From a virus, in the IMG/VR virus record IMGVR_UViG_3300004805_000008, positions 1-53,873 of that record: a stretch of 53,873 bases of DNA; one strand, given 5' to 3'. Under the pieces are notes generated by a model, which made no database searches, was not told the origin of the DNA, and worked only from the letters and a program-made list of their open reading frames with translations. This document shows positions 1 to 53,873 of this stretch, one piece after another. Position numbers and translations under genes: made by a program. How positions within the stretch are numbered: the first letter of the stretch is position 1; each line of letters starts with the position of its first letter.

Positions 1-3000
1 CCTTTGTCAGTAACGGCAAAGAAGAGCCACCGAGAAGAGTTATAATTTGAGCATCAAGGCCAGTAATAATGTCCTTAATCTCGGTAGGACCTTCTTTTAA
101 CTCGGCAATGAAACTTTTAATATCGGATACGAGAGTTGGGAAAGCTGAGAAGAATTCTGAGGGAATAAAGGACTCTACTGTTAGAGAGGGAACCACAGAT
201 TCTAAGATAACTAATACCTTAGTAAAGAAGAATCTCTGAACGCATAGTTTGGTTGCTACTGAGGTTGCTACTCTGGCACTTACAGAATACTCAGTATCTA
301 AATTATCTAGAATATGAAGAATTCCAGTTCTTGCGATGTTTGCATCGAAAGTAAAATCATATACTGGTACCTTGTCACTGTTAATAGTGACCCCGTTATA
401 AGTCTTTAGAGAAGCGGCCAGATTTATTAAAAGACCTACCGCTGGAGATACTTCAGAATTAAAGGAATTGATAGGACTTATTTCTGTATTTCCATATGCC
501 TGGCCCCTGGCTGCTTGGTTAGCAATATCTAAAGCAGCTGCCGAAATTGCGAAATCCTGAGTATGCTGAGGAACATCCAACAGAGCGGCGAGGCCAAGAG
601 ACTTATCATTAAGAAGCTTTTCTAATAGCTTTGTAGTGTAGTCAAATAAGATGTTAGGAGTAGCTGTTTGGATGCCCTTAAACGCATACTGAACTTCAGC
701 AGGGGCGGACTCTAATTCTTTCAAAATACGTAGAAGGAAAGAGGATATAGTATGGTTTGCAGTAGCTAAACGCTTAATCTTTGCCTTGGCTCTATTTCTT
801 TTTGCTGTAGCATGAGCAATCTTATCATGCTCCTTTAGAATAGATTGCTCTAAAGGAGAGTAAAGATTGAGAATATGAGCAAGTCTTTCGAGAGAAGCTC
901 TACGACTGTCTGCCTCCGGGGAAGCAGGTTCTTCTCCGACCTTAAGATCCTTAGGTTCTTCAGTAGAGACTTCATCGGTTGATGGCTCTCCCTCTACTGG
1001 GGCAGCTTTTGGAGATACGGTGGGAGCGGGTGCAGTCTTCAGGGGAAGTAATGAGAGGGAAGATATAAGTCTATTAGCATCTTCTACTGACTGAGTCTTT
1101 ACATACTTTACTACCTTGTCTATTAATTGCTCAGAAGTAGTAGAAGTAGGAATACTGAACTTTGAAAAAGAAGTCCCGAGTTCGATTACAGGATTCTCAA
1201 TCTGATCAATAAGGGCTTCTTTAGCAGATTGACTGGACAGTTCATGAGTAGCGGGTAGCTTCAGTGTCTGAAGAGTTTTTACAATGTTCTCTCTCTTCTT
1301 TTTAGAAGATACCAGAGCTAAAATAGCTTGTTTAACATCATTCTCAGTACTAGTAGAGGAAATAAGGACAGATCCAATACTGATAGGAGTAGTTATTTTA
1401 GGGATATTTACATAATACACATACTTGTTAAGTTTAGCCTCTAGTTGGTCAGCTACCTCATCCGCTGAGAATAAAGCTTCCATATCGATAGTTCCAACAA
1501 GAGAAGTAATAAAAGGAGTAAGTTCTCTAGATAGAGTAGCCTTCTTACGAGCAGAGCGGCCAGCACTCAACTTATCTTTTCTACGTCTAGAGAGCTCTCT
1601 GTTAGCCTCAAGTAATTGAGAGTCTAAAGAAGACAGGGCAAGAACTGCCTGAATCGCTTCATGTCTACCTTTATCAGTCTTGAATAAACCCTGAACATGG
1701 TTATTAAACTTTTTAAATACGAGAGCATACTCATTTAATACGTCTTCTAAATTCTGGCTAGTAGTAGTGAGATCTCTATCCTCATCACGGATACCTGATT
1801 TAGACTTAAATGAGTGATTAAAGTTTTCTATTTGCTTCTTAATGTATTTTATATCGTCAAAATCCTTTTTCGTAAGAGACTTTAACGTATTCAATAGCGC
1901 AGTCAATGCTTCATAAGAATACTCATAGTAAGGTCCACGAAGTAATACCTTCTTCTCAGCATCTGTCAATTTTTCTGGTTCCTGCTCCTGCTTTAACTTA
2001 ACTGTAGCGTAGGAAATATAATTAGTATACACAAGATCTGATACTGTCTTAACTAAAGCAGCAGAAGCGGTAGCATCATACGCATCACTTTGAAGCCATG
2101 TAATAAAGGCAGTCTGAACTTCTTGAACTTCCTTTGTTTCAAACGCCATATTCAAGATTTCTTCGGTAGTGGGAGCAGTTCCACTATGACTACTGGCCCT
2201 CTTTCCCAAATCAGCTTCTTCCTTACCCTTAGTATATGCTTTGGCGAAAGCCTGACGAGCATTTTCTCCTCTAAGATTTCGTAGAAGATCCGAACTTTGC
2301 TCGGCTTGCGTAACAGCGTCTCCAATCAGGGAGCGAGATACATCAGTAAGGAGGTCTAATGACGTATTCTTACCGATGGCATCTGAGGGCATGAACTTGT
2401 TATTGTCAATCTCAGCAAGATTTAGAATTTTTGGAGCCAGGGCTGCAAGAGAAGTGTACATGATAAACTTTGCTACTCTTTTTCTTGCAATGGGAGGAAG
2501 AATTGAGTCCTGTCTTACTGCTTCAACTAGTACAGAGCCTACAGTGGAAGCCGTCTCGGTAAACTCGGCATCCGCTAATAGCACCTTCTTGGTCTTTTTA
2601 AGAGCCTTTTTAAGTAAGGGATTACGAACAAAAGAGAAAGAAGAGAAATCAGTATTAGGAGAAAGCTCTAAGGGAGCCGTTAAGGAAACGCCAGTGTACT
2701 TCTTGCCTATAGCGGGGAAGAAGTTACCAGTTGCGGAGAAGATCTCATTTACAGACTCAGCAGGGAGGAAGGGGAATACTAGAGTAGAATAAGCTACTAT
2801 TGCTTTCTGCTCTGCACGAAGTTCCTTTTCTTTCTTGGACTTTTCCTCATCGGTGCTAGCCTTTGTGACATTGGTAAGCGAAGAGAACTTAATCCTTTCT
2901 ACCTTGCCATCCAGAATGGTTGCACAAAGACCGTAAAATTCTACCAATTCAGGTACTTGCTGAGACATGGCAGGAGTTACGCCATCGGTAACAAGGGTAT

Positions 3001-3598
3001 GTAGAACCTTATCTGCCACCACCTGTAACATTTCAACTAGATGCTCATTAGTGGAGGGAACCTTAAATCTGGTCCCGCTGATGGCCTTTAATACGATGCT
3101 ATCTCGTTCATCTGGAGTTCTTACGACAGCGTTTAAGGCGTGTAGAGGATTTTCTAAAGCTTTACCAGACCTATCTTGCTTCTTAGTAGAGGCAACTGGA
3201 CGATCATTGATCATTCTTGAGTTGAGATAGCCTATGAAAATACGTCTAATTTCTCCAATAGAAGCCTGGAGATGCTCTGGAACTTCCTTTTCCAAGAAAG
3301 CAGTAAGGTGCGGATCGACATATCGCTGTACTGAGCCTGCGGTAGTTGGTTGCCCGACAGTAACCTTAGCCGGTATCCACTCAGGAATAGTTATATTTCC
3401 CATTCTCTTTGAGTCATAAACCTTGGAAGCCAGTCTCTTAGCGACTACTTCAGGGCTATCTAGAGCCTCTTTAGCCTTTTCGCTAGGGAGTTTAGTATCT
3501 CTAGCTTCTTTCGGAAATAGTTCTCTCCCACGACGAACGGGAATCTTTTTCTTCTGAGCTTCAAAGAGACGGTTAAACAGGAAGGAGGAAGAACTCAT
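1..3598 (-). CDS. Giant uncharacterised protein, 3' end outside the window; possible virion (head-internal) protein
   Basis: Reading the minus strand from ATG 3598-3596 gives an uninterrupted frame of 1199 codons that leaves the window at base 1, so the C-terminus is missing. AAGGA lies about 12 nt upstream. The protein starts MSSSFLFNRLFEAQKKK and I recognise no enzyme domain. It looks mostly alpha-helical with many Lys/Glu stretches, and has one disordered Pro/Glu/Ser-rich linker at about residues 852-894. Residues 10-12 (LFE) followed by Ala match the T4-type prohead-protease cleavage rule, as in the capsid protein of this phage. It is the last gene seen in the minus-strand replication operon, but a copy of the putative late motif lies just upstream on the same strand (3633-3645). 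I infer a late, possibly packaged protein; this is unproven. The existence of the coding frame is near certain. Confidence 0.85.
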   Translation of the reverse strand, partial: MSSSSFLFNRLFEAQKKKIPVRRGRELFPKEARDTKLPSEKAKEALDSPEVVAKRLASKVYDSKRMGNITIPEWIPAKVTVGQPTTAGSVQRYVDPHLTAFLEKEVPEHLQASIGEIRRIFIGYLNSRMINDRPVASTKKQDRSGKALENPLHALNAVVRTPDERDSIVLKAISGTRFKVPSTNEHLVEMLQVVADKVLHTLVTDGVTPAMSQQVPELVEFYGLCATILDGKVERIKFSSLTNVTKASTDEEKSKKEKELRAEQKAIVAYSTLVFPFLPAESVNEIFSATGNFFPAIGKKYTGVSLTAPLELSPNTDFSSFSFVRNPLLKKALKKTKKVLLADAEFTETASTVGSVLVEAVRQDSILPPIARKRVAKFIMYTSLAALAPKILNLAEIDNNKFMPSDAIGKNTSLDLLTDVSRSLIGDAVTQAEQSSDLLRNLRGENARQAFAKAYTKGKEEADLGKRASSHSGTAPTTEEILNMAFETKEVQEVQTAFITWLQSDAYDATASAALVKTVSDLVYTNYISYATVKLKQEQEPEKLTDAEKKVLLRGPYYEYSYEALTALLNTLKSLTKKDFDDIKYIKKQIENFNHSFKSKSGIRDEDRDLTTTSQNLEDVLNEYALVFKKFNNHVQGLFKTDKGRHEAIQAVLALSSLDSQLLEANRELSRRRKDKLSAGRSARKKATLSRELTPFITSLVGTIDMEALFSADEVADQLEAKLNKYVYYVNIPKITTPISIGSVLISSTSTENDVKQAILALVSSKKKRENIVKTLQTLKLPATHELSSQSAKEALIDQIENPVIELGTSFSKFSIPTSTTSEQLIDKVVKYVKTQSVEDANRLISSLSLLPLKTAPAPTVSPKAAPVEGEPSTDEVSTEEPKDLKVGEEPASPEADSRRASLERLAHILNLYSPLEQSILKEHDKIAHATAKRNRAKAKIKRLATANHTISSFLLRILKELESAPAEVQYAFKGIQTATPNILFDYTTKLLEKLLNDKSLGLAALLDVPQHTQDFAISAAALDIANQAARGQAYGNTEISPINSFNSEVSPAVGLLINLAASLKTYNGVTINSDKVPVYDFTFDANIARTGILHILDNLDTEYSVSARVATSVATKLCVQRFFFTKVLVILESVVPSLTVESFIPSEFFSAFPTLVSDIKSFIAELKEGPTEIKDIITGLDAQIITLLGGSSLPLLTK

Positions 3599-3632
3599 GT
3601 AATAAATCCTTATTTTGTAGACTATAAATCAG

Positions 3633-3645
3633 CTATATTTAATTA
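3633..3645 (-). promoter_or_regulatory. Late-promoter-like motif on the minus strand, upstream of the giant gene
   Basis: The minus strand reads TAATTAAATATAG here, 35 nt before the giant gene's ATG. This is nearly identical to copies at 23797 and 46188 on the plus strand. The other minus-strand genes are too closely packed to carry it in a gap. It may let the giant gene be expressed late, independently of the replication operon. Confidence 0.45.
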
Positions 3646-3653
3646 CAACCTAC

Positions 3654-3995
3654 TTAGTGTGAAAGATCCTGGAATCCTCGGAACCATTTTCCAGCTTCGC
3701 CCGGACCGTAGAAGTTCATTACATTATCTTCATTATCGCCTGGCCTCCATATTATATCTTTTGACTGGCATTTATTGCAGCAAGCCCGTCTAGCTTCCTT
3801 GTAGAGAGGAATATCGTTCGAATCTCTAATTACCTCATAAGTATAAAGGGTTTTTTCTGTCAAAGTATCAAAGTCCTCTATTCTTTCACTGGGAAGTTCC
3901 GATACAAGTTCGTGATTCCGCTTTATTGCAAGAAGAATTTTGCCTTCATCGGAACACGAGTTACAAACATATGCCTTTTTAATCAATGAAATCAT
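3654..3995 (-). CDS. Small zinc-ribbon protein, function unknown (113 aa)
   Basis: The product has two CxxC knuckles, C11-x2-C14 and C73-x2-C76, spaced as in a zinc ribbon, so it probably binds zinc. The segment between them is charged and mixed alpha/beta, and the C-terminus (YGPGEAGKWFRGF) is aromatic and glycine-rich. I do not recognise the family. It lies 6 nt downstream of the 151-aa gene in the same minus-strand operon and 55 nt before the giant gene. The overlapping plus-strand frame at 3940-4338 is judged a shadow because the minus-strand genes are packed end to end here. Confidence 0.7.
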   Translation of the reverse strand: MISLIKKAYVCNSCSDEGKILLAIKRNHELVSELPSERIEDFDTLTEKTLYTYEVIRDSNDIPLYKEARRACCNKCQSKDIIWRPGDNEDNVMNFYGPGEAGKWFRGFQDLSH

Positions 3996-4001
3996 AGATA
4001 C

Positions 4002-4457
4002 TCACAGAGTTGTTGGAGATAGTAAAGTTACTAATAAATGCTTAAATGGCCGTAATAGGAACTCGAAGGGTTTTCGTTCTTGTTTCTGGAAAAGATGTCG
4101 GACATCGGAAGTTGCAGTTATTGGAGGACCTGTGAAAAGCTTCCTCTCATCAAAAGGAACAGATAAGAGAACAGAGTATAAGAACTTTTCGTATAGTTGT
4201 AGGGATTCTTTAGATATAGTATCGACAATTTGTAAGTCTTGCTTAGACATTATTAAGATAGGGTTCCAAGTTTCTACCATTATTAAATCAAAAAGGATAG
4301 TGGATGTACAAATAAAGTCTTGGTTAGAAGACAAATAAACACAAGTAGATATAGGGTATATGATCATAGTAGAGCAATTGTTAAGGTTCAATAGGCCCGA
4401 TACTACACCAAGTCGGTCAGTTGCAGGTATTTTTACTATGCTTCCAAACGGCGGCAT
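4002..4457 (-). CDS. Hypothetical protein (151 aa)
   Basis: No recognised domain. The first 60 residues (MPPFGSIVKIPATDRLGVVSG...) read like a small beta-barrel in which a Gly-Val-Val turn follows a charged loop, as in SH3/KOW-type folds, but that is only an impression. The C-terminal half is helical and ends in a basic stretch. AGGA precedes the ATG by about 8 nt. The gene sits in the minus-strand operon, 8 nt after the zinc-ribbon gene at 4466-4849 and 6 nt before the next zinc-ribbon gene, so it is probably co-transcribed with both. Confidence 0.6.
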   Translation of the reverse strand: MPPFGSIVKIPATDRLGVVSGLLNLNNCSTMIIYPISTCVYLSSNQDFICTSTILFDLIMVETWNPILIMSKQDLQIVDTISKESLQLYEKFLYSVLLSVPFDERKLFTGPPITATSDVRHLFQKQERKPFEFLLRPFKHLLVTLLSPTTL

Positions 4458-4465
4458 GAGATATC

Positions 4466-4849
4466 CTAGAAGTAAAGACGTTCAAACTCTGAAGTAGGAA
4501 GCCCGTGAGATAGAACAGACCGTCTACCTTTATGACCACAAGAGGAGCAAGAATAAGTGATTAATGGCGTATTCAGTCCAGAGAACGGGGAATACAGCAC
4601 CCCAACAAGAACTCCGCTGATGGGCCCGGTACATTTGTTACAATTGCATTTGACAGGAACCGAAGAGATGGCCTCTGTCAACGGAGGAGCGGAGGAGTGA
4701 CTTGACTTCTTCTCTCTTCCGGCAGGTTTTACTTTTTCAACTTCCACATTCTTTAATTTTATTGCATCAGAACAGTATATTAAGTCATCCACATCATTTT
4801 CAAAAATATTAGAACGTCTTCGAGCCTTTTTGGCAGCACTGTTTGACAC
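4466..4849 (-). CDS. Small zinc-ribbon protein with basic N-terminus (127 aa)
   Basis: The N-terminus is strongly basic (KKARRR, residues 7-12), followed by a Lys/Ser-rich linker. Cysteines C68, C70 and C73, then C101-x2-C104 (CSSCGHKGRR), suggest a treble-clef or ribbon zinc site in the second half. A basic tail plus zinc ribbon is typical of nucleic-acid-binding or RNA-polymerase-associated small phage proteins, but I cannot assign a family. Its start overlaps the stop of the upstream gene by 1 nt (TAATG arrangement), which indicates translational coupling. Confidence 0.7.
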   Translation of the reverse strand: MSNSAAKKARRRSNIFENDVDDLIYCSDAIKLKNVEVEKVKPAGREKKSSHSSAPPLTEAISSVPVKCNCNKCTGPISGVLVGVLYSPFSGLNTPLITYSCSSCGHKGRRSVLSHGLPTSEFERLYF

Positions 4850-5181
4850 TAAGAATCTCCTTTTACTAATGTAATAGTTATTGCGGGAGTATGGTCACAA
4901 AATACTACAAACTTGCCATCCCTCTTTTTTATATCAATCAGGGATTCATACATAATAAGGGAAGGAGACATAGCACCTTCAAAAAAGTAAGCACTATAAT
5001 CAGATGAGATAGCTTCTAGGTATACCTTGCTATCGACCAAAAAAGAGCCCCCATGAGAAGAGAGGGCAGAGATAAACTCATCTAGTGGGCAGGTTAATCC
5101 AGATTCTTGTATAGACTCTTCCGAGACTATTGGAGAGTCTTCCTGGGATAAGAAATCTGAAAGCTTTAGTTTTTTAGTCAA
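4849..5181 (-). CDS. Hypothetical protein (110 aa)
   Basis: The protein has an acidic, Ser/Glu-rich N-terminus (MTKKLKLSDFLSQEDSPIVSEE) followed by an apparently alpha/beta domain ending in alternating hydrophobic strands (FVVFCDHTPAITITLV). I do not recognise the family. Its start lies inside the last codons of the 160-aa gene (8-nt overlap) and its stop overlaps the next start by 1 nt, so it belongs to a coupled minus-strand operon. Confidence 0.65.
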   Translation of the reverse strand: MTKKLKLSDFLSQEDSPIVSEESIQESGLTCPLDEFISALSSHGGSFLVDSKVYLEAISSDYSAYFFEGAMSPSLIMYESLIDIKKRDGKFVVFCDHTPAITITLVKGDS

Positions 5182-5656
5182 GGGAAGTAGTGTATAGAGA
5201 CTTCGGTACTAATCGGGCTGCGGGTACTTCGGGTACAAAGTCTCCAGAGGTATTGTTTAGCCCTGGGAAGTTACTATTTTGAGGAGGAGCCGTAGTATAC
5301 GCATCGGTTATTGCCCCAATAACACTTTCAGGCGACACATTATAGCCACGTTGCAGGTACATACTAAACAGAGGCTGTAGATACTCTTCAGTAAGTATGT
5401 TTACCATGTGTAGATGTAGATATGAACGAAAATCGCCATTCTCCAGGGTATAATTATTGATGGATTCGGTTAGAGCTGCCAAGGCATTAGTCAAGTGCAG
5501 TTTATTCTCTGATAGTTGCCAGTTCAGATTACCAGCACCGGAGATCTCCTGTACGAAACGAAGTAATGAATCGAAAGGCATTTCAGTGCTACGATATACG
5601 TACTGATATATCTGAGTCTTAATATCGTTTAGGAGTTGTTCTTGAGAAATAGTCAC
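5174..5656 (-). CDS. Hypothetical protein (160 aa)
   Basis: The N-terminal 110 residues look helical (MTISQEQLLNDIKTQIYQY). The C-terminal 45 residues are rich in Pro, Asn and Thr and probably unstructured. No catalytic motif or cysteine pattern is visible and no family is recognised. It lies 12 nt downstream of the 117-aa gene and overlaps the next gene by 8 nt. The tight packing and lack of an opposing convincing frame support it as a real gene. Confidence 0.65.
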   Translation of the reverse strand: MTISQEQLLNDIKTQIYQYVYRSTEMPFDSLLRFVQEISGAGNLNWQLSENKLHLTNALAALTESINNYTLENGDFRSYLHLHMVNILTEEYLQPLFSMYLQRGYNVSPESVIGAITDAYTTAPPQNSNFPGLNNTSGDFVPEVPAARLVPKSLYTTSLD

Positions 5657-5668
5657 GATGCGTCCCGG

Positions 5669-6022
5669 CTATACAGTATAAGTATAAGTGTATTCAACGT
5701 AAAAGAGGTCATCTGGATGTATATTGCAAGATGCCTCTGCTTGGGTAACGTCTAGTTCGCCACGCCTGTAGTGGGGATTAGAGTGTACTGTTACGGTAAA
5801 GGAAGAAGGACCAATAGTAAGCTCATAATAAAACTTAGCAAACTGATTGGTGGTACTGACAGTCTCTGAGATACGTTGGATTATTCGCTGGCCATTATAA
5901 GAGACAGATAACTTAGTAGCATCTTCTATTGTATTATTATAAGTTCTAGACATTTGGGTAGTACTGTCAATCCCAGCGTCATACTTGATACCTATGTATT
6001 TAGTAGAGTGAACGGTAGCCAT
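5669..6022 (-). CDS. Hypothetical beta-rich protein (117 aa)
   Basis: Alternating polar/hydrophobic strands dominate (FYYELTIGPSSFTVTVH, LFYVEYTYTYTV), suggesting a compact beta-sandwich, as in small structural or accessory phage proteins. No known family. The start codon shares one base with the stop of the SWIM-domain gene (TAATG), so translation is probably coupled to it. It lacks cysteine pairs and signal peptide features. Confidence 0.65.
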   Translation of the reverse strand: MATVHSTKYIGIKYDAGIDSTTQMSRTYNNTIEDATKLSVSYNGQRIIQRISETVSTTNQFAKFYYELTIGPSSFTVTVHSNPHYRRGELDVTQAEASCNIHPDDLFYVEYTYTYTV

Positions 6023-7182
6023 TATAGGACCTCACGGAGAGTGTTCATAACGGAAGCCTCAACTTCTAAGCTTTCGGTTAGCCAAGAAGAGTCCGGAGTG
6101 GTCGGTTTAATGCCTAAAATGCTCTTTAAACGAGTAACTTGAGGAGGCTGTATTTCTTTTGAATTGGCTTTTATCAGTGCTTTAAGCTCATCTTTGGTAA
6201 AATGAGCGTACACAGCAATGGGAGAATAGGGAGCAGGCTTCAATCCCGAGGCGGTTCTAGCGTAAACAGGAACCATTTCCTTGAACTGAGAGCCTTGAGG
6301 GAAGGGATTAAGAGCCGGATTGGTAAAGACGATGGCCCAGCCCTTTGGATACCACTTAACCATAAACTTATATTTGCGGTAGTGCTTTGCAGAGTCGGCG
6401 GGTGACTTATATGCTGAAATACTGTCACTTGATGCGTTACTAAGCTTCCGAAGGGTGGCGGAAATCATCTTTTCGTAGTCAGCCTTCTTGACATTAGTAG
6501 TAACTGGAGGACCGGGGGGCGGGCCTGGAGGAGGAGTATTCTGCCAAGGCATGATATCTGCGGCTTGAATTGCAGTACCCTTCTCCAGGGCAATGTAAGT
6601 TTGGTAATTATCCACAATAACGGCATAAATATGTTTGCATATAGTAGGATCTAATCGCTTTACACCAGACGCAGGGGGAATTGATCCCGGATCGGCAGTA
6701 TAACCGTAATCAACTAGCTTCTGCAGAAAGGTTGTGTCGAAGTCCATGCAACTACAGGATACATAATATCGCTGGGCAGACTGATCAGACATACTATCTC
6801 TACTGGTAACCAACACAACATGACCTGCACCGGAGGCAGGAGCAGCAGAACCTCCAACTCCCTCTTCAGGGACCTGTGATCTCGTTATAGCAGGTGGAAC
6901 CGGGTAGCGTTCCTTTAACTTATCATCCTTGAAACTACCATGATTAACGTTAAATTTATCACATTCAACCTTTACATTACCAAAGTTAACTGTAACCTTA
7001 CCCAAAGAAGTAACAGTGTAGTTAGTCTTGAAATGCTGTTGCTTTCTGTAAATTCTACGCTTACCGCCCTTTAATCCGGGCATACCAACTGAACTGTAGC
7101 TAAACTGAGGGTCTACAAAGGCATCAAGCCTGTCTAGCAACCAGGTAAAGTTCTCAACTAACATAAATTTGTTTGCGGCCAT
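6022..7182 (-). CDS. SWIM-type zinc-finger protein (386 aa)
   Basis: I chose ATG 7182-7180 rather than the upstream TTG at 7206, which would overlap the primase gene. The key feature is C143-x-C145-M-D-F followed about 37 residues later by C182-K-H184, the CxC...CxH arrangement of SWIM zinc fingers, which bind DNA or protein. A proline-rich hinge (PPPGPPPGPP) separates this from a C-terminal region of about 165 residues (KFMVKWYPKGWAIVFTNP). SWIM proteins in other systems act with recombinases or transposases. Here the neighbours are primase and exonuclease, so a replication or recombination role is plausible but inferred. Confidence 0.75.
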   Translation of the reverse strand: MAANKFMLVENFTWLLDRLDAFVDPQFSYSSVGMPGLKGGKRRIYRKQQHFKTNYTVTSLGKVTVNFGNVKVECDKFNVNHGSFKDDKLKERYPVPPAITRSQVPEEGVGGSAAPASGAGHVVLVTSRDSMSDQSAQRYYVSCSCMDFDTTFLQKLVDYGYTADPGSIPPASGVKRLDPTICKHIYAVIVDNYQTYIALEKGTAIQAADIMPWQNTPPPGPPPGPPVTTNVKKADYEKMISATLRKLSNASSDSISAYKSPADSAKHYRKYKFMVKWYPKGWAIVFTNPALNPFPQGSQFKEMVPVYARTASGLKPAPYSPIAVYAHFTKDELKALIKANSKEIQPPQVTRLKSILGIKPTTPDSSWLTESLEVEASVMNTLREVL

Positions 7183-7190
7183 AAAATTAA

Positions 7191-8093
7191 TTAAGCCGTC
7201 AAGCAAGCAAACCTATTTTTAAGTTTCGAAGAAAGAGTAGGAGCAACGTACCGGATGCTATTGTTCTTAATCCAACTGACCAATTGAACTGAGGATAGAG
7301 TCTCTGACAAAGTGCCCAGGTCATTATCCTGATATGCCGACTCATTAATACGATATATAGCCTTATTCGGGAACCATGAATGTAACGAAGCGCACAGAGT
7401 ATCCATGTTGTGCCCAGTCCCAGCATCAAGACATACATATATAGACGACCGCTTCTTAAATAGGTTAATCAGATGGCTCTCATTGTCTTGTCCAAGAGTC
7501 TTCCCAAGGAGAGCGACAGCATTAGGAAGCTTTGCGGCATCGAAAATACCCTCTGCAATAATACCAAGGTCACTAAACAGCATGCCTTCAGGAACCTTCG
7601 ACTCAAATAAGATGTTTGATCTAGATACATCGGCGTTCTTATATCTTGAAGTAGTCTCGGGATCAATGCTACGAGCAGTGAAATAAATCATCTTGTCTGC
7701 AGAATCAAAGATAGGAAGAATTACCCTATCCCTATATTTAGGAGAATGAGACACTAGAGGACGATAAGAGTGAATCATATCTTCAGTCCAACCTCGACTC
7801 TCAAGATAGGCATACTGAGGATCTGTATAGATGACCTCTCGCACCGGGTTCAAATCACTTAAAATGTCGTGAGAAGACAAGTCGAGAGGTTTAAAACTCT
7901 TCAATCTACTACTCTCAGCAAGTGATAGATGATCCTCCAGTTTAGCTAGAAGATCAGGAAATTTATAAAGCTTCTTAATACTGCCCTTAAAGCCACAGCG
8001 GAAACAATTAAAAAGTCCCATCTCCACGTTGATGTAGAGTTTAGAGGATTTTCCAGGGGGGCACATAGGGCAATGAAGAATTATTTCCGACAT
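7191..8093 (-). CDS. DNA primase (gp61-like, zinc finger plus TOPRIM)
   Basis: Primase makes RNA primers for lagging-strand synthesis at the phage replication fork. A CHC2-type zinc site is visible at the N-terminus: H7-C8-x2-C11 and C30-F-R-C33. A TOPRIM-like core follows: E181-G (IIAEGIFDAAK), with a second acidic strand at VCLDAG (D223) that would bind the catalytic metals. At 300 aa it is close to the 342-aa T4 gp61. The start overlaps the end of the HD-domain gene by 13 nt. No helicase domain is fused, so the DnaB-like helicase must lie elsewhere. Confidence 0.85.
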   Translation of the reverse strand: MSEIILHCPMCPPGKSSKLYINVEMGLFNCFRCGFKGSIKKLYKFPDLLAKLEDHLSLAESSRLKSFKPLDLSSHDILSDLNPVREVIYTDPQYAYLESRGWTEDMIHSYRPLVSHSPKYRDRVILPIFDSADKMIYFTARSIDPETTSRYKNADVSRSNILFESKVPEGMLFSDLGIIAEGIFDAAKLPNAVALLGKTLGQDNESHLINLFKKRSSIYVCLDAGTGHNMDTLCASLHSWFPNKAIYRINESAYQDNDLGTLSETLSSVQLVSWIKNNSIRYVAPTLSSKLKNRFACLTA

Positions 8094-8680
8094 AAGACCT
8101 TCGATAGAAACGAAACTTCCTTTAAAGGACGCTGGAGAATCTTAAAAATACAGGTCTTAGTAAACTCTAGGTCTAACATCTCCTGAGGGTACTTCTGCAC
8201 TTCTATGTAGAAAGCATCAAGTAAAGGAAGAACATGAGTGTTACCAGAAGCCAACTCATCCCATACAAAAAGACCGAAGTCAAGAGTATCAGCCAGTTTC
8301 ATCAAGTTATACTGCTCTTCTGTACAACGCTCTAGAATAAGATCTCGCATTATCTGATCCTGAAAGAGATCTTCTACGATATCAGTCTCTAGCTTCTTTA
8401 GAAGTTCCCGGATACCGTACTTGGCTTTGATAGCAGAGTTGGCATCATTCTTCAATATACCCTCTGTGAGGTCGTGGAATAGGCCAAGGACAGCTACGGA
8501 GTTCGCTTTGGTAACATCACCCTCATAGAACTCTAAGGCTATTAGAAAGGCAATTTGACCCACCCGTGCCGAATGGTCAGCAACGGACTGGGTACGAATG
8601 GTGCTATGACCGTGGAATCGCTTCACTCCGGTTAGACCTGCAATAGTGTCGATGAGGACACGTTGCTCTTGTGGCAACAT
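8081..8680 (-). CDS. HD-domain 5'-deoxynucleotidase, YfbR-like (199 aa)
   Basis: The family removes the 5' phosphate from deoxynucleoside monophosphates and so adjusts precursor pools. The metal-binding HD signature is complete: H36 (SVADHSARV), H69-D70 (LGLFHDLTE) with E73 nearby, and D131 (LMKLADTLDF). The RF-x-GH segment (21-25) and length of about 200 aa fit YfbR. It lies 33 nt downstream of the exonuclease gene and overlaps primase by 13 nt, grouping it with the replication genes. Confidence 0.85.
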   Translation of the reverse strand: MLPQEQRVLIDTIAGLTGVKRFHGHSTIRTQSVADHSARVGQIAFLIALEFYEGDVTKANSVAVLGLFHDLTEGILKNDANSAIKAKYGIRELLKKLETDIVEDLFQDQIMRDLILERCTEEQYNLMKLADTLDFGLFVWDELASGNTHVLPLLDAFYIEVQKYPQEMLDLEFTKTCIFKILQRPLKEVSFLSKVLCRK

Positions 8681-8713
8681 AAAATGCTCCTATGCATTAT
8701 AAGTATCGTCAGT

Positions 8714-9757
8714 TTAGACTGGAAGGTAAGTCGATTTCAGGCTAAAAAGCGTATTAACGGTAAACTCTAGATTAGAGGAACCTAGTAATTCCTTCACCTG
8801 ATTGAATACTTCCTTTTTCGAAGGAGCCTCGTAAGTCTCCAACAGTTTTTTCAGGGTCAAGTGAACGGTAGTGCCAGTGATGTACCGGGAAGACAGTTCG
8901 ATTAACTTGTAATTTCTACGAATTAGGTCGATATTAGCCGCTATCTTCTTCTCTAACTCGGTGTTACAACGCAAAGCAAGCATTTCGGCATATGCTAAGG
9001 TGTCCGACATATACAGAGCAAGAGACTCTTCTGACTCATTCTTCAGCTGTTCATTCATTAACTTGAATAAAGTCTTATATCCCAGGCGATCAATACCGTC
9101 AATATTGTCAGAAGTATCCCCAACTAAGGCTTTATAGAAGATATACTCACTGGCAGAGATGGTTACTCCACGGGTCTTAGACAGTTCAGAGAAGAATGCA
9201 GGGAAAGTATCCTTGGTAACATCCATCTTCTTGTAAGGAATAGAGCAAATCACATTAGAATCAGTAAGAAGCTGAAGGAAATCAGAGTCATTACTGAGAA
9301 TAACTATCTTCTTGCCTAGCTTCTTCAGCTCCTCAGTGGCAATACCTATGAAATCGTCAGCTTCGATACCATACTCACTAAACACTGGGATGCGGAAGAT
9401 GTCACAAAGGCGTAACACCGAAGATTTTAACTCAGCGAATAGAGTCGTATTAGGCTCGTTGAATGCGGCCATGGCTCCAGTACTAGCCTGGAATTGTCTA
9501 TTTCCTTTATATTCTTCAAATAAGGACTTCTTTCTTAGAGATCCACCATTATCGAAGGTGACATAAAGCCTATCACACGCATATTTCTTAGCGCAGATAG
9601 TTAGTTGATGCATGAATATCTGGGCGCATGACTCAATTAGCTCTCTAGGAGTAAGTAAGTTGTTGCCCTTATTCTTGGCAAAGAGGATTCGGATAAGAAG
9701 GTTGTTACCATCTACGAGGATGATACTCTTCTCTCCAGTAAACTTAGGATTAACCAT
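8714..9757 (-). CDS. 5'-3' exonuclease / RNase H of the FEN family (T4 Rnh-like)
   Basis: This nuclease removes RNA primers and adjacent DNA from Okazaki fragments. The acidic metal-binding set is present in order: D16 (LVDGNNLL), D69 (VTFDN), E132-x-D134-D135 (EADDFIGI), D157 and D159 (SNDSDFLQLL), D214 and D217 (VGDTSDNI). The basic arch segment RKK...YKGNR is also present. I prefer ATG 9757 (MVNPKF), preceded by GGA; the frame extends to an ATG at 9793, but that would overlap the upstream gene by 44 nt instead of 8. Length 347 aa compares with 305 for T4 Rnh. Confidence 0.88.
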   Translation of the reverse strand: MVNPKFTGEKSIILVDGNNLLIRILFAKNKGNNLLTPRELIESCAQIFMHQLTICAKKYACDRLYVTFDNGGSLRKKSLFEEYKGNRQFQASTGAMAAFNEPNTTLFAELKSSVLRLCDIFRIPVFSEYGIEADDFIGIATEELKKLGKKIVILSNDSDFLQLLTDSNVICSIPYKKMDVTKDTFPAFFSELSKTRGVTISASEYIFYKALVGDTSDNIDGIDRLGYKTLFKLMNEQLKNESEESLALYMSDTLAYAEMLALRCNTELEKKIAANIDLIRRNYKLIELSSRYITGTTVHLTLKKLLETYEAPSKKEVFNQVKELLGSSNLEFTVNTLFSLKSTYLPV

Positions 9758-10982
9758 TGAATATTCCAGCCAATAGAGTCGAAATGTACGCATCGGACTC
9801 GTTATGTATAGTGTCGGCTGTTTTCGGCAAAGGAGTACTAGAAATACTGAACTGTTTTACTGAACTTTCTGGGAGAATCGCAAAAATTGAGGTTAAATCT
9901 ACAGCCGGATAGAGTTTTAAATACTGTTTAACCTGGGTGGAGAGGGTTTTTATCTCTGCGAGGGTGGAGGTTTTGTGTGGAGACTGGGTTAAAAAGCGTG
10001 ATAAACTGAGTTCTGGCGTAGATTGAGTAAGAGTTGTGGTGATTTTACCGAGAGAAGCAACATGGATACCGAAACCAGAAGTATAGAAATGGTGTAGTTT
10101 ACCCAAAATGACCTTATCGAAGGGCAATAACTTGGGGAGTCGTGACAAGTGTAGAGTGAAGTCATTACCAGTACCGAGTAGAAAGAGGTCAGCAAACTCT
10201 GGCTTGGTCAGAAAGGCGTAACTAAGCAGTTTATGAGCCTGGGATATAAGGGATAGGCCAATCCCATTAGACCTGGAGAAGGAAGTGTTCTTATTCTTGT
10301 GCTTGGGCAGAGATAAAATGAACTTGGAGTCGAAAAAGAAAGGATCGGAAGACTGGTTGGTGAAGTTCAAGTACATTAATAATAGATATAGGTATTGCAA
10401 ATTCAGATATTTGATGTGTTGTAACCCGAGTTTATTAATTATCTTGTTAGTCATAATAAATCTGCAGAAAAAGTCTAGCCCGGTAGCATTGTTATAGAAA
10501 AGAGAACGATTATTAGAGTCTATGGCTACGAAAGAGAGTTCTGCAGAGGTATTACTCATTGCCCAAGTAGACAGGTTATTAGTTACAATGCATATGGGTT
10601 GAGTAATTGTTCCAGAAATTTTCAGAGAATACACAAAGGAGGTCAAAGTATGTTCTATTACCGACACAGTGTATGAGTTTAGTACAGAAATGACATTTGC
10701 GGCATAGGGAATTTCAGCAGATGAGACTACTGCCAGTATTCCGGTAGGGAGACAGCTTTTACTCGTAGCATTTATCCATAATGTTACATATTTCTTAATG
10801 TCTATAGGAGTTTTAGAGTACTTTTGTCTGGATTCAAGGAGCAAACAGAAGTAGTCTATGTCCAAAAGAAGTACAGGTGGTACATCCTTTACCGATTTTA
10901 AGGTTCTTTCAGATAAGTGCTTTCGTCTATTTCCCAACTTATATCGGGAAGCGAAGGAATTTCTGAAAAGTAAGGAAGACAT
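9750..10982 (-). CDS. Hypothetical protein (410 aa), first gene of the minus-strand operon
   Basis: No confident domain. An N-terminal basic stretch (RNRRKHLSERTLKS region) is followed by a hydrophobic strand LLLDIDYFCLLL at about residues 38-49. Much later comes LFLLGTGNDFTLHL, which together loosely echo the LVDGNNLL and ILSNDSDFLQLL strands of the neighbouring FEN exonuclease. Most other acidic catalytic residues are missing, so if related it is probably inactive. The middle is Leu/Tyr-rich and the C-terminus Ser/Thr-rich. No good ribosome-binding site is visible before the ATG. It overlaps the exonuclease gene by 8 nt. Confidence 0.65.
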   Translation of the reverse strand: MSSLLFRNSFASRYKLGNRRKHLSERTLKSVKDVPPVLLLDIDYFCLLLESRQKYSKTPIDIKKYVTLWINATSKSCLPTGILAVVSSAEIPYAANVISVLNSYTVSVIEHTLTSFVYSLKISGTITQPICIVTNNLSTWAMSNTSAELSFVAIDSNNRSLFYNNATGLDFFCRFIMTNKIINKLGLQHIKYLNLQYLYLLLMYLNFTNQSSDPFFFDSKFILSLPKHKNKNTSFSRSNGIGLSLISQAHKLLSYAFLTKPEFADLFLLGTGNDFTLHLSRLPKLLPFDKVILGKLHHFYTSGFGIHVASLGKITTTLTQSTPELSLSRFLTQSPHKTSTLAEIKTLSTQVKQYLKLYPAVDLTSIFAILPESSVKQFSISSTPLPKTADTIHNESDAYISTLLAGIFNG

Positions 10983-11243
10983 TATGATTTGGATATTTCT
11001 GAACTGGTTTTCAGTAGTAATATTCGCCCTAAAGGGCTAAAAGAGTTAGAAAGAGTATCTATAGTTATTTAAAGAGAAGTAAAGTAATAGTATTCATTCT
11101 TTCTTCTCCTCTCTTTCTTTATATTTATTTTTCCAACCTAACAAGGTTAGTATCGTATGTCCTCAAAAAAACTTTAGGGCAAAATAAAATATATTTTCGG
11201 CCTCATTTTTTCTGTGGCCTGTCCGATACTCTTAATGTAGGAC

Positions 11244-11258
11244 GAATTAATAGTATAG
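11244..11258 (+). promoter_or_regulatory. Late-promoter-like motif upstream of SSB
   Basis: GAATTAATAGTATAG, 60 nt before the SSB start. It lacks the downstream AGG seen in most copies, so the match is partial. Late expression of SSB in addition to early expression is possible. Confidence 0.35.
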
Positions 11259-11299
11259 CGACTCACAGAGGTCGCACTCATGGGAGGACGACTCCTCCC
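11258..11299 (+). promoter_or_regulatory. Two tandem hairpins in the SSB leader
   Basis: GCGAC (11258-11262) pairs with GTCGC (11271-11275). GGGAGGA (11282-11288) pairs perfectly with TCCTCCC (11293-11299) around a CGAC tetraloop. The second hairpin ends 7 nt before the Shine-Dalgarno AGGAG (11307-11311). In T4 the gene 32 leader folds into a pseudoknot that nucleates autorepression by gp32; a similar role here is inference from position. Confidence 0.5.
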
Positions 11300-11317
11300 C
11301 TTTCATAGGAGCCAACA

Positions 11318-12169
11318 ATGGCTACGAATTTCGCACGATTCAAGGAAAAGCTTGAGGCTAGCAAGGCCAAGAAAGCAACTACTGGGACTAACTGGTTTAA
11401 GGCAGAGACAGGCAAGCGGTATCAGCTCCGTTTCCTTCCCCTTAAGAACGAAGGTCTAGAGCTTCCTCTTACAATCTATCATCATCATGCAGTAACCTTC
11501 CCTGACGGTCATTTTGAGTCCGTTGCCTGTCCTAAGAAGCAGGATCTGGGTGAGTGTCCCTTCTGTGACCTCGCTTGGAAGACTTGGCGCAACTTCTCCA
11601 AGACTGAGAATGAGGCTTACCGTGATGCTTTCAAGAAGTTAGTAGTAAAGACGCATTACCTTATGGTCGCTTATGAGGCCGATCAGGTTGATGTGAATAA
11701 TATCACCGAAGCCGACCTGAAGATTGTTCGTGCTTCGTCTAAGACCAACATGGAACTCATTGAGTCCAAGCTTGAGAAGGGCGTTGACTTCTGTGATTTT
11801 ACAGACGGTCGAATTGTTGAGTACAGCAAGAGTAAGGCTACAACCAAGGGTGGATTCGATACCATCGTTCTCGATTTTGGTGACAAGTCCGTAGCTTTTG
11901 ACGGTAAGAATGGTAAGAAGTACTTCGATGAACTTGTTGAGAAGTCTCCTGACCTAACTGCTATTGTCACTCCCATGGATTCTGAGGCTCTCAAGGCTAA
12001 GTTCTCTGAGTTCTCTTCTCAGCCTGTTGCTGGTGATGACGATGAAGATGATCGTAATCTCCTCGCTCCAAAGCCCGAGATGCGAAAGGCTCCTGTAAAG
12101 GTTGTACAGCCTGTAGTTGAAGATGACGGCGAGATTGATCTTGACGAACTTCGCTCACAGCTTGATTAG
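11318..12169 (+). CDS. Single-stranded DNA-binding protein (gp32-like)
   Basis: Coats ssDNA at replication forks and during recombination. The protein has a basic N-terminal arm (residues 8-20), a core containing a gp32-type zinc site (histidines 55-57, C71, C80, C83 in ECPFC), and a very acidic tail ending EIDLDELRSQLD that would recruit partner proteins. At 283 aa it is close to the 301-aa T4 gp32. AGGAG sits 6 nt before the ATG. The codon choice (Arg CGT, Lys AAG) marks a highly expressed gene. It is directly followed by uvsX, its usual functional partner. Confidence 0.88.
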   Translation: MATNFARFKEKLEASKAKKATTGTNWFKAETGKRYQLRFLPLKNEGLELPLTIYHHHAVTFPDGHFESVACPKKQDLGECPFCDLAWKTWRNFSKTENEAYRDAFKKLVVKTHYLMVAYEADQVDVNNITEADLKIVRASSKTNMELIESKLEKGVDFCDFTDGRIVEYSKSKATTKGGFDTIVLDFGDKSVAFDGKNGKKYFDELVEKSPDLTAIVTPMDSEALKAKFSEFSSQPVAGDDDEDDRNLLAPKPEMRKAPVKVVQPVVEDDGEIDLDELRSQLD

Positions 12170-12179
12170 TATTTAGCAT

Positions 12180-12220
12180 GTGGCCTTGATATGGGATAGT
12201 GAGTCCTGTATCAAGGCCAC
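12180..12220 (+). promoter_or_regulatory. Strong hairpin between SSB and UvsX genes
   Basis: GTGGCCTTGATA (12180-12191) pairs perfectly with TATCAAGGCCAC (12209-12220). An inner GGGA/TCCT pairing closes a small loop. Only a short T run follows, so it is at best a partial terminator. It could protect the SSB mRNA end or tune the SSB to UvsX ratio. It lies 17 nt before the uvsX start. Confidence 0.65.
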
Positions 12221-12237
12221 GCCTTTATGGAGATGAT

Positions 12238-13398
12238 ATGGCGTATGTAAAAAAGAGTGGTAAGTTAGATAAGGATCTGCCAGCCTCCGGTGCTGGTTCT
12301 TTTGATTATTCGGACCTAGGTGAGTTCCGTACTCAGCTAAAGAAGGAGTTCGGTAATAGTGCCGCTCTTGAGGACGATGACTTTGTAACTGATTTCCTTC
12401 CTACTAAGATCGAGCCTCTAGACTACCTGTTAGGTGGTGGTATCCCTCAGGGTAAGGTTACTGAGATCGTAGGTCTTGAGGGTGTTGGTAAGTCCTCCTT
12501 TGGTATCTATATGTTGGGCCAGATTCAGAAGCAGGGTGGCTTAGGTGTCTTGATTGATACTGAAAGTGGCGCTGGTGACCGTTTTAGGTTTGAAAACTTC
12601 GGTGTTGACACTAGTAAGTGTATCGTATCGGTTGAGGATCTTGCTGAGAAGGCATTTATGCAGATAGAGCGAGTGGCTAACTACATTTCAAAGAAGAATG
12701 TAAAGGCTCCTTCTCTATTGGTACTGGATTCTATTGCTGGTCTGACTACTAGGGCCGAGCAAGAAGCTGATATGGATCAACAGCAGTTTGCAGTAACTGC
12801 TAGAATGATTAAACGTGGCTTACAGCGTACTAAGATGGTGTGCCGGGAAACTAATCTCGCCGTACTTTGTATAAACCAAGCCAGAATTAAGATGGGTGGG
12901 ATGGTAAATGCGTACACTGGGCCTGAGTATACGAGTCCTGGCGGTGATACTCTTAAGTATCTTGCAATTACTCGCCTGTTTCTTACCCGAGGCTCTATGT
13001 TGGGGGAGCCTAAGAAGCCGGAAGGTCATGTGGTTAAAGCAAAAATCATTAAATGCAAAACCGCCGCATCTCTTGGCCGTACTCTCCCCCTGCGTTTTTA
13101 TTACGACAGTCGGGGCTATGATAGCGATCTATCTACTTATGACGTACTTAACGATGCTGGCGCTTTTGGTGGTGCCAAGTCTGCTTGGAAAACTATGATC
13201 ATGCCTGACGGTACTGAAAAGAAGTGGAATAGTGCTAACTCCTTCCTAGAAGTGATGAATGGCTCACCTGAAAACCGAGCTCACTTTTCTAGTATGATGA
13301 AGAAGTGTTTCATTGAGCAGCATAACTTTGTGACTAGATCGGAAGATAATGAGGAACCTTTCCCTCAGATTAGCGAACAGCTTCCTTCTGAAGATTAA
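12238..13398 (+). CDS. uvsX: RecA-like recombinase UvsX
   Basis: Catalyses strand exchange and drives recombination-dependent replication. Motifs: Walker A GLEGVGKS (79-86), catalytic Glu in IDTES (E109), Walker B LLVLDS (D164), and an L2-like TSPGGDTLKYLA segment. Length 386 aa matches T4 UvsX (391). I chose ATG 12238 because GGAG lies 5 nt upstream; the in-frame GTG at 12199 lies inside the loop of the preceding hairpin and adds 13 implausible residues. The C-terminus is acidic. A strong terminator follows. Confidence 0.9.
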   Translation: MAYVKKSGKLDKDLPASGAGSFDYSDLGEFRTQLKKEFGNSAALEDDDFVTDFLPTKIEPLDYLLGGGIPQGKVTEIVGLEGVGKSSFGIYMLGQIQKQGGLGVLIDTESGAGDRFRFENFGVDTSKCIVSVEDLAEKAFMQIERVANYISKKNVKAPSLLVLDSIAGLTTRAEQEADMDQQQFAVTARMIKRGLQRTKMVCRETNLAVLCINQARIKMGGMVNAYTGPEYTSPGGDTLKYLAITRLFLTRGSMLGEPKKPEGHVVKAKIIKCKTAASLGRTLPLRFYYDSRGYDSDLSTYDVLNDAGAFGGAKSAWKTMIMPDGTEKKWNSANSFLEVMNGSPENRAHFSSMMKKCFIEQHNFVTRSEDNEEPFPQISEQLPSED

Positions 13399-13425
13399 TT
13401 ATTTTTAGTACTGCGAGTTATAATT

Positions 13426-13456
13426 AAGCCTAACTAGAAAATAGTTAGGCTTTTTT
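13426..13456 (+). terminator. Intrinsic terminator after uvsX
   Basis: GCCTAACTA (13428-13436), loop GAAAA, then TAGTTAGGC (13442-13450), followed by six T. Flanking AA/TT lengthen the stem. Confidence 0.9.
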
Positions 13457-13517
13457 ATTATGTTTATTTTTATTTTAGTCGATACTACTTAAGTAACTTC
13501 ATATAAAAGAGATAAGA

Positions 13518-14471
13518 ATGGCTGAAATCACTGATGATTCGTATAGTCCTATTGAAGAAGTTTCAGTAGGAAGAGAAAAATCTGGCTACAGAGTTATTAT
13601 GTATGATAAGCTTGAAGTAGAGCGACTTGAGAGAAATACTATACGTCTAATGATTGAAGATGATGCGAAGAGTAAGAAACCAGTTCCTCATTCGGATGCC
13701 TTTCTAATCAAAGCAATGGCCTTATTTCCAGACAGTTTCTTAGAGACTGAGGTTAAAAAGCGAAGAGGAAAGAAGTCTACATCGTATTTCATAGAGGATG
13801 TAGGGAAATATCTATGGTCTAAGTGGAAAGTATCCCAGGATTCAACGGACCGTAATAACTTTGTCTCCTATTGCTACACTTTAATCGATGGTGTTATCTT
13901 CAAGTACCAGAGACACAAGCACGGATTAGCGTACGAGGAGATTTTCCAAAGTGCTATACTGAAAGTAATACATGCAATGGATAAGTTCGATCCAGACAGA
14001 GTAGTAGGTAAGGATGATAAAGGTAAGGATGTATACGCCAGAGTGTTTACCTACTTTACCATGGTACTGAGCTTCGGTATCTGTACTATTACTATGGCTC
14101 ATGGCGCTGAGAAGATTACCAATGTCTCTTATGATGCTATCGCCCGTACTATAGATTCACATACAGATGGCTTTACTGATGCTGCTGTAGTATATCAGGA
14201 CTTTTTACTCACTTTAAACTCGATTTTACATGATGACACCGAGCAGTTTGACGATATAACTGATATGGACCGACTAGTTCTAGAAAAACTAGTCTTTTTA
14301 TTAGGTAATCCTTCCTCCCATTCAGGTCTTGTTCACAACTTAGAGTACACTTTAAAGACAGAAACTGGACTTAAGCAAAAAGAAATTGCTTCGTGTTTAG
14401 TTAAGCTTCGTTCTCACTTCGGCCCGTTGCATTTTGCTACCCAAAAAGGCACTCTTTCTGAAGAAGAGTGA
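13518..14471 (+). CDS. RNA polymerase sigma factor for late transcription (gp55-like)
   Basis: Redirects host RNA polymerase to late promoters. Residues 115-195 match sigma region 2: NNFVSYCYTLIDGVIFKYQR, then YEEIFQSAILKVIHAMDKFDPDR, then ARVFTYFTMVLSFGICTITMA, covering the core-binding and -10-reading helices. No clear region 4 is seen, as in T4 gp55, where a separate coactivator does that job. At 317 aa it is longer than gp55 (185) with extra N- and C-terminal segments. It stands after a terminator and before the packaging genes. The recurrent AATTAA motif downstream is its likely target. Confidence 0.82.
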   Translation: MAEITDDSYSPIEEVSVGREKSGYRVIMYDKLEVERLERNTIRLMIEDDAKSKKPVPHSDAFLIKAMALFPDSFLETEVKKRRGKKSTSYFIEDVGKYLWSKWKVSQDSTDRNNFVSYCYTLIDGVIFKYQRHKHGLAYEEIFQSAILKVIHAMDKFDPDRVVGKDDKGKDVYARVFTYFTMVLSFGICTITMAHGAEKITNVSYDAIARTIDSHTDGFTDAAVVYQDFLLTLNSILHDDTEQFDDITDMDRLVLEKLVFLLGNPSSHSGLVHNLEYTLKTETGLKQKEIASCLVKLRSHFGPLHFATQKGTLSEEE

Positions 14472-14486
14472 ATTAATATGTACAGG
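14470..14486 (+). promoter_or_regulatory. Late-promoter-like motif after the sigma gene
   Basis: GAATTAATATGTACAGG overlaps the sigma stop codon. A transcript from here would begin near 14483, at the first base of the long-range stem of the leader RNA. Confidence 0.45.
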
Positions 14487-14606
14487 TGGAGGTTGGTAAC
14501 TACATTGAGTAATTAATTTATGAGTTATATCTGTAGTGATAGTAACTTATATTATTTAACCACTCTAAGTGTAGTTATCGAAATCCACCTATCTTAAGGT
14601 GGATTT
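14484..14606 (+). ncRNA. Structured leader RNA with two competing folds upstream of the terminase genes
   Basis: Fold A: 14484-14503 pairs with 14571-14590 (AGGTGGA/TCCACCT, TTG/CGA allowing a wobble, GTAACTAC/GTAGTTAT), 18 of 20 positions, interrupted only by GG/AA. It encloses a hairpin GAGTTATATC (14522-14531) with GATA-g-TAACTT (14538-14548). Fold B: AAATCCACC (14581-14589) pairs with GGTGGATTT (14598-14606), followed by CTTTTAT. The two folds share 14581-14590 and exclude each other. Fold B hides the AAGGTGG ribosome-binding site (14596-14602) of the small terminase gene. It looks like an attenuator or translational switch; the effector is unknown. Confidence 0.65.
14510..14524 (+). promoter_or_regulatory. 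Late-promoter-like motif inside the terminase leader
   Basis: TAATTAATTTATGAG. A transcript starting about 6-8 nt downstream would lack the 5' arm of fold A and could form only fold B, so the choice between this and the 14470 copy could set which structure forms. Confidence 0.45.
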
Positions 14607-14611
14607 CTTTT

Positions 14612-15154
14612 ATGAATGATATGTTACCCGAATCAAGGAAACCAATGACTCCTCAGAAAGATTCCGGTGCCGCTAGAGTAGACAAGATCAATCGTATTGT
14701 AGATACTGAGATTTCTAAGATGTTTGATGATCTTGATATTGTCTCCTCTGACTTAGATGCTCTCATGTCTATATTAAAGGATAGAATGATTGAATCCACC
14801 GAAGCGAGTTTCCCAATTGCTCTTGCTCGCCTCGGGGAATTGCGCATGGACGCTATTAAGAAGAGAATCGATATTCTTAAGACCTTAGTAACTGATAAGG
14901 GTTCTGAACTACAGGCCAAGAAGAAGTCAAATTCGGGTGACCTGGACTCTATCCTGTCCGGAGCAGGGCTTGGTATGATGCTTGGTGCTAAACTCGGACA
15001 GTCCAACTACAGTCAGCCACCCTCTATAGTAGTAAGCACTTCAGCTTTTGATACCATTAATACCGATGACGCTGAAGTAGTTTTCGATACGGAGCAAGTA
15101 AATACCGGTAACATTCTTAAAGACAGCGACATAGATACCATCCTAGGTGAATAG
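14612..15154 (+). CDS. Putative terminase small subunit (gp16-like, 180 aa)
   Basis: In T4-like phages the small subunit binds DNA and regulates the packaging motor. The assignment rests mainly on position, directly before and overlapping the large subunit gene by 1 nt, and on length (T4 gp16 is 164 aa). Residues 25-95 are helical with heptad-like spacing (ISKMFDDLDIVSSDLDALMSIL), as in the coiled-coil core of gp16. A Gly-rich segment (GAGLGMMLGAKLG) and an acidic tail ending DSDIDTILGE follow. AAGGTGG lies 9 nt before ATG 14612; an in-frame ATG at 14621 is an alternative start. Confidence 0.65.
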   Translation: MNDMLPESRKPMTPQKDSGAARVDKINRIVDTEISKMFDDLDIVSSDLDALMSILKDRMIESTEASFPIALARLGELRMDAIKKRIDILKTLVTDKGSELQAKKKSNSGDLDSILSGAGLGMMLGAKLGQSNYSQPPSIVVSTSAFDTINTDDAEVVFDTEQVNTGNILKDSDIDTILGE

Positions 15155-17121
15155 TGGCTATAAATAACACAGGTAAACAGGCTCACGCTAAGAAATATAT
15201 CTCTCAGTACGAGGATAAGACTCATCTATCTTATGAGCCAGAGCGTCTTGTATACCGATGGAGACAAGAAGGCTTCTCGCAGGAAGAGATCAAAGTAAAG
15301 CTCACTGAGTATATTAATAGTGAGAGACAGAAGTGTATCGACGATATTTCTTACTTCGCTGAGAACTACGGGCTTATTTCCGGCCCTGGCGGTTCTGGTA
15401 TTATCCCATTCAAACTTGAGACGTATCAGAAGGACCTACTTAGATCATTCGCTTCAGATAAATACATCATCTGTAACAAGGCCAGACAGTTAGGTGTGTC
15501 GACTTCACTTATGTTCTATTCGCTCTGGTTAAGTATTTTCTCTTCTGGTAAGCGTTGTCTCGTAGTTGCACACAGAAAAGAATCTGCAGAAGAGTACATT
15601 ACCAAGCTTAAAACTGCCTATGAGTTCCTTCCCGCATGGTTGAAACCTGCGTGTACCTTATATAGTAAGAGCACTATTGAGTTCGAAACCAAATCTAGCG
15701 TTAAGGCTATTACCTCCAACCCACACGCCGCCCGTTCATTCAGTGCTACCGTGTTCCTAGTTGACGAAGCCGCATTCATTCCCAAGTGTGACGAAGTAAT
15801 CAAGGGTCTATTACCAACCATCTCGGCTTCTGACGGTAAGCTGATCGCTATTTCTACTCCTAATGGTAATAGTGATCAGAACTGGTTTTATACTACCTTT
15901 ACTATGGCAAAGTCTGGAGTAAACGGTTGGAAGTGGTTTGAGCTACCCTGGACTGTATCATCTATCTTTACTAAGAATCCTAATTTTAGACAAGATCAGA
16001 TCCGCATTGATAACGGAAATGTCGATAAGTTCAAGCAGGAGTACGAGGTCTGCTTCGATATTAACCTCAATTCCTTGTTCTCCCGTGAAGCCATCAATGC
16101 CTTTGAACCCTCCTCTGAGATTCTTAACAGGGCTTTTGGAGGTGTAACTTATGACGATACTCTATTTATATGGAAGACGGTAGAGTTTGGAGAGAAATAT
16201 ATCATTGGAGTTGACTGCGCCAGTAATAAGGCTTCGGCAAAGGACTCCACGTGCTTCCAAGTTATCAATGAGAACACCGTTGAACAGCATGCGGAGTATC
16301 TTGGCAAGCTACCAACTGAAGTATTTGTAGATATTCTCATCAAGACAGCCCGCCACTATAACAATGCCCTATTAATAATTGAGTCCAACACATATTCAGA
16401 TATCGTATTCTATCTCTTAGAACAACGTGGATATACGAATATTTGGTATGACGTTAATGCCTCATCGCCCGGCTTCCAGACGAATAGACGAACCAGACCG
16501 CTCCTTATTGAGAAGCTACTCCTCTTTTTTAATAACACTATTTATATGGAGAGACTACGCTCCGCCAGGCTCAAAGTACAGATGACTAATTTCTCGGCTG
16601 GCACCTTATATGTTGATGCCTCAAGAAAGTTCGAAGCTACCCGTGGAACTAATGACGATGCTGTATTAGCTCTAGCAATGGCCCTAGTTGATCTTACGCC
16701 AAAGGAGTTTGTCCATAAGCCCTTGATGGACTTCAGTCTCATCACTGAAACTAATAGAATGGATAATCGAGGCGAGTATTCACATGATTATTTAGAATAC
16801 CACTCCTCTAGAATGGGAATTTCGATCTCCGTCTTGGCTAATCGACTAAAGATATACCATGAGATCCGTTCTGGTGTATATGACGGATCCGGGCTTGAAA
16901 CTATGGAGATAGAGCACCCAGTAGAAGCCTTTGAGCGAAACCAATCCACCAAGGATTTCATCGGTGTACCCTTAATAACTCAGTATCCACAAGAAAACTT
17001 AGACTCTATAAGTCTGCTGCCAACAAATAGACAGTTTACTTTTGACGATCTCTTTGACCCACAGTTCCAGAACATGATTCAATCTCATCGTAACTTTCTA
17101 TATGGTAATACGGATTTCTAA
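15154..17121 (+). CDS. Terminase large subunit (gp17-like), ATPase and nuclease
   Basis: Motor that pumps DNA into the prohead and cuts it. ATPase motifs: Walker A variant NKARQLGVST (108-117), Walker B FLVDEA (D204, E205), coupling motif ISTPNG (234-239). Nuclease RNase H-like triad: D354 (IIGVDCAS), E410 (LLIIESNT), D501-D502 (NDDAVLALAMAL). The Walker A has Val where T4 gp17 has the P-loop Lys; K109 at the front probably substitutes, as in other deviant terminases. The start is GTG 15154, overlapping the small-subunit stop, with AGGTGA 3 nt upstream. Length 655 aa against 610 in T4. Confidence 0.93.
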   Translation: MAINNTGKQAHAKKYISQYEDKTHLSYEPERLVYRWRQEGFSQEEIKVKLTEYINSERQKCIDDISYFAENYGLISGPGGSGIIPFKLETYQKDLLRSFASDKYIICNKARQLGVSTSLMFYSLWLSIFSSGKRCLVVAHRKESAEEYITKLKTAYEFLPAWLKPACTLYSKSTIEFETKSSVKAITSNPHAARSFSATVFLVDEAAFIPKCDEVIKGLLPTISASDGKLIAISTPNGNSDQNWFYTTFTMAKSGVNGWKWFELPWTVSSIFTKNPNFRQDQIRIDNGNVDKFKQEYEVCFDINLNSLFSREAINAFEPSSEILNRAFGGVTYDDTLFIWKTVEFGEKYIIGVDCASNKASAKDSTCFQVINENTVEQHAEYLGKLPTEVFVDILIKTARHYNNALLIIESNTYSDIVFYLLEQRGYTNIWYDVNASSPGFQTNRRTRPLLIEKLLLFFNNTIYMERLRSARLKVQMTNFSAGTLYVDASRKFEATRGTNDDAVLALAMALVDLTPKEFVHKPLMDFSLITETNRMDNRGEYSHDYLEYHSSRMGISISVLANRLKIYHEIRSGVYDGSGLETMEIEHPVEAFERNQSTKDFIGVPLITQYPQENLDSISLLPTNRQFTFDDLFDPQFQNMIQSHRNFLYGNTDF

Positions 17122-17127
17122 CACGGC

Positions 17128-17142
17128 TAATTAATTTTAGGA
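17128..17142 (+). promoter_or_regulatory. Late-promoter-like motif before portal gene
   Basis: TAATTAATTTTAGGA in a 32-nt gap; the motif's AGGA is also the portal Shine-Dalgarno, giving a predicted leader of only about 13-15 nt. Confidence 0.5.
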
Positions 17143-17153
17143 TATGACTCAGC

Positions 17154-19094
17154 ATGGCTATCACAACCAATCGTAACTTATTCACGGCAATTTCAAAATT
17201 GTTTCAGAACAGTAAAAGTAACGAGTTTACTGCAAGAACCTCTATAGATTCCGTTTTAGCGGCTACCACTAGAGAGATTGCACCTACTCCAATTATTGAA
17301 CCTACTGTCATCTCGAACAAGGGAGTTGGACACGGATCTGTCTTTACTGAGGACGGTGTAGGTAAAAATTATCACAAATATCTTGAGCGTGAAGCCTTAC
17401 GACACTCTCGTTATGGTATGTATGATAGAATGGATGCCGACCTCGTAGCTTCGGCTCTTGACGTATATGCTAATGAGTCTACACAAAAGAATGATCGTGG
17501 TAAGGTTATCGGTGTCTTCTCTCCTTCTCGCTATATACAGGATGAACTCACTGATCTGCTTAACGATACTGGTATCAACAATTCTCGTAGCTGGTCTATC
17601 CTCAGAAGCATGTGTAAGTATGGTGACCACTTCTGTGCTTTGAAACTCGACTCTATTCGTGGTGTCGTAGAACTAATGGATCTAGACCAAGTTTCCGTAT
17701 ATCGCCTTGAGCGTCTTGGTAAGCTTGAGGGATATATTCAGGATCTGGACATTTTAAAGAGTCAGGTTCAGCAGGGTAACATCACCTCGGGTGGAGCTAA
17801 CCCTTATATCACTCTTAATACTCTCTCATTGCCCTACCTTACTGGCGACTCCTCCATCTCCCAGGATGACGAATCTCTTGTAATGTTCTTAAAGTATGAA
17901 CTGGCTCACTTTAGACTTCGTGGTAAGGGCGCTTTCATGCCCTACGGATCTTCGGTACTTGATTCGGCTGTGGATGTTTGGAAGAAACTAGACCTTCTAT
18001 TCGACTCACTCATCATTTATCGCTTAAATCGTGCTCCTACCCGCCTAGTTTTCTATGTCGATGTGGGCAATAACCAAGGCGCTGATGCAGAAAACATAGT
18101 TAAACGCCAGATTAATGCCATCAATAAGAAGGAATACTTCTCAAATGGCAAGCTGAATGAGCGTTATCAACTATTAGACATGAATGCCAACCTCTTTATT
18201 CCCATGGGTAAGGGTTCACAGTCTAAGGTAGACCTCTTAAACGGTGTTCAAAACATCGGAGATATTGAAGACGTGGCTTTCTTAAACAATCGCCTCTTCA
18301 GTGCTCTCAAAGTACCCAAGGCATTCTTAGGGTTTGAGGGTGACGTATCTTCAAAGGGCATGTTATCCCAGCAGAACGTTACTTTCGGTAAGGCTATTCA
18401 GAATATCCAAGAAGACTACCTAGAGACGATAAAGAATATCTGCTTGATCCATCTGGCTATTCGTGGCATCTCTAATGTTGATGAGATTAAGTCATTCGAT
18501 CTAGTCATGACTCGCCCTTCTTATATTGAAGAGAAGGCCAAGACTGAATTAGAAGCCGCTGCCGTAAATCTCGCAGGTCAATTCAGAGGCTTTGGTGTCA
18601 ATACTAGATGGATTGCCAAGAATATCCTTCATAGAACCGAAGGCGAAATTATAGAAATGTTCAAGCCAGATGATCTACTCCCAGCCCAGCCCAGTATGGA
18701 AGGCGGCATGGGTGGTGGAGGTGGCATGCCTATGGGTGATATGGGAACTGACTTCGGCACTCCTGATATGGGTGGAGGTGCTCCTCCTGATATGGGTGGA
18801 GGTGCTCCTCCGATGGGTCCCGCTGGTCCTGCTCCTATTGCTCTTCCCGGTGCTCCAGTCCAAGGTGGTGCTCCACTAGTTCAGTCTCGCCACACTGAGG
18901 GTGAGTTACTAGTAGAACACAACCATACCATCCTCTCTGCTACCTCAATAAAACTAGAGCTAAAAGAATACATTGCTTTAATTAAGGAAAATGGGATTGT
19001 AACTCCAACAGATTCAGCACAATCTTTTGGTATCCCATTAGTCGAAGTGAAAAATTTACAACTGACAGAACCAGAAGCTATCTTTTTAGATTAA
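17154..19094 (+). CDS. Portal protein (gp20-like)
   Basis: Forms the dodecameric ring at the special vertex through which DNA enters and leaves. The order of conserved segments matches T4 gp20: a stem/wing region (RYGMYDRMDADLVASALDVYA, about 85-105), LNRAPTRLVFYVDVG (about 295) and INKKEYFSNGKLNER (about 322-336), then a clip/crown region (AFLNNRLFSALKVPKAFLGF). At 646 aa it is longer than T4 gp20 (524); the extra length is a C-terminal Gly/Met/Pro-rich segment (about 515-575) plus a final domain of about 65 residues. It sits between terminase and core protein, as expected. Confidence 0.92.
   Translation: MAITTNRNLFTAISKLFQNSKSNEFTARTSIDSVLAATTREIAPTPIIEPTVISNKGVGHGSVFTEDGVGKNYHKYLEREALRHSRYGMYDRMDADLVASALDVYANESTQKNDRGKVIGVFSPSRYIQDELTDLLNDTGINNSRSWSILRSMCKYGDHFCALKLDSIRGVVELMDLDQVSVYRLERLGKLEGYIQDLDILKSQVQQGNITSGGANPYITLNTLSLPYLTGDSSISQDDESLVMFLKYELAHFRLRGKGAFMPYGSSVLDSAVDVWKKLDLLFDSLIIYRLNRAPTRLVFYVDVGNNQGADAENIVKRQINAINKKEYFSNGKLNERYQLLDMNANLFIPMGKGSQSKVDLLNGVQNIGDIEDVAFLNNRLFSALKVPKAFLGFEGDVSSKGMLSQQNVTFGKAIQNIQEDYLETIKNICLIHLAIRGISNVDEIKSFDLVMTRPSYIEEKAKTELEAAAVNLAGQFRGFGVNTRWIAKNILHRTEGEIIEMFKPDDLLPAQPSMEGGMGGGGGMPMGDMGTDFGTPDMGGGAPPDMGGGAPPMGPAGPAPIALPGAPVQGGAPLVQSRHTEGELLVEHNHTILSATSIKLELKEYIALIKENGIVTPTDSAQSFGIPLVEVKNLQLTEPEAIFLD
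18761..18808 (+). repeat. 24-nt tandem repeat in the portal gene
   Basis: Two copies of a unit starting TCCTGATATGGGTGGAGGTG, at 18761 and 18785, encode PDMGGGAP twice, followed by a degenerate third PMGPAGPAP. This is an in-frame repeat in a low-complexity linker and could vary in copy number between relatives. Confidence 0.85.
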
Positions 19095-19101
19095 TTTTAC
19101 G

Positions 19102-19117
19102 TAATTAAATTTTGAAT
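19102..19117 (+). promoter_or_regulatory. Late-promoter-like motif before core protein gene
   Basis: TAATTAAATTTTGAAT, 25 nt before ATG 19142, in the 47-nt gap after the portal gene. Confidence 0.45.
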
Positions 19118-19141
19118 CTCTTTTAAATAGGGTTTTTACTC

Positions 19142-20515
19142 ATGAAGCTAAATAATCTACTCAGTGTTCTTCGTGGCGGCAACTTAGCACTCGGTCAGAA
19201 GTTACACAACCTCCTAACAGAAGACTGTGTAATTCTTGAATATACAGATGATGCAGTATTATTTCACAAGAATAATCATCTAGTATTAGCCAAGTTTAAG
19301 CATAATCTCTCCGAATCCAGACTATCCGCCGAGGATGTTCTAGATAACGAAGTTTTATACGTTTCCGGGACGGATGCCGAAAAGGATCTCAAAAATTCTA
19401 TGCTATCTATTGTAGATAGCCTAGTAGAAGAGAACTATGTATCCGCTGAGGAGGAACTGGCTCATTTCTGTGAGCAGTACTTCCAATATTCCCTGTTAAA
19501 GAGACGATATCCTTCGCTGTTTACAGAGAACCTCGCTAAGAAGTCAAAGGGATTGGCCGTTAGACGTGCCGCTGCAAAGCAAATTCCCTCGTTCCGTTCT
19601 GACATTTTTAGTTTAGCTACTATTAATGAGTCAGTTATGGACGCTTCCGAATATGTTTCCGTTGTAGAGACTACTGGTTTAGTGTTGGCCTTAGGCAAGA
19701 AGAAGATTCTTCCTATCGTATTAGATGCTCTCCTAGGCAACCAGGAATTAGCCGAGCAGATTACTACTCGTCTATATGACACTGTTACTTCACTAACTGA
19801 AGCAAATAAAGATCTAATGGGTCTAGTATCCTCTGGCTATGATGTAGAGGGCGGCAAGTTTGCTGATGAAGACGAAGAGGATCTAGAGAACGAAGACCTA
19901 GAAGTTGGTGAAGACGAGGATAGTGACCTTGACTTAGATGACCTAGATAGTGAAAATGAAGAGGGTTCAGAAGTTGGTGAGTTCTCAGAATTCGATCCTT
20001 CAAAGTTAAGTGACGAGGAAATTAAGACTCTTCATGTTGATATTTTGAAGTCTTTCCTTGGTGCAATGAGTGAGTTCGTTGGTCGTGAAGCCAGCAACCC
20101 TGAGAATGACGCTGTTGATCCCGATCTTGATGAGAAGCTTAAAGAAGATCTAGACAAGCTTGATGAACTTGATGTTACTGATGAAGAGCTCTCACGTATT
20201 GAAGCTGATTGGCAGCCTGTTCTTTCCTTCTTCCTTGATTCTGACCTCTATAAGTCCGATCAGGATCTTGGTGATGATGAAGTCTCACTTGAGAATGTAG
20301 TTGACGGCGGTGAAGACGTTGATTTAGAGGGTTCCGGCGAAGATGAGTCAATGGAAACTCCTGAAGAGGAAGCTACGGAAACTCCTGAAGAGGAAGCTAT
20401 GGAAGACTCAGAAGGACTGGAAGAGCCCCTACCTGAAGAAGAGCCCCTACCCGCTGAGGAAGAGGAATTACCTCCCGCTCCCCGTCCAGCCCGTAAGCCT
20501 GCTCTCAGAGTATAA
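19142..20515 (+). CDS. Acidic prohead core/internal scaffold protein (gp67/gp68 position, 457 aa)
   Basis: It lies between portal and prohead protease, where T4 has the small core proteins gp67 and gp68. Residues 1-225 look folded and helical; from about 235 on the sequence is extremely acidic (DEDEEDLENEDLEVGEDEDSD, residues 240-260) and ends in a repeated Glu/Pro tail. L25-T26-E27|D28 fits the prohead-protease cleavage rule. An acidic scaffold that is digested to free space for DNA would fit. It is much larger than gp67 plus gp68, and homology is not shown, only position and character. Confidence 0.65.
   Translation: MKLNNLLSVLRGGNLALGQKLHNLLTEDCVILEYTDDAVLFHKNNHLVLAKFKHNLSESRLSAEDVLDNEVLYVSGTDAEKDLKNSMLSIVDSLVEENYVSAEEELAHFCEQYFQYSLLKRRYPSLFTENLAKKSKGLAVRRAAAKQIPSFRSDIFSLATINESVMDASEYVSVVETTGLVLALGKKKILPIVLDALLGNQELAEQITTRLYDTVTSLTEANKDLMGLVSSGYDVEGGKFADEDEEDLENEDLEVGEDEDSDLDLDDLDSENEEGSEVGEFSEFDPSKLSDEEIKTLHVDILKSFLGAMSEFVGREASNPENDAVDPDLDEKLKEDLDKLDELDVTDEELSRIEADWQPVLSFFLDSDLYKSDQDLGDDEVSLENVVDGGEDVDLEGSGEDESMETPEEEATETPEEEAMEDSEGLEEPLPEEEPLPAEEEELPPAPRPARKPALRV
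20353..20398 (+). repeat. Tandem 24-nt repeat in the acidic tail of the core protein gene
   Basis: GGAAACTCCTGAAGAGGAAG occurs at 20353 and 20377, giving ETPEEEA twice. A second short repeat (AGAGCCCCTACC) follows at about 20422 and 20440 and gives EEPLP units. Confidence 0.8.
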
Positions 20516-20523
20516 GGAATAAC

Positions 20524-21165
20524 ATGGCCTCCTTTCTATTAAATGAGTTAACCTCTACTACTAGTAATTTTGAAGTACTAGAAGAGAAGATTTCTCCTAC
20601 ATCCTCTTGGAAAAGCCTTAAAATTAGAGGCGTGTTTCAGAGAGCTGATGCAAAGAATCAGAATGGTAGAATCTATCCTTATAAGGTACTAGACAAGGCC
20701 ATTCAAGAAGTAAACGAAAGTCTCAGTGCTAGAAATATGTTTGGTGAGTTGGATCATCCTAGCGATCAAAGTCCAACTGTATCTCTCAAGAACGTCAGTC
20801 ATGTTGTTACTACCCTGAGATTCCAAGGTAGCGATCTGATTGGTGAAGCTGTAGTATTCGATGATCCCGGTCCCTCTGGAACGCCAGGCGGTAGATTACT
20901 GGGTGCTTTAATTCGCAATAACTGTACGGTAGGTATCTCAAGCAGAGGTTACGGTGCTGTTAATAGTGACTACGATGGTTCTTCGATAGTGGAAGAGTAT
21001 AAGTTAGTGACTTTTGATTGTGTTCATGATCCCAGCACACACAAGGCGTTTATTGAGCCTGTCAATGAAGGAACTGACTTCAAGCGTAAGTTAAAACAGG
21101 CGCTTGATGAAAAAGAATTCATTGAACATCTTAGAAATGAATTTTCGTCAATATTTAAAAAGTAA
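20524..21165 (+). CDS. Prohead core serine protease (gp21-like, peptidase family S80)
   Basis: Matures the prohead by cleaving capsid and core proteins after [L/I]xE. Family signatures: NQNGRIYP (45-52), ELDHP with catalytic His H78, and VGISSRGYG with the catalytic Ser in S139-S140. Length 213 aa equals T4 gp21 (212). Self-cleavage candidates are LNE at 6-8 and LEE at 19-21. AGGA lies 5 nt before the ATG and the gene follows the core protein by 8 nt, so the two are probably co-translated. Confidence 0.93.
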   Translation: MASFLLNELTSTTSNFEVLEEKISPTSSWKSLKIRGVFQRADAKNQNGRIYPYKVLDKAIQEVNESLSARNMFGELDHPSDQSPTVSLKNVSHVVTTLRFQGSDLIGEAVVFDDPGPSGTPGGRLLGALIRNNCTVGISSRGYGAVNSDYDGSSIVEEYKLVTFDCVHDPSTHKAFIEPVNEGTDFKRKLKQALDEKEFIEHLRNEFSSIFKK

Positions 21166-21179
21166 TTAACTTTTGTAGG
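21163..21179 (+). promoter_or_regulatory. Late-promoter-like motif before scaffold gene
   Basis: TAATTAACTTTTGTAGG; its AGG with following TG is the Shine-Dalgarno for ATG 21188. Confidence 0.5.
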
Positions 21180-21187
21180 TGTCCAAT

Positions 21188-22030
21188 ATGAATATACAAG
21201 AAATCAAGGAATTACTAGCCAACCCTGCCGTACGACAGGTCGTTGAGGAACAAATCAACGAACAAGTCAAAGCCAAGCAGCTTGAGTTAGACAAGAAGAT
21301 GAACGGCTTGGCACAGGATGTCAAGAAGCGTGAAAAGGAATCCTTCTTACTAAAGAAGACTATTCTTGCTAAGGCTAATCTTTTCGAATCGAAGCTTAAG
21401 GAATACTATGAATCAAAATTCCAAGAAGCCAAGAAGAAGCTTACTAAGGAAACTTATGACTTTATCAATGAGTCTGTTGCTTCCGTAGTAAAGAAGATTG
21501 AGCTAGATGCCAAGGATAACACAAAGGCTGCAAAACTTGAGGAAGCTTTCTCACAGGCCATGCGTAGTCTTGTTCCTTTTGTAAATGTCAACGAACTGAC
21601 TGAGTCTAATTCGTCTAAGATCGATGAACTGACTAAGAGAGTAAATGATCTTATCAAGGAAAATAAGCAACTAACTGGCAAAGCCTTCAATGGTGAGCTT
21701 CATGAGTTAGTAGTATCCGAATGTGCGGGTTATCCGGTCGACAAGATGGCCGTTATCTATAGAACCGTCACTAAGATGGCTCCCAAGACTTTAGTCGAAG
21801 GCAAGCAAGCAATTGATGCCGTTAAGGTCGCACTAAAGCAGAAGCAAGATGAAGCTGCTCAGATTAATGAATCTGCTGCTAGACAAACCGAAGTAAAGGA
21901 AACTGCTCCTGCCCGTGCTCGTCTTAAGGTAATGGCAGAAGACATTAAGAAAAAGGAAGCTAAAGCCGTAGTTGAGGAAAAGGCTTCCATGGTAAGTGCT
22001 GGCAGTTACGACATTTACTTAGGCGAATAA
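21188..22030 (+). CDS. Prohead scaffold protein (gp22-like)
   Basis: Forms the inner core on which the capsid assembles and is then digested. The 280-aa product is almost wholly helical, Lys/Glu-rich and coiled-coil-like; gp22 of T4 is 269 aa and has the same character. It lies between protease and capsid, as in T4. I chose ATG 21188 because AGGTG (21177-21181) is 6 nt upstream; the in-frame GTG at 21179 overlaps that ribosome-binding site. INE at 23-25 is a possible protease site, and the C-terminus ends in IYLGE. Confidence 0.88.
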   Translation: MNIQEIKELLANPAVRQVVEEQINEQVKAKQLELDKKMNGLAQDVKKREKESFLLKKTILAKANLFESKLKEYYESKFQEAKKKLTKETYDFINESVASVVKKIELDAKDNTKAAKLEEAFSQAMRSLVPFVNVNELTESNSSKIDELTKRVNDLIKENKQLTGKAFNGELHELVVSECAGYPVDKMAVIYRTVTKMAPKTLVEGKQAIDAVKVALKQKQDEAAQINESAARQTEVKETAPARARLKVMAEDIKKKEAKAVVEEKASMVSAGSYDIYLGE

Positions 22031-22062
22031 AATAATCTGTTCTAACTTCAACAAAAAAACAA

Positions 22063-22079
22063 TAATTAACTTTATCAGG
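22063..22079 (+). promoter_or_regulatory. Late-promoter-like motif before major capsid gene
   Basis: TAATTAACTTTATCAGG, with AGGAGA immediately following as ribosome-binding site; predicted leader about 15-18 nt. Confidence 0.55.
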
Positions 22080-22091
22080 AGATAACCATAA

Positions 22092-23741
22092 ATGTTTAAC
22101 AATCCCGGAAATTTAGAACCCCTACATGAGGAAACAGTTCGTAAGATTCTTGCTCGTGACGAAGAGGCCGCTAAGAAGGCTGGTAAGGCTTCCTTCTGGA
22201 AGACTTTCAACGAGAATCTTGAGGGCGTAATTGGCGATAAGGACTTCCGTAACACCGTTCTACTTCACGCTGTTAAGTCCCTTCAGTACGCTTCACGTCA
22301 GAATCCTTTGATGGAAGCCACCACTACCTCAGCTACTTCAGCTGGTGGTTACAACAAGGCCATGCTTCCCACCATCATCACCCGTGTATTCCCCCAGATC
22401 GTTGCTACTAAGTTCATTGCAACTCGTCAGCTAGACGTTCCTACCCAGCTCATCCAGACCTTCCGCTTAAGCCGTAACACCACTAAGGGTGCTACTACTT
22501 CCGGCGATGAGTTCTTCGATCCCAGCCTGTACAAGAATCGTCCTGACACTGGCACCAAGCAGTACAAGGAAATGGCCCGTGGTATGGATGCTTTCTACTC
22601 CAGCCAGAAGGTAACTGAAGCAGTTGCCACCGCCGTTGCTGCTACTACCGCCGTTTCAAAGGCTCTGACCTTTGCTACTAACGCCTCCACTGGTGACGCT
22701 CTCGTTGCTAACAGCATCGTTGTTTACGCTGTAAGCAATATTGATCCCCGTAACCGTGTTGCCGTTGCTCACCAGACCGCTGCTGGCACTCTTTCAGCTA
22801 TCACTGGCTTCACTGGTGTTGGTACCGTCACTGGCGCTACTCCTACCTATACTCCTGCCGCTGGTGATACTACTGATACGACTGGTGCTATCCCTGCTTA
22901 CCTTATCGGTCTCGGTGGCACTGGCATTATTGGTTTCGCTACTTGGCACTATGAGTTTGAGTACCAGTACAACCAGGAACGCAATAAGAATCTCTCCGAG
23001 ATTTCATTCAAGATGAGCACCATCAATGCAGTAGCTAAGAGCCGCAAGAACTTCGCCCAGATCTCTGCCGAAGCCATTCAGGATCTCGAAGCTTACTCAG
23101 AAGGCAAGCTTGATGCACTGAAGGAGCTAGTCTCAGGTATGACTGAGTCCATGGCCCTTGAAATTGACCTTGAAATCATGCTCGCCATGATGAGCACCGC
23201 TGGCAAGACTTCCGTCTATGATGCCAAGTACGGTGACAACAAGTTCCGTGGTACCACCATGCAGAAGAACCAAGAGCTCGTTCACCGTATGAATTACCTT
23301 TCAAACGACATGAGCATCGACTTCCTCCGTGGTGAGGGCATGTTCGCCATCACTCATCCTCACGTGTTCACTCTCCTCCAGAACACCAATGAGTTCAAGA
23401 TGACTTCGCTCAACGACCACAAGGCCCAGGGCAACTTCGACATCCAGGCCGAGAAGTTTGGTACCGTAAACAACTTCACCGTTGCTAAGGCTCCTCAGTT
23501 CCCCTTCTCTGATCGTATTCTGATGGGCTTCACCTCCAAGGATCTAGCTAAGGCTCCCTATGCTTACTTCCCCTTCGTGACTTACCTCACCCCTCCCTCA
23601 ATCGACGTGATGAGCGGCGACCTCTTCAGTTCAGTGGTCGGTCTACAACAGCGTTACGATCACCAGCCTCTACTTGATGGTGATAAGGGTCTTGGCGTTC
23701 TTACCGTCAACAACCTCTACGACACTTCAGTATACGGTTGA
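22092..23741 (+). CDS. Major capsid protein (gp23-like)
   Basis: Forms the icosahedral shell. HK97-fold/gp23 features: an N-terminal helical propeptide with a T4-type protease site L73-M74-E75|A76 (T4 cuts after residue 65), then an N-arm (GGYNKAMLPTIITRVFPQIVATKFIATR) and the gp23-type C-terminal half (AYFPFVTYLTPPSIDVMSGDLFSSVVGLQQRYDHQPL). Residues about 175-300 are Ala/Thr/Gly-rich and may form an insertion domain. Length 549 against 521 in T4. Codon use is strongly biased (CGT, AAG, ATC, CTC), marking very high expression. A strong terminator follows. Confidence 0.94.
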   Translation: MFNNPGNLEPLHEETVRKILARDEEAAKKAGKASFWKTFNENLEGVIGDKDFRNTVLLHAVKSLQYASRQNPLMEATTTSATSAGGYNKAMLPTIITRVFPQIVATKFIATRQLDVPTQLIQTFRLSRNTTKGATTSGDEFFDPSLYKNRPDTGTKQYKEMARGMDAFYSSQKVTEAVATAVAATTAVSKALTFATNASTGDALVANSIVVYAVSNIDPRNRVAVAHQTAAGTLSAITGFTGVGTVTGATPTYTPAAGDTTDTTGAIPAYLIGLGGTGIIGFATWHYEFEYQYNQERNKNLSEISFKMSTINAVAKSRKNFAQISAEAIQDLEAYSEGKLDALKELVSGMTESMALEIDLEIMLAMMSTAGKTSVYDAKYGDNKFRGTTMQKNQELVHRMNYLSNDMSIDFLRGEGMFAITHPHVFTLLQNTNEFKMTSLNDHKAQGNFDIQAEKFGTVNNFTVAKAPQFPFSDRILMGFTSKDLAKAPYAYFPFVTYLTPPSIDVMSGDLFSSVVGLQQRYDHQPLLDGDKGLGVLTVNNLYDTSVYG

Positions 23742-23760
23742 TCGTAGTAAGCAAGTAATT

Positions 23761-23795
23761 AAAGAGGGCCTGAGAAATTGGGCCCTCTTTTTTTA
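23761..23795 (+). terminator. Intrinsic terminator after major capsid gene
   Basis: AAAGAGGGCC (23761-23770) pairs perfectly with GGCCCTCTTT (23781-23790) and runs into a T tract to 23794. The next late motif begins immediately after it. Confidence 0.92.
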
Positions 23796-23796
23796 T

Positions 23797-23812
23797 TAAT
23801 TAAATATACAGG
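23797..23812 (+). promoter_or_regulatory. Late-promoter-like motif before the HTH protein gene
   Basis: TAATTAAATATACAGG, 6 nt before ATG 23819; AGGTG is the ribosome-binding site. Confidence 0.5.
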
Positions 23813-23818
23813 TGCTTA

Positions 23819-24310
23819 ATGACTAAACCCACTATATTTACTCAGATTAACGAGGCCTATAGTTCTATGACTAATCCTTCCGATGTATTGAAGGAAGGCC
23901 AGGACTTCCTTGGCGCTGTACCGGCTCCTATTGTTGGTTCCGATCCTAGAACTAGACCTTTATCTCAGGAAGATGAAAATATTCCAGATGAGCAAGAGGA
24001 TCCTACAGTACATGACGATATACTCTCCTCTTTTGATTCCATTTTCGAAAAGCAATTTTCACAGGCTCAAAAGAATGTTCTTCGTAATCGATTAGCTGGA
24101 AAAAGTAGAGCAATGATAGCAAAGCAATTCAATACTACTACACATGCTATTTATGTAATTGAAAAATCTATTATAGAACTTCTACAATCAGCTCTATCAA
24201 AAGAATTTCCACACCTAAATCGAGTCACTAATCCTAGTTTACTGGGGTTGAACGATACCTCCAGAAAAGCTAGACCAGCAAGAGTCTCCACCATAGATTT
24301 ACCTGAATAA
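23819..24310 (+). CDS. Helix-turn-helix protein with putative head-processing site (163 aa)
   Basis: Residues about 78-125 (FSQAQKNVLRNRLAGKSRAMIAKQFN...) read as a tetrahelical HTH of the sigma region 4/LuxR type: an initial helix, then GKSRAMIAKQFNTTTHAIYVIEKSI as the HTH. It therefore probably binds DNA. The N-terminus carries I10-N11-E12|A13, which fits the prohead-protease rule, followed by an acidic linker. It lies right after the capsid gene behind its own late-motif copy. It may be packaged and delivered with the DNA, or be a late regulator; neither is proven. Confidence 0.7.
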   Translation: MTKPTIFTQINEAYSSMTNPSDVLKEGQDFLGAVPAPIVGSDPRTRPLSQEDENIPDEQEDPTVHDDILSSFDSIFEKQFSQAQKNVLRNRLAGKSRAMIAKQFNTTTHAIYVIEKSIIELLQSALSKEFPHLNRVTNPSLLGLNDTSRKARPARVSTIDLPE

Positions 24311-24329
24311 CCCTACGCTTTCCATCTAA

Positions 24330-24364
24330 ATGGCCGATACTACTATAAATAGGGTATCGGCCAT
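24330..24364 (+). promoter_or_regulatory. Hairpin with TATAAATA in its loop, covering the HNH ribosome-binding site
   Basis: ATGGCCGATAC (24330-24340) pairs perfectly with GTATCGGCCAT (24354-24364), the base before the HNH start codon. The loop holds the T4 late promoter core TATAAATA (24344-24351). AGGG (24351-24354), the only Shine-Dalgarno candidate, lies at the loop/stem edge. Read-through transcripts would hide the start region; transcripts started from the loop promoter would not form the hairpin. Confidence 0.7.
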
Positions 24365-24919
24365 ATGATTTATAGGATTGGTAAAATATACGGACTACTC
24401 AAGGTTTTAGCACTCGACACTACGAAAAAGAGACGCTCTTTTCATTGTCAGTGTTCATGTGGTAATATGCTGTCAGTTAGAAGCACGGATTTCATGAGAA
24501 CTACCTCTTGCGGTTGTTTAGTCCGAGAACTTAGACTAAAGAAAAAAGAGAATAACCCCAGTACTTGCTTTGGCTCTAAGAGAGAGCGACTGTTCTACTA
24601 CAAAGCGACTCGTAATCTATTTGAAGAGATCCGCCATAGAGATAATCACCATTGCGTATTCTGTAGTGCTGAGACTAACCTTCACGTTCATCATATATTA
24701 AGAAAAGGTCAGTATCCTCAGTATCGTTTATGTCCAGAGAATCTAGTTACCTTATGTGAGAAATGCCATCTCTGGTCTGCTCACGGTGGAAATACTAGTA
24801 CTTGTGATATAGATATTGCAAATGAATTATTACACATAGTATTCGACAACTCTCGAACTTATACTGTAAACCCATTAGTTATTAAAGCAACACTTGAGTC
24901 CTTTAAGGGAGTTTTATGA
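24365..24919 (+). CDS. HNH homing endonuclease, free-standing
   Basis: The N-terminal 55 residues form a zinc module typical of phage HNH proteins (IGKIYGLLKV..., HCQCSCGN, TTSCGCL). The HNH nuclease follows: HHCVFCSAETNLHVHHILRKG with the H-H pair, then NLVTLCEKCHLWSAH, with two CxxC half-sites binding the structural zinc. Such genes spread by cutting related phage DNA. It overlaps the dNMP kinase gene by ATGA. Arg codons are mostly AGA and CGT mixed. Its unusual hairpin/late promoter control recalls T4 homing endonucleases. Confidence 0.88.
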   Translation: MIYRIGKIYGLLKVLALDTTKKRRSFHCQCSCGNMLSVRSTDFMRTTSCGCLVRELRLKKKENNPSTCFGSKRERLFYYKATRNLFEEIRHRDNHHCVFCSAETNLHVHHILRKGQYPQYRLCPENLVTLCEKCHLWSAHGGNTSTCDIDIANELLHIVFDNSRTYTVNPLVIKATLESFKGVL

Positions 24920-25620
24920 GTTCAATCATTATGCCATCAGCCCGAAATAGTAATAGTTTGAGAATAGCGTTTTCTGGTAAGATGAGAAGTGGTAAGGAAG
25001 AAGCGATGAAGTTTCTAAATGAGAAGTATTTTGGCCACGCAGCCTTTGGTATTAACTTTGCAGATCCTCTTTATACCTTATGTAACACTGTTCAGGCTTA
25101 TTGTGGATTCCCTGTAGAGAAGGATAGAGGTCTTCTTCAGTTCCTTGGTACGGATTACGGTAGAGCAAAGGATCCTGATGTATGGATCAAGAAGCTTTTT
25201 GCTGATATTGAGTGTTACCATAGAGATAAGACTGTTATGATTGGTGATGCTAGATTTGCTAATGAGATGGATGCTTGTCGAGAAAGAAAGATTCCAGTCA
25301 TTAAGATTGAAGCAAGCGATGAAGTTAGATTAGCAAGAGGCGCTGATAGGGATAAACTTCACCACTCTTCTGAACTGGATATGGATACCTATGAGAACTA
25401 CGACTTCATAGTTGAGAACAATGGCAGTTTAGTTGAGTTTCACGCTAAGTTGGATATTCTTTTTGGGGATATTCTTTCCCTCGTAACTAATATGGTTAGA
25501 CCCGCACAAACTAATGCCGCCGGATCTCCATTAAAGATAGAACTAATTGATGAAGTACTTGCTCAAAGCGGTATTTCTTCGGGTGTTCGTATTACTGCCA
25601 GCGGTTTGTATTTACCCTGA
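24916..25620 (+). CDS. Deoxynucleoside monophosphate kinase (T4 gp1-like)
   Basis: Phosphorylates dNMPs to dNDPs for phage DNA synthesis. The P-loop FSGKMRSGKEEA (residues 19-30) resembles SGVKRSGKDT of T4 gp1, with an acidic residue after the Lys. GDARFANEMDACRERK fits the conserved D-x-RF-x-NE segment, and IVENNGSLVEF is the late strand typical of the family. Length 234 against 241 in T4. The ATG overlaps the HNH stop (ATGA) and has AAGGGAG upstream. The last 45 residues are not obviously part of the kinase fold. Confidence 0.82.
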   Translation: MSSIIMPSARNSNSLRIAFSGKMRSGKEEAMKFLNEKYFGHAAFGINFADPLYTLCNTVQAYCGFPVEKDRGLLQFLGTDYGRAKDPDVWIKKLFADIECYHRDKTVMIGDARFANEMDACRERKIPVIKIEASDEVRLARGADRDKLHHSSELDMDTYENYDFIVENNGSLVEFHAKLDILFGDILSLVTNMVRPAQTNAAGSPLKIELIDEVLAQSGISSGVRITASGLYLP

Positions 25621-25630
25621 TTAAATAGGT

Positions 25631-25645
25631 TAATTAAGTTTATGG
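25631..25645 (+). promoter_or_regulatory. Late-motif copy overlapping the start of a small basic gene
   Basis: TAATTAAGTTTATGG; here the ATG (25642) falls inside the motif span, so a transcript from it would be leaderless or belong to genes further on. Function is doubtful for this copy. Confidence 0.25.
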
Positions 25646-25809
25646 CGAAACCTAAGAAAAAGCTAACTAAAAATGAATTATACAAGGCCATGAAAGGGAC
25701 TAAGTCTCCCGCTCATGCCACTAAGGTCATTCCGAATAAGAAGAAACACAACGCCAAACCTGGAATCGTTGTTCAGTTCGATAATTCGGATATTGGTATC
25801 GGTGATTAA
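25642..25809 (+). CDS. Small basic protein (55 aa)
   Basis: Begins MAKPKKKLTKNELYKAMKG and ends VVQFDNSDIGIGD. The first 38 residues carry about 14 Lys/His, suggesting nucleic-acid or polyanion binding; the tail is acidic. AGG lies 12 nt before the ATG. It fills the gap between the dNMP kinase and tail-tube genes in the same direction. The codon pattern (AAG, GCC, ATC) matches the neighbouring late genes, supporting it as real. Function unknown. Confidence 0.6.
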   Translation: MAKPKKKLTKNELYKAMKGTKSPAHATKVIPNKKKHNAKPGIVVQFDNSDIGIGD

Positions 25810-25851
25810 TTGTGCCGGACAGTCAGCGATTGGATGTCGTATAAACAAAAT

Positions 25852-25867
25852 GAATTAATTGTAGTGG
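25852..25867 (+). promoter_or_regulatory. Late-promoter-like motif before tail tube gene
   Basis: GAATTAATTGTAGTGG, 58 nt before ATG 25926; longer leader than most copies. Confidence 0.45.
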
Positions 25868-25925
25868 TTTAATAATAGTTATTGCCCCGTTTCAGTAGTT
25901 CAAACACCTAGAAGGAGTAACACAT

Positions 25926-26432
25926 ATGTCTGAAAGGCTCATGGGTTGGACGTCAAATGTCCAACTGCCCAAAGCACTTAACCGTTTCGAAGTTTTATTC
26001 TCTGACGATGACCTTCGTCTAACTTGCCACAGCGCAACCATTCCAAACTTTACTGTCGGTGAGACTCCTATCGCTCGTATGCATAATGTATACAAGGTAG
26101 CTGGCGCACAGATTAAGTTTGAAAAGGTCGACTTCAAGTTCTACGACTTCGTTGACAATAAGGCTGGCAAGAAGATTGATGATTGGTGGAAGCAAGTTTA
26201 TAATATCAACACTTCTTTAATGGGCTTTCCTGGCCAGTATAAGAGAAACCTTACCCTTCTGATGTATGGTCCTGACCACTCAGTAGTTGAAAGTTGGTTG
26301 TTAGTTGGTTGCTTCCCTACCAGTATTACTCGTCAGCCCCTTGATTGGAAGACTGGCGATGCTGTGCAGGAAGTATCGCTCTCGGTTTCAATTGACGAAG
26401 CCAAGTTAGTACTCTCTGGATCAGCTACTTAA
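25926..26432 (+). CDS. Tail tube protein (gp19-like)
   Basis: Polymerises into the inner tail tube. At 168 aa it matches T4 gp19 (163). Segments typical of the family: an N-terminal FEVLFS strand, CHSATIPNFTVGETPIARMHNVYKVAG (the loop before the first hairpin), FYDFVDNKAGKKIDDWWKQVYN (the central helix) and the C-terminal strand VQEVSLSVSIDEAKL. AGAAGGAG lies 7-8 nt before the ATG. Codon bias is high-expression type. It is followed by a terminator and then the sheath gene. Confidence 0.85.
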   Translation: MSERLMGWTSNVQLPKALNRFEVLFSDDDLRLTCHSATIPNFTVGETPIARMHNVYKVAGAQIKFEKVDFKFYDFVDNKAGKKIDDWWKQVYNINTSLMGFPGQYKRNLTLLMYGPDHSVVESWLLVGCFPTSITRQPLDWKTGDAVQEVSLSVSIDEAKLVLSGSAT

Positions 26433-26455
26433 GCATATGAATTCTTTTGAAGACT

Positions 26456-26488
26456 GCCCCGATTATTTTTAGTCGGGGTATTCTTTTG
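26456..26488 (+). terminator. Intrinsic terminator after tail tube gene
   Basis: GCCCCGA (26456-26462) pairs with TCGGGGT (26473-26479), extended by TT/AG inside, followed by TTCTTTT. Confidence 0.8.
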
Positions 26489-26504
26489 TAATTAAATGTG
26501 TGTG
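26489..26504 (+). promoter_or_regulatory. Late-promoter-like motif, first copy before sheath gene
   Basis: TAATTAAATGTGTGTG, directly after the tail-tube terminator. Confidence 0.4.
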
Positions 26505-26512
26505 AGTTCCAA

Positions 26513-26529
26513 TAATTAAGTTTAGTAAC
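26513..26529 (+). promoter_or_regulatory. Late-promoter-like motif, second copy before sheath gene
   Basis: TAATTAAGTTTAGTAAC, 28 nt before ATG 26558; two copies 24 nt apart precede this highly expressed gene. Confidence 0.45.
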
Positions 26530-26557
26530 ACTTATAGCCATTAAAAGGAAATTAACA

Positions 26558-29170
26558 ATGACAACATTCGTTTCAGCAGGTGTTTATTCCGTAGAGAAGG
26601 ACCTAAGTCAGTACGTCAGTGACCTTTCCTCTACCATCCTAGGGTTAGTAGGCACCTCTGAAATCGGTCCCACTAACACTCCTGTTCTAATCACTTCACC
26701 TCAAGAATACAAAGATATCTTCGGCGGTATTAGTTCAAAGCATTACATGGGATACGCTGCTGACGCTTACCTGAAGAAGGGCAACTTACTTTGGGTAAAC
26801 CGAGTAAGTCCTTCAGATGCCTCCAAAGCAATCAGTGCCTTCCTACTACCTAGCGGGTATTCTAACTACGCTGGTGACTGGGTTCTTTCGGCCCAGACTG
26901 CTACCGATCTAACCTTTACTCTTAGCGATAGTACTGGAGTAACTGGTGCTGACAAGGTAGTAAAGCTTGACTCTTCTACTCTTATCCCTGGTTTTGACTT
27001 TACTGACTCCGCTCAGACCGCTTATGCTAATGGTAAGCTTGGCGCCGATCTTTCAACCTTCGTAGGTAACTCTGCTATTGTCGGTAATGTCTTTACTGTA
27101 TCTCTCGGTTCTGGCCGTGGCACTTCAGCGTCAATCACTTCAGTAATTAACGATGGTGGCTCGCCTGCAGTAACCGTACCTATCTCAGCCTTTGCTTCAA
27201 ATAACTCTCCTGCTACAGCCTTTGCTACTGGCTCTATCGTAGCTTCAGCTGCTGCCGTTACTAGCACGTTAACCATTGGTATCACTGCTGATGCCCGTCC
27301 TATCAATATCGTAGCATCGGGTGTAAAGAATACAGCAATGGTCACTTCTCTAAAGGCTTTCGACTTCTCCGTACTAGAGACTACCTTGAGCACTCCTCTT
27401 GGTACAGCCCCTACCGCCCTAGTTGGTACTCTTCCCTTAGTAGCCGCCGATGCTTCCTACAATATGGACCTGATCGCTGCTTGGGTAGCTTGCTTACTTG
27501 CTGCTTGTAACTCAACTGCCAATCTTGCAGCACACACTAGTTTGACTGCTTGGCTCACTGTAGTTAAGTACACCCTAGCTTCTGGTCTATTCGGTATCGG
27601 TTCTGCTACTGGTGGTGTTAAGAGCGTAACAACTCTTAAGGATGCCGCAAGTTTAGTAATCGAGGTTCAGCTTGAGTCTGTAGTAGCTGGCGTTAACGGT
27701 ATTTCTGATTATCCTTCAGTTGGTGCCGGTACTGGTTTAGTTGTTGTTTCTCAGTCAATCTCCGGTAAGTTTACTACCTCAGCCTATCGTCCTAGCTGGA
27801 AGATGGAGTCTGCTGGTGCAGTATTTGTACCTACCGTAATCAAGATCTCAAGTCTTGGTGAAGCTGATGCAAGCAACACTGCAGTAACCTTGACTATTGA
27901 TGAGACTAATGTAACTACTCAGCAAGAACAGAACTACACTCTTAAGGTTTATGAGCGTATTGCTTCTACTAACATTCCCTCAACTTCATACAGATTAGCT
28001 GACTTCCAGTTAGTTGAACAGTTTGACGGTACTATTGCTAGCATTCAGTCCAAGGTAGTATCTGCTTCACGTAGAATCGCTCTGAAGATTGACTATTCAA
28101 CTACTGATTCGGTTAACATTACTACTGGTGTTGTTACTCCTGGCGTAACTACCGATAGCTTAGTTCACACTCCTGTTCTCATCACTTCCGAGACTGGTAT
28201 TGGTGCTGCAACTTGCTTCACTGTTACCTTAGGTGCTGGCGGTTACGATATGACCCTAGTAAATACTTTAGTTGGTGGCTCCCCCGGTACTGTGGTTAAC
28301 AAGTATGATATTATCGGTGATGCTGCTCTTAGAACTGGTATCTATGCTTTCGCTAATCCTGAAATGATTGATATCAATGTCCTTTCTGCTCCGGGTTGGT
28401 CCGCTGATCCCGCAGTAGCCAAGGCCATGACTGCCCTAGCCGAGTTCCGTGGTGACGCAATCGCACTGATTGATTCTCCCTTTGGCCTAAGTGTTCAGAA
28501 CGTTGTCGATTACAGAAAGAACATCCTAAATATCAATAGTTCCTACTCTGCCATGTACTACCCTTGGGTTAAGATTACCGATGCTGTAAATAAGAAGGAT
28601 ATCTTTGTTCCTCCCACCGGTATGGTAGCTGCTCAGTATGCTTACACAGATCAGGTTGCTGACGTATTCTACGCTCCCGCTGGTAGAACCCGTGGTACTC
28701 TGACTGAGGCTCTTGCTGTTGAGCGCACTCTTACTCAGGGCCAGCGTGACATTCTTGCTCTTAACCAGATCAACCCCATCCATTCTGAGGCTGGTTATGG
28801 TATCTATATCAAGGGCCAGAGGACTCTACAGACTGCAACTACTGCTCTTGACCGTGTAAATGTTCGTAGACTCCTTCTCAAGCTTCGTAAGGTTGTCGCT
28901 AGTGCTTCTAAGTCCTTCGAGTTCGAGCCTGGTGACTCTATTACCGCACAGAAGCTCAAGCAAGTAGCTGAGACAGTTCTAGAAGATCATCTCCGTAGAG
29001 GTGCCATTAACAGCTACACAGTTGATGTTGGTCCTAATGTTAATACTCCCTTAGTTCGTGAGAATAACGAACTCCGTATGAACATCAGTCTTGTTCCTAC
29101 TAAGACTGCTGAAGTAATTATTGAAACGTACTTGATCCAGAATCAGGGCGGTGGTATTAGTTTAGTATAG
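26558..29170 (+). CDS. Tail sheath protein (gp18-like)
   Basis: Contractile outer tail. The N-terminal segment GVYSVEKDLSQYV...ILGLVGTSEIGPTNTPVLITS (about 8-48) and YAADAYLKKGNLLWVNRV (about 66-84) is classic sheath. The C-terminal domain from about residue 610 (FRGDAIALIDSPFG, NRVN/VRRLLLKLRK, PLVRENNELRMNISLVPTKTAEVIIETYLI) contains the conserved sheath core. The middle (about 100-600) is a long Ser/Thr/Ala/Val-rich beta insertion, making it 870 aa against 659 in T4. AAGGAAA precedes the ATG. A terminator follows. Confidence 0.9.
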   Translation: MTTFVSAGVYSVEKDLSQYVSDLSSTILGLVGTSEIGPTNTPVLITSPQEYKDIFGGISSKHYMGYAADAYLKKGNLLWVNRVSPSDASKAISAFLLPSGYSNYAGDWVLSAQTATDLTFTLSDSTGVTGADKVVKLDSSTLIPGFDFTDSAQTAYANGKLGADLSTFVGNSAIVGNVFTVSLGSGRGTSASITSVINDGGSPAVTVPISAFASNNSPATAFATGSIVASAAAVTSTLTIGITADARPINIVASGVKNTAMVTSLKAFDFSVLETTLSTPLGTAPTALVGTLPLVAADASYNMDLIAAWVACLLAACNSTANLAAHTSLTAWLTVVKYTLASGLFGIGSATGGVKSVTTLKDAASLVIEVQLESVVAGVNGISDYPSVGAGTGLVVVSQSISGKFTTSAYRPSWKMESAGAVFVPTVIKISSLGEADASNTAVTLTIDETNVTTQQEQNYTLKVYERIASTNIPSTSYRLADFQLVEQFDGTIASIQSKVVSASRRIALKIDYSTTDSVNITTGVVTPGVTTDSLVHTPVLITSETGIGAATCFTVTLGAGGYDMTLVNTLVGGSPGTVVNKYDIIGDAALRTGIYAFANPEMIDINVLSAPGWSADPAVAKAMTALAEFRGDAIALIDSPFGLSVQNVVDYRKNILNINSSYSAMYYPWVKITDAVNKKDIFVPPTGMVAAQYAYTDQVADVFYAPAGRTRGTLTEALAVERTLTQGQRDILALNQINPIHSEAGYGIYIKGQRTLQTATTALDRVNVRRLLLKLRKVVASASKSFEFEPGDSITAQKLKQVAETVLEDHLRRGAINSYTVDVGPNVNTPLVRENNELRMNISLVPTKTAEVIIETYLIQNQGGGISLV

Positions 29171-29209
29171 TAGAACGTTATTGGTAAAGTATTACTGATT
29201 CTGGATTAT

Positions 29210-29241
29210 AAGAGCCGACCTAAAAAATCGGCTCTTATTTT
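29210..29241 (+). terminator. Intrinsic terminator after sheath gene
   Basis: AAGAGCCGA (29210-29218) pairs perfectly with TCGGCTCTT (29228-29236), followed by ATTTTG. Confidence 0.85.
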
Positions 29242-29260
29242 GAATTAAATACATACAAGG
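29242..29260 (+). promoter_or_regulatory. Late-promoter-like motif after sheath terminator
   Basis: GAATTAAATACATACAAGG, 8 nt before ATG 29269; AAGGA is the ribosome-binding site. Confidence 0.5.
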
Positions 29261-29268
29261 ATCGCTTC

Positions 29269-30837
29269 ATGCCAGATCTGTTTCCAGGATTTACTCCTCC
29301 TACTGGGTTCACCCCAGCTCCTTTGGTCAATAGTTCACTAGGAAACTTATCCATACCCTCGTTAACTCCATCTCAGCAATTTGGTGGAACTTTGGGAACT
29401 ACGGATGGGGTTACAGTAAATCCTACCTTTACTGGTATGGGTGGAAATTTACCAGAGAATCCTGACTTCTCTATACCACAAAACGATGGTATGACTTATG
29501 CTAACCCTGATGGTTCTCTCTATACTCCGTATCCTACTACTGGTAACATTAATGAATCTGGCTATTCAGTTCCATCATCTCCTGTAAATACTGGATGGGC
29601 TCCCGGATTAGCCAATATCACCACTAACTTTGATTACAGTAAATATACTTCCGCTGAATCTGCTGCTTCCTTCGGTTCTGCAGTACCTACGGCAGGTCAA
29701 TCTATAGTAAATGGATTAACAAGAGCATTACCAGCAGGATTTAGAACTGACGTTCAGTTAATTTCAGACTTTAGATTAGGTACTTTCTTACGTAGACACG
29801 GTAACTTAACGGGTGACCAAGCCTCGATGCTTGACGGTGCTCTTGATTTTGTAAGAAGCGACTCAGCCTCCGTATCTCCACATGCTAACTTTTCTATTGA
29901 TTATACTAAGAATTTTATTCCTATTATTATAAAGACTCAGTTTAATATAGATAGAACTACTGAAGGTAATCCAAAGCCTTTTTATATCGTCTTTGATTCT
30001 ACTCCAGAGGCTATCAGTTTTAGTAAGAGTGCTTCCTGGAATCCGCAATCGTTCTACGGAAGACCTGAACCTGTTCAAATCTATGCCTCCTCTGGCTCTG
30101 TTTCCTTTAGTTTAACCGGTACTTTCTTTTCAGTAAATGCAATAGATCATAATGATAAATTAAATTTATCTAATCGTTTGTTGGCTCTAACAACTCCATC
30201 TAAATACCATTTAATGCCTTCCCCAGTAGAAGTTAAGATAGGTGAATGGAAACACTTACGATGTATTGTAACCGATGTAAGAGTAGACTATAAGGGACCT
30301 TGGTGGATTCCCATTATGGATGATGTTGCTAATCCTCTCACTAAACAATCCTCTGCTAACCAAGCTATTAATGGATCCACCGAACGAGTTACCACTCCAT
30401 ATATGCTTCCTTCACATGCTCCTTATATCTATGAAGCCACTTTTAACTTTACTGTAGTTAGTGAACTTAATAGTGTTCAATATGCTGAAGATATTATGAA
30501 GTCAGGTTGGAACGGTGGCCTGGGAACGGTATCTAGTAATGCATGGACTGCTCAGATTACCTCGGATGCTATACAAACCAATTCGACGTGGAATGCAATG
30601 AAGGGCGATAATAATATAGTCTCTGGCGGTATTATCTACAACAACACTAGAGAGAAGATAGATGATAGTACTTGGAGTAATATAGAATATCTTCGAAGTC
30701 TTGGATTGGCTCAAGATACTAGTGGAGGAACTAATGTTGGGCCTATGGGCTTGATTACTTCAGGACTAACTGCGTCAATTACAGGGCTTATTAATAACCG
30801 ATTCGGTAATCAAATAAGTAGGATACTAGGTAAATAA
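29269..30837 (+). CDS. Baseplate / tail-tube adaptor protein (tentative, gp54/gp53-like)
   Basis: Residues 1-115 are Pro/Gly/Asn-rich and probably unstructured. The folded part contains FSKSASWNPQSFYGRPEPVQIYASSG followed by VSFSLTGTFF. This W...GRPEPV...F-S-F pattern recurs in baseplate proteins that cap or initiate the tail tube in T4-like and other myophages. A later YEATFNFTVVSEL strand and a Gly/Asn-rich tail fit the same type. It follows the sheath and abuts the hub gene (1-nt TAATG overlap), which supports a baseplate role. The exact T4 counterpart is uncertain. Confidence 0.6.
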   Translation: MPDLFPGFTPPTGFTPAPLVNSSLGNLSIPSLTPSQQFGGTLGTTDGVTVNPTFTGMGGNLPENPDFSIPQNDGMTYANPDGSLYTPYPTTGNINESGYSVPSSPVNTGWAPGLANITTNFDYSKYTSAESAASFGSAVPTAGQSIVNGLTRALPAGFRTDVQLISDFRLGTFLRRHGNLTGDQASMLDGALDFVRSDSASVSPHANFSIDYTKNFIPIIIKTQFNIDRTTEGNPKPFYIVFDSTPEAISFSKSASWNPQSFYGRPEPVQIYASSGSVSFSLTGTFFSVNAIDHNDKLNLSNRLLALTTPSKYHLMPSPVEVKIGEWKHLRCIVTDVRVDYKGPWWIPIMDDVANPLTKQSSANQAINGSTERVTTPYMLPSHAPYIYEATFNFTVVSELNSVQYAEDIMKSGWNGGLGTVSSNAWTAQITSDAIQTNSTWNAMKGDNNIVSGGIIYNNTREKIDDSTWSNIEYLRSLGLAQDTSGGTNVGPMGLITSGLTASITGLINNRFGNQISRILGK

Positions 30838-33800
30838 TGGCCTCAACTCCGACTCCGCAACAAGACTATTGGAAAAATTTTAGAGACTCCTTTAGAAAAA
30901 CTAACTTTGAAGAACGCTCTACTGCTAACGTAGCTAAGAATAATATCAAAGCTATTGATGACTTTCTAATTAGATTTATGTCTGGGGACGATAGAGCACA
31001 ACTTGAAAAAGATCAAGCAAGAACCGAGACTGCTAATAAAACTCCATTACCTTCCTATAACGTGCGTACGCCTCATGTGGATGTATGGATTAATGGAGTC
31101 CATGTAATAAAGCAAGGACAAACTGATGCTATTCAAGTTGATTTTAGACCCAGAACACCCGAGGAGCTCGCTAATCTCAGTCCTGAAGAGTTAATCAATT
31201 CCACAGTTCCTAATTTAGATGTCTTCTTTAAAGATCTAAATCTAGATATGGCTTTTGGTGGTCCTTTAGGCGCTGTAAAAGGAACGCTTACTTTATTTTC
31301 TAGAGATCCGTTAGACTTTTTAAGTTTCTTGTATGACTTTGCTTCGGATCTAGATTCTTGCGATGGCCTACCTTCTGCATCCATTCAGTTTGGATGGAAT
31401 ATTGCATCTCCTCAGGGAGCTACTTCTCCTAATAATGGATCTACTTTACTAAGTCCTAAGCTAGATTTTCTAGTAATGAATGTTGCTATGTCAGATCCCT
31501 CAGGAGAAATGCAAGGATCTACATTTACTCTTACTCTACAAGATACCGGTTCCGCTCTCTATGACAATGCTGCTGGTGACTTTGCCGTTATTTCGGAATA
31601 CCCTCAACAACAACTACGCATCATAGTAGAAAAGTGTATGGGAGTAAGATTGTTTACTTTGGATGATTTCTTGGGTGACCAATCTGAAGCTATTGCATCT
31701 ACACGTCCTGATTATGCTGATTATACTAAACTAGATCCTAACGATGCTGGTGATCTGATTATATTAAACCAGCTAGCGGAGAAACTAAAGACGGATGAAC
31801 TTAACAATACTGGAACCTCTACGGAAGCTGAGATTAGAACTACTAAGTCAGGTGTTACCATTACAGCTAAACCAGATACGGCTACTACTGCTGAGTTTAC
31901 TGAAGCCTCTGTTGACAGTTTATCACTGGCGGGTAAAAAAGAACTAATTGGGCGTATGTGTATAACTGAGGCTCATCCTAGAGATTTCGGATGGCAGTCA
32001 AGCGGTAAAACTATAAGTATGGAAAAGTATAGGCGGGACGCTAAAGTTTATGCTTTTATGAAGGAAACTTTGGCTTTCTATCCAGCTTATGCCAATGTTG
32101 CACAGTTCCAGCTCCCAGAAAATGGTGGAGTGGTTGGACTTCTACCCAGACTGGTATGGGAAGTAAATGGAAGTATAGTTACTTACGAAGGTAACCCAGC
32201 ATGGTATTATCCGGTAAGACCTACGTTACTTCCGGCAGTAGAGCATTTGTCTACTTGGCTATTTGCAAATAAACAAAGAGAACTTTCACATAACTATATG
32301 GTAGATCCTGTTGCAATATATACAGACGCAGCAAAAGCGGCTATTAGGATTTACGGTCCTTTGTTTACTCTCGGTACTGCACTAAAGGCAGATGTTCAGA
32401 GAATTTTCAAGGAAACAGAAGTAGCTACTCCAAGCATTATTGATGTCATTAAAAAATATAATACTGCTAATGCTGATATGGTTAGAAACGCTTTAAAATC
32501 TATTTATGATCAAACTCCTTCATTGTTTACTAGAACCTTTTTCTTAAACGGAATGTGCCCATCACTAAGAATGAATAGTAAATCGTTTAGAGAAAGTATT
32601 GAGTCTCTTGTATCCAGAATTCAATGTAGATGGTATCCCGTATCTAACTCACAACTACAAAAAGAACTTGATTCTAGTACAGCTCAAGCAACTGATGCAG
32701 AAGTATACGAAGCCTATAAGAAATGGAAAGCTGAAGTTGAGCGTAACCCAAGTTCTCCTACCGTGGACTCTCTTAAAGCAGCATATGACACGGCGAAGAA
32801 TAGAAAAGCTTACGGCTGTAGACTTATTTATGTATCCGGAGTCCCTAAATCATTTAAAAATACATCGGATAAAGTGTATATAAACGACTCTGATTTGACT
32901 GATGGTGCGTTTGTTTTGATTCCAAATATTAACCCTCTGCATATTAATGATAGTGAAATTCCTTTAATTTATGGCCCCGGCGGATCTAACTATCCTTATT
33001 TATATGGCGGCGCTCAGAATATAAAACAAGTATTATTAGATAAGAGTGGTAGACTTCCTTCTATGTATGGCGAAGTAATAGATGCGAAAGTTAACTTTAA
33101 TTCCATGACCGCTCTCATTGCTGGTAACTTTAGTGAGGAAACTGCTCTTGCTGAAGCTGGACAACGTATGTCTAAGGTAACTTCTCTTCCGGATGCTACA
33201 GTTACTGCTAAAGAAACTCCTGAACAGAAGGCCGCAAAAAGAGCGTCAAGAAAAGAAAAGTTAGAAGCTTGGATGAAGAAATACTATCCAGATTTAACAG
33301 GAACTACTTACGAAGCTAAGTGTCGAGAAGTAATAGAAGCTAACTTAGCAAACGGAGTTAGAAAAACTAAGAATTTTGCTCAGTATGCTACAGTTTATCA
33401 GGGTAGGAGAAAATTGTATAATGCGGACCCAGTAAATACTCCTGCGTCTGAGAGAACTTTTACTAATCCGGTACATCCCAAAGAATCTGCGGTTGACTTC
33501 TTAGCCCAGCGTTTAGGTAATATGTTATACAGTGCGACTTCAGTTAGCTTGGCTGTTATGGGAGATCCTTTCTTAGTTAGACAGGGTATTGGTGCTTTTG
33601 AACTACTCCATTACTTTGTAGATAAAAAAGGAACGGGACTAAGATTTAACTACTTATTAAGTGGTACTTATTTAGTACAGTCTGTAAACCATAGTATTTC
33701 ATTGGGTTCATATACCACTAATATTAAAGCGTTTAAGATACCTCCAGTAGAGGGTACTTTCAGTAAGCAGTTAGACAAGTGGAGAGTTAAGGGCGTTCAA

Positions 33801-34004
33801 AATATAGGCAGTACCTCGGTAGCCCTCAATCCAGAAGAGAGAACTGCACTAGAAGATATATTAACTACAAGTATTGATTTAGAAGATTTTGAGGCACATT
33901 CAGCTACTAGAATCACTGCCGGAACCGTTATAAATACAGAAGTTAATAGTACTCCAGCTAACTCCTTAGCAGAGATCAATAAATTCTACTTTGGTATCGG
34001 ATAG
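30837..34004 (+). CDS. Baseplate hub protein (gp27-like, large)
   Basis: 1055 aa. The N-terminal half contains VDVWINGVHVI, GPLGAVKGTLTLFSRDPLDFL, SASIQFGWN and GSTFTLTLQDTG, resembling the double-barrel domains of hub proteins. The C-terminal SVSLAVMGDPFLVRQG...LRFNYLLSGTYLVQSVNHSISLGSYTTNIKAFKI is the second barrel common to gp27-like hubs. A long helical insertion lies between. It is more than twice the size of T4 gp27 (391), so it may also carry functions supplied by other hub subunits. TAGG precedes the ATG, which overlaps the upstream stop. Confidence 0.65.
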   Translation: MASTPTPQQDYWKNFRDSFRKTNFEERSTANVAKNNIKAIDDFLIRFMSGDDRAQLEKDQARTETANKTPLPSYNVRTPHVDVWINGVHVIKQGQTDAIQVDFRPRTPEELANLSPEELINSTVPNLDVFFKDLNLDMAFGGPLGAVKGTLTLFSRDPLDFLSFLYDFASDLDSCDGLPSASIQFGWNIASPQGATSPNNGSTLLSPKLDFLVMNVAMSDPSGEMQGSTFTLTLQDTGSALYDNAAGDFAVISEYPQQQLRIIVEKCMGVRLFTLDDFLGDQSEAIASTRPDYADYTKLDPNDAGDLIILNQLAEKLKTDELNNTGTSTEAEIRTTKSGVTITAKPDTATTAEFTEASVDSLSLAGKKELIGRMCITEAHPRDFGWQSSGKTISMEKYRRDAKVYAFMKETLAFYPAYANVAQFQLPENGGVVGLLPRLVWEVNGSIVTYEGNPAWYYPVRPTLLPAVEHLSTWLFANKQRELSHNYMVDPVAIYTDAAKAAIRIYGPLFTLGTALKADVQRIFKETEVATPSIIDVIKKYNTANADMVRNALKSIYDQTPSLFTRTFFLNGMCPSLRMNSKSFRESIESLVSRIQCRWYPVSNSQLQKELDSSTAQATDAEVYEAYKKWKAEVERNPSSPTVDSLKAAYDTAKNRKAYGCRLIYVSGVPKSFKNTSDKVYINDSDLTDGAFVLIPNINPLHINDSEIPLIYGPGGSNYPYLYGGAQNIKQVLLDKSGRLPSMYGEVIDAKVNFNSMTALIAGNFSEETALAEAGQRMSKVTSLPDATVTAKETPEQKAAKRASRKEKLEAWMKKYYPDLTGTTYEAKCREVIEANLANGVRKTKNFAQYATVYQGRRKLYNADPVNTPASERTFTNPVHPKESAVDFLAQRLGNMLYSATSVSLAVMGDPFLVRQGIGAFELLHYFVDKKGTGLRFNYLLSGTYLVQSVNHSISLGSYTTNIKAFKIPPVEGTFSKQLDKWRVKGVQNIGSTSVALNPEERTALEDILTTSIDLEDFEAHSATRITAGTVINTEVNSTPANSLAEINKFYFGIG

Positions 34005-34022
34005 CAATTAATTTTAGTTAGG
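34005..34022 (+). promoter_or_regulatory. Late-promoter-like motif before tape-measure candidate
   Basis: CAATTAATTTTAGTTAGG in the 28-nt gap; AGGA at its end is the ribosome-binding site for ATG 34033. Confidence 0.45.
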
Positions 34023-34032
34023 ACTTTACACG

Positions 34033-36372
34033 ATGGCAGAACCAACCACTCCACCTACTACCCCGCCAGCTCCTAAACCACTTGCTGGAAGCGACGATGC
34101 TTTTACTAAGATGTTTATTCGTCTCGGTATGGCTACTTCAGCTACTTTTGAAGAGGACGTAAAAAGACCTCTGACTAAATTAGAAGCATCTATTCAAAAG
34201 TTCCATAATAGCACTCAGTACAAGGATAGCTTTTTCTCTAAGCTTTCTTCTGATGGTAGACTACTCGATAAACTTATTCCTGATGTAGCTAGATTTACTG
34301 TTTCTCTTATTACACTAGGCCAGGCTTCTAGAGATAGTGCAGATCAAAAACAACTATACGAAAGTATGGGAATGTTTGGAAAGCTTTTAGTTAACATGAC
34401 TCCAAGTATTGCAGATGCTGAAAAGGGAACTTGGGGCTTGGGATCCGCTATTCAGAAAGTATTTACTACGGGCATTCTCTTAGCTATTACTTTAGTAGTA
34501 ACTGCGTTAGCTTTTGCTGGACAGGCATTAAAAGATGTTGCATTGGCCGGTATTAAGTTCCAGGATGAACTGAATAAACTAAATACTATTATGGGTGGAG
34601 TGTCAAGAGATCGATTAAGTGCATTTAATATTCGACTTAATGAAACCTTTAAGGGATTAACCTCTCTCGGAGTCGGTGTTGGAACTGTACTTGAGGCGAT
34701 GGCAGGATTTATAAAAGGCGGATTAAACCCAGCTATAGCCTTCCAGGGAGATCTAATAAGAACCTCCACTATGCTAGCTAAGATCACTGGTGAGTCTTCA
34801 GAAGCCATGGCTAATTTCTTTGCTACTATTATGGTAGGATCCAAAATATCCTCAGAAAATTTGAAAAGCTTAGGAGACTCCTTTACTCGTATGAACAGAG
34901 TAGCAGAAGCATCTGGTGTTTTGGCCTCAGTATCTTTTGGTGATGTGCAAGAAGCTATTACCTCTGTAGGAACTGCCTTATTGATTGCTTCAAATAAAGG
35001 ATCTGTATTCACAGATAAGATGACTCATGATTTAGTCTCTCTTACTACTCTAGCAAAAACTTTAGGTGTCTCTGTAGCTGAACTAAATAGTAAATTTGAA
35101 GAGTCTAGTAATCTATTAACTAGTCCCGATTCTGGATTTAGAGCCCTTTTAGCCATTTCTGGGGGCGCTACTATATCTGAAATGTTAAGTAATAGTTTTA
35201 ATAAGACAGATGCTATGTTACGAATTTCCGGCACCTTGGAAAGATTAAATATTGCTCTACACGGCAATCTGAATTTAATGGGACAAGTAGCTCAAGCTCA
35301 GTTCGGTATCAGTAAACAAGATGCTATAAAGTGGGCAACTATGACACAACAGCAAAAGGATGCTATTAGACAAGCTAAAGCTGATGCTGAAAAGATGAAA
35401 AATGATGGTATAACTGATGCCTATAACAGCGTAACTGGTACATTAACTGAGACTTGGGAAAAGTTTAAAAACGTTATGTTCATGTCATTCCAGAGAGCCG
35501 TAGCTGGAAATCAGGGACTACAGGGATTCTTAGGTAAGATTGCTGATAAACTCAACGAATGGATTGCTGGTTTTGGAGATCCTAACTCTCCCGCACAAAA
35601 ATTCATAGATCGGTTATCCGAAGGAATGACTTGGATTAGTGAGATGCTGGAAAAATTATTTGATCGCTTAGTACCCATCTTAGAAAGTTTGGGAAATTGG
35701 TTTAATTCTATTCTAACTACAGCTATGGACGTTGGTGTAGGGACTGCTCTTGGGGATATACTAGGCGATATTTTAGTTAAATCATTAAGTTTTGCTTGGA
35801 AGGCTACTATTGGAAACCCCAAATTCTGGATTCCTCTAATAGGTGCTGTTATAGGCGGTATTATAGGGTTCATTTCCCCGCTTCCTGGTGGTGCTGCTCT
35901 CGGTGCAATGCTGGGCGGCGGTCTTTTCGCAGGTATGATGGGTGCTGTTCCCGAGGAAGAGAAAAAACAGGAAACCGCAAATGAGAGAAGGCAAAGTATA
36001 GCTGGATTATCTGGAAGTATTTCTGAACTGCTTAAGAGTACTGACAAAGATCAAAAGAAATATAGCAATCTAAAAGATACTGATATGGTAATGGGTAGGG
36101 ATGGAAATCTCACTCTGGCCGGACTTGAGAAAATTAAACTGGAAGAGAAAGAAGAAGCATTACTTAAAGTTCAGAAAAATCTAGCGGATAATACTAAGGA
36201 TCTAACTACCGCAATGATGGAAGCTACTGCAGCAATCAAGCAATGGGGAGGAAAAGTTGACGAGAATGCTGTTAAATCTCAAGTGGCGGGAATAAAAGCC
36301 AAAGAAGCAGAAAGAACCAACAGTCTTCAAGAAAACATAGAAGACAATCCCACGGTAATGATGGGTTCATAA
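34033..36372 (+). CDS. Tail tape-measure protein candidate (gp29-like position)
   Basis: 779 aa, long, helical and Ala/Lys-rich, with a Pro-rich start, as in tape measures that set tail length and help DNA cross the envelope. Two hydrophobic stretches could insert in membrane: about 146-166 (TTGILLAITLVVTALAFAG) and about 597-640 (WIPLIGAVIGGIIGFISPL then GGAALGAMLGGGLFAGMMG). The C-terminus is charged coiled-coil. It directly follows the hub gene, as gp29 sits with gp27/gp28 in T4. T4 gp29 is 590 aa, so a somewhat longer tail might be expected. No lysozyme domain is seen. Confidence 0.7.
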   Translation: MAEPTTPPTTPPAPKPLAGSDDAFTKMFIRLGMATSATFEEDVKRPLTKLEASIQKFHNSTQYKDSFFSKLSSDGRLLDKLIPDVARFTVSLITLGQASRDSADQKQLYESMGMFGKLLVNMTPSIADAEKGTWGLGSAIQKVFTTGILLAITLVVTALAFAGQALKDVALAGIKFQDELNKLNTIMGGVSRDRLSAFNIRLNETFKGLTSLGVGVGTVLEAMAGFIKGGLNPAIAFQGDLIRTSTMLAKITGESSEAMANFFATIMVGSKISSENLKSLGDSFTRMNRVAEASGVLASVSFGDVQEAITSVGTALLIASNKGSVFTDKMTHDLVSLTTLAKTLGVSVAELNSKFEESSNLLTSPDSGFRALLAISGGATISEMLSNSFNKTDAMLRISGTLERLNIALHGNLNLMGQVAQAQFGISKQDAIKWATMTQQQKDAIRQAKADAEKMKNDGITDAYNSVTGTLTETWEKFKNVMFMSFQRAVAGNQGLQGFLGKIADKLNEWIAGFGDPNSPAQKFIDRLSEGMTWISEMLEKLFDRLVPILESLGNWFNSILTTAMDVGVGTALGDILGDILVKSLSFAWKATIGNPKFWIPLIGAVIGGIIGFISPLPGGAALGAMLGGGLFAGMMGAVPEEEKKQETANERRQSIAGLSGSISELLKSTDKDQKKYSNLKDTDMVMGRDGNLTLAGLEKIKLEEKEEALLKVQKNLADNTKDLTTAMMEATAAIKQWGGKVDENAVKSQVAGIKAKEAERTNSLQENIEDNPTVMMGS

Positions 36373-36388
36373 ATACAGCGTAATTTCT

Positions 36389-36405
36389 TAATTAACTTAT
36401 ATAGG
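36389..36405 (+). promoter_or_regulatory. Late-promoter-like motif before the 157-aa gene
   Basis: TAATTAACTTATATAGG, 8 nt before ATG 36414; AGGA doubles as ribosome-binding site. Confidence 0.5.
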
Positions 36406-36413
36406 ACGCATAA

Positions 36414-36887
36414 ATGAAATATAAAATTCAAAATACTTCTACTTCCGTTACTGTATGGATCGACACCTTTAACCAGGGTAATGCATTTCCTTTAGCTCCT
36501 GGTGAGAAGTGCTCCGTTCCAGAGAGTACTAAAATTCAGGTTCTTAGAGAAAACCCTTTCCTTGTAGACCTTGGAACTGTTACAGATCCAGGTGCTCCAG
36601 CATATAGAAATGGTGCTGGAACTGCCTCTTGGGTTCTTTGGACTATCGGACCTGGTACCACTCAATACTCTAAACTTCGATTCTCCGCTACTACGGGCAT
36701 AGTTCAGATTTCATTCTCTGGCTGGGATACTACAGCCTCTGAAACTGCTCCTCCCACTTGGAGCGTTATTGATATTCCTATTGCTTCGGCAACCACTCCC
36801 TATGTTGAACTAGATCTTGGAATGGATCCAACTAATTCTTTCTATGTTAAGAGTGCCACTGGAACACTGACAGTCATTGCCAGTTAA
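36414..36887 (+). CDS. Small beta-rich structural protein (157 aa), unknown
   Basis: The first 55 residues (KIQNTSTSVTVWIDTF...FPLAPGEKCSVPESTKIQVL) form a small beta module that resembles the start of the 123-aa protein at 47085. The rest is aromatic and beta-rich (SFSGWDTTA, VIDIPIAS). I do not recognise a family; decoration or tail accessory roles are possible. It stands alone between two late motifs, with the hairpin at 36907 after it. Confidence 0.6.
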   Translation: MKYKIQNTSTSVTVWIDTFNQGNAFPLAPGEKCSVPESTKIQVLRENPFLVDLGTVTDPGAPAYRNGAGTASWVLWTIGPGTTQYSKLRFSATTGIVQISFSGWDTTASETAPPTWSVIDIPIASATTPYVELDLGMDPTNSFYVKSATGTLTVIAS

Positions 36888-36889
36888 CC

Positions 36890-36904
36890 GAATTAATACA
36901 TGTC
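36890..36904 (+). promoter_or_regulatory. Late-motif copy just after the 157-aa gene
   Basis: GAATTAATACATGTC, starting 3 nt after the stop and before the hairpin at 36907. A transcript from it would read into that hairpin and probably stop. Confidence 0.3.
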
Positions 36905-36906
36905 GT

Positions 36907-36943
36907 GAAAACTCTCGTTAATTAAGTTGTAGCGAGAGTTTTC
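36907..36943 (+). terminator. Hairpin terminator with a late motif in its loop
   Basis: GAAAACTCTCG (36907-36917) pairs perfectly with CGAGAGTTTTC (36933-36943) around a 15-nt loop that contains TAATTAAGTTGTAG (36919-36932). Read-through RNA would form the hairpin; RNA started from the loop motif would lack its 5' arm. Confidence 0.75.
36919..36933 (+). promoter_or_regulatory. Late-promoter-like motif inside the hairpin loop
   Basis: TAATTAAGTTGTAGC, 28 nt before ATG 36962. Confidence 0.45.
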
Positions 36944-36961
36944 ATTTAAAGGGTATATTTC

Positions 36962-38170
36962 ATGTCATCTTCGTCAATTCCAACTTTATCAGATGTACTA
37001 TTTTATACTGCTGCTGATTCTTATGACTATTTGACTGATAACCGCCCAATCCAGCAGTTATCGGACAATATCAAGGCCACTGCAGCTTCCCTAATAGGCA
37101 TCGGATATGGCGAGCATTCCTCCCTTTCAGGTGCTCTTATTGCCGCCGGTAAGGCTGTTGAACTCCAGGAAAATGGCAATATCGCTTATGCTACAAGCAC
37201 AGTAAAGACTGGTATTTATGGCTTAGTTGTAGGGTCAACGCAGGGTGGTCTAAACAAAGTCATCTGGCGCTCTTCTCTACTCGACCTTGAAGTAATTGGA
37301 TTACAGGGCCTTATTTCAGGTGCAACGGCTGACATGGTTCTAAAGATTACTCCCTCGACTGGCGTTATTTCAGCTGTCGGTGCTGGCACTATTACGGTCT
37401 CTGACCTAGTTCTTGGTACAGTTCTTAAGTCTCCTTATATCACTATCAATAGAGTTGCAAGTACTTCCTCAGCGGCTGATCCTTCTGCCAAAGAGAACTT
37501 ACTACACAACTATGGTTTTACTAGAAAGCAGAATTTCAATCTCTTTGCTTCATTAGACGCTCTACCTATCCAGTTTTCAAAGAGCGTAATGAGAGCACCT
37601 CTACTTTCTGGTAATAGAAATCCATTGAATATAACCTTATCTTCATCCACTGGTGAAGTTACTATTGATAATGTAACTGTAGATACTACTAACTATAACT
37701 CAGTTACTTGGGTGTTAAGAGAAACGTATACTCAGCTTCTTGTAAATGATACTACCCCAGTAGAAGATGTTTCAGTAAATGTAATCTCTTCATTAACTAC
37801 CACTACAAATACTCCTAACCTTTGGTCTAGTATTGCATATCCTTCTACCTTCCCTGTCTCTGGCGTAGATAATTTCGAAATTTCTGACACTAATGCAGCT
37901 AACTTAAAGAAGTTCTCGATTAGTCGTTACTATCAGTATCCTCAGGCTTCAGGATCAGTTATTACCACAAGTCCTTCAGTAATCGTAACTGTATTCGATC
38001 CCTTCGCTACTGGTGGAAGTAATGACGGCGGTGAAACTGGACGTATAGTAGTACTAGACTTCATCTATTACGGTACTGGTGGATATGAAACGTCAAGAAA
38101 ACGAATAACTCTAGTAGGTGCCGCAGCATTGGCTCTCTATAATGCCTTCCCATCAGAGTTAACTGCTTAA
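36962..38170 (+). CDS. Tail/baseplate structural protein with DNRP motif (402 aa)
   Basis: The N-terminus (DVLFYTAADSYDYLTDNRPI followed by QQLSDNIKATAASL) shares a motif with the 865-aa protein at 39298: an aromatic residue, a short spacer, DNRP[IL], then L/I-S-x-NI. The remaining 350 residues are Ser/Thr/Val-rich beta. This motif is familiar from baseplate and appendage proteins of myophages, but I cannot name a T4 counterpart. It lies between the tape measure and gp26-like genes. Confidence 0.6.
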   Translation: MSSSSIPTLSDVLFYTAADSYDYLTDNRPIQQLSDNIKATAASLIGIGYGEHSSLSGALIAAGKAVELQENGNIAYATSTVKTGIYGLVVGSTQGGLNKVIWRSSLLDLEVIGLQGLISGATADMVLKITPSTGVISAVGAGTITVSDLVLGTVLKSPYITINRVASTSSAADPSAKENLLHNYGFTRKQNFNLFASLDALPIQFSKSVMRAPLLSGNRNPLNITLSSSTGEVTIDNVTVDTTNYNSVTWVLRETYTQLLVNDTTPVEDVSVNVISSLTTTTNTPNLWSSIAYPSTFPVSGVDNFEISDTNAANLKKFSISRYYQYPQASGSVITTSPSVIVTVFDPFATGGSNDGGETGRIVVLDFIYYGTGGYETSRKRITLVGAAALALYNAFPSELTA

Positions 38171-38186
38171 TAATTAATAATTATAG
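38171..38186 (+). promoter_or_regulatory. Late-promoter-like motif before gp26-like gene
   Basis: TAATTAATAATTATAG, 19 nt before ATG 38206. Confidence 0.4.
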
Positions 38187-38205
38187 AAACACCTAGGAAT
38201 TTTAT

Positions 38206-38997
38206 ATGTCTCAAGTACCAGCGGCAGCGTTTAACTTAGCTTCGCTTTTGCCTCCTTTTCAGGAAATTACTCTCCCTTCTAACGGTTTTTATGACGCTGA
38301 AGTACCTGCAACCGTTCATGTTAGAGGGCTGACCATTAAAGAGTTGAAGTTCATTACTGCCAATGGAAAGCTAAACAAGAAGAGTTTTGACGGAACCTTA
38401 TCTGCCTGTATTAAAGAGAGTATAGATATCTCTAAGTTACTGGTAGAAGATTACAATTATCTTGTTTATATGATTAGACTCTATAGTAACGGTGGTCAAT
38501 CTACTGCTACCATTAGATGCAATAATATGTCATGCAGAAACCAATATTCTTTTGATTATGATATCACTGAGTGCGCTGTTGTAGATAGGGCCGAGGGTCT
38601 TATTGAAAAGAGTAAGACAGTCAACCTTCCACGCTTTACTAAGGAGCATAATCTCAATGTGAACGTAGAAGTTAAGAGACTCACTAGAAACGATATTATC
38701 AACGTTGAAAATACTATGCGTATTCAAACTGAGATGGCCTCCAAGGAAAAAAGACCTAACTCTGTTTTTCCTCTAACTGAGTATTTGAAGGCGTATATCG
38801 GATCTGTTACAGGTCTACCAGTACCAGTGCCTAAGGAACAACTACTAGACATCTTCTCAACTGAAGATTCCCAGCTAGTTACTACGGCATTCGATGATGT
38901 AGTTTTTGGAGTAAAGGGTCAAGCTGAATCAGTATGTCCGCATTGTGGGGAAACCAACAAGTATGACATTCCGTTCACTGACGCATTTTTTCTTTAA
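38206..38997 (+). CDS. Baseplate assembly protein, gp26-like, with zinc half-sites (263 aa)
   Basis: The pattern ITLPSNGFYDAEVPATVHVRGLTIKELKFI at the start is typical of T4 gp26-type baseplate hub/assembly proteins and of related chaperones. Two cysteine pairs, C-N-N-M-S-C (about 105-110) and CPHC near the C-terminus (about residue 246), could form one zinc ribbon. T4 gp26 is 208 aa. The last codons are TTT TTT CTT TAA, and a +1 frame continues into the next reading frame, which overlaps by 53 nt; a frameshift fusion is possible. Confidence 0.65.
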   Translation: MSQVPAAAFNLASLLPPFQEITLPSNGFYDAEVPATVHVRGLTIKELKFITANGKLNKKSFDGTLSACIKESIDISKLLVEDYNYLVYMIRLYSNGGQSTATIRCNNMSCRNQYSFDYDITECAVVDRAEGLIEKSKTVNLPRFTKEHNLNVNVEVKRLTRNDIINVENTMRIQTEMASKEKRPNSVFPLTEYLKAYIGSVTGLPVPVPKEQLLDIFSTEDSQLVTTAFDDVVFGVKGQAESVCPHCGETNKYDIPFTDAFFL

Positions 38998-39241
38998 TTA
39001 CTTGGGAGTAGACTACCCCATAACTACAGAATTGCTAGACATGTATGATGATATTCAATACTACTTCATCACTAACTTCTTGTCTTACTCATATATAACT
39101 GACCTGCAACTAATGATGCGTTTCAGCATAAAATTGGACGTTTCTTATACCGATCTCATTACTCCGGTTGAATTTACTATGTGGCAAGCTAAAATGGAGA
39201 AAATTGAGGAGGCCCGTAAAAAGGACAGGGAGAAGAATTGA
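38945..39241 (+). CDS. Downstream partner of gp26-like protein, possible +1 frameshift extension (98 aa)
   Basis: This frame starts with GTG 38945 (or ATG 38963) inside the gp26-like gene and continues 81 codons past its stop. The unique part (NYLGVDYPITTELLDMYDDIQYYF...) is helical and ends in a charged Lys/Glu tail. No good ribosome-binding site precedes either start. Ribosomes could reach it by +1 slippage at CTT TAA (38992-38997), the same kind of site as in bacterial prfB, giving a fusion of about 344 aa. In phages, a short frameshifted partner is typical of tail assembly chaperones. Confidence 0.6.
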   Translation: MGKPTSMTFRSLTHFFFNYLGVDYPITTELLDMYDDIQYYFITNFLSYSYITDLQLMMRFSIKLDVSYTDLITPVEFTMWQAKMEKIEEARKKDREKN

Positions 39242-39255
39242 TAGAGTAGACTTGG

Positions 39256-39270
39256 TAATTAATTTGTAGA
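39256..39270 (+). promoter_or_regulatory. Late-promoter-like motif before the 865-aa gene
   Basis: TAATTAATTTGTAGA, 27 nt before ATG 39298. Confidence 0.45.
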
Positions 39271-39297
39271 TCAAGATGTAGAAGGAAAAATTTATCT

Positions 39298-41895
39298 ATG
39301 AGTAAAGTTTCTTTAAGCCCTGTTAGATATTACGATGTAACTGATATTTACACGGCTTCTGTTGACAATAGGCCGCTAAGAGATATTTCCGCTAATATCG
39401 GATTTATTAATGACGCTATTCAGGCTTTGGGCTTTTACCAGGAACTCTACGCTTCAGTAGATGTTGAACCACCTGGCGGATTTACTCCATTTACCTGTGT
39501 AGCTGTAAGTAAGTCTAATCAACTCATTCCCATAGACATTTCACTTTCCGCACTGACTATAAATTATGCCTCTCTTCCACTCTATTTAGTCATAGAGTCT
39601 CTAGGGCACTCATTATACAAGTGCATCTCCTTCTCTTCCAGTATCTCATTACCTTCTGGACTCAACGTATTTTTAAATGAGGCTATTGGGAAGGCATTGA
39701 AAGTAGGCCCCAGCGGCTCTTTAGTAGATGAGATTTTCTTCGATCTCTACTATGGAAGTTCTAACTATCAGCAAATTGTAATAGGTAAGATCTTAACCCA
39801 GTCTACTTTTTCCTTCGGCGGAAACCAAGTAAATACTCTTGGGGATAATAGATTTCTAGCTAAGAATAGAAATGATTCCACTACTGGTCTTGTTACCCGA
39901 CTTATAGATACTCAAGATTCCCATACTGCTTTCTCCAGTATGATATTGTCTAGTAGTACCAACGCTTATAGTTCTTCCCACACTTCCTATCTGAACGCTG
40001 TTGCTGGTACGGGTACGGTCACTGCAGCTACAAAGTCACCAGTTTATTTTTCATATGTTCCTCTCCAGATTGACCCAGCATCAGGAAATCCGCTCCCTGG
40101 AGGATCTACTGGTTCCTTTCTTAATGATGTTCACTTTGCTACTATCACTGTAACTCCTACTATCACTGGGGGTTCTTCATTAACTTCGGGTGTTAATCTT
40201 AGTTCTCTGCTCGACTTTTCTTCGTCTTATTTAATACATGGTTCGTCATATTCTGCCTCTCTCGGAGAGACTGTGCAGACATTGGGAACTTCTTTAGTAT
40301 TGAGCGATAAATCTGATGGTACCGCCTCTCTGCTGCAGTTACCTATAGCAACTACTATATCTTCTACTTTAACTAGACCTTCTACTTTAGACCCCGTCTT
40401 TTTGCTCGATCCAAATATTATAACCCATTTGAATACTACCGATCACCCAGGTATCTCTTTTGGTTCTTTCCATCCCTCTTCAACCTCTTCGGCATTGGGA
40501 GGCGGCTTCTTGGGAATGGTGAGAGATTCAGGTCTAGCCCCAGTTACTCCTTTCAGTTTTAATGCTCTTGCCGCACCAACTGACTTCGATGCCTGTAACT
40601 CGTTAATTTTATATAGTAAGCAGAATAGTACTAATACTTCATTGGGATCTGCTGCCTTATATCTAATATCTGATGGTTATATTTTCCTCGGTTCTAATAA
40701 CGGTGTTTTCTGTCCTAATACTCCTTTATTAGACTTCGAAATTACTAATAAGATCTATGTAGACACTTTAGTAAAGACTATTTCAGACGCTGCGATGAAG
40801 AAGATTTCCATTACTGGAACTACTTCTTCTGCTCCAGTTACAGGCCCATTAATCTTTGACACTACTACCTCAGCAACTCCAAATGTTGTATTAGGATTCA
40901 CTACTCTAACTAAGAGTGAAATTCAAAGTACACAACATATTGAATTCACTGATGGGAACTCCAATTATCAGATAGTCTATGGTAAAACTCCCTTAGACGC
41001 TCTGACTACCGGATATAGTCCTCACGCTTTCACTACTTGGCAGCATGTAGAGACTAGAATTGCCGATATAACTTCGGGTTCTCTGACTGGCTATGTAGAT
41101 AAGACTACTGTTAATCAGGCTATTACTTCTCGTAAGTTGTTCAGAGAAACTGCTTCCGGTATGGGTGACGGCGGTATTACTATCGAGGCCACCGCAGAAT
41201 TGCAGATTCAGACAAGAGATATCCTTTCTGCTACTACCGGAATTATTAGAGTTCCTAATGCTATTGTACACTTTGGAATAAAAAATGCAGCTGAGGATCA
41301 GGTTAAACTAATTTCTGGAAGTACTATAAATGGTGACACTGGAAATACTGTAGTAACAAAGGATTATCTTCCTTCAGCTGTGTCTAGTGCTATAGACGCT
41401 ATTCTTGGTGCAGCACCCACTTACGGTATTTGGGGAACTCACGTTATTCCGACTACTCTAACTACGTGGGGTACTACTTATAGCGGATGGAGATGTCTCA
41501 CTCAGGGATCAGCTATAGATTTAAGTCCCAGTTTCTTATTGCTCTTCGAAGGAATGTCTTCAGCTTCTGGATTAACCTACGTTGGAACAAAATCCGCACT
41601 TTTCTCGGTTTCTGGTAGTGACAGTAGAACAAGTGTAGGTCCTGACATTAATTCACCCGCTGGTGTATTCCATGATGCCCTTGCTATAGTAGTCAAACGT
41701 GCTTCCAGTGGTCAATACGATGAAATTACCCGTAACGAGATTATGTTAGATTCTAGCGCAGGCAACCCCTCATGGGCTGCGGCCACTTCTGCTTCATGCT
41801 CTGTTGTGCTACATCCCGGTGACCAACTTGCAGTTCTTGCTGAATGGTGTACACATGGATCCGCTTCTATTGCCCTACTTAGATTTTTCCCTTAG
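39298..41895 (+). CDS. Large tail/baseplate structural protein with DNRP motif (865 aa)
   Basis: N-terminal YYDVTDIYTASVDNRPLRDI followed by SANIGFINDAI parallels the protein at 36962. The body is Ser/Thr/Leu-rich beta with few charged residues, like fibre or baseplate periphery proteins. The last 130 residues contain a Trp-rich segment (TYGIWGTHVIPTTLTTWG, SGWRCLTQG) that may be a separate tip domain. It is not recognised further. The gene is followed after 9 nt by the 181-aa gene, so both probably share a transcript with the wedge protein. Confidence 0.65.
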   Translation: MSKVSLSPVRYYDVTDIYTASVDNRPLRDISANIGFINDAIQALGFYQELYASVDVEPPGGFTPFTCVAVSKSNQLIPIDISLSALTINYASLPLYLVIESLGHSLYKCISFSSSISLPSGLNVFLNEAIGKALKVGPSGSLVDEIFFDLYYGSSNYQQIVIGKILTQSTFSFGGNQVNTLGDNRFLAKNRNDSTTGLVTRLIDTQDSHTAFSSMILSSSTNAYSSSHTSYLNAVAGTGTVTAATKSPVYFSYVPLQIDPASGNPLPGGSTGSFLNDVHFATITVTPTITGGSSLTSGVNLSSLLDFSSSYLIHGSSYSASLGETVQTLGTSLVLSDKSDGTASLLQLPIATTISSTLTRPSTLDPVFLLDPNIITHLNTTDHPGISFGSFHPSSTSSALGGGFLGMVRDSGLAPVTPFSFNALAAPTDFDACNSLILYSKQNSTNTSLGSAALYLISDGYIFLGSNNGVFCPNTPLLDFEITNKIYVDTLVKTISDAAMKKISITGTTSSAPVTGPLIFDTTTSATPNVVLGFTTLTKSEIQSTQHIEFTDGNSNYQIVYGKTPLDALTTGYSPHAFTTWQHVETRIADITSGSLTGYVDKTTVNQAITSRKLFRETASGMGDGGITIEATAELQIQTRDILSATTGIIRVPNAIVHFGIKNAAEDQVKLISGSTINGDTGNTVVTKDYLPSAVSSAIDAILGAAPTYGIWGTHVIPTTLTTWGTTYSGWRCLTQGSAIDLSPSFLLLFEGMSSASGLTYVGTKSALFSVSGSDSRTSVGPDINSPAGVFHDALAIVVKRASSGQYDEITRNEIMLDSSAGNPSWAAATSASCSVVLHPGDQLAVLAEWCTHGSASIALLRFFP

Positions 41896-41904
41896 GACTA
41901 ACTA

Positions 41905-42450
41905 ATGCCATTAACTTCACATAATAACGCCACACAGAGAGTGGATTCTCCAGGATTCTCGCCCCTGCTACGAAACGAGAGTCCTTATTTCAATAATCTG
42001 AATAGAGCTCCCAAGAATGCCTATGACTATGCCGAAGAGCTCAATAAGATTCTAAGTCTCGGTGGGTATGTCACAAAGCATGCTCCCGGTGTCTCTGGTA
42101 CTACTTTCGATATCTATGAGTTTGTTACAATAACTGACTCCGAGACTATATTAGCTAATCCTGTAAGCACTACTGAGAGAGTAGGAATTGTAGTAACTTC
42201 AGTAACGGACGATGGATTCTACTGGGTATGCACGTTCTGCCCCAATTTTACCTTTCCCTCAGCCGCCTCAATTGGTAACTTTGCAATCACCCCAAATCAA
42301 GAAAAAGTATCTTTAGCTAGTACTACACCTGGTTCAGTTACTACAAAAACTCTCGATGCTTTAGTCTTGTGTTTAGCGGGTGGACAGGCTATCGCTAAAA
42401 AGATAGGACCCCAAACAATCTTCTTCTGTGGATCGGCCCGTATATTCTAA
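41905..42450 (+). CDS. Hypothetical tail protein (181 aa)
   Basis: Starts MPLTSHNNATQRVDSPGFSP. A short helix (NAYDYAEELNKIL) is followed by beta strands; the C-terminal part is hydrophobic (TLDALVLCLAGGQAIAKKIG). It has no close family that I recognise. AGGA sits 8 nt before the ATG. Its stop overlaps the wedge gene start by 1 nt, suggesting stoichiometric co-translation and therefore a baseplate role. Confidence 0.6.
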   Translation: MPLTSHNNATQRVDSPGFSPLLRNESPYFNNLNRAPKNAYDYAEELNKILSLGGYVTKHAPGVSGTTFDIYEFVTITDSETILANPVSTTERVGIVVTSVTDDGFYWVCTFCPNFTFPSAASIGNFAITPNQEKVSLASTTPGSVTTKTLDALVLCLAGGQAIAKKIGPQTIFFCGSARIF

Positions 42451-45400
42451 TGAGACAACAGCCTGTTTCTTTCGATACATTTTTTAAGTCTATCTGGTAC
42501 AAAATACCGGAAGTATTTAGAAATGCTGATCCTGAAGTAGGTAGACCCTTACAGATACTGACGCTGACTATGGCTCAGCAGATGTATTACTATTTCTACT
42601 TGAAGATATACGCTATGGATGAGCTCTTTGATCCAGATAAGTGTCCTCAAGAGTATCTGGCCTTTCTTTCCTCTTTAGTTGGTTGGAAACTAGTAGGATC
42701 TGATCCCGATTCATGGAGACAACAGATTAAGCATGCCCCTCTACTTTATAAGATTAAGGGAACAGAAAAGTCTATTGTTATCGCTGAAAAGCTTATCGGC
42801 TATTCAGTTTTCATGACTGAACTGTATCGGGATTATACTGGAAATATAGTACCTAAAGAAAAGTTGTTCAACACCTTTCCAGTGAGTATAAAGGTTAAGC
42901 CTTGGTTTAGAAAGACTTCAATAGACACTGAAAAGCATCTATTTAATGATGCCTTTTCTGATTTATTTCCTGCCTTCAACGAGGGTACTTCAGAGATTAC
43001 TTCATTAGGTGAACTTCTCCATCCTAAAAAACTTAGAAGAGCCTCTACCCGATTTGTTCCAATGTCCACCACAGTTGGATATGACCCTAAGACAGGCGCA
43101 GCATCCTTAGCCAGACTAGCTAAACTTCCACGAATTAATCTAGTACTTAAAAAGGATAGGGATTTAGACTACGTAGCAAGTAACGGAGTATCTACCGATG
43201 CTACTGCTACTGACGCTCTAGCTCTTCTTTTACAGTTTAAACCCTTCCATGTCTATATTAATAACTTAGTTGTGCTATACAGTCTTACTGACTATCTTTT
43301 TGGTAACGCTTCTACTCCATCTGGTGATGGTAGTTTACCCGGAGATGCTGTGTTATTTAGAGAAACTCTGAGTGTTTATGGAACCGTAGGAGTTTCTGGA
43401 AGTACTGAACGAGTTTCCTACAAGTCTACTTCCTCTTCTAGTATCTCAGATACATCAACATCGGAACAAAATACGTCTATAAATAAAGGAAATGTTTTAG
43501 TAAAGTATTCTCTTTTAGACTTTACCAATATATTAACGTCTGACTATGTTACTGATGCTTCCTACTTAGAATCTATTGGAATGTCCTTGAAAGGATATAA
43601 TAGGGCCTATATAGTTGATCAACCCAATCATATCTGGAATTTCCATACTGACTTTATTCCCATCACTTTGGATACCCCAGTTGGCCACAGAGCCCCTGAG
43701 ATGTCTTCTATCCTGCCTTATTCAACACCTCCGGTACTGTCCGGTAACGTAATAACCCCAATGTCTTCTGGTTATGGGCTGACTTCCTTTACTGATACTT
43801 TTACATATTCTTATTTACCCACCGACTTTACTTCTATTAACTACTCTTTTGTTTCTAAATTTGCTAACGCTCCTAACATAACTCATCTGCACAACTTTAT
43901 CCCAGTTTCTTTGGGTGCCTCATCTATCGTATCTTTAGTTCCCTCGGCAGACTCGGGATTTTTACAGGATACCGTCACTATAAACTACATTGTTAGTAAT
44001 AGTTCTACAGTGTTGCAGTCAGTTCAAAATTACATATCCGGCGATGCTTGGTCACTTGATGGACTCTTTAAATTTAGAAGAGTATTACCCACTGTTACCA
44101 AATTGAGTACTGGAATTGTTTTAAATACGGACGAGCTAGTATTACAGGAACTATACAATCAGGGTACTTTATTAGTTGCTTCATATGAGGGACATCATAT
44201 AATTCTACAGGAATCAGATTATAAAATTGATTCCAGACGTGGTGCTATCGTATTTAATATGTATTCTATAGTTACTAAACTAGAACAGTACTTCTATCCG
44301 TCAACTTCCAATCCCGATTATTTCTACTTCCCTCTACTTAAGATTCATGCGCTCTATGCTGAGAAGGAATCAACTACAGAATCCTTTAACGTTGATACTG
44401 CTACAATCAATCGTGGAACTGGTATCTCATCAAAGAGAAAGCATAAAAAGTTTAACCGATTTGAGTTTGCTGATACTACTGCAATAGATACCTTACGCAG
44501 TACTCAGAGTGTAGAACATCTATATGAGGTAGATTCAGCAACTGGAATGATTGATGAGGCTTACCAGTACGCTAGAGGCTTCAACTCACAACTACCTACT
44601 CTATTTACCAGAAAGACATTATTCGAAGAAGAAAGAAGTTCAGTACCTGTGTTACAGATAAATAGTAGGGAGCCTAGAAACGAATCTCTGTGGACTATAT
44701 TTAAACCTTCTCCGGCTTCGTTTGTTGGGTCTACTCCACTGATGACAGACTTTTTTGCTAACTATTACAATATTGATACCTACACTACGGTAGCAGATAC
44801 TGTAGCATATTCAGCTATTGATATGAGTTCCGAAACCCAGATAGCTAATAGATCTTCTGACAAGTGGAAGACTTTTGTTAGTAATGTTCCAACTCACCAG
44901 AAAGAATACTTTTTAATCACTAGAAACAACGATCCTAGCCGAATTTCTAGGTGGACTAGAGGAAGTGCATTAAAATCTTCAAGACCTTATATAGGTGCCT
45001 CCAGGGCCTCTGTACAGCCTTTTAGAAGTGATTTAACATCCTTTAACCGAAGTTCTATGTTAAAAGATTATGCTACCTCTAGTATCTCAAGATATCCTCA
45101 TTTAGGCAACTATTCTTATGTTACTTCCTCCAACACTGATGTTACTTCAGAGTACTTCTCAGTAGAGGGAATCCCAGTTAGTACCACTCCAACTACCAAT
45201 GAATTTATCTACGTAGCTGACACAACTAAAGCAACTGTGTCAGAAACTGGAGTTATTAACTATCCTACAAGCACTTTAAACATTTCTTCATATGACACTC
45301 CTTTTGACTCGCTTCACGCAAGTAAGTATTATGCTTCTGAAACTAGTACCACTCCTTCATTCTCTATGTACGCTGGTAATATTAGATTTGATGTATCTCC

Positions 45401-46178
45401 AACCTCTGGCGTGTTATTAAACACTTTATTTGACAACGTAGATATTGATATTAGCGGTCTAGTGAAGCAGAATCTTTCGCTATCTTGGACTGATATTCAT
45501 GTCAGTAGAAGTATAGCTCTTGACTATAACACCTATATCGTATGGAGAGAACTGAATACTGGAGATACTGTAAATATTGGTCTTGCTCCCGATGTATCTT
45601 ATTCCTTAGTACGATCCAATATTAGATTTCTACATAACGGTATTGAACTATCAGCAGGAAACAACTGGTTTATAACAGACAATCCAATGACTCTAAATGT
45701 AGATCCTTCATTAGCTATCGAAGAAGGCGATGTATTTAGTCTTGAGTATGAAACTCTAGGTGCCGCAGTACACGATGATCCTAGACTGGTTGTACAGACT
45801 GGATTAACTACGGTATCTTCTGAGTCAACTAATATCACTTCTATTAATCGTAACTACCTGAAAGTTGTCCCCTTTACTCACTCTCCAGTAATTGAATGGT
45901 CAGATGGAGCAACCTATTGTGGCTGGTCTGAAACTACTACTAACTCAACAAATACTCTACCACCAGAACCATTAATCCATGTAGACACTGCCGTTCCCAA
46001 TGTTACAGTCTCCGTGGTATCTACTCCAGGACCTATTACAGTAGTTCTAGTATACGGAACTGATTGGAAGTTTAGAGCCATCCCAGATACTGTTTCATAC
46101 AGAATTCAATTGCTACAACACGCTTCAGATAGTTTAAAGTACGGTGATCAAATTCATATCACTTATAAGTATCGCTAA
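42450..46178 (+). CDS. Baseplate wedge protein, P2 gpI/T4 gp7-like (1242 aa)
   Basis: Residues 40-115 (MAQQMYYYFYLKIYAMDELF, DPDKCPQEYLAFLSSLVGWK, then a helix ending in KIKGTEKSI) match the P2 gpI family, which corresponds to T4 gp7 in the wedge. The protein is 1242 aa, near T4 gp7 (1032). The rest is Ser/Thr-rich beta domains, presumably the arms of the wedge. Translation is coupled to the upstream gene (TAATG). No clear gp6/gpJ or gp25 gene is visible in this window; they must lie outside. Confidence 0.75.
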   Translation: MRQQPVSFDTFFKSIWYKIPEVFRNADPEVGRPLQILTLTMAQQMYYYFYLKIYAMDELFDPDKCPQEYLAFLSSLVGWKLVGSDPDSWRQQIKHAPLLYKIKGTEKSIVIAEKLIGYSVFMTELYRDYTGNIVPKEKLFNTFPVSIKVKPWFRKTSIDTEKHLFNDAFSDLFPAFNEGTSEITSLGELLHPKKLRRASTRFVPMSTTVGYDPKTGAASLARLAKLPRINLVLKKDRDLDYVASNGVSTDATATDALALLLQFKPFHVYINNLVVLYSLTDYLFGNASTPSGDGSLPGDAVLFRETLSVYGTVGVSGSTERVSYKSTSSSSISDTSTSEQNTSINKGNVLVKYSLLDFTNILTSDYVTDASYLESIGMSLKGYNRAYIVDQPNHIWNFHTDFIPITLDTPVGHRAPEMSSILPYSTPPVLSGNVITPMSSGYGLTSFTDTFTYSYLPTDFTSINYSFVSKFANAPNITHLHNFIPVSLGASSIVSLVPSADSGFLQDTVTINYIVSNSSTVLQSVQNYISGDAWSLDGLFKFRRVLPTVTKLSTGIVLNTDELVLQELYNQGTLLVASYEGHHIILQESDYKIDSRRGAIVFNMYSIVTKLEQYFYPSTSNPDYFYFPLLKIHALYAEKESTTESFNVDTATINRGTGISSKRKHKKFNRFEFADTTAIDTLRSTQSVEHLYEVDSATGMIDEAYQYARGFNSQLPTLFTRKTLFEEERSSVPVLQINSREPRNESLWTIFKPSPASFVGSTPLMTDFFANYYNIDTYTTVADTVAYSAIDMSSETQIANRSSDKWKTFVSNVPTHQKEYFLITRNNDPSRISRWTRGSALKSSRPYIGASRASVQPFRSDLTSFNRSSMLKDYATSSISRYPHLGNYSYVTSSNTDVTSEYFSVEGIPVSTTPTTNEFIYVADTTKATVSETGVINYPTSTLNISSYDTPFDSLHASKYYASETSTTPSFSMYAGNIRFDVSPTSGVLLNTLFDNVDIDISGLVKQNLSLSWTDIHVSRSIALDYNTYIVWRELNTGDTVNIGLAPDVSYSLVRSNIRFLHNGIELSAGNNWFITDNPMTLNVDPSLAIEEGDVFSLEYETLGAAVHDDPRLVVQTGLTTVSSESTNITSINRNYLKVVPFTHSPVIEWSDGATYCGWSETTTNSTNTLPPEPLIHVDTAVPNVTVSVVSTPGPITVVLVYGTDWKFRAIPDTVSYRIQLLQHASDSLKYGDQIHITYKYR

Positions 46179-46187
46179 ACTAATCAT

Positions 46188-46203
46188 TAATTAAATATAC
46201 AGG
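46188..46203 (+). promoter_or_regulatory. Late-promoter-like motif before the 46210-48398 operon
   Basis: TAATTAAATATACAGG, identical to the 23797 copy, 6 nt before ATG 46210. One motif serves four closely spaced genes. Confidence 0.55.
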
Positions 46204-46209
46204 AAGTTT

Positions 46210-46788
46210 ATGTCACGTACATCATTAGAGTTGTTTGAGTTTATCAAAGAAGAATTTTTAGACGAGGCTAGACTTCGTCCAATGGCTACTGCTGCTGAAC
46301 GTGAGTGGAGCGCCTTTGACTCGGCTTATGAGTTTCTTCACAATGCCTCTGTATTTTCTTTTAGTATAATGCCCCAACAGACTCAGCATGTTCCTATTGG
46401 TGATGCTTCAGGCACTATCCAGAAATACGACTCTGAATTTTTACATTATATCGATCACTTCCAAGAGATGGCTGATAAGGATCCAGAACAAGATATTAAG
46501 TATCTTATGTTCAAGGATATTTTAGTTAGGAACCATAGAAACTTCCTTACGGCAGTTGGTGGTAAGACTAAGAGGGTATTCGATCCTATTTATTCTAATA
46601 ACCCCGTTCAAAATAGAAACATAGCTAGAAATCAGGCTTCTGGTACTGCTACTTTTGTGAATAGTAATCCTCCCGCCCAACTACCTAAAGTAGTTCCTGG
46701 CGTGACTCCAGTTTCTAGACGTTCTGATGTGACTATTAACCCCTCAATTCTAAACAGCACTGTACTCCCTTTAAACGATAGGAAATAA
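46210..46788 (+). CDS. Putative head-processed protein (192 aa), unknown
   Basis: The N-terminal helix MSRTSLELFEFIKEEFLDEA contains L17-D18-E19|A20, fitting the prohead-protease rule. The middle is a compact helical domain (EFLHYIDHFQEMADKDPEQD), and the last 60 residues are Asn/Pro/Thr-rich and disordered. No known family. It opens a four-gene run, of which at least three have such sites near the N-terminus, suggesting a set of internal head proteins. Confidence 0.6.
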   Translation: MSRTSLELFEFIKEEFLDEARLRPMATAAEREWSAFDSAYEFLHNASVFSFSIMPQQTQHVPIGDASGTIQKYDSEFLHYIDHFQEMADKDPEQDIKYLMFKDILVRNHRNFLTAVGGKTKRVFDPIYSNNPVQNRNIARNQASGTATFVNSNPPAQLPKVVPGVTPVSRRSDVTINPSILNSTVLPLNDRK

Positions 46789-46789
46789 C

Positions 46790-47071
46790 ATGAAAATTGA
46801 AACTTTATTAAACGAAGAGGTTAGTGGAACTACTACCTCGAATATGTCTGGCGGCACCTTCGTTTCACCCATGAAGGATAAGGATGGAGTTGAAGTAGTT
46901 AAACGAGTCCCTATGAAGCGCCTCAAAGGACAGTTCGCCTCTTACGGTCTTGGCGAGAAGTCATGCAAGGGATGTGACCTGATCCATACTAGTTACGACA
47001 CTATGGGATCAAAGAGATCTCCTAAATTAATCACTTGCCAAATGTGTGGCACTAATCATAAAGTAAAATAA
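46790..47071 (+). CDS. Small zinc-ribbon protein with head-processing site (93 aa)
   Basis: L7-N8-E9|E10 near the N-terminus fits prohead-protease cleavage. The C-terminal half has C-K-G-C (about 59-62) and C-Q-M-C (about 84-87), a compact zinc ribbon. The linker is Gly/Ser/Thr-rich. It starts 1 nt after the previous stop with AGGAA upstream. If processed and packaged, it would be a small DNA-associated head protein; function is otherwise unknown. Confidence 0.6.
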   Translation: MKIETLLNEEVSGTTTSNMSGGTFVSPMKDKDGVEVVKRVPMKRLKGQFASYGLGEKSCKGCDLIHTSYDTMGSKRSPKLITCQMCGTNHKVK

Positions 47072-47084
47072 GGAGTTATATTTA

Positions 47085-47456
47085 ATGAGTTACGTTTATA
47101 AGAATATCACTAACCAGCCCCAACTAATCGCAGTTGTTAACGAGTCTCGTACTGATGTCTCGCACATTCCTCTTTCACCAGGTGCCCGTATCGAGCTAAA
47201 TGAGGCTACCCTAGACATGTATATGCCTCATATCCTTGCCCGTCTTAACGGTGATGGTCAAGATATCACTCATATGATTCTTCGTCAAGCTGAAGAGCAG
47301 AAGGCCGCCCTTGCCCGTACTGTCGCCGCAAAAGAAGCTTTCGCTGCTCAGTCAGCTGCTCCTGTTGCTCCAGTAGTTGAGGAAGTGGTACCCGCAGTTG
47401 AGGTTGTAGAAGAAGTCGCTCCAGTAGTTGGAAAGACTAAATCCAAGAAGGTTTAA
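47085..47456 (+). CDS. Small protein with Ala/Val/Glu-rich tail (123 aa)
   Basis: Residues 1-55 (VYKNITNQPQLIAVVNES...IPLSPGARIELNEATLDMY) form a beta module resembling the start of the 157-aa protein at 36414 (N-x-T...PLxPGxxxxxxExT). A helix follows, then a repetitive PVVEEVV-like tail ending in GKTKSKKV. The codon bias is strong (CGT, GCC, ATC), indicating high expression. AAGGAG precedes the ATG. It may be a decoration or head accessory protein; this is inferred from expression level and location only. Confidence 0.6.
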   Translation: MSYVYKNITNQPQLIAVVNESRTDVSHIPLSPGARIELNEATLDMYMPHILARLNGDGQDITHMILRQAEEQKAALARTVAAKEAFAAQSAAPVAPVVEEVVPAVEVVEEVAPVVGKTKSKKV

Positions 47457-47459
47457 TTA

Positions 47460-48398
47460 ATGCGTCCGGCAAAGAGAAACTTCGCTTCCACTTATCTTAA
47501 CTCAGAGTCAGTACAAACTACTGCTAAGGCTATGCTCCAGGCTGTATTAGAAGAGTTTTCTACTCCTTCTATGACTACTGGCCCTGGCCCTTCAGATCCT
47601 AATGGAAAAGTAAAGCAAGCTAATCAAGCCAAGGTAGCCCAGGCACAGGAGACTCTAAAACAAGGGACTCCTGCTGCCTCTCCTACCCTAATGCCTGGAA
47701 TGATGAGTCAAGAAGATTTTGACAAACTTCCAAATGCTGCTCCCACTGATGTAATTATTAAGAAGGGTGCTGACGGTAAGTATTATTTCTCCTCTGCTAT
47801 AGATCCTACTAAGTTTTCTTTCTTCGCTCCATCCAAACCTGGAGCCGCTCAACCAATTCAGGCCCAGGTTCAACAAGTAGCTGAAGCCTACGATTTTATG
47901 GATCCGTTCTTATTTGAAGATAGCGATGTATTAGCACCTATTGATACTATGGATAAGCCAGCTACCCCCGCTCCCGTAGTCAAGATTGAAGTAGAAGTCA
48001 TTACTCCAGAGTCTGATGAAGACCCTGAAGACGATGAGGACGAAGAAGAGGAAGAGAAGCCAAAGAAGAAGACAAAAAAGAAAAAGAAGGAAGACGAAGA
48101 AGAGAATGAAGAAGAATCAGATGAAGATGCTGAATATGATATATTCGCCAGTCTTCCTCCTCTTGACCTAACTAATGATATTCAAAGAGCGGTTGCTGAC
48201 GCTCAACAGGATATGATGCCTAACGTTAGAGTTCTTCCAACTACTCAACAAAGAGCCGAAGTTATTCGAGATGGCCCAATAGGTACAGTAAAGCCAGTTG
48301 GAAAACCTTCAGTCCACAAGATTCTTCCCTTAGAATTAGATCCAGAAGGGCTTAGTGTTGTTGGGATGGATAATTCTCTAGGACTGAGATTTTTGTAG
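47460..48398 (+). CDS. Charged low-complexity protein, possible head-internal protein (312 aa)
   Basis: L30-E31-E32|F33 is a candidate protease site. Residues 40-95 are Gln/Ala/Pro-rich. At about 180-228 there is a strongly alternating acidic-basic-acidic block (EDDEDEEEEE, then KPKKKTKKKKK, then EDEEENEEESDEDAE). The final 85 residues look folded (VRVLPTTQQRAEVIRDGPIG). Such blocks bind polyanions or condense with DNA. Its ATG is in the motif-like context TTAATTAATG, with AAGGT 8 nt upstream. A terminator follows. Confidence 0.6.
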   Translation: MRPAKRNFASTYLNSESVQTTAKAMLQAVLEEFSTPSMTTGPGPSDPNGKVKQANQAKVAQAQETLKQGTPAASPTLMPGMMSQEDFDKLPNAAPTDVIIKKGADGKYYFSSAIDPTKFSFFAPSKPGAAQPIQAQVQQVAEAYDFMDPFLFEDSDVLAPIDTMDKPATPAPVVKIEVEVITPESDEDPEDDEDEEEEEKPKKKTKKKKKEDEEENEEESDEDAEYDIFASLPPLDLTNDIQRAVADAQQDMMPNVRVLPTTQQRAEVIRDGPIGTVKPVGKPSVHKILPLELDPEGLSVVGMDNSLGLRFL

Positions 48399-48414
48399 TA
48401 CTTAATACTTCCTT

Positions 48415-48443
48415 AGACGGACTCTTTATCGGGTCCGTTTTTG
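48415..48443 (+). terminator. Intrinsic terminator after the 46210-48398 operon
   Basis: ACGGAC (48417-48422) pairs with GTCCGT (48433-48438), lengthened by flanking AG/TT, followed by a T5 run. Confidence 0.8.
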
Positions 48444-48451
48444 TTTAAAGC

Positions 48452-48468
48452 GAATTAATTTCAAGAGG
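48452..48468 (+). promoter_or_regulatory. Late-promoter-like motif before the 163-aa gene
   Basis: GAATTAATTTCAAGAGG; AGAGG is the ribosome-binding site. Confidence 0.45.
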
Positions 48469-48469
48469 C

Positions 48470-48961
48470 ATGTATATTATGCAAATTCAGGACAATCTAA
48501 ATCTTCGTGGCGATGTTCTTATTACTGGTGTAGATTCAACTACTGGCGAGCAGACTACTTTCGTAGATGACAAAAACTTAATCGTTCTTAATGGAAGAGA
48601 AAAGTTAGCTAACCTCCTACTCAATGCCGTAGGACAGAGAATTGACACTATTATTCTGGGATCTGGTGGAACTCCTGCTAATAATCCTACCCTACCTTAT
48701 GCTGTTGATCCTACTGAGACGGATGTAAAAGTACGATTAGTTCCTGGGGTACTAGATACTAAGACGTTCACTATTGACTCTTCCGCAAAACCTAAGTTAG
48801 CCTTTACTTTGATTATTCCAGAGACTTCTTATAATGAGAAGGGCATTAACGAATTAGGATTAATGCTGAATGATGATACAGCTTTCGCAATCAAGCGTTT
48901 TGCTACCATTACAAAGAGCTCAAGTCTCTCACTCAAAATCGTCTGGACTATCTACCTTTAA
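48470..48961 (+). CDS. Small tail structural protein (163 aa)
   Basis: Two in-frame starts exist: ATG 48470 (1 nt from AGAGG) and ATG 48479 (10 nt from AGAGG). The second is better placed, giving a 160-aa product starting MQIQDNLNLRGDV. The fold looks beta-rich. The sequence NLIVLNGREKLANLLLNAVG followed by DTIILGSGGTP resembles small phage tail or fibre-attachment proteins that begin with a strand and a grasping helix. I cannot name a T4 counterpart. Confidence 0.6.
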   Translation: MYIMQIQDNLNLRGDVLITGVDSTTGEQTTFVDDKNLIVLNGREKLANLLLNAVGQRIDTIILGSGGTPANNPTLPYAVDPTETDVKVRLVPGVLDTKTFTIDSSAKPKLAFTLIIPETSYNEKGINELGLMLNDDTAFAIKRFATITKSSSLSLKIVWTIYL

Positions 48962-48982
48962 CCCTACAACGAGTAACTATTA

Positions 48983-50338
48983 ATGGCTATTATTTTAGAT
49001 CGACAGGGAAATAAACTACCTCCAGTAGTTAACCAGTTTACTCGAACTACTATAGATCGAGAAAGCATGCTGTATCAATATCAGAATACAGTAGAGAGTT
49101 CCTATGTAGGTGATATTCGTCACTTAGTTAATAAGTTTGGTGAGTATCTTAAGACTAAAAATCATTATATTGACGTAATAAAAAATATGGCCATTGAATT
49201 CCCTATTCGCTATGCTGCTCCAAACCTAGTATTCTCTGACAATCTAGGTGCTAATGGAGTTGCAGAAGAGGCATCAATTAAAGATAGAATAGTCCTACCT
49301 GTGATCTCTTATGTGCTAAAGGGAATAGAGTATGACAATAAGAGAGCAGTAGATCCTTGCGTACGATACTGGTATAAGCCTGACAAGAATGATCCGTCAA
49401 AGACTTTAGTTACAACTGCTCCTAAGCCAATGAATTACAACTTTCAAGTGGATGTATGGACTGAAACTAGAGAGTCTTTTAACCAGATAATCACGGCATT
49501 TCAACTAGATTTTAACCCTTACTCACACCTCATGGACTTATATTCCTATGATGATGAGACTCAGAAATCTACGTATATTCCATATGCTAGAATGAACCTC
49601 ACCTCTTATAGTGATGCTTCTAACATAGTACCTGGAACCGATAGACGAGTAGTAAGAGGAACTTTAAACATTACTGTAGAAGGGTGGTTAACTCAGCCAC
49701 CAACTTCAATGTCCTACGTATTCACTACAAGTTTCAATGTGGACGGAGAATACGGAAGTTCTGCAGGGCCGCTCATGGCTAAGAAATGGGCAGATTCAGT
49801 TTGGACAGGTGGAGATACTATGGGTGTAGCAAGCGTATTTGGTAGACAGGGAATAGTTACTGGAGCAGTTGGTGACTATAATCCAGAACAGATTATCGTA
49901 GATCAAGCATTGACAGGTATTGCAGCACCTGGAGATACATTACAAGAAGCACTATCCAGTATCAATCAGAGAATTGCTAAAGATACCTTCAGTATTGCCC
50001 TTTCTGAGCCGATGATTCCAGGTACGGTATTTAGAATTATCAATCAGAAAGCATATAAGGTAAAATCAATAGACTCTACTACTCCTAATGTAGACGGAGT
50101 AGTTCTAACTGGAGGTAATGCTCTTGATGTCATTACTGCAGGTAGAAAAGTCAACACTGAATACGATTTAGGTATTCTTCAGACCACAGATGGCTGGTTA
50201 TATTTAGGTCAGGATGGTACTTTGACTAGTACTATTCCAACAAGTGTAGCAGGAGATGTGTATATTCTAGTTGTAGGTAAAGCAATGGCAGGAACTAACT
50301 CTTTCATTCTGGATCCAAAAACTCCAGTTAAGTTATAG
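48983..50338 (+). CDS. Tail terminator/sheath stabiliser (gp15-like) with an appended C-terminal domain (451 aa)
   Basis: Caps the tail and joins it to the head. Residues about 20-265 follow T4 gp15: YQYQNTVESSYVGDIRHLV, FPIRYAAPN, VLPVISYVLKGIEYDNKRA, MNYNFQVDVWTETRESFNQI (T4: YELSIFTRYEDDMFQIVEQI) and RRVVRGTLNITVEGWL (T4: RRRIEWSLTFEVNGWM). T4 gp15 ends at 272 aa. Here a further 185 residues follow, beginning VASVFGRQGIVTGAVGDY (280-297), a segment otherwise common in fibre and appendage proteins. The fusion is unusual. Confidence 0.78.
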   Translation: MAIILDRQGNKLPPVVNQFTRTTIDRESMLYQYQNTVESSYVGDIRHLVNKFGEYLKTKNHYIDVIKNMAIEFPIRYAAPNLVFSDNLGANGVAEEASIKDRIVLPVISYVLKGIEYDNKRAVDPCVRYWYKPDKNDPSKTLVTTAPKPMNYNFQVDVWTETRESFNQIITAFQLDFNPYSHLMDLYSYDDETQKSTYIPYARMNLTSYSDASNIVPGTDRRVVRGTLNITVEGWLTQPPTSMSYVFTTSFNVDGEYGSSAGPLMAKKWADSVWTGGDTMGVASVFGRQGIVTGAVGDYNPEQIIVDQALTGIAAPGDTLQEALSSINQRIAKDTFSIALSEPMIPGTVFRIINQKAYKVKSIDSTTPNVDGVVLTGGNALDVITAGRKVNTEYDLGILQTTDGWLYLGQDGTLTSTIPTSVAGDVYILVVGKAMAGTNSFILDPKTPVKL

Positions 50339-50346
50339 GATACATA

Positions 50347-50739
50347 ATGGCCCAGACTCTTCTAAAACTATTACCCGATGGTGCCGGAAACGAACAAGTT
50401 TCTGTGTCTATCCGTTCATTAAAAGATTCTGTTGCTTCTGATGCATCCACTGTTAATACTACCGTTATTTTTGATGCTGACTATAAGAAAATTAATCTTT
50501 TAGCCGATACTAATATTACATTCTCGGGTGGTACTAAGGATGGACAACAGTTAGTTTTAGCTCTAGTGCAAGCAGATATAGTTCCTCATACTGTAACTTT
50601 TACGAATGTTAGACTTGGAACAGATATTTTCAGTGTTCCATTGTTAACTACTGCTCTAGGAAAAACAGATAGATTGATGTTTTTCTACGATTTAACATCA
50701 AACACATATGATCTCATAGGATATGCACGTGGCTTTTAA
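50347..50739 (+). CDS. Small tail/fibre-type structural protein (130 aa)
   Basis: Beta-rich, with INLLADTNITFSGGTKDGQ, LVLALVQA and a C-terminal LMFFYDLTSNTYDLIGYARGF that matches the ending of many small phage appendage proteins. AGGAT lies 7 nt before the ATG and the gene follows the tail terminator by 8 nt. The GIY-YIG gene overlaps its last 17 nt, so the endonuclease gene has inserted at or near its 3' end without obviously truncating it. Confidence 0.6.
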   Translation: MAQTLLKLLPDGAGNEQVSVSIRSLKDSVASDASTVNTTVIFDADYKKINLLADTNITFSGGTKDGQQLVLALVQADIVPHTVTFTNVRLGTDIFSVPLLTTALGKTDRLMFFYDLTSNTYDLIGYARGF

Positions 50740-51511
50740 AAGTGGAATTTATATTATAACCAATACCTTGAACAATAAGGTATATATTGGTCAATCTACT
50801 AATATAAATAAGCGCCTATCCAAACATAAGCGAGAGTTATTTAGTAATACACATTTTAATAGTCATTTACAACTATCTTATAATTTACATGCGGAACAGT
50901 TTACATTTACTCCCTTACTATATTGTTCAATAAGTGATTTAGACTTGTATGAAATTAGACTTATTCGGTCGTATAGGGCAAGTGAAAGACAGTATGGATA
51001 TAATAATGAGTGTGGTGGTTCTTTAAATAAAATAGTATCTGAAGAAACTAAAAGAAAGCTATCCTTGGCTCAAACTGGTAAGACTCCTCCCAATAAAGGA
51101 GTCCCATGTACAGCTGAAACAAAGGCAAGGATTTCGGCTAGTAAAACCGGATGTATTCTGCGACCACGAACCGAAGAAGAGAAACAAAGAATTTCTGAGA
51201 GTAACAAAGGTCAGAAACGATCTGATGAAACCAAACTAAATATGTCTCTCTCTCATCAAGGTCCTCGCCCGTATCAAATAGGACGCAAGCATAGTGACGA
51301 AGCAAAACAGAAGGTGTCTGAAGCTAACAAGGGTAGGTCAGCCTGGAATAGGGGTATTGCTACCTCAGAAGAAGATAAAGAGAAACTAAGAAAACCAAAA
51401 AATAATACTGAAAAAATGAGAAAGCCCAAATCCGAAGAGCACAGGAAAAACATAAGTTTGGCTCAAATTGGACGAGTTCCGTGGAATAAAGGAATTAAAA
51501 AAGACAAGTAA
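50723..51511 (+). CDS. GIY-YIG homing endonuclease with NUMOD3 repeats (262 aa)
   Basis: The catalytic module is at residues 8-90: SGIYIITNTLNNKVYIGQST holds both GIY and YIG, followed by the Arg-containing helix (NINKRLSKHKREL) and a Glu in LYEIRLIRSY. The C-terminal half is four to five NUMOD3-like DNA-binding repeats with S-x-E-[TE]-K-x-K-[IL]-S...G...NKG (for example SEETKRKLSLAQTGKTPPNKG). Free-standing mobile gene. Its Arg and Lys codons (AGA, AAA) are more A-rich than its neighbours', consistent with separate origin. AGG lies only 2 nt before the ATG. Confidence 0.9.
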   Translation: MHVAFKSGIYIITNTLNNKVYIGQSTNINKRLSKHKRELFSNTHFNSHLQLSYNLHAEQFTFTPLLYCSISDLDLYEIRLIRSYRASERQYGYNNECGGSLNKIVSEETKRKLSLAQTGKTPPNKGVPCTAETKARISASKTGCILRPRTEEEKQRISESNKGQKRSDETKLNMSLSHQGPRPYQIGRKHSDEAKQKVSEANKGRSAWNRGIATSEEDKEKLRKPKNNTEKMRKPKSEEHRKNISLAQIGRVPWNKGIKKDK

Positions 51512-51524
51512 TTAAATATATAGG
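51509..51524 (+). promoter_or_regulatory. Late-promoter-like motif after the GIY-YIG gene
   Basis: TAATTAAATATATAGG, overlapping the GIY-YIG stop codon and 35 nt before ATG 51559. Confidence 0.5.
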
Positions 51525-51558
51525 TAATTCATAACATTCTAACACAGGAGAAATAAAA

Positions 51559-51960
51559 ATGGCCTTCACCCTCATTGATGCAGTGAAAAATTCAGCCTTA
51601 AATACAATTACTACAGCTATTGGAGCGAGTCCTTTACTTAGAATATATGACGCAACTGGTGGCGTTCCTGCTAATGCTAACGCTGCTCTAGGTTCTCAGG
51701 TTCTTTTAGGTACCTTAACCTTCTCAGCTACTCCCTTTCCCGCAGCCGCAACTGGTACTCTAACCGCCAATGCTATTACCCAGGACTCCGCTGCTGACGC
51801 TACAGGTACTGCTGCCTTTTATAGAATTCTTAATAGTGCTGGTACTACTACCTACGCTCAGGGCACTGTCGGTACTTCGGGTGCTGATCTTAACCTCAAT
51901 ACGGTATCAATTGTTCTAGGCGGACCCATCAGCGTAACGGCTCTTACCATAAGCATTTAA
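51559..51960 (+). CDS. Small phage structural protein, Ala/Thr-rich (133 aa)
   Basis: The order IGASPLLRIYDATGGVPA, GTLTFSATPFPAAATGTLTA, ATGTAAFYRILNSAGTTTYAQG and a VGTSGADLNLNTVSIVLGG ending matches a beta-rich family common in tailed phages, often near fibre genes. AGGAG precedes the ATG. Strong codon bias suggests abundance. The exact place in the virion is unknown. Confidence 0.7.
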   Translation: MAFTLIDAVKNSALNTITTAIGASPLLRIYDATGGVPANANAALGSQVLLGTLTFSATPFPAAATGTLTANAITQDSAADATGTAAFYRILNSAGTTTYAQGTVGTSGADLNLNTVSIVLGGPISVTALTISI

Positions 51961-51962
51961 CC

Positions 51963-51980
51963 TAATTAATATTTAAAAGG
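51963..51980 (+). promoter_or_regulatory. Late-motif copy before the 51976 hairpin
   Basis: TAATTAATATTTAAAAGG. A transcript from it would start inside the first arm of the hairpin. Confidence 0.35.
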
Positions 51981-52010
51981 ACTCCTCCTATAGTTGGGGA
52001 GTCCTTTGAT
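51976..52010 (+). terminator. Hairpin terminator after the 133-aa gene
   Basis: AAAGGACTCC (51976-51985) pairs perfectly with GGAGTCCTTT (51998-52007). The T tract is short, so termination may be partial. Confidence 0.7.
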
Positions 52011-52038
52011 TTGCTAGCTCATTCCAAAGGGGAATTAT

Positions 52039-52242
52039 ATGAAGAATGTACTACTCGCTCTACTACTCTCACTAAGCACCGTTGCTTTTGCTCAAGAAGG
52101 TCCTCATAGGTCCTCTGCTCCTCTCGCTCCCAAGGCTGAGAAGAAGGTCGATACTCCCAAGGGTAAGAAGAAGTCCAAGAAGGCTAAGAAGGAAGTTGTT
52201 GTAACTCCCGCTGCTCCTAAGGTTGACGCTGCAAAGAAGTAA
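52039..52242 (+). CDS. Small secreted Lys-rich protein (67 aa)
   Basis: A Sec signal peptide is clear: MKNVLLALLLSLSTVAFA, with AFA|Q cleavage at about 18/19. The mature part, about 48 residues, is Lys/Ala/Pro-rich (KGKKKSKKAKK), with no Cys, so not a lipoprotein. It would be exported to the periplasm of a diderm host during infection. AAGGGG lies 6 nt before the ATG and a UUCG terminator follows. Possible roles are envelope binding, lysis support or superinfection defence; none is demonstrated. Confidence 0.7.
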   Translation: MKNVLLALLLSLSTVAFAQEGPHRSSAPLAPKAEKKVDTPKGKKKSKKAKKEVVVTPAAPKVDAAKK

Positions 52243-52260
52243 CCTTTCCAGTTATTTAGA

Positions 52261-52286
52261 AAATAGCCCTTCGGGGCTATTTTTTA
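52261..52286 (+). terminator. Intrinsic terminator with UUCG tetraloop
   Basis: AAATAGCCC, TTCG, GGGCTATTT, then T run to 52285. Isolates the secreted-peptide gene from those downstream. Confidence 0.9.
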
Positions 52287-52320
52287 TTAAAGTTAACCTT
52301 TAGCTTTCCGATGAGTAGGT

Positions 52321-52443
52321 ATGGAAAAAACTTTAGTTGAACTAGTCAATCAGTGGCTTCAAGAAATCGATGACACCGAAGAATATGAGGAAGTGGTGGA
52401 AGAGACTACTTCTACTGTAATACGATTAGATCTTCTCGTATAG
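52321..52443 (+). CDS. Small acidic protein (40 aa)
   Basis: Begins MEKTLVELVNQWLQEIDDTE and ends VIRLDLLV. About 11 of 40 residues are acidic. TAGGT lies directly before the ATG, so spacing is poor, although a GAG lies slightly further up. It fills a gap between a terminator and the next late-motif copy. Coding is plausible but the evidence is limited to frame length and composition. Confidence 0.4.
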   Translation: MEKTLVELVNQWLQEIDDTEEYEEVVEETTSTVIRLDLLV

Positions 52444-52460
52444 ACTTAATCTCAATCTGG

Positions 52461-52475
52461 TAATTAAGTATTGGA
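52461..52475 (+). promoter_or_regulatory. Late-promoter-like motif before the 115-aa gene
   Basis: TAATTAAGTATTGGA, 12 nt before ATG 52488; the only purine-rich site upstream of that gene is the motif's own GGA. Confidence 0.4.
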
Positions 52476-52487
52476 TACAGATAAACT

Positions 52488-52835
52488 ATGCCTCATTTAA
52501 AAGACCGAGTTCAAGAAACTACTACAACCACGGGAAACTCAACTATTACCCTAGCCGGTGCAAAAACTGGCTATCGTACTTTTGCTAGTTGTCTTAAGTT
52601 GGGTGAGATGACTCATTACTGCATTACTGACGGTACTAATTGGGAAGTCGGTAAGGGATACTTAGTTACGTCTTCTACCTTATATAGAGATACCCTTTTA
52701 TCCAGTAGCACTGAAGACTTTATTGTTTTTGGGGCAGGATCAAAAGATGTTTTCGTTACAGCATCGGCAGAGTTTTTAGACAATGCAAGTATGGGAATGC
52801 AAATAGCAGGTAGAACCAATTTACTACTGCCTTAA
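52488..52835 (+). CDS. Phage structural protein of a common small family (115 aa)
   Basis: The pattern LKDRVQETTTTTGNSTITLAG followed by AKTGYRTFAS, YCITDGTNWEVGKGYLV, TLYRDTLLSSS and GSKDVFVTASAEFLDN is highly recognisable from many phages and prophages, usually among tail or receptor-appendage genes. Length is slightly shorter than usual because the C-terminal fibre part is absent. Function within the particle is not established. Confidence 0.75.
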   Translation: MPHLKDRVQETTTTTGNSTITLAGAKTGYRTFASCLKLGEMTHYCITDGTNWEVGKGYLVTSSTLYRDTLLSSSTEDFIVFGAGSKDVFVTASAEFLDNASMGMQIAGRTNLLLP

Positions 52836-52839
52836 TAAC

Positions 52840-52853
52840 TAATAAATATCAGG
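52840..52853 (+). promoter_or_regulatory. Diverged late-motif copy before the 248-aa gene
   Basis: TAATAAATATCAGG differs from the 23797 copy (TAATTAAATATACAGG) mainly by two lost bases; its TAAATA is also close to the T4 core. AGGAG is the ribosome-binding site. Confidence 0.4.
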
Positions 52854-52863
52854 AGAATAACAA

Positions 52864-53610
52864 ATGTCAGGAAATTCGGATCCTATTTTTTCAAGAGTCG
52901 GTGATGTTCAGGGTGGTGCGGTTCTAACTACACAGGCCACTACTGACTACACTGGTCAGAACATCAATAACGCTATTGTCTTCACAGCAGATGCTACCAA
53001 CGGCGGGTACATTCAGAGGCTTCGATTTAAAGCTCTAGGTACTAATACTGCTTCAGTAGCCCGTATTTATTACAACTCTGGTACTGGAAGACTCGCCTCT
53101 ATTGCTGGAACTATGTCGGCAATCACTCCTGCTGGAACTCCATCTAATAGTGGCGGTACTTTACTTGCGGGTCCATACTACGCTAAAGTTTTACCAGTTG
53201 ATCAGTATGGATCTATTGGTACGAGTTCTCTGGAATCTGCCTTAGTTACAGTAGTCTCAGGTAGTACTGGGTCTATTGCTTGGACATGGACTGCGGTAGC
53301 TGGTGCTGCCTCGTACATGCTTTTCGTAGGTTCTGCAACAGGTGGTGAAATAACCTGGTTCAGTGCTACTACTAACTCGTTCTCTCAAACAGCAGCTGTT
53401 GGTAGTAGAGACTCCGTCAACGGTATCAATACTACTGCACTCTACGGTGAAGTAGCATTACCTGGTACTACTGCCATTGCTACCACCAGTACAGTGGATA
53501 TTGATTATCCAATGAACTTTGCTCTCCCTCCTGGCGGTAGAATCCTAGTAGGCTTAGGAACTACCGTAGCGGCTGGATGGTCAGTTACGGCTATTGGAGG
53601 TAAGTATTAA
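52864..53610 (+). CDS. Tail/appendage protein with inserted Fn3-like domain (248 aa)
   Basis: Residues 1-90 and 185-248 belong to a small phage family that starts DPIFSRVGDVQGGAVLTT and ends LPPGGRILVGLGTTVAAGW. Between them, about 95-180, is an Ig/Fn3-like module (GPYYAKVLPVDQYGSIGTSS, then IAWTWTAVAGAASYMLFVG), recognisable by its Pro-start strand and W-x-V-x-G-A-x-x-Y pattern. Such modules in phage tails bind cell-surface sugars weakly. The stop overlaps the next start by 1 nt (TAATG). Confidence 0.75.
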   Translation: MSGNSDPIFSRVGDVQGGAVLTTQATTDYTGQNINNAIVFTADATNGGYIQRLRFKALGTNTASVARIYYNSGTGRLASIAGTMSAITPAGTPSNSGGTLLAGPYYAKVLPVDQYGSIGTSSLESALVTVVSGSTGSIAWTWTAVAGAASYMLFVGSATGGEITWFSATTNSFSQTAAVGSRDSVNGINTTALYGEVALPGTTAIATTSTVDIDYPMNFALPPGGRILVGLGTTVAAGWSVTAIGGKY

Positions 53611-53873
53611 TGAAGTATTTACTAGTTCATTTTGTAGCGTTAGACCAAAACGGATACCAAGAAGTATTTAAAGGTAATCTCCAACGCATTACAGATATGG
53701 ATGGTAATACTATGTCTGAAGCTAATACTGGAGATATCTATGTAGTAGATGGTAATCCAACACAACCTTCTTGGGCATTACCAGATCCTGTAGAGGAATT
53801 AGTTAAACCTGCTCCAGTACAGCTATCTAAGCTTGAGTTTCTTGAAGCCTTTACTGAAGATGAATTAGAACTT
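53610..53873 (+). CDS. Partial small phage protein, C-terminus outside the window
   Basis: 88 codons from ATG 53610 to the window edge, starting MKYLLVHFVALDQNGYQEVF. The end, PVQLSKLEFLEAFTEDELE, matches a motif common at the end of short proteins next to phage fibre genes (L-S-K-L-x-F...F-T-x-x-E). It is translationally coupled to the preceding gene. Function unknown. Confidence 0.65.
   Translation, partial: MKYLLVHFVALDQNGYQEVFKGNLQRITDMDGNTMSEANTGDIYVVDGNPTQPSWALPDPVEELVKPAPVQLSKLEFLEAFTEDELEL

What the first reader, a model, noticed from the sequence alone, without database searches (positions are those of the whole stretch)
1..3598. Giant unknown gene at the end of the replication operon with head-protein hallmarks
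More than 1199 codons with no recognised domain. It is encoded on the minus strand with replication genes, yet it has its own late-type motif (3633-3645) and an N-terminal LFE|A that fits the prohead protease. If cleaved and packaged it could be an ejected protein of the size class of phage N4 virion RNA polymerase or other inner-head proteins. No polymerase motif is visible in the part shown.
Basis: partly seen in the sequence, partly recalled or inferred. Interest (0 to 1): 0.65.

Follow-up and report, generated by a model that had tools for sequence, protein, structure and literature searches.

The report
Giant head-packaged protein of T4-like phages
An uncultivated group of T4-like viruses of bacteria carries, at one fixed spot, an enormous and fast-changing protein gene with a late-gene switch and a short conserved address tag that the virus's own protease probably clips off, so the protein is probably packed in the virus head and may be injected into the host cell; nothing here shows what it does there.

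Summary
Window 2-3598 (-) is the first 1199 codons of a truncated ORF. A relative (G001) has the whole gene, 2040 aa; five other distinct relatives carry a giant gene at the same place (1688, 1747, 2320 aa and two truncated). All seven phages have the TAATTAA-type late motif upstream and a 10-23-residue N-terminal leader ending in Glu|Ala (P3 = L, I or F). The clade's major capsid proteins share L-x-E|A-T-T/S at the gp23-type cleavage position, so the inferred protease specificity matches. The body is the worst-conserved of the window genes compared with G001 (49%; others 58-89%) and falls into two groups that cannot be aligned: conserved leader, hypervariable body, as in T4 internal proteins. 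Most likely it is a capsid-targeted, protease-matured internal head protein; ejection is plausible, not shown. No RNA polymerase, Alt-type or DarB-type domain was found, although P1 DarB (250 kDa, leader-targeted, anti-restriction) is the best functional analogue. No homolog in 50,697 phage records, Pfam or PHROGs, and no credible PDB match. Structure predictions failed (pLDDT 31-37). The kind is known; the family, and this size among T4-like phages, appear new.

The parts
2..3598 (-). Giant ORF, first 1199 codons, truncated by the window edge; the full-length relative is 2040 aa
3560..3598 (-). Codons 1-13, putative capsid-targeting leader MSSSSFLFNRLFE, predicted cleavage E13|A14
   Evidence: Glu|Ala-ending leader in all seven distinct phages; clade capsid proteins carry LxE|A
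3633..3645 (-). Late-type promoter motif TAATTAAATATAG
   Evidence: motif conserved upstream of the giant gene in relatives
3654..3995 (-). 113-aa CxxC protein directly upstream; synteny anchor for the giant gene
   Evidence: orthologs at the same place in the relatives whose contigs reach the locus
13518..14471 (+). gp55-like late sigma factor candidate
   Evidence: weak Pfam Sigma70_r2, E 0.0013, below the curated cut-off; conserved in the clade
19142..20515 (+). Strongly acidic protein (net charge -81) between portal and protease, prohead-core candidate at the position of T4 gp67/gp68
   Evidence: the T4 comparison is by position only
20524..21165 (+). Prohead (head maturation) protease predicted to cleave the leader
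   Evidence: PHROG 207, E 9e-45
21179..22030 (+). Scaffold-like protein with seven candidate protease sites
   Evidence: position between protease and capsid genes and sites; no family match
22092..23741 (+). Major capsid protein; predicted cleavage site LME|A (residues 73-76) at 22308-22319
   Evidence: PHROG 138, E 6e-26; LxE|A-T-T/S identical in six capsid proteins of the clade
23819..24310 (+). Second candidate leader-bearing late protein, MTKPTIFTQINE|AY
   Evidence: no homolog in the relatives
46210..46788 (+). Third candidate leader-bearing late protein, MSRTSLELFEFIKEEFLDE|AR
   Evidence: no homolog in the relatives

Best explanation
The gene encodes a giant internal head protein of a T4-related myovirus clade. 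Late in infection it is transcribed from its own late promoter. Its 13-residue N-terminal leader acts as a capsid-targeting sequence that docks the protein on the prohead core; the phage's prohead protease then cuts after Glu13, leaving a mature protein of well over 1186 residues (about 2030 in the complete relative) inside the DNA-filled head. It probably leaves with the DNA and acts early in the host cell. Inferred but untested: late transcription, packaging, cleavage, ejection. The function in the cell is a guess: countering a host defence, in the manner of T4 IPI or P1 DarB, would fit the very fast sequence turnover.
For: Late motif and Glu|Ala leader at the giant gene in all seven distinct phages, in two body groups with no detectable similarity to each other. 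The clade's capsid proteins share LxE|A at the gp23-type position and a protease gene is present. The body is the least conserved of the genes compared with G001, 49% against 58-89%, the leader-constant, body-variable pattern described for T-even internal proteins (PMC3012670). Leader length fits T4's 10-20 residues, with one of 23 (PMC5694885). A ~200-aa leader-bearing late protein lies downstream in all four records where that region was read. Leaders are commoner in genes with a late-type motif than in others (17/130 against 12/290, Fisher p 0.0013).
Against: No virion proteomics. The leader motif is short, and the seven genes are related by descent, so seven occurrences are not seven independent tests. 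G008 has F, not L or I, at P3. No functional domain found. The gene sits beside replication genes. Structure models were too poor to use.
Confidence: 0.74

Rival explanations
1. A packaged and cleaved but non-ejected structural protein: a giant prohead-core or inner-body protein that organises the scaffold or the DNA in a large head.
For: Leader, late motif and conserved locus fit equally well. The low-confidence models are mostly helical. Giant phages keep a bolus of internal protein (PMC5694885).
Against: A scaffold-like gene and an acidic core-candidate gene are already present. Structural core proteins of the clade are much better conserved.
Confidence: 0.3
2. A virion RNA polymerase of N4 type.
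For: Size class and packaging signal only.
Against: No polymerase match in Pfam, PHROGs or PDB for the complete 2040-aa relative, nor in Pfam for the 1688-, 1747- and 2320-aa ones; a sigma-factor gene suggests host polymerase is used.
Confidence: 0.02
3. The tail tape-measure protein, displaced from the tail cluster.
For: Very long, and helical in low-confidence models.
Against: The 779-aa ORF 34033-36372, with hydrophobic segments and between tail-tube, sheath and baseplate genes, is a better candidate and is conserved. The giant gene lies apart and carries the Glu|Ala leader.
Confidence: 0.04
4. An early or middle replication-associated or host-takeover protein whose Glu|Ala and AT-rich motif are coincidence.
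For: Same strand and direction as the primase operon; one leader alone has a 4% chance background.
Against: Leader and motif persist in all seven phages while the body diverges beyond alignment.
Confidence: 0.1

Closest known systems
T4 internal proteins IPI-IPIII and Alt
   Same: Short N-terminal leader ending in Glu, prohead protease and gp23-type capsid cleavage, late-type motif, constant leader with variable body (PMC3012670, PMC5694885)
   Different: T4 IPs are small and mature Alt is 68.2 kDa; here 1688-2320 aa. No Pfam match to an Alt-type domain. A different late motif (TAATTAA rather than T4's TATAAATA, the latter from my own knowledge)
Phage P1 DarB
   Same: About 250 kDa head protein; its first 30 residues suffice to target a reporter to the capsid (PMC9024508)
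   Different: No sequence-family link found here; DarB inhibits EcoK and EcoB endonucleases, whereas no function is known here
phiKZ/SPN3US ejection proteins
   Same: Protease-processed head proteins packed with the DNA in large myoviruses (PMC5694885)
   Different: Most propeptides there are longer (some over 100 residues) and include a multi-subunit RNA polymerase; the phage here has T4-type replication and sheath genes
N4 virion RNA polymerase
   Same: Giant (about 3500 residues) packaged and ejected protein (PMC12633501 abstract)
   Different: No polymerase match here; contractile-tailed T4-like phage, not a schitovirus

Membership tests
T4-type capsid-targeted internal head protein | N-terminal leader of about 10-20 residues ending at a prohead-protease site (Glu at P1) | tested here: met
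   10-13 residues in group A, 20-23 in group B, Glu|Ala in all seven; length range from PMC5694885
T4-type capsid-targeted internal head protein | Phage encodes a gp21-like protease whose capsid substrate has the same site | tested here: met
   (site inferred from conservation, not from peptide data)
T4-type capsid-targeted internal head protein | Late transcription | tested here: inconclusive
   Late-type motif present and conserved; expression not measured
T4-type capsid-targeted internal head protein | Found, cleaved, inside the mature head and ejected | not testable with these tools
   needs virions
T4-type capsid-targeted internal head protein | Constant leader with hypervariable body | tested here: met
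P1 DarB | Sequence-family match to known DarB-type domains | tested here: not met
   no Pfam or PHROG family at threshold for the complete relative; no direct comparison with the DarB sequence was made
N4 virion RNA polymerase | T7-like polymerase domain | tested here: not met
   no match in Pfam, PHROGs or PDB sequences for the complete relative, no Pfam match in others
T4 Alt | ADP-ribosyltransferase domain | tested here: not met
   no match in Pfam

The most novel reading that the evidence does not exclude
A fixed packaging slot: one genomic position with a late promoter and capsid-targeting leader that holds giant (about 1700-2300 aa) ejected proteins with unrelated or unrecognisably diverged bodies, possibly paired with a 700-815-aa downstream protein, forming a new kind of injected anti-defence or takeover machine.
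Probability: 0.25. Interest if true: 0.75.

Novelty: new variant of a known kind. Interest (0 to 1): 0.55.

Why it matters
Proteins that phages inject with their DNA decide the first minutes of infection and often disarm host defences. If this reading is right, an uncultivated T4-like clade spends 5-7 kb on one such protein, far larger than Alt or the T4 internal proteins and without known relatives. The conserved leader also gives a simple sequence rule (late motif plus Glu|Ala leader) for finding further packaged proteins in uncultivated phages.

Tried and rejected
Direct relatives by one-protein scan of viral contigs: none; the route through the primase and UvsX neighbours worked. Phage records: no hit for the window protein, the 2040-aa or the 2320-aa relative. 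Pfam, PHROG and PDB matches were all weak and to unrelated eukaryotic or viral coiled or helical proteins; rejected as chance. AlphaFold models of both halves had mean pLDDT 36.9 and 31.5, so no fold search was run. Group A against group B by hhalign: no significant similarity. dN/dS: synonymous sites saturated, not usable for the window-G001 giant pair. RNA polymerase and tape-measure readings considered and set aside. My translation of the G021 ORF slipped frame; the correct ORF is.

Full report
Observation. The ORF at 2-3598 (-) is real, open over 1199 codons and cut by the window edge. The window is an IMG/VR record of 53,873 bases. Its late region reads terminase, portal, acidic protein, protease, scaffold-like protein, major capsid protein, tail tube, sheath and baseplate: a T4-related myovirus, distant from cultured ones (terminase 31% to Flavobacterium phage immuto; capsid protein 28% to a 595-kb uncultured phage).

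Full gene. The window protein itself found no relative. Its neighbour the primase led to contig G001, where the homolog is complete: 2040 aa, 49% identical. Primase and UvsX alignments then gave further members, and a Bacillota MAG bin gave one more contig; that contig may be a binning artefact, so the host is not established. Seven distinct phages have the giant gene directly after a 111-114-aa CxxC protein: window (>1199 aa), G001 2040, G006 1747, G008 1688, G010 2320, G005 (>572) and G021 (>950).

Leader. MSSSSFLFNRLFE|AQ; MAQFLFNHLFE|AK; MFIKSQLFKSLYE|AR; MMVDRLFKNLFQE|AK; MSNRLKLFSNMSGMQKRVSDIQE|AK; MLNRLKMLSGMSGMQKSFPLEE|AK; and, taking the internal ATG, MIDRFKAFNIMSGLNKSLTE|AS. P1 Glu and P1' Ala are invariant; P3 is L, I or, in G008, F. 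A motif [LIF]xEA occurs in 4% of internal 28-aa windows of these proteins, so one case means little; the seven are related by descent and cannot be multiplied as independent. The weight lies in the leader surviving while the body does not. The clade's six capsid proteins share LMEATT, LTEATT or LSEATT at the place where T4 gp23 is cut, which makes LxE|A the likely specificity of their protease (PHROG 207). The T4 comparison of position is from general knowledge.

Late motif. TAATTAANT precedes late genes in the window: 13 of 15 + strand copies lie 15-75 nt before a start, 0.65 expected. Of the two - strand copies one is at the giant gene; the other, at 7193, is beside the start of ORF 6022-7206, whose homologs carry a similar motif, so late transcription may begin earlier in the 'replication operon'. 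Related motifs precede the giant gene in G001, G005, G006, G008, G010 and G021.

Divergence. Against G001 the giant protein is 49% identical, the lowest of the window genes compared (others 58-89%). Window to G006 it is about 22% and to G008 about 20% over aligned parts, and phmmer from the window protein misses both, although UvsX is still 58-61% identical. G010, G005 and G021 form a second group (G010-G005 E 3e-15; G021 by inspection) with no detectable similarity to the first. [quoted passage not shown]

Neighbourhood. In relatives the giant gene is followed by a 700-815-aa protein, starting two bases after the giant's stop in G006, G008 and G010, then a short protein, a 464-aa protein (PD-(D/E)XK family in G001), and a ~200-aa late protein with its own leader (LLME|G, FLDE|A, FLQE|A, LILE|A). 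Across seven records, genes with a late-type motif have a leader more often than others, 17/130 against 12/290, p 0.0013; this count includes the giant genes.

What it does. No domain was found, and the two structure models are too poor to read. Shown: gene, motif, leader, synteny, divergence. Inferred: late transcription, targeting, cleavage, packaging. Guessed: ejection and anti-defence action. P1 DarB shows that a 250-kDa protein can be targeted to a phage head by its N-terminal 30 residues; it is believed to enter the cell and inhibits EcoK and EcoB endonucleases (PMC9024508).

Verdict. Head-protein reading likely (0.74 for the statement as a whole apart from its functional guess). A new protein family of a known kind, with an unusual size for T4-like phages.

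Noticed in passing
L002:62-3004 (-): The terminase large-subunit ORF of the G001 phage is 980 aa against 655 aa in the window, which suggests an in-frame insertion such as an intein; not examined.
   Followed up: no
window 7185-7193 (-): A second minus-strand TAATTAANT motif lies beside the start of ORF 6022-7206; homologs in L012, L014 and L016 have a similar motif immediately upstream, so the late unit may start there.
   Followed up: partly
window 34033-36372 (+): 779-aa ORF with hydrophobic segments among tail genes, conserved in four relatives' records; tape-measure candidate without a family match.
   Followed up: partly
window 24365-24919 and 50723-51511 (+): HNH and GIY-YIG homing-endonuclease-like genes; relatives carry many more GIY-YIG or HNH-like ORFs between core genes.
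   Followed up: no
L101 / G021:C90: A contig of this phage clade lies in a GTDB MAG labelled Bacillota (coverage 1.3 in its title); binning contamination or a host hint.
   Followed up: partly
L043:7867-10785 (-), G010:87867-90785: 972-aa late-motif protein with leader MTNIREDLKKLLIE|AN and two strongly hydrophobic segments near its C-terminus; another candidate packaged protein, found only in G010.
   Followed up: partly
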